Below, in pieces: positions 1 to 36,265 of a DNA stretch of 36,265 nt (its first letter is position 1; every line of letters begins with the position of its first letter). Under the pieces are notes generated by a model. The model was not told where the DNA came from and searched no databases. It saw nothing but the letters and a program-made list of their open reading frames with translations. The stretch spans positions 1 to 36,265 of the forward strand of contig CALXLE010000072.1 in assembly GCA_944389115.1 (NCBI GenBank). The letters are read 5' to 3'. The stretch is from an uncultured Spirochaetaceae bacterium (GTDB lineage: Bacteria > Spirochaetota > Spirochaetia > Sphaerochaetales > Sphaerochaetaceae). The position numbers were made by a program, and so were the translations under genes.

Positions 1-2
1 AG

Positions 3-629
3 AGGTGTAAGGAGGCCATTGCGGAGATCAAGCTCGAAAATATCCGTGCAAAGAAACTTGATGTAACAGAGGAATCCGACTGGATCTCAATCTATAAGGA
101 CGTGATGGCAGAAGAAGGTAGTGTTGATGTCGTAGTGAACAATGCAGGTGTCAATATCCGCCATGATATCGAAGAATGCTCTGTAGAGGACTGGGATAAG
201 ATGTTCCAGATAAATGTCAGGAGCGTATTCCTGTCCATCAAGCATGCAATTCCTATTATGAAAGCCCAAGGAGGCGGGGCGATAATCAATATATCATCGG
301 TATGCGGACTTGTCGGGCATAGATATACAAATGAATCCTATACAGCATCAAAAGGCGCAGTGACGATGCTTACCAAGAGCATTGCCTCACGCTATGGCAA
401 ATACAATATAAGATGCAATTCAGTTCATCCAAGCACTGTAAAAACTGGATTGGTGAATGGATTCCTATCAAATCCTGACCGCATGAGGGAAAGGATTGAG
501 GAAGTTCCTCTCGGGCATCTTGCTACTCCTGAAGATGTAGCCGCAGCAGTTGGTTTCCTGGCAAGCGACGAAGCCTCATTCCTGAATGGTGTGCAGCTCC
601 CTGTCGATGGCGGAACGACCTGTGATTGA
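3..629 (+). CDS. Short-chain dehydrogenase/reductase, 5' end outside window
   Basis: This is the C-terminal 208 residues of a classical SDR, an NAD(P)-dependent oxidoreductase of FabG type. The frame is open from base 3, so the gene begins before the window; the GTG/ATG at 102-107 is internal. Seen: LDVTEE (the usual end of beta-3), the NNAG motif near visible residue 46, the catalytic Ser in INISS near 98, the YTASK catalytic Tyr/Lys near 113, and the C-terminal PVDGG motif. The N-terminal TGxxxGxG cofactor loop is not in view. The substrate cannot be read from sequence; sugar or polyol oxidation is common for this type. It converges on the tct operon, separated by a perfect hairpin. Confidence 0.93.
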   Translation, partial: RCKEAIAEIKLENIRAKKLDVTEESDWISIYKDVMAEEGSVDVVVNNAGVNIRHDIEECSVEDWDKMFQINVRSVFLSIKHAIPIMKAQGGGAIINISSVCGLVGHRYTNESYTASKGAVTMLTKSIASRYGKYNIRCNSVHPSTVKTGLVNGFLSNPDRMRERIEEVPLGHLATPEDVAAAVGFLASDEASFLNGVQLPVDGGTTCD

Positions 630-651
630 TAATAATTTACAATAAGAATTT

Positions 652-690
652 ATCTGGCATGACATGCATTGATTCATGCACATGCCAGAT
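652..690. terminator. Perfect 10-bp inverted repeat between convergent genes
   Basis: ATCTGGCATG at 652-661 pairs exactly with CATGCCAGAT at 681-690, and a second smaller pairing (TGCAT/ATGCA) lies in the loop. It sits between the SDR stop and the end of the minus-strand tct operon, where a bidirectional terminator is expected. There is no strong T-run on either side, so it is a terminator-like hairpin rather than a textbook intrinsic terminator. Confidence 0.5.
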
Positions 691-756
691 GATTGCTATT
701 CCCTGATCTTTAGAATCTTTTGTAAAGCGATAGGATTATTGCTTCGTATAGGCAAA

Positions 757-1248
757 CTAATTTATACCATCAGAAAGTATGAAATCACACATCTCCTGAG
801 CGGTCTCAATGACAAACTTCCCTAAAAAGCTTTTTTTATGGGGCTTTTCTCCAAGGACAATATCAAATGGCTCCGGAGTTTCATCGCTGCTTATACGGCA
901 GATAACGCTTAAAATCCGTCCTTGAGATCCTTCTGAAATCACAGGGACGGCCTTCAGGGAAGGATCTCTCCGGATTTCCTTGAATAGATCCTCCCCTATA
1001 ATGAAGACACGGTTGCCTGCTTTTTCAATGCAGACAAGATAATTATTGCCCTGATCAGATACAAATCGTCTGATTATCCGCTTATCAGCAGCAGGAAGCA
1101 AATGGCCATATAGATTGAAATTCCGCAGAACCATAGCATACTTCCTTTCACTGTCTGCCTTATTTTTCCTCGCTGTACGGAAATTATATATATTAATAAC
1201 CGTAAGCGGGATTACTATAACAATCAGTACAATCTGCAGAACGGTCAC
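757..1248 (-). CDS. Small membrane-anchored protein of unknown function, last gene of tct operon
   Basis: I do not recognise the family. The chosen start is the GTG at 1248: AGGAG lies six bases upstream and the neighbouring oxidoreductase stops at 1265, leaving a 16-base gap. A longer open frame to 1356 exists but would overlap that gene by about 90 bases and lacks such a site. The 163-residue product begins with one strongly hydrophobic helix (about residues 3-22), then a basic stretch, then a soluble alpha/beta-looking domain of about 130 residues. This suggests a single-pass inner-membrane protein with a cytoplasmic domain. No catalytic motif is visible. Its position implies co-transcription with the tripartite transporter. 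Confidence 0.7.
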   Translation of the reverse strand: MTVLQIVLIVIVIPLTVINIYNFRTARKNKADSERKYAMVLRNFNLYGHLLPAADKRIIRRFVSDQGNNYLVCIEKAGNRVFIIGEDLFKEIRRDPSLKAVPVISEGSQGRILSVICRISSDETPEPFDIVLGEKPHKKSFLGKFVIETAQEMCDFILSDGIN

Positions 1249-1264
1249 AGCACACTCCTGTTCC

Positions 1265-2641
1265 TCAGAAATTCTTTTCAGAATCAACCATGCGCTTGAG
1301 ATCAGAGCCAGAGAAATCCACCATGTCCATGGTAATGACACTCCCGGCAGAAACATCCTTCAGCAACTTCTTCTCTGCAATAAGGTAATAAGGGGCACTT
1401 CCAGCAGGAGCAGATGAAATTGGTTCCAGCGTTACATAGACATCATTTATACATCTATGATGTGTATGCAGGCTGAATATCTCTCCTTTATGGAAATCCC
1501 GCTCTGCTCTTACAACCATAGTCGACACATTGCTGCATCGTTCATAACCGGAAAGATTGAGATAGTATGCCTGCAGCACAGACATGGGGGCCTCCATTCC
1601 CATGAAATGATATGGAAGATAAAGAGCGAGGTACTTGCCATTGCTGCTGACGACATGGCCCTTTCCTTTCAGAATATCCATTAATACCTTGTCCTCAACC
1701 TTTACTATTGCAAATACTCCTCCTGCGAAACTCACCTCATCAAACCGATGAAGACAGTTGAATGTATCAAGCACTCCAGACTTCTCAATAAGCCCTCCAT
1801 CCTCCTTGAGAGCATAGACATCCGCCAACTCCGTAACATTGATCAATGGATAATTCAATCTTGGAGTTGACGGTACAAGTCCCGTAGCGTTGCTAACGAC
1901 ATTCATCTCATTGTAATCCGGTACAGCGAATTGAGGGTAAGCAGAAAGGAGCCTACTCCTATTCTCAAGAGTATTTCTCATATCTGTCCCGATATGCCAA
2001 TACTGTGCAAGCTCAGGGATCACTGCCTCCTGATCCCTGTATCTGAAGCGGCCTGTATCGATATCGTAGACAAAGTCATATTCGCTGGACTTACCGGCAC
2101 ATATTATCTCAAGCCCTAATGACTCAATATATGATAGCCAGTTTATCAGATTTGCAGGCTGATCACCTATCGCCAGTGTATATACAACCCCCATTTTCTT
2201 AGAGAGTTTATATAGATAAGGACCTGCAATGACGTCAGCTTCTTTTGAAACCATTGCGACATGTTTGCCTGCAAGAATACATTGTTCCGCAAAAAGAGCA
2301 CTCTTCTCAGGGTTTCCTGTTGCTTCAACAACGACATCCGCATCAGAGGAAGGAACAAGCGAAGCATCATCGACAACGATAATCGCATCGGCAGGAGCAT
2401 TCTTCATATCATTCTCAGTCTTGCAAGGACAGATTTTATCCATGCTAAAACCAAGACTCACAAGCATATCAACGCTTTTCTGGATATCAAGATCGCAAAC
2501 AACACGAAGCGAAAGCAGATCCTCCATCATTGCACACTGAGAAATGAAGGTATATCCGAATGTACCATTAGCACCAAGAATCGCAGTTTTGCATTTTCTT
2601 TTATCTTTGGCTGCAGAAAATATGTTTTTGAAATTAATCAT
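1265..2641 (-). CDS. NAD(P)-binding oxidoreductase with C-terminal SAF domain (COG4091 / DRL-like)
   Basis: A 458-residue protein. The N-terminus has a Rossmann fold (GANGTFG at residues 23-29, then VVCDLD and VVVEATGNP), as in the 'predicted homoserine dehydrogenase' family COG4091. The last 80 or so residues resemble a SAF domain (LLKDVSAGSVIT). This family includes DRL, the DXR-like enzyme of Brucella, but most members sit in catabolic loci and are uncharacterised, so neither homoserine dehydrogenase nor DXR activity should be assumed. The start ATG overlaps the tctA stop in an ATGA junction, so translation is coupled and the substrate is probably derived from what TctABC imports (inference). 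Confidence 0.85.
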   Translation of the reverse strand: MINFKNIFSAAKDKRKCKTAILGANGTFGYTFISQCAMMEDLLSLRVVCDLDIQKSVDMLVSLGFSMDKICPCKTENDMKNAPADAIIVVDDASLVPSSDADVVVEATGNPEKSALFAEQCILAGKHVAMVSKEADVIAGPYLYKLSKKMGVVYTLAIGDQPANLINWLSYIESLGLEIICAGKSSEYDFVYDIDTGRFRYRDQEAVIPELAQYWHIGTDMRNTLENRSRLLSAYPQFAVPDYNEMNVVSNATGLVPSTPRLNYPLINVTELADVYALKEDGGLIEKSGVLDTFNCLHRFDEVSFAGGVFAIVKVEDKVLMDILKGKGHVVSSNGKYLALYLPYHFMGMEAPMSVLQAYYLNLSGYERCSNVSTMVVRAERDFHKGEIFSLHTHHRCINDVYVTLEPISSAPAGSAPYYLIAEKKLLKDVSAGSVITMDMVDFSGSDLKRMVDSEKNF

Positions 2642-4146
2642 GCTTCCGAACCCTTCCTTTTGCTTAGCATTGATTTGATTACAGGTCCCAGAAGTACTGC
2701 AATCGTCAAGATGACTATCACACAGGATATTGGTCTGGTAAGAAATACCGTGGCATCTCCCTGAGATATTCCAAGCGCAAGACGCAGCTGAAGCTCAAGT
2801 GTCGGAGACAATACGAATGCAAGCAGCAATGGTGCTACGGAGAATCCATATCTGCAGAGATAATATGATATCAATCCGAATACAAGCATCACACCGACAT
2901 CAAAGATATTGTTGTTGCATGAATATGCACCAATAACACAGATTGTCATGATTATAGGAATAAGAGTTTTCGTCGAAATCTTAAGTATCGAGACCAAAGC
3001 TGGGATCATAAGGGTTCCTGCTATAAAGCACAGAACATTCCCGATATACATTGATGCAATTAAGCCCCATGCAAACTCTGGATTATTCTCGAAAAGAAGC
3101 GGCCCCGGATGGAGTCCCCACATCATAAGTCCTCCAAGTAGAACTGCCGATGTTGCGCTTCCAGGGATTCCAAGGCTAAGCAAAGGAACAAAAGAACCTA
3201 CAGCAGCTGCATTATTGGCAGATTCGGATGATGCGATTCCTGTAATCTCTCCTGTACCGAGGAATTCCTTCCTCTTTCCAATCTTCTTCTCAACAAGATA
3301 ACTTATGAACGCCGCTGTAGTTCCACCTGCACCAGGAAGGAAACCAACAAGATTTCCAATTATTCCACTACGAATGGAGACTGGGAATATACTCTTGAAT
3401 TCCTCTTTTGTCAGCATGCTCTCCTTTATTGAGATTTTGGTAAGCAAGCTAACATCATTCTCTTTCTTTGCCGTTGCCATATCAACAAGCTGGCAGAAAC
3501 CGAACATACCGATAATCAGCGGGATGAATGAAATTCCGGAATAGAGATTATAATTACCGAATGCAAATCTGATCTGTCCAGTTGCTGAATCTGCTCCAAT
3601 GGTTGCAAGAATCATACCGACAGCTGCGCTGATCAATCCAAGAAGCGGATTATCTCCAAGTATCCATCCGATAGAAGTGAGCGCAAAGAATATCAATGCT
3701 GCGGACTCAGGTGGACCGAATTTAAGACCAACCTCAGCCATTATCGGAGCAAAGAATGTCAAAAATATTATTCCAACTACACCACCAATAAATGAAGATA
3801 TATTTGATGCAGCAAGCGCTTTTCCTCCTTTTCCCTTCATTGCAAGCGGATAACCATCAAGTGCAGTACAAAGAGCAGAAGAATCGCCTGGAATATTCAG
3901 AAGAGTAGCTGAATATGCTCCTCCGAACATATCTCCATAATATATTCCTGCAAGCATGATTATTGCCATGGTAGGATCCATCTTGAATGTCATAGGCAAC
4001 AGGAGCGCTACACCTGCTGCAGCTCCGATACCCGGCATTGCACCAACGATAATCCCAAGAACTCCACCGACAACCGTTGCAAGCATATTATCGAGACTTA
4101 TAACAGTCTGGAAACCAAACAAAAGACTCTGTATATTTTCAATCAT
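2638..4146 (-). CDS. tctA: Tripartite tricarboxylate transporter, large permease TctA
   Basis: A 502-residue integral membrane protein of the TctA family, the large membrane subunit of a TTT secondary transporter that uses a periplasmic binding protein and an ion gradient. Seen: the conserved N-terminal block MPGIGAAAGVALLLP, then YYGDMFGGAYSATLLNIPG, and LSLGIPGSATSAVLLG in the second half; the two related halves are characteristic. Length is normal for the family. AGGAAGG lies five bases before the ATG. It follows tctB by about ten bases and overlaps the oxidoreductase by four. The substrate is some carboxylate; citrate is only the namesake. Confidence 0.96.
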   Translation of the reverse strand: MIENIQSLLFGFQTVISLDNMLATVVGGVLGIIVGAMPGIGAAAGVALLLPMTFKMDPTMAIIMLAGIYYGDMFGGAYSATLLNIPGDSSALCTALDGYPLAMKGKGGKALAASNISSFIGGVVGIIFLTFFAPIMAEVGLKFGPPESAALIFFALTSIGWILGDNPLLGLISAAVGMILATIGADSATGQIRFAFGNYNLYSGISFIPLIIGMFGFCQLVDMATAKKENDVSLLTKISIKESMLTKEEFKSIFPVSIRSGIIGNLVGFLPGAGGTTAAFISYLVEKKIGKRKEFLGTGEITGIASSESANNAAAVGSFVPLLSLGIPGSATSAVLLGGLMMWGLHPGPLLFENNPEFAWGLIASMYIGNVLCFIAGTLMIPALVSILKISTKTLIPIIMTICVIGAYSCNNNIFDVGVMLVFGLISYYLCRYGFSVAPLLLAFVLSPTLELQLRLALGISQGDATVFLTRPISCVIVILTIAVLLGPVIKSMLSKRKGSEA

Positions 4147-4156
4147 AGTAACCTTC

Positions 4157-4624
4157 CTAGAACAATCCCTTTGGGAATGGAATATTCAGCCATGCGACAA
4201 AGATTGAATACAAGATACCTGTCGTGACCACACTAGTAAGAAATGCCCTCAGAGCTGGTCTCCGGCTAATAAAGAACAACCATACGAAGCATGTTAGGAA
4301 TACACATGGAATAAATCCTAGATATTCAAGTACAAACATGCTTCCAAAACCATATAATGTAACTGCAATTGGCCTAAGTACTCTAGGAACCCAGCCAAGC
4401 ATTATATATTCATCAGGTCCCTCGAACTTTTCGCCATTCAGCGGTTCTTTCCTCTTTATACGCAGAACAATATCAAGAACACAGCATAATAATAGGATCA
4501 ATCCTCCGATTATTGGAAACAGACCACCACCAGGCGCCTGACCTGTCCATACGCCATAATCAACAGCTCCCTTCACAATCCATAATATGGAGAGAGCACT
4601 CAATGCAATCTCAATAACTAACAT
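4157..4624 (-). CDS. tctB: Tripartite tricarboxylate transporter, small permease TctB
   Basis: The ATG at 4624 is preferred because AAGGAT stands just upstream; an open frame continues to 4720 but that part reads through the tctC-tctB hairpin. The 155-residue product is hydrophobic with about four membrane segments, a basic loop (RIKRKE) after the second, and the size of TctB proteins. TctB pairs with TctA in the inner membrane. It lies 64 bases after tctC and about ten before tctA. TctB sequences are poorly conserved, so the call rests on size, topology and position between tctC and tctA. Confidence 0.9.
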   Translation of the reverse strand: MLVIEIALSALSILWIVKGAVDYGVWTGQAPGGGLFPIIGGLILLLCCVLDIVLRIKRKEPLNGEKFEGPDEYIMLGWVPRVLRPIAVTLYGFGSMFVLEYLGFIPCVFLTCFVWLFFISRRPALRAFLTSVVTTGILYSIFVAWLNIPFPKGLF

Positions 4625-4651
4625 ATTGTATCCTTTTTTGAAGAAGAGAGA

Positions 4652-4679
4652 GCCAGAAGGCCAAGGCTGACCTCCTGGC
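4652..4679 (-). terminator. Intercistronic hairpin between tctC and tctB
   Basis: On the minus strand GCCAGGAGG pairs with CCTTCTGGC (nine pairs, one G-U) around a ten-base loop, in the 64-base gap after the tctC stop. No long U-run follows immediately. Such hairpins after binding-protein genes usually protect or attenuate so that more binding protein than permease is made; that role is inferred. Confidence 0.55.
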
Positions 4680-4688
4680 AATAAATCA

Positions 4689-5669
4689 TTAGAAGACTTC
4701 CATTCCGTTGGATTTCGCAAACTCTACAAGATTAGCTTCATGATCGTCGAGGTATACAGCAAAATCGTCTGCAGCGAGGAATGTTGGAGTAAGGAAATTG
4801 GAATCTATGTAGTTCTTATTCCATTCCTCAGTCTGGCAAACCTGCTCGAGGATATCAGACCAGTAAAGCTGGACATCACGGCTCATTCCTTCAGGGCCAA
4901 CAATTCCACGAAGCTGCTCGACCTGGCAAGCAGGATATCCCAGCTCTGTAAATGTTGGAACCTCAGCAAATATTCCAGAGAGCCTTTCAGGAGTGAAAGT
5001 ACCAAGGACGCGGACTCTACCCCCTTCTACCAGACCTACAACCTCTGAAGGATTAGCAATTGCAAAATCAATATGACCTCCAAGAAGTGCGGAGAATATC
5101 TCGGAAGAAGCAAAGTAAGCTGTATGATTGAACTGTGTTCCTGTTTCCCTTTCAAGGATTGCAAGCGTCATGGCATCCATATCATCACAGCAACCGATGG
5201 TCATACTTGCAGGATTCTCTTTTATCGCCTTAGCAACATCTTCCCAGCTCTGGAATGGGCTTTCTGTTCTCGTTACAAGTGTCTGAGCATCTGTTGCAAC
5301 ACATGCAATCGGTGTCCAAGGCTCTCTGCCCTTTGGAATAATATCTGTGGTATGGATAAGAAGACAATGTGTTGAATTTATTGTCATAAGGGCATAGTCT
5401 TTATCCTGCTTCTGATTAGTATATGCAATACCGACAGCACCACCGCCGCCCGCCTTGTTAACAACATTTACAGGCTCCGGAACGAGATTATGTATGTTGA
5501 TTACATCGGTAATGTTTCTAGCTAGAACATCGGATCCGCCACCTGCCGATCCCAGTGCTACCAATTCAACAGCGCCACTAGGATATACAGCGTTTTCCTT
5601 TGTCCCACTAGCAAATAATCCAGTTACAACCAAAACAGACATCAAAACTATGAAAAGACTCTTTCTCAT
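4689..5669 (-). CDS. tctC: Tripartite tricarboxylate transporter substrate-binding protein TctC
   Basis: A 326-residue periplasmic binding protein of the TctC/Bug family. The N-terminus is a signal peptide (basic MRK, hydrophobic core, cleavage probably near LFASG) with no lipobox cysteine. The family signature follows, GSAGGGSDVLARNI near residues 35-50, then VVNKAGGGG and IGYTNQ-like segments. It captures a carboxylate and delivers it to TctAB. AAGGAGG lies five bases before the ATG. It is the first gene of the operon, directly behind a sigma-54 promoter, which suggests strong substrate-induced expression. The ligand cannot be read from the sequence. Confidence 0.95.
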   Translation of the reverse strand: MRKSLFIVLMSVLVVTGLFASGTKENAVYPSGAVELVALGSAGGGSDVLARNITDVINIHNLVPEPVNVVNKAGGGGAVGIAYTNQKQDKDYALMTINSTHCLLIHTTDIIPKGREPWTPIACVATDAQTLVTRTESPFQSWEDVAKAIKENPASMTIGCCDDMDAMTLAILERETGTQFNHTAYFASSEIFSALLGGHIDFAIANPSEVVGLVEGGRVRVLGTFTPERLSGIFAEVPTFTELGYPACQVEQLRGIVGPEGMSRDVQLYWSDILEQVCQTEEWNKNYIDSNFLTPTFLAADDFAVYLDDHEANLVEFAKSNGMEVF

Positions 5670-5698
5670 AGTACCTCCTTTGTTTTACTCTTTTATTT

Positions 5699-5713
5699 GC
5701 AATAGATGTGCCA
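5699..5713 (-). promoter_or_regulatory. Sigma-54 (RpoN) promoter of the tct operon
   Basis: On the minus strand TGGCAC (5713-5708) is followed after five bases by TTGC (5702-5699) and then A. The GG and GC doublets are exactly ten bases apart, matching the TGGCAC-N5-TTGCW consensus. It lies about 30 bases before the tctC start and behind an adjacent sigma-54 activator gene. Confidence 0.88.
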
Positions 5714-5778
5714 AACTTAAGATCTAGGAAAAAGATACAGATAATCTAAAGATAAAGATAAAAATTTGGGCTATTATA

Positions 5779-5817
5779 TGTAGCAACTGCTGTCTCTAGT
5801 GTTGCATATGCTACAAC
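5779..5817. promoter_or_regulatory. Probable upstream activator sites for the PrpR_N-type regulator
   Basis: TGTAGCA (5779-5785) and TGCTACA (5809-5815) are exact inverted repeats, and GTTG-N9-CAAC spans 5801-5817, giving three GTTG half-sites in 39 bases. The cluster is 66-105 bases upstream of the sigma-54 promoter, the usual place for enhancer sites, and overlaps the 3' end of the regulator gene. Assignment to this regulator is inferred. Confidence 0.65.
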
Positions 5818-7784
5818 AATCCATATTTCCTAAGCTTCCTGTAAAGAGTACTTCTATCTACCCCTAGCCTCAATGAAGCTTGACTCTTATTGCCTCCGCA
5901 TTCAGACAGGACTGCGATAAGCATATCTCTTTCATCAACAGGTTCATTTACTCTCTCCTGCTGCCGGAAAAACCCTATATCAATTGATTTCATTGTAATG
6001 ACAGAATCAAACACCATAGCACTAAGCCGTTCTGAAAGGTTTCTAAGCTGCCTTACGTTTCCTGGCCATTGGAGTGATTCCAGATAAGGGAATATATCTG
6101 GTTCAATCATATGCTTGCATGTACCATTCTTTTTATCGAAATTCGATAGAAAAGCATCCATCATAGCGGGTATATCGGAAACATGGTCTCTCAATGGCGG
6201 AATAACCAAACGAAGAACATCGAGACGATAGAAGAGATCCTCGCGGAATTTTTTCATAGTAACAAGATTCTCGATATCCTGGTTGCTTGCAGCAATTATA
6301 CGGACATCAATCGGAATAACTTCATCATCTCCAAGCCTCATGATAGACCGCTCTGCCAGCACTCTAAGAAGACGCCCCTGCAGGGAATAGCTCATTTCGC
6401 TTATTTCATCAAGAAATAGCGTTCCTCCATGAGCTAGCTCAAACAGACCAGCTTTCCCAGATTTTGAGGCTCCAGTGAACGCACCTTCAACATATCCAAA
6501 AAGTTCACTCTCGAGTATAGATTCAGGAAGTGCTGCACAGTTGACCGCAACAAATGGTTTATTCCTCCTCTCACTTGCATTGTGAATACTTTGCGCAAAA
6601 AGCTCCTTACCGGTGCCAGTTTCACCTAAAATGAGAACGTTAGCATTTACTCGTGAGTAATTCATTGCAAGCTGCTTGATTTCGGTCATCACAGGACTTG
6701 AACCGATAATGTCATCAAATGTATGGCGGGCAACAAGTCCTTTATGTGCTACTGAAACACGTATTTCATTCTCAAGTTTCTGTATATTTGAAAGTTTCTG
6801 CAAGACAACGATACCGGATTCAAAATGGTCTTCAACAAAAATCGGTATCCTATTCACAGCAAGACTAATACCATTGATTTTCACGAAGATGCCAGGCTCC
6901 TCTTGCGTAAGGGTTCTTATAGGTGGATCATTAATCGACGCATCAACTTCCGACAATTTGCTTCCAATAATTTCATGCGAGGGAGTCCCCAATAATGTCT
7001 GAGCATACCTATTGCATATAGTGACAACCTCATCTCTATCACAGGCGATGATTCCTTCATCAATATTCTCTATAACAGCATTGAATTTAGAATATTTTGC
7101 TACTTCTTCAAGTTTTGTCGTATGTATTTTCCATGCTTCATCTATCACCTGTCTTATTGACTGTCTACCAGCCATAATACGGATTCCCTTATATCCCATA
7201 TCATTCGCAAGCGTTACGATCTCATTGCCCCCAACAATAAAACCTGCGCCATCATCAATTGCTTTCTGTATAACAGCTCGCATGTCGGAGTCAAAAACAA
7301 TCTCATAAGTCCGCACCTTTGCATTTACTCCGCGCATCTGTTCCTCGAATCCATATATGACACTTTCAGTCGCAATCAACGCCGCATCCTGATCTCCGTA
7401 TAAGTCATATCCCTCCTGCAGGGCTCGGAAGATATCATAACCTGTCATAGGAATCTCCAGCACTGTAAAAGCACCTTTAATAAGATGATTGAGATATAAG
7501 GCAGTGAGACCTCTAGCTATAATGACATCACCCTGAAGTTCAGAGCTTTTTATACGATCATGAGCGATAAATGACATTCGAAGAGACATATTATGACGCT
7601 GAGGATGCTCGTTGAACGCCTGTTCTACAGCTGGGCCGAGGCTCGTGTAAGGTAATATGAATTCAATAGTAAACATGCATTTTATATTACCATCACATCC
7701 AATGAATGTTATACCTTCCAGTGTTTCTTTCTTCCCCTTTACATAGCCCCTAAGCTTGCTTAATAGATTGGAGGCTCCATCCAT
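5811..7784 (-). CDS. Sigma-54-dependent transcriptional activator with PrpR_N sensor domain
   Basis: A 657-residue enhancer-binding protein. Order of parts: an N-terminal PrpR_N-type ligand domain (about residues 30-215), a PAS-like domain (about 230-340), the AAA+ core with Walker A GETGTGKE near 387, GAFTGA near 433 (the sigma-54 contact loop) and Walker B LFLDE near 454, and a Fis-type HTH at the end. PrpR_N domains bind small organic acids or esters in PrpR and its relatives, so the inducer is probably the TctC ligand or a derivative. It is transcribed in the same direction as tctC, 141 bases upstream, and has its own TATAAT box at 7809-7804. The start at 7784 has only a distant GAGG; a slightly different start is possible. 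Confidence 0.93.
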   Translation of the reverse strand: MDGASNLLSKLRGYVKGKKETLEGITFIGCDGNIKCMFTIEFILPYTSLGPAVEQAFNEHPQRHNMSLRMSFIAHDRIKSSELQGDVIIARGLTALYLNHLIKGAFTVLEIPMTGYDIFRALQEGYDLYGDQDAALIATESVIYGFEEQMRGVNAKVRTYEIVFDSDMRAVIQKAIDDGAGFIVGGNEIVTLANDMGYKGIRIMAGRQSIRQVIDEAWKIHTTKLEEVAKYSKFNAVIENIDEGIIACDRDEVVTICNRYAQTLLGTPSHEIIGSKLSEVDASINDPPIRTLTQEEPGIFVKINGISLAVNRIPIFVEDHFESGIVVLQKLSNIQKLENEIRVSVAHKGLVARHTFDDIIGSSPVMTEIKQLAMNYSRVNANVLILGETGTGKELFAQSIHNASERRNKPFVAVNCAALPESILESELFGYVEGAFTGASKSGKAGLFELAHGGTLFLDEISEMSYSLQGRLLRVLAERSIMRLGDDEVIPIDVRIIAASNQDIENLVTMKKFREDLFYRLDVLRLVIPPLRDHVSDIPAMMDAFLSNFDKKNGTCKHMIEPDIFPYLESLQWPGNVRQLRNLSERLSAMVFDSVITMKSIDIGFFRQQERVNEPVDERDMLIAVLSECGGNKSQASLRLGVDRSTLYRKLRKYGLL

Positions 7785-7803
7785 GGTTTATTGAAAGGAC
7801 CTC

Positions 7804-7809
7804 ATTATA
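7804..7809 (-). promoter_or_regulatory. -10 box of the sigma-54 activator gene
   Basis: TATAAT on the minus strand, about 20 bases before the ATG. No convincing -35 was found at 16-18 bases. A GTTGTTGCA sequence further up (about 7847-7856) resembles the GTTG half-sites near tctC and could serve autoregulation, which is speculative. Confidence 0.4.
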
Positions 7810-7963
7810 GTGCATAACCTCTGGTGTATATATAATAATTCATTTCTGCAACAACTATAGTTTATATAATAGTAAAACTACGCCCTGCTTTAACACATGT
7901 TTACTCAACAAAGACAACCGCTGCTTGTTAACGAAGATACATTATTGCATTAGACTCAGGCTT

Positions 7964-8361
7964 ATGGATGCAAAAGAGCTTACACGCATATTCTGGAACA
8001 ACGTCGACTCATTAAAAAAACAAAGGGAATGACATGGGAGGATTTTGAAGCAGAAACAGCCCATAGCGCCAGATCCATTGCTACAATGAAAACAATGAAT
8101 AAAGCGCCCTCATTCCATTTTGCCTTGGCAATAGCGAAGGCTTTAGGTACAACCGTGGAAGATCTAGCTTCGGAAACCAATAATAAATCATTGCCGGAAG
8201 GAACAATGAGGAACGTGCTTTATAAAATATGCGATAAACTCAACGAAAATGATATCTTCATGCTCGCATGTGTTGCAAAATCAATCAGCGAATCAATGCA
8301 GGCAGAAAAATCCCACTCCCTTGCTGATGCAATGGAAGCGATGAAGAGAAGATATCTCTGA
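7964..8361 (+). CDS. Xre-family HTH protein with frame interrupted at an A7 run
   Basis: Two frames together make one HTH protein. Frame one starts at ATG 7964 (MDAKELTRIFWNNVDSLKK) and stops at TGA 8030-8032. The rest, from ATG 8029 (MTWEDFEAE...) to 8361, is in the -1 frame. Joining them across AAAAAAA at 8014-8020 gives ...SLKKTKGMTWEDFEAET..., with the spacing of a Xre HTH (helices about residues 20-65: TWEDF, SARSIATM, PSFHFALAIAKALGTTVEDL). If only the 8029 ORF is made, it lacks the first helix but keeps 110 residues. The 45-residue C-terminal helical part may be for dimerisation. The A7 run lies in zero frame as A-AAA-AAA, so slippage, decay or a sequencing error are all possible. Confidence 0.65.
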
Positions 8362-8400
8362 TTGTGTAGTTTCCAGAAAGTCAAATCCCATATGAAATTC

Positions 8401-8423
8401 GGCAGAGATTGTGAGACTCTACC
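8401..8423. terminator. Hairpin between convergent HTH and ATPase genes
   Basis: GGCAGAG (8401-8407) pairs with CTCTACC (8417-8423), seven pairs including one G-U, loop nine bases. No T-run follows on either strand. It sits in the 77-base gap between convergent genes, so a weak bidirectional terminator is plausible. Confidence 0.3.
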
Positions 8424-8438
8424 ATAAAGAACATATCA

Positions 8439-9830
8439 TCAAATCACTTCAGAATCATAAATATCTTCAATCGTATATAGTCTGATACTCTTATCATTCT
8501 CTGCCAGCTTTTTGATGTCATCATCAAAACCAGACTTCGAGAAGAACCAATAAAGAAAATTGCCAGCGCCTCCCATCTCTCTTGAATATGATTTCATCAA
8601 ATCGAATTCCTGAGCGTCTATCTTACGTTCTCTGAACTTAACGCTTCCGATAATCGCATCATTGCCGATAGCTGACTTAGCAACAACATCGATCTCGATT
8701 TCATTATGCAAGGTCCTGCTTCCACCCCACCATGTTCCAACCAAACCGAGAGGAAAAGGAAGGTCAGCATACAGCTCAACATATTGCCTGGCAATCTCTT
8801 CAAAGGCCTTGCCCATGTAATCATTCAGAAAAGGTGCAACTACCTTGTCATAGGATTGCGGCATACGTCCGGAAACGATTGTGGAGATATTCCTGACAAC
8901 AAAGAATGAATGAAACCTGAAGAATAGATCGCAAATCCTCCATACACCTTTCTTCTCGCTCTCTCCAAGAGGTACAAGTTTATCAACAACCCCTACCTCC
9001 TTTAGCTTATTGAGATATGCCGGCAATGTTCCTACCTGGATTCCCGCATGAGAAGCAATATCCGCAAGCTTTGTGCAACCACCTGCGATAGCATTCAGGA
9101 TTGAGCTGTATGTAGATACTTCGCTGAACTCTTCCTTAAGATAATTTTCCCTCTCATTGAAAAGCACTGAATTACTATCAAAGATATTATACAGGAGGTT
9201 ATCCTTCAGGCTTAAACTATCATCAAAGAGCTCAAGATAACGAGGAATACCTCCTGTTATCCCATAGACAATGGCTTTATCCGAACAACTATATGCAGGA
9301 ACAAAGAGACTGGAATCAAGATAATCGAAAGGCTTGACATGAAACTGAGCAGTTATGCGGCCATGTAATGGACTCTCCTTGCCAAGAACCTCATCTTCCA
9401 TGAATGAAACAGATGAACCGGATAGAATCAGGAAAAGCTTTGACTCCTTTGCTTCATGATCCAGAATATTCTGGATAATCGAGGAGATTGCATTATCATC
9501 CTTCTTGGCAAGGTAAGGATATTCATCCATAACGAATATAAGTCTGTCATTCATCGAGAATCTGACTATTGCCCGGAATGCTTCAATAAAAGATGGGAAT
9601 GTCACGCTATAACCTAAGAAGACACTGATCTGAGCAGAGAGTTCTGTAAGATTATCTGCAATGGATGATTTCTGGCACGCAAAGAAGATACATCTTCGTC
9701 CTTTTGTAAAATGATTGATCAGCGTTGTTTTCCCGACTCTTCTTCTGCCATAGACCGTTGCGAACTCCAGCTTATCACTGGAATACATCCTTTCAAGTCG
9801 ATTAAGCTCTGCTTCTCTTCCTATGAACAT
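8439..9830 (-). CDS. AAA-family ATPase with C-terminal DUF234-like domain
   Basis: A 463-residue protein starting FIGREAEL, with Walker A GRRRVGKTT near residues 28-36, a Walker B strand RLIFVMDEYPYLAK near 95-110 and SGSSVSFME as a sensor-like segment. A winged-helix part follows (about 230-300: AGIQVGTLPAYLNKL). The last 130 residues match the DUF234 type seen in COG1672 ATPases, with EIDVVA...GSVKFRE, which resembles a PD-(D/E)xK nuclease core. Such proteins occur in many copies in archaea and in gut spirochaetes and have no settled function. AGGAGG precedes the ATG by six bases. It stands alone, with an AT-rich promoter region carrying repeats. Confidence 0.88.
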   Translation of the reverse strand: MFIGREAELNRLERMYSSDKLEFATVYGRRRVGKTTLINHFTKGRRCIFFACQKSSIADNLTELSAQISVFLGYSVTFPSFIEAFRAIVRFSMNDRLIFVMDEYPYLAKKDDNAISSIIQNILDHEAKESKLFLILSGSSVSFMEDEVLGKESPLHGRITAQFHVKPFDYLDSSLFVPAYSCSDKAIVYGITGGIPRYLELFDDSLSLKDNLLYNIFDSNSVLFNERENYLKEEFSEVSTYSSILNAIAGGCTKLADIASHAGIQVGTLPAYLNKLKEVGVVDKLVPLGESEKKGVWRICDLFFRFHSFFVVRNISTIVSGRMPQSYDKVVAPFLNDYMGKAFEEIARQYVELYADLPFPLGLVGTWWGGSRTLHNEIEIDVVAKSAIGNDAIIGSVKFRERKIDAQEFDLMKSYSREMGGAGNFLYWFFSKSGFDDDIKKLAENDKSIRLYTIEDIYDSEVI

Positions 9831-9866
9831 GAAAAACCTCCTGTAGATAATTATAATCGCAGAAGA

Positions 9867-9920
9867 TTTAATATTTCAATATTTAATATTCAGATATTAT
9901 GATTATCATTTTCATCATAA
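9867..9920 (-). promoter_or_regulatory. AT-rich promoter/operator region of the ATPase gene
   Basis: Two tandem 15-base repeats beginning TTTAATATT (9867-9881 and 9882-9896, 12 of 15 identical) are followed by an exact inverted repeat TTATGAT (9897-9903) and ATCATAA (9914-9920). The block lies 37-90 bases upstream of the ATPase start and contains several TATAAT-like sequences. It is a likely promoter with an operator; the binding protein is unknown. Confidence 0.4.
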
Positions 9921-10050
9921 CATATTTTGGAGAAAACAATCGTCGTTAAATGCAAAACATTTTGTTCATGTAAAAGACTCGGGATTATCCATAAGACTCA
10001 GCTGCGATCTCATTAGTGCAATACACCTCACTCCTTCCTAAATTCCTTAT

Positions 10051-10140
10051 CGGAAAACAAGGCCCTCTGCTTGAATTTTCAACCGATCTAGGAATCTGAA
10101 AATGTCACAAGAGGCAGAGTAAAGGACTTCTCCTTTTCCG
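10051..10140. repeat. Nested, co-linear inverted repeat (about 90 bases)
   Basis: Three pairs of arms nest in order: CGGAAAA (10051-10057) with TTTTCCG (10134-10140); CTCTGC (10065-10070) with GCAGAG (10114-10119); ATTTTCA (10075-10081) with TGAAAAT (10097-10103). TTG and CAA also pair between the second and third arms. The RNA from either strand would fold into one long interrupted hairpin. On the minus strand it begins about 70 bases after the hydrolase stop, so it could be a processing or termination structure; a small RNA or a MITE-like element are alternatives. Confidence 0.55.
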
Positions 10141-10211
10141 GCAAAGCTATCCGAGCACATTCTGATATGCTGAATATTGGGGCAACGTTTGAGACAAATT
10201 GTCAAGCGAAA

Positions 10212-11150
10212 TCACTTAAGCAATGCAGAAGAAAGAAATGAGATGGCTGCATTCTCAGCTTCAGAAGACAAACCATGCCCGCCAGGGAATTCCCTGCAGA
10301 CAAATGCATCCGCAGCTCCTGCGCTCTCATATGATGTTTTGACTTTCGAACAAAGCTTTCTAACACTGGATGCTGGAAAGATTGGATCATCTGCAGAATA
10401 GAACAAAGCAAAAGGCTTGGGGGCTATCTGTGAGATGACATCATTCATATCCATATCAGATGAGAGAAGGGAGGGAAGATACATAGCGAAATTATGGTTG
10501 ATGCATGCACGCTGAAGGTCTGCTACAATAGCAGCTCCACAGTTGCACACCGCAGCCTTCACCCTTGGATCATACCAGCAAAGCCAGAGAGCCTCCTGTC
10601 CGCCAAGCGAATGTCCCATTGCTCCGATTCTGCTGGCATCAATCTCTGGTAGCGATGATAGGATATCCACAGCCCTGGAATAATCAAAAATATACTTAGC
10701 CTGCAGTGTAGATCCTCTGAGAAGGTAATCTATGAAGAGATGCCTTTCATAAGCTGCTCCATCCAGAAAAGGATTTGCAACCCGCTCATACTCCAGCGGG
10801 CGGCGGCTCTCAAATCCAAGACAATCTGGACAGATTACAGCAAAGCCTGCTTTACACAAGGAAACTGCAAAAGCACCTGCCCCATTTCTGTAGAACCCTG
10901 CAGGCTCAGACTTTCCGATAAAGTACTCATCATTGTGTTGATGGCACGCTACAATACCAGGGAAAGGCCCCTTACCTTCCGGGATAAGAAGATATGCAGA
11001 GACAACCTCTCCTGGCTCTGTCTCATAACAGACTTCTTCTATTGAGTATCCATCCTTACGGATTAACATCTGCCTTCTTGCATCCGTAACAGCCTTTACC
11101 GGAAAAGTGCCAAGAAGCTTAAAAACCATTTCCCTGCTCTTCTGCATCAT
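10212..11150 (-). CDS. Alpha/beta hydrolase (dienelactone hydrolase / acetyl esterase-like)
   Basis: A 312-residue soluble hydrolase. The nucleophile elbow is GHSLGG (about residues 178-183), the likely acid is the Asp in YSADDPIFP, and the His is in PGGHGLSS near the C-terminus, giving a full Ser-Asp-His triad. VSAYLLIPEG near 50 followed by GIVACHQH is typical of the acetyl xylan esterase/dienelactone hydrolase branch. No signal peptide, so it is cytoplasmic. Its first codons overlap the end of the phosphodiesterase gene (ATGA), and an ATG at 11147 is an alternative start because GGAGG lies very close. As the last gene of the transporter operon it probably removes an ester group from the imported compound (inference). 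Confidence 0.85.
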   Translation of the reverse strand: MMQKSREMVFKLLGTFPVKAVTDARRQMLIRKDGYSIEEVCYETEPGEVVSAYLLIPEGKGPFPGIVACHQHNDEYFIGKSEPAGFYRNGAGAFAVSLCKAGFAVICPDCLGFESRRPLEYERVANPFLDGAAYERHLFIDYLLRGSTLQAKYIFDYSRAVDILSSLPEIDASRIGAMGHSLGGQEALWLCWYDPRVKAAVCNCGAAIVADLQRACINHNFAMYLPSLLSSDMDMNDVISQIAPKPFALFYSADDPIFPASSVRKLCSKVKTSYESAGAADAFVCREFPGGHGLSSEAENAAISFLSSALLK

Positions 11151-11857
11151 GCCTCCGCCATTACATTCTTTGCCCAGGCTATATCATTGACCAGCACGCC
11201 ATCGACACCCATCTCTTTCCATTTGATGAGATTCTCTGCTTTAGTATATCCCACACCTTCAGGTGTCCTGCTCCCAGCCATAATCCATACCTTCTTTCCA
11301 TGGCTATGAACAGCATCTATCTTCTCCTGTGTAACCCACTCTTCCCACAGGCGGATATAATCAGCCTTTCCTTCAAGGAAATGCGGAAGCAGAGATTCAG
11401 ACTCCATGAACGAAAGCACCTTGATGCCACTAGAATTATCCTTAACGAAATCCACATCCTCTGGGCGCTGTACTCCTATCACCCAATGTCCATTCCTAGC
11501 GGAATCAAGCCTCTTTGCCAGATCCTTAAGCAGTTCGCCTGTAAACTTGCAATGAAACAATACAGGAGAGACACCGGAACGGATTACGTCATCGAGAGAA
11601 TGCGATGGATACGCAGGATCAGATGCATGGCGCAGCATCATAAACTCGCTGTACATCATATCACGTACAAGGGAATCAACTCCGAACATCCTGAGTGTAT
11701 TCGGATCATGACAAATCACGGGGATGCCGTCCTTCGTATACTGTACATCCATCTCAACCATATCAGCACCGATTGAGAGCGAATGGCGCGCTGAAACTAT
11801 TGTCTGCTCAGGATAGATTCCAGGGCCTGAGCGATGAGCGATGAAAATAAATGACAT
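11147..11857 (-). CDS. Glycerophosphodiester phosphodiesterase family protein
   Basis: A 236-residue GDPD-type TIM barrel. Seen: the catalytic His-Arg in IAHRSGPG near residue 8, the Glu of YPEQT (PENT in most members), EMDVQYTKDGIPVICHD with the metal-binding Glu/Asp and second catalytic His, and the C-terminal GVDGVLVNDI. The usual reaction is hydrolysis of glycerophosphodiesters to glycerol-3-phosphate and an alcohol. There is no signal peptide, so it works on imported substrate in the cytoplasm. AAGGAG lies seven bases before the start, and it follows the last permease by 11 bases. Linkage to an Opp/Dpp-type transporter rather than to UgpABC is unusual. Confidence 0.9.
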   Translation of the reverse strand: MSFIFIAHRSGPGIYPEQTIVSARHSLSIGADMVEMDVQYTKDGIPVICHDPNTLRMFGVDSLVRDMMYSEFMMLRHASDPAYPSHSLDDVIRSGVSPVLFHCKFTGELLKDLAKRLDSARNGHWVIGVQRPEDVDFVKDNSSGIKVLSFMESESLLPHFLEGKADYIRLWEEWVTQEKIDAVHSHGKKVWIMAGSRTPEGVGYTKAENLIKWKEMGVDGVLVNDIAWAKNVMAEA

Positions 11858-11868
11858 ACTTCTTCTCC

Positions 11869-12714
11869 TTATCTATTTGTCTGAAGTTTTGGGTCGAGCT
11901 TGTCCCTAAGCCAGTCTCCGATGAGTGAAACATCTAGAACAATTATGACGATGACAATGCTTGGAATGATGGCAAGCCACCAGTTTGTAAGCATGTAGTC
12001 GCGTCCTGCACTCACAAGCACCCCAAGGGATGTATCAGGAGGCTGAATTCCAAGCCCCAAGAAGCTCAGCGAGCTCTCAAGAATTATGAATGAACTGAGC
12101 CTAAGCGTTGCTTCGACGATGAGAATCGATGAGATATTCACAAGAATATGCTCAAAGAGAATCCTGATGCTTGAGGCCCCCATAGAACGGCTGGCCTCAA
12201 TGAAATTCTGCTTCTTGAGCTGCAGAATCTGGCCTCTGATCAGACGTGCAAAAGTTGCCCAACCTGTAAAGCCCATTATGAGTATCATTGTGACTTTATC
12301 AGAGCCGAATACCGACGCGAGGACGATAGCAAGAATGAGAAAAGGTATAGAAAGCCTAGCATCAATAAGGAAGGATATGATGTAATCAACCCACCCTTCA
12401 TATAAGCCACTTACAACACCAAGCAATGTTCCAATTACAACGGCTATGGCCATTGCAGAGAGGCTTATTACCAGAGAATTCCTTGTCCCATACACAAGTC
12501 TTATGAAGAAATCACGACCAAGACTGTCAGTGCCAAGAAGATACTCGGAGCTGCCATTATCAGCAAATGCTGGGGGCTTAAGCCTGTTTATTATATCGGT
12601 AGCACCAAGATCTATCGGATACAGTACAGGTGCAAGAAGTGAGTAAATGAAAATGAAAGCGAATGTAACGAGCAGGAATATGATCATTGGCGGAATTGCA
12701 TGCTGTTTCTTCAT
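11869..12714 (-). CDS. Opp/Dpp-type ABC transporter permease, DppC-like
   Basis: The ATG at 12714 is preferred over 12753 because GGAGGG lies five bases upstream and the DppB-like gene ends at 12725. The 281-residue protein has the short N-terminal cytoplasmic stretch, a first membrane helix, a periplasmic part with GTDSLGRDFFIRLVYG (the DppC/OppC signature), and the BPD_transp_1 fold with the EAA-type loop around EASRSMGAS. It forms the channel with the DppB-like partner. The length is typical for DppC. Confidence 0.95.
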   Translation of the reverse strand: MKKQHAIPPMIIFLLVTFAFIFIYSLLAPVLYPIDLGATDIINRLKPPAFADNGSSEYLLGTDSLGRDFFIRLVYGTRNSLVISLSAMAIAVVIGTLLGVVSGLYEGWVDYIISFLIDARLSIPFLILAIVLASVFGSDKVTMILIMGFTGWATFARLIRGQILQLKKQNFIEASRSMGASSIRILFEHILVNISSILIVEATLRLSSFIILESSLSFLGLGIQPPDTSLGVLVSAGRDYMLTNWWLAIIPSIVIVIIVLDVSLIGDWLRDKLDPKLQTNR

Positions 12715-12724
12715 ATAACCCTCC

Positions 12725-13645
12725 TCATGCATTGTCCCTGATACGTGGATCAAGGAATGAATAGCTCAAATCTACAAGAGTATTCATAACTGTGACAGCT
12801 ACAGAAATGAGCATTACTCCATAGATTACAATCGGGTAGTCTCTCATCTTCGCACCATTGATCAGCAATGAACCGATTCCAGGCCATGAGAATACAGTCT
12901 CAACCACAACAGATCCTCCAACAAGCGTTCCAACCTGCAGTCCAATGACCGTTATGACAGGAATAAGTGCATTGCGGAGCGCATGCTTTATCAGGACCAC
13001 ATGTTCGCTAACGCCCTTGGCTCTGGCAGAATCAAGATAATCCTGGCGCAGGACATCAAGCAGAGAAGTTCTCGTAAGCCTTGCTATATTTGCCATCGGC
13101 CCCACGGCCATCGCGATAACCGGCATGATATACGATGAAGCACTTGAAGCTCCTCCGCTAGGCAGAAGACGGAGCACAAAGCAGAAGAGGAAGACAAGGA
13201 GTATACCTAGGACGAAGTTAGGAAGCGTAGAACCGGCAATTGAAATCATAATCGTGAATCTGTCAAAGAATGAGTTGCGCTTAACTGCCGCTATCGTTCC
13301 AAGTGACACCCCCACAAGAGCCGCAAGCGAGAATGAGATAAGACCAAGGCGGATTGTCGCTCCCATGCGTTCAGCATACAACTCGCTTACAGGACGCAGG
13401 TAATTATAGCTTCTGCCTGCATTGCCTGTGAAAAGACTGGTCATGACCTCGAAATACTGCTCATGCAAAGGTCTGTCCAGGCCTAATGAATGTCTCATCT
13501 CTATACGCTGTTCCTCTGTAGCATCATCTGGAAGTATCCAATTGGTCGGATCTCCAGACATCCTTGTAAAGAAGAATACAAGCGTAAGTATGAAGAATAT
13601 TGTTATAAGAGCTTTTATTATTCGTTTTAAAGCATATTTCAGCAT
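12725..13645 (-). CDS. Opp/Dpp-type ABC transporter permease, DppB-like
   Basis: The ATG at 13645 begins MLKYALKRIIKALITIFFILTLVFF, the normal N-terminus of DppB/OppB proteins, and overlaps the preceding ATPase stop region with only one base between; the longer frame to 13681 is not supported. The 306-residue product carries six likely membrane helices, the RMSGDP motif after the first helix, the EAA loop around DSARAKGVSE and the C-terminal DPRIRDNA typical of the family. Substrate specificity is set mostly by the binding protein. Confidence 0.95.
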   Translation of the reverse strand: MLKYALKRIIKALITIFFILTLVFFFTRMSGDPTNWILPDDATEEQRIEMRHSLGLDRPLHEQYFEVMTSLFTGNAGRSYNYLRPVSELYAERMGATIRLGLISFSLAALVGVSLGTIAAVKRNSFFDRFTIMISIAGSTLPNFVLGILLVFLFCFVLRLLPSGGASSASSYIMPVIAMAVGPMANIARLTRTSLLDVLRQDYLDSARAKGVSEHVVLIKHALRNALIPVITVIGLQVGTLVGGSVVVETVFSWPGIGSLLINGAKMRDYPIVIYGVMLISVAVTVMNTLVDLSYSFLDPRIRDNA

Positions 13646-13646
13646 T

Positions 13647-14621
13647 TCAGGATCTCCCGTCAAAAAGATGGCATGCAGCAAAATGCCCTTCCTTGATTTC
13701 CCTCAGTTCGGGAATGCTTGAGGCACATATATCCATAGCATGCCTACATCTCAGCCTGAATGGACAACCAGATGGAGGATTTATAGGGCTTGGAAGTTCA
13801 CCTTCCAGAGGCTTCATAGATGTATGGATGCGAGGATCTGGTACCGGTATGGATTCTATAAGCGCCTTCGTATATGGATGAAGAGTATCCGAGAACAGTT
13901 CATCCTTTGAAGCCAATTCGACAATGCGTCCGAGGTACATCACAGCAATTCTGTCTGATATATGCTTTATCACAGCCATATCATGAGAAATGAATAGGTA
14001 TGTGACGCCCTTCTCTCTCTGTAATTGCCTGAATAGATTCAGTATCTGAGCCTGAATAGAGACATCAAGAGCTGAAACAGGCTCATCGCATATTATAAAG
14101 CTCGGCTCAAGGATGAATGCCCTTGCAATTCCTATACGCTGTCTCTGCCCTCCGGAGAATTCATGAGGATACTTTTTCAAATCCTCTTCATCAAATCCCA
14201 GCTGCTTGATAAGAGGAAGTACAAGATCCATCCTCTCTGACCGGCTGAGCGATGTATGTATACGTAATGGTTCCTCAATAATACGTCTCATACACATACG
14301 GGGATCAATTGATGAATATGGATCCTGGAATACCATCTGAACTCGTGTTCTGAATTCCTTAAGAGCCTTCCTATTCATCTTCTTTCCTTCGAAGATAACC
14401 TCTCCATCCGTAGGAGAAATAAGACCGAGAAGGACACGGGAAAGGGTGGATTTGCCACATCCGGATTCACCGATTAAACCGATAGTCTCACCTCTATATA
14501 TGGAAAGAGAGACATCATCAACGGCCTTCACTGTTCCCTCTATATGATGTCCAAGTATTCCCCTGCTGACATTAAAATACTTTTTCAGGTGATTGACCTG
14601 AATAAGAACATCTCTGCTCAT
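13647..14621 (-). CDS. Opp/Dpp-type ABC transporter ATP-binding protein, DppF-like
   Basis: Start at ATG 14621 (MSRDVLIQVNHLKKYF), with GGAAGGG seven bases upstream; the frame to 14675 is longer than the family norm. The 324 residues include Walker [10 protein letters not shown], the Q-loop VFQDPYSS, signature FSGGQRQR, Walker B FIICDEPVSALD and the C-terminal oligopeptide-transporter extension with PSPINPPSGCPFRLRC, whose cysteines bind a cluster in some relatives. It works as a pair with the DppD-like ATPase next to it. Confidence 0.95.
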   Translation of the reverse strand: MSRDVLIQVNHLKKYFNVSRGILGHHIEGTVKAVDDVSLSIYRGETIGLIGESGCGKSTLSRVLLGLISPTDGEVIFEGKKMNRKALKEFRTRVQMVFQDPYSSIDPRMCMRRIIEEPLRIHTSLSRSERMDLVLPLIKQLGFDEEDLKKYPHEFSGGQRQRIGIARAFILEPSFIICDEPVSALDVSIQAQILNLFRQLQREKGVTYLFISHDMAVIKHISDRIAVMYLGRIVELASKDELFSDTLHPYTKALIESIPVPDPRIHTSMKPLEGELPSPINPPSGCPFRLRCRHAMDICASSIPELREIKEGHFAACHLFDGRS

Positions 14622-14622
14622 C

Positions 14623-15600
14623 TCAAATCCCTTCCTTAATTGTTCTGAAACAGCGGACGCTACAATCTTCTGCAAAGCTTATCAGCTCCGGCTCGCTTTC
14701 AGAGCACTCCTTATTGCTGTAAGGACATCTGTCAGCAAAACGGCAGCGTGCAACAGGATATGAGAAACGGGGAACCGTTCCTGGAATCGAGAAAAGATCC
14801 TCCTTGTCGGATGCTATGCTCGGTATTGCTTTAAGAAGGCCTCGTGTATATGGATGCATCGGGGAATCGAAGATCCTTTCCGTAGGGCCTTCCTCTACGC
14901 ATACCCCGCCATACATCACCATCACCCGGTCACACATCTGAGCAACGATTCCCATATTGTGAGTGATGAGTATCATGCTCATGCCGTATTCTTTGTTTAT
15001 TGAGCGTATTAGCTGGAGAATCTGGGCCTGTATGGTGACATCAAGTGCTGTAGTGGGTTCATCAGCTATGATTATCTCAGGATTGCATGCCAGTGCAATG
15101 GCTATAAGCGCTCTCTGCTGCATACCGCCCGAAAGCTGATGAGGATAGTCCTTAAGCCTTGCTTCCGGATCTGGGATGCCAACCATCTCCATAAGCTCTA
15201 TGCATCTTGCATGGATAGCAGCTTTGTCTAAATCGGTATGGATCCTGAGAACTTCAGATATCTGGTTCTCTATTGTATAAACGGGATTCAGTGACGTAAG
15301 AGGATTCTGGAAGACCATGGAAATCCTGGATCCTCTTATCCTGTTCATCTCGCGAGAAGGAAGATGCAGGAGATCCTGCCCATCAAACATGGCACAACCT
15401 CCTGCGATCTCTGTGTAGCTACGATCGATCAGACCTATGACCGACCGAGCTACTGTAGACTTCCCACAACCGGATTCTCCGACAATTCCAAGCATCTCGC
15501 CCTTCCTGAGCACAAGATCCACACCATCTACTGCAGGAACTACGCGGTTCTTTGCATGATAATACGTCTTAAGCCCTTTTATTGTGAGAACATTTTCCAT
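14623..15600 (-). CDS. Opp/Dpp-type ABC transporter ATP-binding protein, DppD-like
   Basis: A 325-residue ATPase: Walker [10 protein letters not shown] near residues 40-48, Q-loop [11 protein letters not shown], signature LSGGMQQR, Walker [14 protein letters not shown], and the C-terminal oligopeptide domain with [14 protein letters not shown]. The order binding protein, DppD, DppF, DppB, DppC puts the ATPases before the permeases, the reverse of the E. coli dpp order. It starts five bases after the binding-protein stop, with GAGG somewhat far upstream, so it is probably coupled to that gene. Confidence 0.95.
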
Positions 15601-15605
15601 ATAGT

Positions 15606-17177
15606 TTATTCAGCCTCTGTTCCCCAGAATGCATCAGCCCTGAAGTTAAGTGTCTGAGAAGCATATGGATGCCAGTTAAGACCATCACGTACACCCCAGC
15701 ACTCTACTGGATAGTAAAGCAGGATTGCGGGAACCTCTTCTCTGAAAATATCCATCAGTTCCCTTGCAGCTGTTTTTCGAGCCTCTGGATCAAGAGAGCT
15801 TGTGAGAACCTTTCCTGCATCAAGAAATGCCTGTGGCTTATTGCCCCAGCGTGATTCCTCAAGATTGCCCCAGAGAAGCCAGAGACCACCAGCAGGATCG
15901 GAAAAGCGCATGGAGTTGGACCAGTTGCGGACAAGTGTCTCATCATCCTCAGAATCCTTGAAGATTACACGGCAGTTAACCCCAAGGCTTCTCCACATAT
16001 CTGTGACTGCCTCTGCAACTTCATTTCCAAATGTATAGTAACCATTGCGAAGCTCATATGTGATTTCCTGTCCATTATAGCTGGACTCTGCAAGAAGCTG
16101 CTTGGCCTTCTCAATGTTATACTCCTCTTCTGGATAATCAGCGAAGTAGAGATCACCAAATTCAGGATACTGATGTCCATGTGGAACAACAGCCTGACTA
16201 TCCCAGAATGCATCACTCAGGAGCTGGCGATCAACGGCAAGCGAGAGCGCCTGTCTGAGCTTCTTGTCATTGAGCGGATTGGAAGGATCTACACCATCGA
16301 AATAGAACTCAACAACATGCATATTCGTAATAGGAAGGCTTACAGCACTTACTCCAGCAGCATTCTCGACTACTGACATCTGATCAAGAGGAAGCTGCGT
16401 GATGATATCAACCTCACCAGTCATAAGAGCTGTAATACGCGAGGAAGCCTCCGGATAGTTCACATACTCAAGCGTATTCACATATGGCTGCTCGCCCCAG
16501 TAGTTCTCAGAACGCTTCATTACAACTCTCTCAGGAGAGAAGGACTCGACGCGGAATGGACCAGTACCTACAGGCTTGAGAGCAAACTCATCATTGCCAA
16601 CCTCTGTTATGTAATCACAAGGAAGCATCCATGCACCCCAGCTTGAAGCAATCCTGATTTCAAGAAGCGGATCGACATCCTTTGTGACGATTCTGCATGT
16701 ATAATCATCGATGATCTCAACATGATCGATTGTATTCATGAGTGATCTTGCAAGAGTAATACCAGGAATATCCTCATTGAGACGCTCGAACGAGAATTTG
16801 ACATCCTTTGAGGTGAACTTATCTCCATTGTGCCAATAGACATCATCACGGAGCTTCAGCTCGAGGGTATAGTCATCGATCCTCTCCCAGCTCTCTGCAA
16901 GCATTGGTTTGAGGGCATAGTTATCATCCTGATCAGCATAGATAAGCGTATCGAAGATGTTGAAGTGAACTCTTATTGTAGCGTTGCCTACATTGAGCGT
17001 CGGATCCATGGAAGTCGGAAGCGATGCAACTCCGACACGGATTGTATCAACAACATACTTGCCGCCGTCTGCTGCTGCAGATACAGACTCTGCAGGTGCT
17101 GATTCCTGGCTGCCTCCGGCAAAAAGCATGCCGGCTGTTACCAGTACGAGCATTAAAGCTGAAAGAATCTTCTTCAT
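15606..17177 (-). CDS. Periplasmic substrate-binding protein, SBP_bac_5 (peptide/nickel) family
   Basis: A 523-residue binding protein, normal length for DppA/OppA proteins. The signal peptide ends MLFAGGSQES with no lipobox cysteine, then VDTIRVGVASLPTSMDPTLN, the family's N-terminal strand. Further family blocks: AESWERIDDYTLELKLRDDVYWHNGDKFTSKDV and VGTGPFRVESF. It is the first gene of the operon, with GGGAG seven bases before the ATG. The family takes peptides, nickel, sugars and other solutes, so the substrate cannot be read here; the operon enzymes hint at an esterified or phosphodiester compound. Confidence 0.94.
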   Translation of the reverse strand: MKKILSALMLVLVTAGMLFAGGSQESAPAESVSAAADGGKYVVDTIRVGVASLPTSMDPTLNVGNATIRVHFNIFDTLIYADQDDNYALKPMLAESWERIDDYTLELKLRDDVYWHNGDKFTSKDVKFSFERLNEDIPGITLARSLMNTIDHVEIIDDYTCRIVTKDVDPLLEIRIASSWGAWMLPCDYITEVGNDEFALKPVGTGPFRVESFSPERVVMKRSENYWGEQPYVNTLEYVNYPEASSRITALMTGEVDIITQLPLDQMSVVENAAGVSAVSLPITNMHVVEFYFDGVDPSNPLNDKKLRQALSLAVDRQLLSDAFWDSQAVVPHGHQYPEFGDLYFADYPEEEYNIEKAKQLLAESSYNGQEITYELRNGYYTFGNEVAEAVTDMWRSLGVNCRVIFKDSEDDETLVRNWSNSMRFSDPAGGLWLLWGNLEESRWGNKPQAFLDAGKVLTSSLDPEARKTAARELMDIFREEVPAILLYYPVECWGVRDGLNWHPYASQTLNFRADAFWGTEAE

Positions 17178-17234
17178 AGCATTCTCCCTTGTTTAAGTTA
17201 GCTTCATCCTAGCGTGTTTCACATTTTCGATGAT

Positions 17235-17285
17235 TAACCTCAGATTAAATAGCCTTTATTTATCAGTTAAATTAATAACCTCAGA
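17235..17285. promoter_or_regulatory. Direct repeat in the binding-protein/LysR intergenic region
   Basis: TAACCTCAGA occurs at 17235-17244 and again at 17276-17285, 41 bases apart, close to four helical turns. Both copies lie upstream of the binding-protein gene, between it and the divergent LysR gene. They could be sites for the LysR protein, though this is inferred from position only. Confidence 0.4.
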
Positions 17286-17311
17286 GCAATTTTCAGTTGT
17301 CAAATACACAT

Positions 17312-17332
17312 AATTTATAATATCTATAAATT
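17312..17332. promoter_or_regulatory. 21-bp palindrome, probable LysR autoregulatory site
   Basis: AATTTATA (17312-17319) and TATAAATT (17325-17332) are exact inverted repeats around five bases, ending 12 bases before the LysR start. The size and dyad symmetry, with T-N11-A spacing inside, fit a LysR binding box. It probably overlaps the promoter of the regulator gene. Confidence 0.5.
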
Positions 17333-17344
17333 AGGATTATAAAT

Positions 17345-18274
17345 ATGGAATTCACAGATCTTGAATACTTCATCTGCGTCAGCGAACTGGGAAGCTTCTC
17401 AAAAGCCTCCAGCCTTCTCCATGTAAGCCAGCCTGCGATAAGCTGTGCCATCAAAAGACTTGAAAATGAATTCTCGATAGCGCTCATGGACAGATCAACT
17501 CGAACTATGAAGCTAACAAAGGCCGGATTAGCATTCTATGAGAAAGCAAAGCTCATAATAAAGGAGAGGAACAGGACCGTATCATACATGAGAAGTCTCT
17601 CTGCTCCACAGCCAGAGAGTATCAGGATAGGGATATCACCATTCTACAGCAAATACTATCTACCCCCGTTTCTTAATAAGCTCAAAGAGATCGATGGCCT
17701 GAAGTTATCAATAACTGAAAGCATATCGGCAAACCTGGAAGAAGGATTGATGCAAGGCGACATCGATATATGCTTTATTCCTCTTGAACCTATCAATCCA
17801 TTTCTTAGCTATAAGACATTGTGCATTGAAGAGATTCTTGTCGCTATTCCTAAAAGCTATGATGTCAACAATAAAGCAATACAGGGAAAAGGACTTTCAT
17901 ATATAGAACTCAAAGAACTGCAAGACCTGCCTTTTGTTTCTCTCAAACAAATACAGAAGATAAGCAAGCTTATCAATACAATCTGCCTTGAGGCCGGTTT
18001 TACTCCTGATGTCGTATACGAAACTCTCGACTGGGACACCGTGAATATAATGATTGCCAATGGTATTGGCGTCGGCTTTGTCCCTGATATCCTCTACCAG
18101 GAAGATACAGGAGGTGGCAGAAAAGTACCGAATTACTACAAAATCGCAAACCGCCATGTTTCAAGGCATTATGCTGCTGCATGGCCCAAAGGCAAGGTTC
18201 TTACCCCGATGCAGCTTACCGTCATAGAGCTATTCAGAAAAAGCCTAGCTGAATACAGACCAACGATTGAGTGA
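17345..18274 (+). CDS. LysR-family transcriptional regulator
   Basis: A 309-residue regulator. The N-terminal winged HTH is clear (YFICVSELGSFSKASSLLHVSQPAISCAIKRLE, about residues 9-41), followed by a linker helix and a LysR_substrate domain from about 90 (ESIRIGISPFY). Length is normal. AGGA lies eight bases before the ATG. It is divergent from the transporter operon with 167 bases between, the standard arrangement for a LysR protein controlling its neighbour. The co-inducer is unknown; it should be related to the transported compound. Confidence 0.94.
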   Translation: MEFTDLEYFICVSELGSFSKASSLLHVSQPAISCAIKRLENEFSIALMDRSTRTMKLTKAGLAFYEKAKLIIKERNRTVSYMRSLSAPQPESIRIGISPFYSKYYLPPFLNKLKEIDGLKLSITESISANLEEGLMQGDIDICFIPLEPINPFLSYKTLCIEEILVAIPKSYDVNNKAIQGKGLSYIELKELQDLPFVSLKQIQKISKLINTICLEAGFTPDVVYETLDWDTVNIMIANGIGVGFVPDILYQEDTGGGRKVPNYYKIANRHVSRHYAAAWPKGKVLTPMQLTVIELFRKSLAEYRPTIE

Positions 18275-18509
18275 GGATGATGATTATCTATTTTGCATAT
18301 CAGATACATTCATAGGACCAAGCCTGATACGGATGGATGAAGGATATTACGTTATCCTCCATTAATCGCATCACGTACAAGATCGGCATCAGCCAGTGAC
18401 GTAAAAGGAAGCCACAGCAAGGATGAATACTTCTTTCACAAGTACTTTGATATGTCAAAAAGGGATAAGGCCCGCCAATACCAAATCCTATAGGAAAAAT
18501 GATTGATCC
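18275..18509. other. Intergenic stretch after the LysR gene, no supported gene
   Basis: A weak hairpin AGGATA/TATCCT lies at about 18341-18356. On the minus strand a frame stays open for about 68 codons (roughly 18300-18505) but has no convincing start or recognisable motif. It may be decayed sequence at the edge of the disrupted region to the right. Confidence 0.5.
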
Positions 18510-19444
18510 TTATGTTTCTGAGAAAATTTCAGATTCCAATCTTTTATATATTTCCATATCCTCCGTAATAATCGGCGCTAAAGTATCACGAATAAATGTA
18601 TCTGCATTGTTACCACACTTTGTTAGTCCAAGATTGGTCTTTAATGCGTTATAAATATCACCTTTTGCAGATTTATAATCATCTGGAGCATGCTTCCTTG
18701 ATACAGAATTAGCCATCGCCATCTTTTTAGCTTTAATACAATTCTCAAATTGTTCTGGTTTATTGTTTAATTCACATAATTTTTTTATTACTGAATCATC
18801 AAGCAGATAGGATTCAAGATTTCGTTCTTTTAAAACCTTTATTCCTTTCCTGTTAAGCTCGGAAATCTCATAATCTGTTCGATCATCTCGATCAATCACT
18901 TTGATTATCCTGCTATGACTAAGCAGCGTATTAATAATTTCACCATGCCTTTCCTCTATATCCTCAATATCATTACATGAGCCTGCAGAAATAAAGAAAG
19001 CATCAGGATGGGTATCACCAAAAATTGTATCATAAATTGCTTTATCAAAATCTTTGCGTGTTTTCCCATTTTGACTTCCCTCGCAAAATACAATTGTTTT
19101 GGGCAACATTAATTTTGCAAAATCCCCAAAAGCAAGCTCATAGAACTTATTGAGAACTGCCCTGCTAATTTTTGAAGGGGTAATAAGTTGATCCTCATCA
19201 AAATCTCTATTCCCAAAATCAAGAAAAACAACTGTTCCAGGGTGCTCGTGTTCAATCTCTTCGGCTTCTTGAAGCATCCCAATCGAATGAGTTGACACCC
19301 AAAGTTGAGATTCGCCAGGTATTAAGCTGAAAAGTTCTCCAAGTACCTTTCCCTGAAGCTTTGTATGCATATGCAGCTCTGGCTCATCTATACAATATAC
19401 TGCATCCGGATAATATTGAGACTGAATAACCATATCTAGAAAGC
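18510..19444 (-). pseudogene. OLD-like ATPase/nuclease, N-terminal half lost at an IS end
   Basis: About 310 codons of the C-terminal part remain. Seen: Walker B/ABC D-loop AVYCIDEPELHMH, the H-loop region LWVSTHSIGML, then a TOPRIM/DUF4435-like part (TIVFCEGSQNGK, SAGSCNDIEDI, IKVIDRDD). The Walker A and signature part expected from about 200-300 preceding residues is absent. The coding sense continues four codons upstream of ATG 19433 (SFLD) and then meets the IS-like terminus at 19445, so the ATG at 19433 is an internal Met, not a real start. Intact relatives act as DNA-processing ATPases, often in phage defence. This copy is presumably inactive. It is AT-rich compared with its neighbours. 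Confidence 0.75.
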
Positions 19445-19625
19445 TGTTACCTATTACGGCTTCTGTGGGTAAGAATGTGTTACCTATATCCTACCAGAGG
19501 GAATAGAAAGTGTTACCTTTTATGGGTGCAGATCATATTGTTCTATGTTGGTTTGGCTAATGGTGCCGGCTTGTTTTTGGTTTTTCGTGTCGTCCTCGGT
19601 TGGCGTTTTGGTCCCGTCCCCAACA
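19445..19625 (-). mobile_element. Remnant of an insertion sequence (one terminus and adjoining 3' coding end)
   Basis: TGTTACCT occurs three times in the same orientation, at 19445-19452, 19476 region and 19511-19518, 31 to 35 bases apart; repeated short motifs at an end are typical of IS21-like and some other DDE elements. An open frame ending at 19520 (…TNIEQYDLHP) reads towards this terminus, as the 3' end of a transposase gene would. The other end is not seen, so the element is a fragment and the right boundary, about 19615-19640, is uncertain. The family is a guess. Confidence 0.5.
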
Positions 19626-19883
19626 CTGAATAATCTTTCCTACAGGATATATCATCTCAAGATTGCCAATAGCATGAGCTAGATATTGCTCCCTATACCA
19701 TAATTGCCGATTGAATTCAGGAGAAGAATATAATTGCTTTGAAACTTCATCCATCTCCTGTTTAAGATTCGGAATATTGAGAAATTCTTGTTCTGATTCC
19801 TTTATAAAAGCATTTATATGAGCTTCAGTCAGTTTCCCTTCTCTCGTTTTATTTTGCTTAGACCATCGGGTAATATATTCCAT
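19557..19883 (-). pseudogene. Truncated ORF of unknown function, fused to the IS remnant
   Basis: An ORF of 108 codons beginning MEYITRWSKQNK. The first 90 or so residues look like genuine coding sequence (charged, helical, with QLWYREQYLAHAIGN), but the last 18 (DQNANRGRHEKPKTSRHH) are read from the IS-like segment, so the native C-terminus is missing. It is not recognisable as the N-terminus of an ATPase: there is no Walker A. It might be a separate small gene whose 3' part was deleted together with the front of the ATPase gene. No function is proposed. Confidence 0.45.
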
Positions 19884-19967
19884 ACCTAATATTATACCCA
19901 GTAAATCACCAATGTTCTAAAACTAGGATTTAAACAACTACTCTGCTATTTCATTGATGATAAATAT

Positions 19968-20005
19968 AAAATCGCTGCAAGCTTTTTACTGCCCGCAGCA
20001 ATTTT
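19968..20005 (-). terminator. Rho-independent terminator of the guaA operon
   Basis: On the minus strand AAAATTGCTGC pairs with GCAGCGATTTT (11 pairs, one G-U) around a 16-base loop, followed by ATATTTATC. It begins 33 bases after the guaA stop. Confidence 0.75.
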
Positions 20006-20038
20006 ATTTTACTTAATTATTTATATTATAATTAATTA

Positions 20039-21592
20039 TCACTCCCACTCTATCGTTGCTGGTGGTTTTGATGAGATGTCATAGAGTACTCTGTTCACAC
20101 CTTTAACTTCATTGCAGATACGCAGTGATGCCCGCTGCAGGACGTCATAGGGCATTCTGAACCAGTCAGCTGTCATAGCATCCTCACTGGTAACTGCACG
20201 AAGTGTGCATACCTCTCTGTATGTTCTCTCATCGCCCTGAACACCAACGCTCTTCACAGGAAGAAGGTCCGCGAATGCCTGCCAGATCTTATCATAAAGA
20301 CCTGCCTTGCGGATTTCATCAATGAAGATCGCATCGATCTCGCGAAGCGTATCGAGACGTTCCTTCGTCACTTCCCCAATACATCTTACACCAAGCCCCG
20401 GGCCTGGGAATGGGTGTCTGTAAACAAGCTCATCAGGAAGTCCGAGCTCCTTGCCAAGCTCCCTTACCTCATCCTTGAAAAGTTCCTTCAATGGCTCAAG
20501 AAGCTGCCACTTAAGGTCCTCTGGGAGACCTCCAACATTGTGGTGGGATTTAATCGTTGAAGACGGCCCGCCAGAAGGAGACTTCGACTCTATTACGTCG
20601 GGATAGAGCGTTCCCTGGGCAAGGAAAGATACATCGCCGCACTTCCTTGCTTCCCTGTAGAATATATCGACGAAGATCTTGCCGATTATCTTCCTCTTAG
20701 CCTCAGGCTCTGTAACACCCTTTAATGCTTCAAGGAAATCATTCTCAGCATCAGCATACTGCAGCCTCATATTGAATGTCTTGCCGAAAAGCTCAATTAC
20801 AGACTCTGCCTCATTCTTCCTGAGCATTCCGTTGTTGACGAATACGCATACAAGCTGGTCGCCTATTGCCTTATGGATCAGCGCAGCAGCAACAGAGGAA
20901 TCAACACCGCCAGAAAGTCCGCAGAGAACAATCTTGTCCCCTACCGTCTTCCTTATCTCCTCGACCGCGTCATCGACAAAGGAACCCATATTCCAGTCTG
21001 CCTTCGCCTTGCAGATATCGAGGACAAAATTGCGGATCATAGTGATTCCCTCTGCAGAGTGCACCACCTCTGGATGGAACTGCACTCCATAGAATCTCCG
21101 GTCCCTGTCCTCAGCTACCGTGAACGGGCATGTAGGAGTTGATGAGACTACACGGAATCCAGGGGCGAGCTTGTCAACGGAATCGCCATGGCTCATCCAT
21201 ACCTGACTCTTGTCAGATACATCCTTCAGAAGCTCCGATGATCTATCCGTTATATCGATATTCTGGAGACCATACTCCTTCTTTCCTGACGAAGATACAT
21301 GGCCGCCAAGCACCTCTGTCATGACCTGAAGACCATAGCAGATGCCTAGAACGGGTATACCAAGGCTGAATATTGACTTATCGGGCCTTGGAGAACCCTC
21401 TGCTGTTACAGAGCATGGGCCTCCGGAGAATATGATGCCCTTTGGAGCAATCCTTCTCACCTCATCCGCCGTAATCGTGAAAGGAACAATCTGACTGTAT
21501 ACGCCGCATTCCCTTACACGACGTGCGATAAGCTGACTATACTGGGCTCCGAAATCGAGGACGATGACGGAATCATGATCATTTATGGCCAT
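20039..21592 (-). CDS. guaA: GMP synthase (glutamine-hydrolysing)
   Basis: The ATG at 21592 is chosen because GGAGG lies six bases upstream; a frame to 21643 overlaps the S-component gene end. The 517-residue enzyme converts XMP to GMP with ATP and glutamine. The N-terminal class I amidotransferase has Cys85 in GICYGLQ and His173/Glu175 in QFHPEVVHS; the ATP-pyrophosphatase P-loop is LSGGVDSS at 226-233; the C-terminal dimerisation domain ends in the conserved KPPATIEWE. It is the last gene of the operon, 44 bases after the ECF S component. All catalytic motifs are intact. Confidence 0.98.
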   Translation of the reverse strand: MAINDHDSVIVLDFGAQYSQLIARRVRECGVYSQIVPFTITADEVRRIAPKGIIFSGGPCSVTAEGSPRPDKSIFSLGIPVLGICYGLQVMTEVLGGHVSSSGKKEYGLQNIDITDRSSELLKDVSDKSQVWMSHGDSVDKLAPGFRVVSSTPTCPFTVAEDRDRRFYGVQFHPEVVHSAEGITMIRNFVLDICKAKADWNMGSFVDDAVEEIRKTVGDKIVLCGLSGGVDSSVAAALIHKAIGDQLVCVFVNNGMLRKNEAESVIELFGKTFNMRLQYADAENDFLEALKGVTEPEAKRKIIGKIFVDIFYREARKCGDVSFLAQGTLYPDVIESKSPSGGPSSTIKSHHNVGGLPEDLKWQLLEPLKELFKDEVRELGKELGLPDELVYRHPFPGPGLGVRCIGEVTKERLDTLREIDAIFIDEIRKAGLYDKIWQAFADLLPVKSVGVQGDERTYREVCTLRAVTSEDAMTADWFRMPYDVLQRASLRICNEVKGVNRVLYDISSKPPATIEWE

Positions 21593-21636
21593 GTATGCCT
21601 CCTGATGAAAGTCTATAGGAAACCGGCTTAGCGATT

Positions 21637-22155
21637 CTACCACCTGAGGCTGTCAAGCTGGCGATATGCCTTGCGGACACCTGTATAGAGAAGAAGTCCT
21701 ATCACAGCACCAACTGCGCTCTGCGCAATATTGCCAGGAACTTCAAGGATTGCCTCGGAGAATACCGTCAGTCCGAAAAGTGTCGTAAGGAGAAGATATC
21801 CTCCGGATACAATGACTACAGCAAGCACTGCAGCAAGAATGCACATCGCTACGGACTGGCTGTTCTTCCTGACGACAAGTCCCATGACCAGAGCCTCCAC
21901 TCCATGGACGATGAAGGATATGATTGCCCACTGAGGGAATCCTCCGATCAGGTCCGCGAAGGCAGCTCCAAGTCCACCAGCGATGAATCCGGAGAATGGA
22001 CCGAATGCATATGCGACGAACGTGACTGCAGCATCACAAAGCGAGATATACCCTCCGATAGGAGATGGTATCCTTATAATCAAAGTGAATACAGCAACAA
22101 TAGCTGTCATGATAGCAATCAGGCTGATCCTGAGCGCTGTTCTGTTCCCTGTCAT
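21637..22155 (-). CDS. ECF transporter S component, PF07155-type
   Basis: A 172-residue membrane protein with about five to six helices. It matches the ECF-ribofla_trS family pattern: an opening helix (LIAIMTAIVAVFTLIIRIP), GGYISLCDAAVTFVAYAFGP, then GFIAGGLGAAFADLIGG. S components bind the vitamin or nucleobase; this family is associated with riboflavin, HMP and other small cofactors, so the ligand is open. It begins three bases after the EcfT stop, and guaA follows at 44 bases. The whole module, S+T+fused A, is in one operon, so it is a dedicated (group I) type. Confidence 0.85.
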   Translation of the reverse strand: MTGNRTALRISLIAIMTAIVAVFTLIIRIPSPIGGYISLCDAAVTFVAYAFGPFSGFIAGGLGAAFADLIGGFPQWAIISFIVHGVEALVMGLVVRKNSQSVAMCILAAVLAVVIVSGGYLLLTTLFGLTVFSEAILEVPGNIAQSAVGAVIGLLLYTGVRKAYRQLDSLRW

Positions 22156-22158
22156 ATC

Positions 22159-22896
22159 CTACCTCACAAGCAACAAGCTGAACGGAATAATAACACCAAT
22201 AAGCCATTGTGTTAAATATCCCTCAGGATACGGGAGTTTTATGGATTTTCGTTGATTTCTGCGCCCAAATCCGCGTTCTTCAAGCGACGACGCTGTATCA
22301 GGGATCATCTTGATGGCAGCAACCGCAAGCGCTGTTATCGATGGAAGGATCGGATAGCCATGCTTGCCTTCCTCCAGCCTCAGCGACATCGAATCCCTTA
22401 TCTCCGTAAAGAGTGAGCCAAGATAAGGGATGAAGCGCAGGATAATCGAAACCGTAAGGGCCGCATTGTATGGCATGCGGAATGCTCTTAGTCCCTTTAT
22501 GATATCCTCATTGCGCTCTGTAAGGAGAAGAAGCATCAATGCCCCTGATATCCCTCCAAGCCGAGCGATGATCCTCATGATTATCCAGAGCCCTTCCTCT
22601 GTCATGACAACAAATCCCCCGACCGATAGAATCGGCAGCCCTGAACGCTTCTGGAGCGGGATGAACAGGATCAGTAAGATGAAGATCGGGATAAGGCGGG
22701 AATAGCAGCGCCATGTCTCTTTTGCACCTACCGATAGCACCATTATTACCAGCGGCATAAGGAATAAGAGTGCAAAGCCCGTCCACGATGACATGATGAA
22801 TGCGATAACCGAAAAAAGCAGTGTGGAGATAAGCTTGGGCCTTACATCAAACTTATGATAGAAGGATGTACCGTAGATATAGCTACTGACATTCAT
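22159..22896 (-). CDS. ecfT: ECF transporter transmembrane component EcfT
   Basis: The ATG at 22896 follows AAGGAGG by eight bases; the GTG at 22905 overlaps that site and is rejected. The 245-residue T component has the N-terminal HKFDVRPKLI motif typical of CbiQ/EcfT, about five hydrophobic helices, and the two coupling-helix motifs, GLRAFRMP and LEERGFGRR, that contact the ATPases. It overlaps the ATPase gene by 14 bases. It couples ATP hydrolysis to toppling of the S component. Confidence 0.92.
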   Translation of the reverse strand: MNVSSYIYGTSFYHKFDVRPKLISTLLFSVIAFIMSSWTGFALLFLMPLVIMVLSVGAKETWRCYSRLIPIFILLILFIPLQKRSGLPILSVGGFVVMTEEGLWIIMRIIARLGGISGALMLLLLTERNEDIIKGLRAFRMPYNAALTVSIILRFIPYLGSLFTEIRDSMSLRLEEGKHGYPILPSITALAVAAIKMIPDTASSLEERGFGRRNQRKSIKLPYPEGYLTQWLIGVIIPFSLLLVR

Positions 22897-24217
22897 GGAG
22901 CACACCTCCTTCTATCCTGAGTTTCCTTCCAGGAAGCGCTGCAGCGACCGACATATCATGGGTGATGGCAAGAAGTCCTCTGCCATTGTCGAGATACGCA
23001 GAGACCGCAGATGCGAAATCCTCTGACGAGAGAGCGCTGTCCATCTCGTCGAATATCACAAAGCGCCGTCTGAGCAGATAGAACACTGCAAGCTGGAGCA
23101 TCTTGGCCTTGCCATATGACAGTTCCTGGACATATGCATCAGGATCTATCCCAAAGAGATAGAACGCCTCCTCGATATCATGCTCAGAGGCCTTGGTACT
23201 TGCAGCCTCATCCCTGGCAGTTGGCAGGAAGAGCTCCTCATAAGGATTCTGCATAAGATATGCTACAGTACTGCGCCGTTCCTTCGCAGATAGCACCTTT
23301 CCATCGATTGATATCTTCCCATTCATCTCCTTCAGCAACCCTGTAAGGACACGCGAGAAAGAGCTCTTCCCGCTCCCATTCTCTCCTAGAAGAACAATGC
23401 ACTCCCCTTCATGAAGCTCGAAATGGGGTATAGAGAGGGAGAATGATGAAAGCTCATCGGAGCTTCTGTGGCTTCGCTCTATCAGAAGGTTATCTGCTTC
23501 CAGTACCGATTCCCCGATGCTCAAATGGAAATCTGGAAATGCGAATGGTCTGTACTCATATGGCCTTACGGATCCATCTGCTATGGAGAGCGTTCTGGAG
23601 AAGACTCCCTCATACTCCATAAGCATATGGCTGCCAAGGACTACCACAGTCCTGTCGAGATTCCTGATTATATCAGCAAGCCTCTTCCTCCACTCAGGAG
23701 AAAGCTCATCGAAAGCCTCATCGAGTATATAGATCTCCGGATTGACAGCGAACAGGATAGCAAGCATAAGGCGGCGCTTCTCACCACCTGAGAGCTCTGA
23801 TGTGGATACATTGCGGTATCTTCCAAGGCCGAAAAGGTCGAGGGCATAGGATATACGCTTCTGGATCTCTTCTTCCTCGAGTCTTAGATTCTCCAGAGGG
23901 AATGAGATCTCCTCCTCAACCGAGGAGAAAAGCAGCATCTCATCGGTATTCTGGCTAACTCTCCCTACGATCTCAAGTCTTTCAGGTATATCAAGGGATA
24001 GGACATCGTTACCATCCACAATGAAATGTCCGTCAAGATCACCGCTGATATATTTAGGAATTGCGCCTGTGAGTATCCTTGCAAACGTTGTTTTGCCACT
24101 GCCAGGCGATGCTATGAGCAGCAGATGCTCTCCTTTATGCAAGGAAAGCCCAAAACGGGAGAATATACCCTCTCCGCTCTCATAGCTGAATGAAAGGTCT
24201 ATATCAATGTCTGCCAT
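22883..24217 (-). CDS. ECF transporter ATPase, two fused ABC domains
   Basis: A 444-residue protein containing two ABC cassettes in one chain. Domain 1: Walker A SPGSGKTT at residues 37-44, signature LSGGEKRR, Walker B IYILDEAFDELS. Domain 2: Walker A GENGSGKSS near 278-286, a divergent signature LSYGKAK, Walker B FVIFDEMDSALS. In many ECF transporters these are separate genes ecfA1 and ecfA2; here they are fused, as in YkoD-like proteins. The first codons overlap the end of the acyltransferase gene by 14 bases, so the operon is contiguous. Confidence 0.92.
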   Translation of the reverse strand: MADIDIDLSFSYESGEGIFSRFGLSLHKGEHLLLIASPGSGKTTFARILTGAIPKYISGDLDGHFIVDGNDVLSLDIPERLEIVGRVSQNTDEMLLFSSVEEEISFPLENLRLEEEEIQKRISYALDLFGLGRYRNVSTSELSGGEKRRLMLAILFAVNPEIYILDEAFDELSPEWRKRLADIIRNLDRTVVVLGSHMLMEYEGVFSRTLSIADGSVRPYEYRPFAFPDFHLSIGESVLEADNLLIERSHRSSDELSSFSLSIPHFELHEGECIVLLGENGSGKSSFSRVLTGLLKEMNGKISIDGKVLSAKERRSTVAYLMQNPYEELFLPTARDEAASTKASEHDIEEAFYLFGIDPDAYVQELSYGKAKMLQLAVFYLLRRRFVIFDEMDSALSSEDFASAVSAYLDNGRGLLAITHDMSVAAALPGRKLRIEGGVLHECQ

Positions 24218-24953
24218 AAGGGCCTGGAAGAGTCTTCAGCGTGTTTCTGATCTCATCCTCGACAACTGTATGGACGTTCTTGAGCTCCTCCGGTGACATC
24301 TCCGCAGTATCGATAGGAGGAAGAATCTTCACATATACATGGACAATCCTGAGATTCTCAGCCCCCTCCATTGCAAAGCGCGTATTCGCCATGGCTACAG
24401 GCACAATCTTCGCCTTTGCCCTGATTGCCATCTTGAAAGCCCCTGCCTTCATCTCAGCCATCTCGCCTGTCCGGCTTCTGGTTCCTTCGGGGAATATTCC
24501 CATCGGATAGCCCGATTCGATGCGTTCCGCACCCTGTACGATTGACTTGAAGCCCTCGCGGAGACTTGAACGGTCAATAGGCACGCAATGGAGTGTCCTC
24601 AGAAGTCCATGGAGGACAGGAACCTTGAACAGTTCCTTCTTTGCGACAAGACCGCACCACATGCCAGATCCGAAGAGCACCGGGATATCGAGCATCGATG
24701 AATGGTTCGGCACATAGCAGACCTTCTCACCCCACCTAGGGATATTCTCCCTGCCTTCAACCTTCACCCTGACACCGAGGAAGAAATATATCCATCCTAT
24801 GAGCCATCCGAGAATGAAATGAACGACGGCATATGAAGCCTGTCTGAGCCTAAGTGCCCAGAGGAGTCCTCCGAAGATCATTGAGAGGACACCAAGCAGC
24901 ACGAACATCGGCGCTATGAATATGATACCTATAATGAGGCGAAGCTTTCCCAT
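24204..24953 (-). CDS. plsC: 1-acyl-sn-glycerol-3-phosphate acyltransferase (PlsC family)
   Basis: A 249-residue membrane-associated acyltransferase. An N-terminal hydrophobic helix pair (about residues 5-60) is followed by motif I NHSSMLD (83-89, the HX4D catalytic pair), motif II-like region KKELFKVPV, motif III FPEGTRS (154-160), and motif IV VPVAMANT. It makes phosphatidic acid from lysophosphatidic acid. AAGGA is eight bases before the ATG. It follows the ABC exporter stop by three bases. Specificity of PlsC-like enzymes varies and ornithine-lipid or other acyl acceptors are possible, but the motifs are standard. Confidence 0.9.
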   Translation of the reverse strand: MGKLRLIIGIIFIAPMFVLLGVLSMIFGGLLWALRLRQASYAVVHFILGWLIGWIYFFLGVRVKVEGRENIPRWGEKVCYVPNHSSMLDIPVLFGSGMWCGLVAKKELFKVPVLHGLLRTLHCVPIDRSSLREGFKSIVQGAERIESGYPMGIFPEGTRSRTGEMAEMKAGAFKMAIRAKAKIVPVAMANTRFAMEGAENLRIVHVYVKILPPIDTAEMSPEELKNVHTVVEDEIRNTLKTLPGPYGRH

Positions 24954-24956
24954 ATC

Positions 24957-26672
24957 TCAGTCCTTGAATGAATACAGTTTATAGTATAACCCATGCTTCT
25001 CCATAAGCTCATCATGGGTTCCCTGCTCCTTCACGGAGCCTTTATCTATCACAAATATGATATCGCTGTTCCTGATTGTTGAGAGCCTGTGCGCAATAAC
25101 TATAGAAGTGCGACCTTCCGCAAGACGATCGAATGCATCCTGGATCAATGCCTCCGATTCCGTATCGAGGGAGCTTGTAGCCTCATCGAATACAAGGATC
25201 TTTGGGTTCTTCAGGAATACTCTGGCAATGGACAGTCGCTGCTTCTGCCCTCCGGAAAGCCTTGTTCCCCTCTCTCCAACCTCAGTATTAAGGCCATCAG
25301 GAAGGGATGCGACAAAGTCATAGAGATTGGCATTTCGCAGAGCCTGCCACATCTCCTCATCGGTAGCATCGCTCCGTCCATAGCGCAGATTCTCCTTGAT
25401 CGACGCATCGAACAGGAAGACATTCTGCTGCACAAAGCCGATAGAATCATGGAGCGATTTCTGCGTAACGCTGTCTATATCCGTACCATCGATGGTTATG
25501 GATCCCCCTTCCCTCTCATAGAACCTTGCAAGAAGGGATACTATCGTCGACTTTCCTGCACCGGACTCACCGACAAGCGCCGCTTTAACCCCGCCCGGGA
25601 TATGCATCGTCAGATCCGGTATGACTATCTCCCTGTCATCAGCTTCATAAGAGAAAGAGACATGGCTGAAATCAACAGTACCATCGGATACAGAGAGAGC
25701 CTTTGCACCGGGCTTATCCTCAATCTGCGGATTGATATCGAGTATCTCGGCAAAACGCTCGAACGATGCCATCCCCTGTGTGAACTGCTCGGTGAAGTTT
25801 ATGAGCCTGTCAATCGGAGGGAGAACTACGGAGACATACAGGACGAATGTGACAAGATCATATACAGCAGCCTGCCCTGCAGCGATAAGAAGCACACCTC
25901 CAGCGATTGTCGTGAAGTAGTAGAAATCCCTCATGAAGGACATACCGGTCTGGTAATTCGCCATTGTGCTGTACATGCTCTCCCTGCTTTCCTTGAGCTT
26001 TGTATTCGATACGCCGAACTTCTTCTCCTGGAACTTCTCCTGGGAGTATGACTTGACCTCGCGGATTCCCTGGATTGAGTTCTCGGCTGCGACGTTCACA
26101 TCGGCGATTGTCTTCCTGATAGCCCTGTTCTTCTCCTTCAGCTTCCTGTTGAAATGTATACCGTATACAAGCATTATCGGCAGAGGAATTAGAGAGACAA
26201 GTGAGAGCTTCCATGAGAATGAGAACATGAAGCTGTATGCCGCTATTATCGTTACGATGGAGATGAGGAAATCCTCCGGACCATGATGTGCGACCTCCGC
26301 GATATTGAAAAGATCGTTCGTGATCCGGCTCATTATCGTTCCGGTCTTTGTCTTATCGAAATAGGAGAATGACAGTGTCTGGAGATGGGAGAACAGCTCC
26401 TTGCGCATCTGGTTCTCCATACGCACTCCAAGATAATGCCCCCATCGGATCCTGATATATGTGGTAATCGCCTGGGCGATGTATATCACAAGGATGACTG
26501 AGAGCATCCATACCATCAGCTCCCAGTTTCCAGCAGGGAGCGCTGTATACAGCACATCCCTGACAAGAGCAGGAGCTATCACCGAAAGCACCGATGACAG
26601 CACCGCAACGGACATATCGAGGGCAAAAAGCCCTTTATAGTACCGGTAATACGATATGAAACGGCGGAGCAT
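24957..26672 (-). CDS. ABC exporter, MsbA-like (fused permease and ATPase)
   Basis: The ATG at 26672 shares one base with the helicase stop (TGATG) and has GAGG six bases upstream; the GTG at 26675 is less likely. The 571-residue half-transporter has six membrane helices (about 1-310) and an ATPase domain with Walker A GESGAGKST, signature RLSGGQKQR and Walker B ILVFDEATSSLD, all canonical, so it can work as a homodimer. The co-operon PlsC makes lipid or drug export plausible, and MsbA-type lipid flipping is an inference only. Confidence 0.92.
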   Translation of the reverse strand: MLRRFISYYRYYKGLFALDMSVAVLSSVLSVIAPALVRDVLYTALPAGNWELMVWMLSVILVIYIAQAITTYIRIRWGHYLGVRMENQMRKELFSHLQTLSFSYFDKTKTGTIMSRITNDLFNIAEVAHHGPEDFLISIVTIIAAYSFMFSFSWKLSLVSLIPLPIMLVYGIHFNRKLKEKNRAIRKTIADVNVAAENSIQGIREVKSYSQEKFQEKKFGVSNTKLKESRESMYSTMANYQTGMSFMRDFYYFTTIAGGVLLIAAGQAAVYDLVTFVLYVSVVLPPIDRLINFTEQFTQGMASFERFAEILDINPQIEDKPGAKALSVSDGTVDFSHVSFSYEADDREIVIPDLTMHIPGGVKAALVGESGAGKSTIVSLLARFYEREGGSITIDGTDIDSVTQKSLHDSIGFVQQNVFLFDASIKENLRYGRSDATDEEMWQALRNANLYDFVASLPDGLNTEVGERGTRLSGGQKQRLSIARVFLKNPKILVFDEATSSLDTESEALIQDAFDRLAEGRTSIVIAHRLSTIRNSDIIFVIDKGSVKEQGTHDELMEKHGLYYKLYSFKD

Positions 26673-28240
26673 CACTTGCCTCTCAGCTTAGCCAGCACGC
26701 GAGCGAGGAAGCCCTTCTTCACTTCCTTCTTCGTCGACTCAGGAACCTTCTTCTCCACCTTTGAAGACTGCACCGAAGGCTTCGGCTGGGGCTGAGCCTT
26801 CCTCTGCTGGGGCTTTGATGGAGATTGCTTCTGAGGAGCTTTCTTCGTCCGCTGCTTCTGCTCGCCATTCTTCTGTCCTGGCGCTGATCCGAACTCCTTC
26901 TTATAGTAAGCCATCCTCTCCTCAAGCGTCATTGTGGAAAGCTTGCTGTAATCGCTATCGGCCTTCTCCTTCTTTTTCTGAGGAGCCTGCTTCTTCTTTC
27001 CTGCAGGCTTCTGAGGCCTGCTATCCTTTCTGAAATCCCGAGAGGAAGATCTTCTCTCACCATCACGTGGTCTTCTGCTCCTATAATGGAATCCAGAACT
27101 CTTATCCTCGACGGGCTCAAGTCCTGCCTCATCCGGCCAGAGCACAGGTATCTTCATCTGGATATATGTCTCAATAGGCTCGAGACCATAGATATACTCC
27201 TCGCAGGCAAGTGTTATAGCCTTGCCGGACTTTCCCGCCCTTGCGGTACGTCCTATGCGGTGGACATAGTTCTCATAATCTTCCGGGATATCGTAGTTGA
27301 CGACAAGCTCGAGATCATCAATCTGAAGGCCGCGGGCTGCGACATCTGTCGCCACAAGTATGGGGAGCTTTCCTTCCTTCATTCTGTCAATCGTCTTCAG
27401 CCTCTTCGCCTGGGGCATATCGCCCATGAGATACTCAGCTTTGTATCCGTTCATCTGGAGTCTCTTGGCGACCTCGACTGCCATATCCTTTGTATTCGTG
27501 AATATAAGGCAGGAAGCAGGCTTAAGCTTATTGAATATAGAAAGAAGCAGAGGAAACTTCTCGGTCTTCGTTACATGGAAAAGCTCCTGGGTTATGTTCT
27601 TTACAGTGATTTCCTCAGGCTGGACCGTGATCTCCTCAGGCTCATTCATATAGCTCCATGCCAGATTCCTTACGCGTGTGGAAAGCGTAGCGGAAAAGAG
27701 CATTGTCTGCCTCTCCTGCGGACCTACCATTCTAGAGAACATCGTCTGGATATCTGGATAGAAGCCCATATCGAACATACGGTCAGCCTCATCGAGCACG
27801 ACAGTATCGAAACAGCGGAAATCGATACGGCTTGACGAGGCGAAATCAAGAAGCCTTCCTGGGGTGCCGACATAGAGATTCAGACCTGAAGCCAGCTCCT
27901 CTATCTGCTCTTTATAACCTACCCCGCCATAGAAGCATCCAATCCGATACTCTGGGAAACCTGCGGAAAGAAGCCTCGCGTCCTCCTCAATCTGCACAGC
28001 CAGCTCCCTTGTCGGGGATACTATCAGAGCGGCTCCCGATTTATTCCTCTTGTATTTCTCAAGGATCGTAAGAAGAAATACAGCTGTCTTGCCGCTGCCC
28101 GTCTTTGACTGGACCATCACATCACGGCCCTGGAGTGTCAATGGAAGGACCCGCTGCTGGACATCAGTGCATTCTGTATAACCGGCCTTCTCTACTCCTG
28201 CTAGAACCTCTTCAGAAAGAGGCAGTTCTGTGAATTTCAT
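26672..28240 (-). CDS. DEAD-box RNA helicase with basic C-terminal tail
   Basis: A 522-residue helicase. Q motif and motif I SKTGSGKT (45-52), motif Ia SPTREL, motif II DEAD (150-153), motif III FSATL, and motif VI HRIGRTARAG are all present, so it should be active. Residues from about 390 to the end form a low-complexity tail rich in Lys, Arg, Gln and Pro, as in RhlE/CsdA-like enzymes that bind structured RNA. It leads the operon; AAGGA lies 11 bases before the ATG. Ribosome assembly or cold adaptation is the usual role in this family, not shown here. Confidence 0.94.
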   Translation of the reverse strand: MKFTELPLSEEVLAGVEKAGYTECTDVQQRVLPLTLQGRDVMVQSKTGSGKTAVFLLTILEKYKRNKSGAALIVSPTRELAVQIEEDARLLSAGFPEYRIGCFYGGVGYKEQIEELASGLNLYVGTPGRLLDFASSSRIDFRCFDTVVLDEADRMFDMGFYPDIQTMFSRMVGPQERQTMLFSATLSTRVRNLAWSYMNEPEEITVQPEEITVKNITQELFHVTKTEKFPLLLSIFNKLKPASCLIFTNTKDMAVEVAKRLQMNGYKAEYLMGDMPQAKRLKTIDRMKEGKLPILVATDVAARGLQIDDLELVVNYDIPEDYENYVHRIGRTARAGKSGKAITLACEEYIYGLEPIETYIQMKIPVLWPDEAGLEPVEDKSSGFHYRSRRPRDGERRSSSRDFRKDSRPQKPAGKKKQAPQKKKEKADSDYSKLSTMTLEERMAYYKKEFGSAPGQKNGEQKQRTKKAPQKQSPSKPQQRKAQPQPKPSVQSSKVEKKVPESTKKEVKKGFLARVLAKLRGK

Positions 28241-28303
28241 CTATTTATTTTCCTTCTGGAACAATGTATCTGATAACGAGAACACGATATATTAAGACTA
28301 CGG

Positions 28304-28321
28304 TTTTGTCTATTGACAAAA
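28304..28321. promoter_or_regulatory. Inverted repeat in the helicase upstream region
   Basis: TTTTGTC and GACAAAA are perfect seven-base arms around TATT. The sequence also contains TTGACA at 28313-28318, a consensus -35 on the plus strand, though no good -10 follows. It lies 63-81 bases upstream of the helicase start. An operator or a chance palindrome are both possible. Confidence 0.3.
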
Positions 28322-28334
28322 TGAAGGAGAATCG

Positions 28335-28454
28335 ATGGTAAAGATCATCCAGGGAGATATTACAGAATTAAAAGTTGATGCCATAGTCAATACGGCAAAC
28401 AGCAGCCCAGAATCAAGCTACGTAATCATAATCAGTAATCAGAAGCTCATTTGA
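28335..28454 (+). pseudogene. Truncated macrodomain copy
   Basis: The first 24 codons ([24 protein letters not shown]) are nearly the same as the start of the intact macrodomain gene 530 bases downstream. Nucleotide similarity stops sharply at about 28407, after which the frame runs 15 more codons through the end of the convergent zinc-finger gene and stops at 28454. It keeps a ribosome binding site (AAGGAG five bases before the ATG). This is a partial duplicate broken at the zinc-finger gene; a 39-residue peptide could still be made but would have no fold. Confidence 0.8.
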
Positions 28455-28640
28455 GGCTCTTCTGGCATTTTGTACAATCTTCTCAAGCTGTCTGGAAACT
28501 TCCAACGTGAAATATCTTTCTCCGCACTGCACACACTCCATGCAGGGAACATTTCTGATTATGATTGTGCATTTTGGAAGAACCACGACATGAGTAGTAG
28601 TGCTTTCAATCAATTTCTCACCTTTGCAATATGTACACAT
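28413..28640 (-). CDS. YgiT-type zinc-finger protein (possible antitoxin)
   Basis: The ATG at 28640 is chosen because GAGGAGG lies ten bases upstream; the longer frame to 28718 has only a TTG start. The 75-residue protein has CxxC (Cys2, Cys5), then VPCMECVQCGERYF with Cys36 and Cys39, the YgiT zinc-finger pattern shared with the N-terminal part of MqsA antitoxins, but without an MqsA HTH domain. The partner toxin normally lies directly upstream. Here the upstream frame (…GRDILIPDSWKMEKRGG) has no start and is probably a remnant. An extended -10 (TGATATAAT, 28786-28778) gives a promoter about 140 bases upstream. Confidence 0.7.
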   Translation of the reverse strand: MCTYCKGEKLIESTTTHVVVLPKCTIIIRNVPCMECVQCGERYFTLEVSRQLEKIVQNARRASNELLITDYDYVA

Positions 28641-28777
28641 ATTACTTCTACCTCCTCGTTTTTCCATCTTCCATGAATCTGGAATCAGAATATCTCTGCC
28701 TGCATTCTTGCAAGCCAATGAGCAGAAAGCACCAGATTCACTGAAAAACTCAATGGTCTGATTCCATTTTCATATTG

Positions 28778-28786
28778 ATTATATCA
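28778..28786 (-). promoter_or_regulatory. Extended -10 promoter upstream of the zinc-finger gene
   Basis: TGATATAAT on the minus strand is a full match to the TGnTATAAT extended -10. Its transcript would carry about 130 bases before the zinc-finger ATG, including a frame without a good start that may be a broken toxin gene. Confidence 0.5.
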
Positions 28787-28821
28787 AAACATCAGAGCCT
28801 CAGTACTAAAGAATGAATAGC

Positions 28822-28858
28822 GCAATGAAATTAGCCATTGCAGATCATATGCTAAAAT
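28822..28858 (+). promoter_or_regulatory. Promoter and palindrome of the intact macrodomain gene
   Basis: TGCTAAAAT (28850-28858) is an extended -10. Transcription would start at about 28865, the A of the ATG, and no ribosome binding site precedes that ATG, so the mRNA may be leaderless. GCAATG (28822-28827) and CATTGC (28836-28841) form an exact inverted repeat in the -35 region, a possible operator. Confidence 0.45.
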
Positions 28859-28864
28859 GCAGAC

Positions 28865-29353
28865 ATGATCAGAATAATCCAGGGAGATATTACAGAATTA
28901 ACGGTTGATGCCATAGTCAATGCGGCGAACAGCAGCCTTCTCGGAGGTGGAGGTGTTGATGGAGCGATACATAGGGCTGCAGGACCGGATCTCCTCCGTG
29001 AGTGTATTACGCTCGGAGGCTGCGATACAGGAGATGCGAAGATAACAAAGGGCTACGATTTACCTGCAGAATATGTGATACATACGGTCGGGCCTGTATG
29101 GCATGGTGGAACGCATGGCGAGGAGGAGAAGCTCAGGAGCTGCTATAGAAAGTCGCTGGAAATAGCAAAGGAGCATGGCCTGAAGAGCATAGCATTCCCT
29201 CTCATCAGCGCCGGTGTCTATGGATACCCGAAGGAAGCTGCGATAAGAATAGCGCTTGAGGAGATGTCGAAAGCAGAGGAAATGGACACAATACTCTGCT
29301 GCTTTACTGAAAGGGACAAGGAAGTAGCTGAACGCATATTCAGGACTATCTGA
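28865..29353 (+). CDS. Macrodomain protein, O-acetyl-ADP-ribose deacetylase type
   Basis: A 162-residue single-domain MacroD-type protein. Seen: GDIT near residue 7, [25 protein letters not shown] (16-40, the ADP-ribose loop and catalytic Asn/Asp region), and the second phosphate-binding loop [14 protein letters not shown]. It hydrolyses O-acetyl-ADP-ribose or mono-ADP-ribosyl groups. A truncated copy of its 5' end lies 530 bases upstream. There is no Shine-Dalgarno sequence before the ATG. It is followed by a MATE gene at 53 bases, probably with its own promoter. Confidence 0.93.
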
Positions 29354-29406
29354 AAAACTCGCGAATTCCGTGCATATTCGTGCTATTATCGTCGTGAGGT
29401 CACAAA

Positions 29407-30792
29407 ATGCATGGACAACGCAGGCTTTCCGGTAAAGTCGATATGCTCAATGGCAATCTTGCCACGAGCCTTATAATCTTTGCCCTTCCTATCGCTGCGA
29501 GCAGTATTCTCCAGCAGCTATTCAACTCCGTCGATGTCGCTGTCGTCGGCCATTTCGCTGCAGATAAGGCTCAGGCCACTGCAGCAGTCGGCTGCAACAG
29601 CTCCGTGATAAATCTCATAGTGAACCTATTCGTCGGAATCTCGGTAGGGGCAAATGTCATTGTCTCGGGGTATATCGGCCAGGGAAGCAAAGAGAAAGCT
29701 AACCGTGCTGTCCATACAGCAATGACGATAGCGCTGCTGAGCGGCATTGTTCTTCTTTTCATTGGACTTGCGATATCAAAGCCACTGCTGGAACTGATGA
29801 ACACACCGGAGGACGTGCTTCCATATGCAGTACAGTATCTCAGGATATACTCATTAGGGCTTCCTGTGATCATGATATACAACTTCGGATCAGCAATCCT
29901 GAGATGCATCGGTGACACGAAGCGCCCATTGTACTGCCTCCTGCTCTCTGGAATCATCAATGCTCTGCTCAATGTCTTTCTTGTCGTTGTATTTCACCTC
30001 GATGTCGCAGGCGTAGCCATTGCAACAGTAATATCCAATGCGATAAGCGCTGCTCTCGTGCTTTCATTCCTGCTAAAAGAGGAAGGAGAAGCTCATCTTG
30101 ATATCAGAAAGCTTGGAATAAACAGGGACGATGTCAGGAGAATCCTGATGATAGGTGTTCCAGCGGGTGTCCAGTCAATGGTATTCTCCATCTCCAATGT
30201 GATAATCCAGAGCGTTCTCAATGGCTTCGGTACGAATGCCGTCGCAGGATCTGCAGTCGCCCTGAACTATGAGAACCTCGCCTATTTCGTTATATCCGCA
30301 TTCAGCCAGACAGTCGTCACATTCACAAGCCAGAACTTCGGTGCCGGCAAATACAGAAGATGCACCAGGATATTCAGGCTGAGCTTCCTCTACAGCGTTA
30401 CTGCAGATATCGTAATCAGCTGGACATTCCTCCTCGGGAAGGAACCGTTCGCTGCTATTTTCACAGATAATCCCGAAGTCGCATCGTATGCATACATGAG
30501 GATGATGATAGCGCTTGCTCCCCACTTCCTCATCAATACATATGAGATCGGAGGCGCTGCGCTGAGGGGCATGGGCCACTCGATGACACCAGCTGTCCTC
30601 ACAGTACTTGGAACCTGCCTCCTCCGCCTCATATGGGCCTTCTCCATATGCAGTATCTGGCCGAGGTTCGAAGTGCTCATGCTTGTCTACCCGCTCACAT
30701 GGATCATCACTGGCTCATCGGTTCTTATCGCATACTTCACGATGAGAAGAAAAGCCTTCAGAATGCATCACGCCGTCTCTGCAATGAAATGA
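29407..30792 (+). CDS. MATE-family efflux transporter
   Basis: A 461-residue exporter with about 12 hydrophobic helices in two related halves. The family pattern is clear: LATSLIIFALPIAASSILQQLFNSVDVAVVGHFA near the N-terminus and the matching NVIIQSVLNGFGTNAVAGSAVA in the second half, where MATE proteins carry their repeat. Such proteins use Na+ or H+ gradients to expel cationic drugs or metabolites; the subgroup resembles the bacterial DinF/NorM-like clade common in Firmicutes and spirochaetes. GAGG is seven bases before the ATG. Confidence 0.94.
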   Translation: MHGQRRLSGKVDMLNGNLATSLIIFALPIAASSILQQLFNSVDVAVVGHFAADKAQATAAVGCNSSVINLIVNLFVGISVGANVIVSGYIGQGSKEKANRAVHTAMTIALLSGIVLLFIGLAISKPLLELMNTPEDVLPYAVQYLRIYSLGLPVIMIYNFGSAILRCIGDTKRPLYCLLLSGIINALLNVFLVVVFHLDVAGVAIATVISNAISAALVLSFLLKEEGEAHLDIRKLGINRDDVRRILMIGVPAGVQSMVFSISNVIIQSVLNGFGTNAVAGSAVALNYENLAYFVISAFSQTVVTFTSQNFGAGKYRRCTRIFRLSFLYSVTADIVISWTFLLGKEPFAAIFTDNPEVASYAYMRMMIALAPHFLINTYEIGGAALRGMGHSMTPAVLTVLGTCLLRLIWAFSICSIWPRFEVLMLVYPLTWIITGSSVLIAYFTMRRKAFRMHHAVSAMK

Positions 30793-30814
30793 GGCCCCAG
30801 ATCAGCGAGGCCTC
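30791..30814. terminator. Hairpin between convergent MATE and glyA genes
   Basis: GAGGCC (30791-30796) pairs with GGCCTC (30809-30814) across a 12-base loop, overlapping the MATE stop codon. No clear T-run follows. It is the only structure in the 41-base convergent gap and may act on both strands. Confidence 0.45.
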
Positions 30815-30833
30815 TGATTGATACTGAAGGCTT

Positions 30834-32348
30834 TTAGCCCTCAATCATCGGGAATTCCTTCTCAAGGAAGGCAAGATCAAGCTCCGGATAGAGGACATGC
30901 TTATCAAGAAGAGTCTTGACGCGAGTCCTTGCATTCTCCATAACGCTCTCAGGAGCCTTCGCCTTATTCTTCGAGAGCTCTCCAGCATGCTCGCCCTTCG
31001 TCAGCTTCACGGGATGTGCTGCAGAGAGGACATCGGTTATGATTGATGCAATCTCCTCCATGTCCTTCTCATCCATACCGAGAGTCGTGACAGCGGGAGT
31101 ACCAAGCCTGAGCCCTGAAGTATACCACGGACCATTTGGATCGAATGGAAGAGCATTTCTGTTGAGTGTTATACCAGCCTCGATGAGAAGGCTCTCAGCT
31201 TGCCTGCCATTAAGTCCGAACGATGTGACGTCGAGGAGCATCAGATGGTTATCGGTACCGCCGGTCGCAACCCTTATGCCTTTGCTTATGAAGCTATCGG
31301 CAAGAGCCTTTGCATTCCTGACAATGGATGCCGCATACGCCGCGAACTCCGGCTTCTCCGCCTCCTTCAATGCTACAGCCTTCGCTGCCATCACATGAGG
31401 GAGAGGTCCTCCGATCACAAGCGGGCAGCCCTTATCGACAGAGGAAGCGAACTCCTCTTTGCAGAGAATCATTCCGCCGCGCGGTCCCCTGAGCGTCTTA
31501 TGCGTTGTAGTCGTCACCACATCGGCCCATTTGACGGGATCGTAATCTCCGGTGAATACCTTGCCCGCTACAAGACCTGCGAAGTGTGCCATATCGACCA
31601 TGAAGACCGCACCGTTTGCATGAGCGATATCGGCCATGCGATGGAAATCTATCTTCCTTGGATAAGCCGAATAGCCTGCAAGAAGGATCAGAGGCTTGAT
31701 CTCAGCGGTAAGCCTTGCAATCTCATCGTAATCAAGAAGCCCTGTCTCCTTATCAACAGTATAGGAATATGCATCGAACATCTTGGCCGAGACATTCTGC
31801 CTGTAGCCATGTGTAAGATGCCCGCCTGAATAGTAATCAAGACCGAGTATCCTCTGATTGTGGAGAGCTGTCCTTATCTTGTTCCAGTCTTCCCTGGAAA
31901 GAGCGGAAGGATTGGCAATTCCTATCTCCTCAAGAGCAGGCACCTCAACACGCGTATTGAGTATTGCCCAGTATGCGCAGAGATTCGCATCAGCTCCTGA
32001 ATGGGGCTGGATATATGCATGCTCTGCACCAAACAATCTCTTTGCAGCTTCAATGCCCTCATCCTCTATAGAATCGACATTCTCGCAGCCCGCATAGAAC
32101 CTGTGATGCGGGAATCCCTCCGAATACTTATCGGTCATGAGATTGCCCATGGCAGCCTGAACGGAAACCGATGAGTAGTTCTCGCTTGCAATAAGCTTGA
32201 GGCGTGTTCGCTGGTCCCTGAGCTCATGAACGATACGGCCTGCCACCTCAGGAGACACCCTTGATACCATCTCAAGCGATGATACATACATAGCCATCTC
32301 CGCAGATGGAGCTGAAACAGATGAGAGATAGTCGGATAAAGCACCCAT
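30834..32348 (-). CDS. glyA: Serine hydroxymethyltransferase, long spirochaete/chlamydia-type form
   Basis: Start at ATG 32348, seven bases after GGAGG; the open frame to 32450 crosses the divergent promoter region and is rejected. The 504-residue enzyme makes glycine and methylene-tetrahydrofolate from serine. Seen: LIASENYSS near residue 50, HPHSGADAN-type segment (QPHSGADAN), VDMAHFAGLVAG, the PLP-lysine block TTTTHKTLRGPRGG, and the C-terminal LRLGTPAVTTLGM. It is about 80 residues longer than E. coli GlyA because of an N-terminal extension and an insertion around ALSREDWNKIRTALHNQRIL, known in spirochaete and chlamydial forms. Confidence 0.96.
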   Translation of the reverse strand: MGALSDYLSSVSAPSAEMAMYVSSLEMVSRVSPEVAGRIVHELRDQRTRLKLIASENYSSVSVQAAMGNLMTDKYSEGFPHHRFYAGCENVDSIEDEGIEAAKRLFGAEHAYIQPHSGADANLCAYWAILNTRVEVPALEEIGIANPSALSREDWNKIRTALHNQRILGLDYYSGGHLTHGYRQNVSAKMFDAYSYTVDKETGLLDYDEIARLTAEIKPLILLAGYSAYPRKIDFHRMADIAHANGAVFMVDMAHFAGLVAGKVFTGDYDPVKWADVVTTTTHKTLRGPRGGMILCKEEFASSVDKGCPLVIGGPLPHVMAAKAVALKEAEKPEFAAYAASIVRNAKALADSFISKGIRVATGGTDNHLMLLDVTSFGLNGRQAESLLIEAGITLNRNALPFDPNGPWYTSGLRLGTPAVTTLGMDEKDMEEIASIITDVLSAAHPVKLTKGEHAGELSKNKAKAPESVMENARTRVKTLLDKHVLYPELDLAFLEKEFPMIEG

Positions 32349-32391
32349 TTTGAATCCTCCGTAGAATTGGATGGTACTTTCTTTTGCCCCA

Positions 32392-32397
32392 TATAAT
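32392..32397 (+). promoter_or_regulatory. -10 box of the HAD-era transcript
   Basis: TATAAT, with TTGGAT 19 bases upstream as a weak -35. The predicted start of transcription is about ten bases before the ATG at 32414, leaving no room for a ribosome binding site. It lies in the 65-base gap between divergent glyA and the HAD gene. Confidence 0.45.
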
Positions 32398-32413
32398 CTA
32401 GTACCATCAGCAT

Positions 32414-33064
32414 ATGGATATCGTGATAGCGCTGGATTTCGATGGGACACTGTACCCTATAACAGACTACGATTCGGAGCAGATGCTGCTGCACCTCTCA
32501 GGCCGTGACGGCGCAGAGGAGCTTATCGATCGCGATCAGAAGGGAGGCTATGATCCCATAGCCTTCAATAATGATTTCGAGAGGATCATCAAAGGACTTG
32601 GTGAAGAATATATCCGGGAAGCTGCAGAAATCATACACAAGAGGATCTCCCCTGATGATCTCGAGCCACTCAGAAGACTTCAGCAGCGTGGCTGCCATCT
32701 TGCAGTAATCTCATGTGGAAGTGACCTACTGATAAAAGAGTTCCTGAAGCTCGAGAAGCTGGAGGCGGAACTCATCGTTGCGAAGGAAATCCTGATAAGC
32801 AATGGGAAGATCGATGGAATGATAAGGCATATAGACAGCATCGATGACAAAGCACGGGCAATAGAGACCATACGCACCAAATGGCCAGGATGCACTGTCA
32901 TTGCCGCCGGTGATGGTCCTACAGATACCCATATGCTGGCGGCTGCAGACTATCCTTTCGTCGTATCATGGAATGGGAGGAGAAGGCTTGAAGGCTATGA
33001 GATCATAGACCGATTCGACCGCATTGAGGAGACCGCAATGGATCTTATGGAGGTAATTGGATGA
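32414..33064 (+). CDS. HAD-family phosphatase (phosphoserine phosphatase-like, HAD-IB)
   Basis: A 216-residue cytoplasmic phosphatase. Motif I is ALDFDGTLYP with nucleophile Asp8 and Asp10, motif II Ser in VISCGSD, motif III a Lys near KEILISNGK, motif IV GDGPTDTHML with the metal-binding Asps. The helical cap between motifs I and II is of the type C1 SerB class. The substrate is not defined; being divergent from glyA, phosphoserine is tempting but unproved. Its stop overlaps the era start (ATGA), so the two are translationally coupled. No Shine-Dalgarno sequence precedes its own ATG. Confidence 0.88.
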   Translation: MDIVIALDFDGTLYPITDYDSEQMLLHLSGRDGAEELIDRDQKGGYDPIAFNNDFERIIKGLGEEYIREAAEIIHKRISPDDLEPLRRLQQRGCHLAVISCGSDLLIKEFLKLEKLEAELIVAKEILISNGKIDGMIRHIDSIDDKARAIETIRTKWPGCTVIAAGDGPTDTHMLAAADYPFVVSWNGRRRLEGYEIIDRFDRIEETAMDLMEVIG

Positions 33065-33942
33065 AATCCGGAACAGTATCTGTAATAGGAAGGCCATCAG
33101 CAGGCAAATCGACGCTGGTGAATACGATAACAGGGATGAAGGTATCGATAACATCACCGGTACCTCAGACAACGAGGAACAAGATCAGAGGTATCTATAC
33201 GGACCAGAGAGGACAGCTTGTATTCACCGATACACCGGGATACCATCTCTCGGGCAAGGAGATAAATCGCAGGATGCAGGAGGTAACGATATCCTCGCTG
33301 ACAGATTCCGATGCAATTCTCTACCTTGTCGATGGCACACGCCATCCTGGAACCGAGGAGGAAGCTGTTGCCGATATGATAGCCAAGGCAGGGGTTCCGG
33401 TCGTTGCCGTCATCAACAAGAATGATATACTTACGAAAAACAACAGGGAGGATGCCGAGTTCTTCATACGTGAGCGGTTTCCCTCCTCTCCGATACTCTT
33501 TGCATCCGCCTCGGAAGATGAAGGTGTAGATGAGATACTGATAGAGCTCTTCAAAGTCGTTCCGGAAGGAGAGCTGATGTATGACGAGAACACATACACA
33601 GACCAGGATCTGGAGTTCAGGATCTCGGAAATCATAAGAGAGAAGACGATGGCAACTCTTTCGGATGAACTTCCCCATACAATCTATGTCGAAATTGAGG
33701 ATATGGAATACTCCGAGGAAAGCCAGGAAGTATGGATACGCGCTGTTATAAACACAGAGCGCGATGGACAGAAGGGAATCATCGTCGGCAGAGGCGGCGA
33801 GAATATAAAGAGAATACGAAAGGAGTCATTCAAGGAGATCCGGAGAATATTCCCCGGATCAAAGCTTACTCTCGATCTCCGTGTCAAAGCTGACCCGAAG
33901 TGGAGATCTTCCGACAAAGTCCTTGGACGGATATTCCGCTGA
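33061..33942 (+). CDS. era: GTPase Era
   Basis: A 293-residue GTPase for 16S rRNA maturation and 30S assembly. G1 is GRPSAGKST (10-18), G2 around the conserved TTRNKIRGI, G3 DTPG (57-60), G4 NKND (119-122), G5 FASASEDEG. The C-terminal KH domain has the GxxG loop in VGRGGENIKRI and the basic stretch after it; it binds the 3' end of 16S rRNA and the membrane. GGAGG is seven bases before the ATG, inside the HAD gene. The stop codon abuts the stop of the convergent ABC gene (TGATCA). Confidence 0.97.
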   Translation: MKSGTVSVIGRPSAGKSTLVNTITGMKVSITSPVPQTTRNKIRGIYTDQRGQLVFTDTPGYHLSGKEINRRMQEVTISSLTDSDAILYLVDGTRHPGTEEEAVADMIAKAGVPVVAVINKNDILTKNNREDAEFFIRERFPSSPILFASASEDEGVDEILIELFKVVPEGELMYDENTYTDQDLEFRISEIIREKTMATLSDELPHTIYVEIEDMEYSEESQEVWIRAVINTERDGQKGIIVGRGGENIKRIRKESFKEIRRIFPGSKLTLDLRVKADPKWRSSDKVLGRIFR

Positions 33943-35670
33943 TCAGGCGAACTGGCTTCTGTAGAGATTGCTATAGAAGCCATTCCGGCCGAGAAGTTCC
34001 TGATGCTTCCCGCTCTCGATTATCTCGCCATCTTTCATCACGATGATGAGATCAGCATTCCTGATTGTGGAAAGACGATGGGCGACGATGAACGAAGTGC
34101 GCCCTTCCATAAGATGGGAGAATGCTTCCTGTATTAGCATCTCTGTACGTGTATCGATGCTGCTTGTAGCCTCATCAAGGATAAGCATATCAGGCTCAGA
34201 GAGCATGACCCGGGCAATGGACATAAGCTGCTTCTGACCTGCGGAGATATTCCCGCTGTCATCGCTTATTACCTCATCGTATCCACCAGGAAGCGATGAG
34301 ATATACCCATCGATATGGCATATCCTCGCAGCTTCCTCAATCTTCGCATCATCGACATCAGAGCCGAATGAGATATTCTCCCTCACCGTTCCCGTCATGA
34401 TCCATGTATCCTGGAGAACCATTCCGAAGTGCCTTCTCAGCGAAGCTCTGTTCACATCCAAGGTACTCTGTCCATCGATGGATATCATTCCGGAATCAGG
34501 ATCATAGAAGCGCATCAGGAGATTGATAAGTGTCGTCTTGCCGCAGCCGGTTGGTCCTACGATTGCGATTCTCATACCCGGCTCAGCCTTCAGCGAGATA
34601 TCACGTATGATGGGGTTGCCAGGATTATATGAGAAACGAACATGATCGAAGCTGACAGCACCATCTGCAGGCCTGAGATCAGCAAGAGCGCTGTCATCGC
34701 TCTCCTTCTTCTCATCGAGGAAGCGGAACACTCTGTCTGCCGAGGCCATTGCATTCTGGAACTCGGTCATCACACCGGAGATCTCATTGAATGGCTTCGT
34801 ATACTGCGATGCATATGAGAGGATGCTTGAAAGCTCGCCTATCGTCATCAGAGCCGCAAAGCATGAGAACGCTCCGGAAAGTGCGACTCCCGCATATACG
34901 ATGCTGTTCACGAATCTTGTCACAGGGTTCGTCAGCGATGAGTAGAATACGGCAAGAAGCGATGCGCCTGCCCACCTTCCATTGATCTCATCGAAGCGCT
35001 TCTGGTTATCCTTCTCCATACCGAATGCCGATACGACATCCATTGATGTGACCATCTCATCGATGAACGCTGTCTGCTCGCCTCGTGCGGAGTTCTGCTT
35101 GTAGAAGAGCGAGAACGTGCGCTTTGCGATGAATGATGCGCTAAGAAGCGAAAGCGGTGTTACAAAAAGAACGACGAGAGCAACGCGCCAATTGACGGCA
35201 AACATGCAGATAAGTGTGCCGAATATCGTGATGATGCCAGTAAATAGCTGGGTAAAGCCCATCAGGAGCCCATCGGAGATCTGATCGGCATCCGCAACCA
35301 TCCTAGCAACAATATCCCCATGGGGATGGGAATCGATATATGAAAGAGGGAGCTTCTTCATCGAGAGGAATGCATCCTTCCTTATATCCCGCGATACAGA
35401 GTATGCGAGCTTATTGTTCGATATATTCATCACGAACTGGAACAGGGCGGCTATCCCTGCGGATGCTGCCATATATGCGATATACCTGAAGAACGATGCA
35501 GTATCGGATGATGCGATTGAATCGATGGCCCTTCCTGTAAGAAGCGGAAAGAAGAGCGTTGCAAGGACCGAGAACAGAGCGGAGAGAATAGAGATTGCAA
35601 GAAAGAACCCATAGGGTCTTATATATCCAAGGAGTCTTCTTAGCGTGGAAATATATGCTGATTTCTTCAT
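33943..35670 (-). CDS. Heterodimeric ABC exporter, subunit with canonical Walker B
   Basis: A 575-residue half-transporter: six membrane helices (about 1-320), then an ATPase with Walker A GPTGCGKTT, Walker B MLILDEATSSID with the catalytic Glu, and a degenerate signature ISAGQKQ in place of LSGGQ. Its partner upstream has the opposite defects, so together they have one active and one degenerate ATP site, as in TM287/288-type exporters. Its start overlaps the partner stop by four bases. Drug or peptide/lipid export is typical; the cargo is unknown. Confidence 0.94.
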   Translation of the reverse strand: MKKSAYISTLRRLLGYIRPYGFFLAISILSALFSVLATLFFPLLTGRAIDSIASSDTASFFRYIAYMAASAGIAALFQFVMNISNNKLAYSVSRDIRKDAFLSMKKLPLSYIDSHPHGDIVARMVADADQISDGLLMGFTQLFTGIITIFGTLICMFAVNWRVALVVLFVTPLSLLSASFIAKRTFSLFYKQNSARGEQTAFIDEMVTSMDVVSAFGMEKDNQKRFDEINGRWAGASLLAVFYSSLTNPVTRFVNSIVYAGVALSGAFSCFAALMTIGELSSILSYASQYTKPFNEISGVMTEFQNAMASADRVFRFLDEKKESDDSALADLRPADGAVSFDHVRFSYNPGNPIIRDISLKAEPGMRIAIVGPTGCGKTTLINLLMRFYDPDSGMISIDGQSTLDVNRASLRRHFGMVLQDTWIMTGTVRENISFGSDVDDAKIEEAARICHIDGYISSLPGGYDEVISDDSGNISAGQKQLMSIARVMLSEPDMLILDEATSSIDTRTEMLIQEAFSHLMEGRTSFIVAHRLSTIRNADLIIVMKDGEIIESGKHQELLGRNGFYSNLYRSQFA

Positions 35671-36265
35671 GCATCCTCCCCGTACTGCGATCTGTAGATA
35701 TCCTGATAGATGGCACAGCGCTTCATAAGCTCATCGTGCGTGCCGATATCTACAACAGCACCGCCATCAAGGACGATTACCTTATCCATCGTCATCATCG
35801 AGCTAGTCCTCTGTGAGATAGAGATGATTGTCGTTCCTGTCATGGCTGCTATATTCTTTCTGAGCCTTGCCTCGGTAGCATAATCAAGCGCTGACGAACT
35901 ATCGTCGAGAATCAGGATATCAGGACGTCGGACGAGCGCCCGGGCAATCGAGAGACGCTGTCTCTGGCCTCCAGAGAAGTTCTTGCCGCCCTCCTCCACC
36001 TCATAGTCCAGGAAGCCATCCTTTGCTGCAATGAAGTCATATGCCTCTGCAGATTTCAGCGCTGCGGATATCTCCTCATCAGAGGCATCGGCCTTGCCAT
36101 TCCTTATATTATCCCTGACAGTACCCCGGAACAGGACTGCCTTTTGTGGCACAAGTCCGATATGGCTATGGAGCGCATTCCCATTCCATGCATTCACATC
36201 ATGGCCAAGGACCGATACAGAGCCCGATGATACAGGATAGCCACGCATGATGAGATTCACTATCG
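35667..36265 (-). CDS. Heterodimeric ABC exporter, degenerate-site subunit (5' part outside window)
   Basis: Only the last 198 codons, part of the ATPase domain, are visible; the frame is open to the window edge, so the ATG at 36260 is internal. Seen: the Q-loop region HIGLVPQKAVLF, canonical signature FSGGQRQR, and Walker B ILILDDSSSALD with Asp where the catalytic Glu is expected. This is the usual pattern of the non-hydrolysing site in heterodimeric exporters. It is the first gene of the pair, coupled by an ATGA overlap to the complete subunit. Confidence 0.92.
   Translation of the reverse strand, partial: IVNLIMRGYPVSSGSVSVLGHDVNAWNGNALHSHIGLVPQKAVLFRGTVRDNIRNGKADASDEEISAALKSAEAYDFIAAKDGFLDYEVEEGGKNFSGGQRQRLSIARALVRRPDILILDDSSSALDYATEARLRKNIAAMTGTTIISISQRTSSMMTMDKVIVLDGGAVVDIGTHDELMKRCAIYQDIYRSQYGEDA

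What the first reader, a model, noticed from the sequence alone, without database searches (positions are those of the whole stretch)
757..5669. TctABC linked to a SAF-domain oxidoreductase and an unknown membrane protein: a possible undescribed catabolic unit
The transporter, a COG4091/DRL-type dehydrogenase (translationally coupled to tctA) and a single-helix membrane protein form one operon under one inducible promoter. This suggests import and first oxidation or reduction of an unidentified carboxylate, with no known downstream enzymes nearby except perhaps the SDR.
Basis: partly seen in the sequence, partly recalled or inferred. Interest (0 to 1): 0.55.

Follow-up and report, generated by a model that had tools for sequence, protein, structure and literature searches.

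The report
Importer-linked sugar-acid dehydrogenase operon
A spirochaete operon couples a carboxylate importer to a little-studied relative of an isoprenoid enzyme; in many other bacteria relatives of this enzyme sit beside genes that break down four-carbon sugar acids, so it is probably the unrecognised first enzyme of such a pathway and not an isoprenoid enzyme.

Summary
The operon is real. On the minus strand a PrpR-type sigma-54 activator is followed by a -24/-12 promoter, tctC, tctB, tctA, a DRL-like oxidoreductase overlapping tctA by 4 bp, and a single-helix protein with a predicted PH-like domain. TctA lies near the oxidoreductase in 19 of 26 genomes of the same family whose loci I read, and in 23 of 80 named loci (Spirochaetota, Pseudomonadota, Bacillota; seven are loci of those genomes). 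The enzyme is unlikely to be DXR-II: residues at K193, T229, R320 are S, D, L, the genome has its own DXR-I, and it falls with the uncharacterised DLO2 group. The new lead is its partners: 47 of 80 named loci carry a 3-oxo-tetronate kinase (OtnK) and 43 an OtnC-like decarboxylase, in compact operons without L-threonate dehydrogenase or OtnI. I propose that DLO2 oxidises an imported C4 sugar acid to the OtnK substrate, standing in for LtnD/DenD and perhaps OtnI. Against: the window's own genome has OtnK on another contig but no clear OtnC, and no activity has been measured.

The parts
5811..7784 (-). PrpR_N-PAS-AAA-HTH_8 sigma-54 activator, first gene upstream of the operon
   Evidence: Pfam Sigma54_activat 229, PrpR_N 83, HTH_8 51 bits; genome has RpoN
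5779..5815 (.). Imperfect inverted repeat, candidate activator-binding site
   Evidence: 12-nt arms, 83% complementary; function inferred, could be chance
5698..5713 (-). -24/-12 (sigma-54) promoter TGGCACATCTATTGCA
   Evidence: 11 of 11 scored positions, 0 of 300 mononucleotide shuffles as good; 21 of 23 comparable gaps score 9 or more
4689..5669 (-). tctC, substrate-binding protein
   Evidence: Pfam TctC 88.8 bits
4157..4624 (-). tctB, small membrane subunit (start revised)
   Evidence: Pfam TctB 56 bits; start from the sequence
2638..4146 (-). tctA, large membrane subunit
   Evidence: Pfam TctA 500 bits
1265..2641 (-). DLO2-type NAD(P)-dependent oxidoreductase, overlaps tctA by ATGA
   Evidence: PF21135 85 bits; model matches 3upl/3upy, TM 0.78-0.83; tree and residues
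757..1248 (-). Single-helix membrane protein with predicted PH-like domain (start revised)
   Evidence: No Pfam match; model pLDDT 85.6, PH-like matches Z up to 6.8
652..690 (.). Hairpin between the operon and the convergent SDR gene, possible terminator
   Evidence: fold -22 kcal/mol for 640-710, z -2.86

Best explanation
The operon imports a hydroxylated C4 sugar acid (a tetronate such as a threonate or erythronate) and starts its breakdown. Shown: gene order, sigma-54 promoter, conserved pairing, partners of relatives. Inferred: TctC binds the acid and TctAB carry it in; the PrpR-type activator senses it or a product and switches the operon on with sigma-54; the DLO2 enzyme oxidises the free, unphosphorylated acid with NAD(P)+ to an oxo-tetronate; OtnK, encoded elsewhere in this genome, phosphorylates it and a decarboxylase yields dihydroxyacetone phosphate. 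As clusters of this kind run without OtnI beside them, the enzyme may give 3-oxo-tetronate directly. The PH-like membrane protein is an accessory of the activator/TctABC module of unknown role.
For: 47 of 80 named loci have OtnK, 43 OtnC, 23 TctA, 66 OtnK or TctA (scores over 150). All 7 linked kinases scanned pass the 3-oxo-tetronate kinase cut-off, 4 of 8 linked aldolases pass the OtnC cut-off. L106 is GntP-DLO-OtnK-OtnC; L087 and L088 (same 10-row clade as the window, support 96) are activator-TctCBA-OtnK-OtnC-DLO. GntP and TctA never co-occur in the 80 and look like alternative importers. OtnI over its cut-off in 6 of 14 genomes and none within the DLO loci; L-threonate dehydrogenase over its cut-off in 3 of 14. 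Residues S and D in place of K193 and T229 of DXR-II fit a substrate without phosphate. In the window's genus OtnK accompanies DLO in 7 of 7 genomes against 3 of 41 without DLO.
Against: No activity, ligand or expression data. The window's genome has OtnK (386 bits, cut-off 350) on another contig beside glpK, and no OtnC over the cut-off (best 100 bits against 250). Two DLO-free genomes (G038, G046) share that OtnK-glpK pair, so it may serve something else. Of the seven genomes whose window-type operon lacks OtnK, OtnK at 300 bits or more is found in G000, G067, G091, G107, G115 and not in G003 (62% complete) and G101; OtnC at 150 bits or more only in G091, G107, G115. 14 of 80 named loci have neither OtnK nor TctA. 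More distant family members sit beside LarA, transketolase or FGGY kinases, so substrates vary over the wider family. The 80 loci are the best of 337, chosen by likeness to the window; no chance level for the linkage was computed.
Confidence: 0.5

Rival explanations
1. The enzyme is an oxido-isomerase: it oxidises a branched or C5 sugar acid and shifts a carbon group, as DXR-type enzymes do in the reverse sense, giving a 3-oxo acid for the DUF1537-family kinase.
For: Whole-fold match to DXR-II; Lys191 kept in 80 of 80 named relatives; no OtnI beside it. The apionate precedent (ApnO, OiaK) is recalled.
Against: The linked kinases score as 3-oxo-tetronate kinases (425-614 bits, cut-off 350) and far below the 3-oxo-isoapionate kinase cut-off (90-143 bits, cut-off 700) where that match was listed.
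Confidence: 0.15
2. It is a sugar-acid dehydrogenase, but for a substrate other than a tetronate in this genus, for instance a C3, C5 or C6 aldonate, with other downstream enzymes.
For: No clear OtnC in this genome; in G045 and G053, of the same genus, the operon lies beside LarA, Fe-ADH, split transketolase and an IolO-like protein.
Against: The window enzyme groups with OtnK-linked L087/L088, whereas G045/G053 rows are far away in the tree.
Confidence: 0.2
3. It is a true DXR-II serving isoprenoid synthesis.
For: Same Pfam family and fold.
Against: K193, T229, R320 replaced; DXR-I homologue present; sits in a sigma-54 transport operon; PMC3847144 reports that four tested DLO1/DLO2 proteins failed to complement a DXR mutant.
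Confidence: 0.03
4. It works as a reductase, removing an oxo acid or aldehyde.
For: Such dehydrogenases are reversible; nothing here fixes the direction.
Against: The linked kinase is named for an oxo acid substrate, so oxidation is the useful direction in those operons (inference).
Confidence: 0.07

Closest known systems
DLO2, DXR-II-like oxidoreductase group 2 (Carretero-Paulet et al. 2013, PMC3847144)
   Same: In the same 88-row clade as the only PF21135 gene of Streptomyces sp. SirexAA-E, a strain listed there under DLO2.
   Different: That paper gives no function. It reports Pro, Ser or Ala at position 229 in DLO2; in my alignment the column holds Asp with Pro one residue before it, a likely one-column difference in alignment.
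Brucella DXR-II (DRL), PDB 3upl/3upy
   Same: Fold over nearly the whole length, TM 0.78-0.83.
   Different: 24% identity in the structural match; K193, T229, R320 are S, D, L.
OtnK/OtnC tetronate pathway (LtnD or DenD, OtnI, OtnK, OtnC)
   Same: OtnK and OtnC beside relatives of the enzyme.
   Different: DLO2 where LtnD/DenD and OtnI would stand; TctABC as importer in part of the loci; the window itself has neither OtnK nor OtnC.
TTT (TctABC) transporters
   Same: All three subunits over Pfam cut-offs.
   Different: Substrate unassigned; bound to a sigma-54 activator and DLO2.

Membership tests
DXR-II (DRL) | DRL catalytic domain | tested here: met
   PF21135 85 bits, cut-off 27
DXR-II (DRL) | Lys191, Lys193 and Thr229 that anchor fosmidomycin, and Arg320 | tested here: not met
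   K, S, D, L in the window
DXR-II (DRL) | groups with proven DXR-II | tested here: inconclusive
   only one DXR-II row and no DLO1 row in the tree; the join of that row with L205 is a long-branch effect
DXR-II (DRL) | converts DXP to MEP | not testable with these tools
   needs complementation or assay
DLO2 | clade membership | tested here: met
   88-row clade (97, starred) with SirexAA-E, whose single PF21135 gene must be the listed one; one reference strain, quick tree
OtnK/OtnC tetronate pathway | 3-oxo-tetronate kinase in the genome | tested here: met
   386 bits, cut-off 350, on contig C1
[quoted passage not shown]
   best 100 bits, cut-off 250; genome about 89% complete
OtnK/OtnC tetronate pathway | oxidation of a tetronate | not testable with these tools
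   needs an assay
TctABC (TTT) transporter | TctA, TctB and TctC subunits | tested here: met
   500, 56, 89 bits, all over cut-off
sigma-54-dependent operon | -24/-12 site, bEBP activator and RpoN | tested here: met
   binding not tested
PH-like domain (membrane protein) | seven-stranded barrel capped by a C-terminal helix | tested here: inconclusive
   predicted from 3 sequences, pLDDT 85.6; Foldseek best E 0.02; Z up to 6.8, a level that may be only a common arrangement

The most novel reading that the evidence does not exclude
DLO2 is a DXR-like oxido-isomerase of sugar-acid catabolism: one enzyme that replaces both the dehydrogenase and the isomerase of tetronate- or apionate-type routes, spread over at least four phyla, and the kind of enzyme from which the isoprenoid DXR-II could have arisen by gaining a phosphate-binding site.
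Probability: 0.15. Interest if true: 0.75.

Novelty: new variant of a known kind. Interest (0 to 1): 0.5.

Why it matters
If true, a group of enzymes named in 2013 without a function gets one; a four-carbon sugar-acid pathway gains an alternative entry enzyme and importer in spirochaetes, clostridia, actinomycetes and proteobacteria; and there is a concrete way to ask how an isoprenoid enzyme could arise from a catabolic dehydrogenase. It also gives ligand candidates for TctC-type binding proteins, many of which have no assigned substrate (recalled).

Tried and rejected
DXR-II: set aside on residues, the resident DXR-I homologue and operon context. The SDR at 3-629 as pathway partner: not supported. 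A 95.8% identical stretch with SDR and membrane protein (window 1-1201) lies at a contig edge of G046; the stretch window 4000-9900 gave only four short weak matches there, so the island is not in that assembly, but the contig breaks inside the membrane protein gene.

My first view that the membrane protein is an unrelated neighbour was wrong. It matches in 36 of 139 genomes. I read the 14 genomes with the strongest matches: 9 have it beside the activator, TctABC or DLO (G000, G058, G067, G133, G003, G094, G093, G126, G092); G129 ends at a contig edge with the same TIM-barrel neighbour as G126 and G133; G046 breaks inside the gene; G047, G135 and G104 do not. G092 and G093 have activator and TctABC but no DLO there, so it follows the activator/TctABC. 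The other 22 genomes were not read.

Second DRL-like gene of Pseudomonas baltica: the frame I took from L205 gave a branch of 6.3 and is not used.

Literature searches: DXR-like + deoxyxylulose + DRL, 3 papers; COG4091, 1; DUF1537 + oxidoreductase + tripartite tricarboxylate, 0; apionate or oxidoisomerase, 1 (listing only); 3-oxo-tetronate + tctC, 0; erythronate, threonate, catabol, kinase, transporter, 9; threonate dehydrogenase or OtnK, 10; SAF domain + oxidoreductase + tripartite tricarboxylate, 0; tripartite tricarboxylate transporter + threonate, 0; DXR-II + threonate, 0. Only open-licence papers are held, so a link published elsewhere is not excluded; Zhang 2016 (DUF1537 kinases) is not held.

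Full report
Source. The window is the whole contig C72 (36,265 bases) of a 2.47 Mb genome in 167 contigs, completeness 89.46. G107, of the same family, has a contig C90 of 26,941 bases that returns as NZ_JAEKNT010000091.1 of Sphaerochaeta sp. S2 with the same length, so the window most likely comes from the Sphaerochaetaceae (inference).

Anatomy. On the minus strand lie a PrpR_N-PAS-AAA-HTH_8 activator, a gap with a -24/-12 site, tctC, tctB, tctA, the oxidoreductase and a membrane protein. The genome has RpoN. Of 23 gaps between such an activator and the next gene, 21 hold a site scoring 9 or more of 11; L161 and L122 do not, the gene start in L036 is uncertain, L037/L038 and L048/L063 are near-duplicates, and the shuffles kept only base composition.

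Conservation in the family. Of 139 genomes 38 match the oxidoreductase; 28 have a best E below 1e-29 and the other 10 are weak partial matches. I read wide surroundings in 26 of the 28 (not G113, G114): TctA lies in the stretch read in 19 (G000, G003, G035, G045, G047, G053, G067, G088, G091, G101, G107, G110, G115, G122, G123, G126, G127, G129, G133) and OtnK in 8 (G055, G088, G097, G109, G110, G115, G122, G123). Several contigs are short, so these are lower bounds.

Named loci. A scan of public genomes confirmed 337 relatives and kept the best 80; L082-L088 are loci of genomes already. With profiles built from the spirochaete genes and scores over 150, 47 of 80 have OtnK, 43 OtnC, 23 TctA, 66 OtnK or TctA, 4 both. 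Clusters named by one scanned member each: GntP permease 27 loci, DeoR regulator 12, PdxA family 9. All 9 PdxA loci have TctA; 22 of the 27 GntP loci have OtnK and none has TctA. Fourteen loci have neither OtnK nor TctA.

What the partners say. All 7 linked kinases scanned pass the NCBIfam 3-oxo-tetronate kinase cut-off of 350 bits (L040 517, L045 425, L046 562, L106 614, L107 565, L120 453, L157 452). Of 8 linked class II aldolases, L046, L095, L106 and L107 pass the OtnC cut-off of 250; L040 (232), L157 (217), L045 (170) and L120 (163) do not. L106 reads GntP-DLO-OtnK-OtnC and L107 OtnK-OtnC-DeoR-GntP-DLO. Fourteen named genomes, picked by me mainly as isolates whose loci carry OtnK, were searched: OtnI passes its cut-off in 6, has sub-threshold matches in 4 and none in 4. 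The L-threonate dehydrogenase passes in 3 of 14, each within about 3 kb of an OtnI (G140, G142, G150); there the DLO cluster would be a parallel route, perhaps for another stereoisomer. All 14 have sub-threshold relatives of that dehydrogenase, as do all 14 control genomes, and the DenD model was not searched, so another tetronate dehydrogenase elsewhere in these genomes is not excluded. In print, the canonical route is LtnD, OtnI, OtnK, OtnC; a three-step bypass without OtnI uses an F_bP_aldolase-type OtnC (passages of PMC12540250). The decarboxylases here are of the Aldolase_II type, that is, of the four-step kind, which is why the missing OtnI is telling.

The enzyme. The model (mean pLDDT 94.8, 40 rows) matches Brucella DXR-II at TM 0.78-0.83. 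At Brucella positions 191, 193, 229 and 320 the window has K, S, D, L; the 80 named relatives have K in 80, S in 76, D in 80, L in 58. Lys191, Lys193 and Thr229 anchor fosmidomycin in DXR-II (PMC3847144; abstract and two results sections read). Changing two of these three, one to an acid, fits a substrate without phosphate (inference). That paper reports Pro, Ser or Ala at 229 in DLO2; my column holds Asp next to a Pro, so the alignments differ by about one column. In a quick tree of 111 rows the window lies in a 10-row spirochaete clade (96, starred) with L087/L088, whose operon is activator-TctCBA-OtnK-OtnC-DLO-RACo; SirexAA-E falls in the same 88-row clade (97, starred). Only one DXR-II row was available.

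The window's own genome. It has one OtnK (386 bits) beside glpK and a FadR-like regulator on contig C1, and no OtnC over the cut-off. In its genus (48 genomes) OtnK at 300 bits or more occurs in 7 of 7 genomes with DLO at 180 bits or more and in 3 of 41 without (Fisher 1.6e-6). The thresholds were set after looking and kinship is ignored. In G038 and G046 the same OtnK-glpK pair exists without a DLO in the assembly.

Membrane protein. A long N-terminal helix, seven strands and a C-terminal helix are predicted. Structural matches are weak; many of the listed ones are PH, PTB or FERM-type domains. It tends to accompany the activator/TctABC module.

Verdict. A real, conserved, sigma-54-type import-and-oxidation operon. 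That the enzyme is a sugar-acid dehydrogenase is firmer than the exact substrate, and the tetronate assignment rests on relatives and not on the window's own neighbours.

Noticed in passing
L055:10779-12077, L058:4061-5359, L059:2805-4091 and 9291-10589, L060, L061, L064: Nine spirochaete homologues next to FGGY-type kinases and Zn-ADHs carry exactly K191, K193, T229, R320 of DXR-II, unlike DLO2. They may act on phosphorylated sugars, or be a branch near DXR-II in a sugar-catabolic setting.
   Followed up: partly
window 757-1248; L193, L201, L202, L203: The PH-like membrane protein accompanies the PrpR-type activator/TctABC module, also where no DLO is present (L202, L203); orientation varies.
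   Followed up: partly
L052:12528-17868, L053:12559-17906: In G045 and G053 the activator-DLO-TctCBA operon adjoins an IolO-like TIM barrel, a LarA-family racemase, an Fe-ADH and a split transketolase.
   Followed up: no
L087:10482, L088:10492 (L040:10229-11869): A RACo/AcsV-like ferredoxin-ASKHA activase follows DLO in two spirochaetes.
   Followed up: no
L034:8701-9153, L035, L036, L037: A small VOC (glyoxalase-like) protein gene overlaps or abuts the end of DLO in four loci.
   Followed up: no
L033:1001-3754: Two DLO genes in tandem (38% and 61% identical to the window's) beside tctA.
   Followed up: no
window 1-10500 against 19500-36265: GC is 0.40-0.43 in the first 10.5 kb and mostly 0.47-0.52 beyond 21 kb, which could mean an acquired island.
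   Followed up: no
L067:7441-8481: A TctC-like binding protein gene (30% identical) without TctA or TctB matches in the stretch read lies one gene from the genome's OtnK.
   Followed up: no
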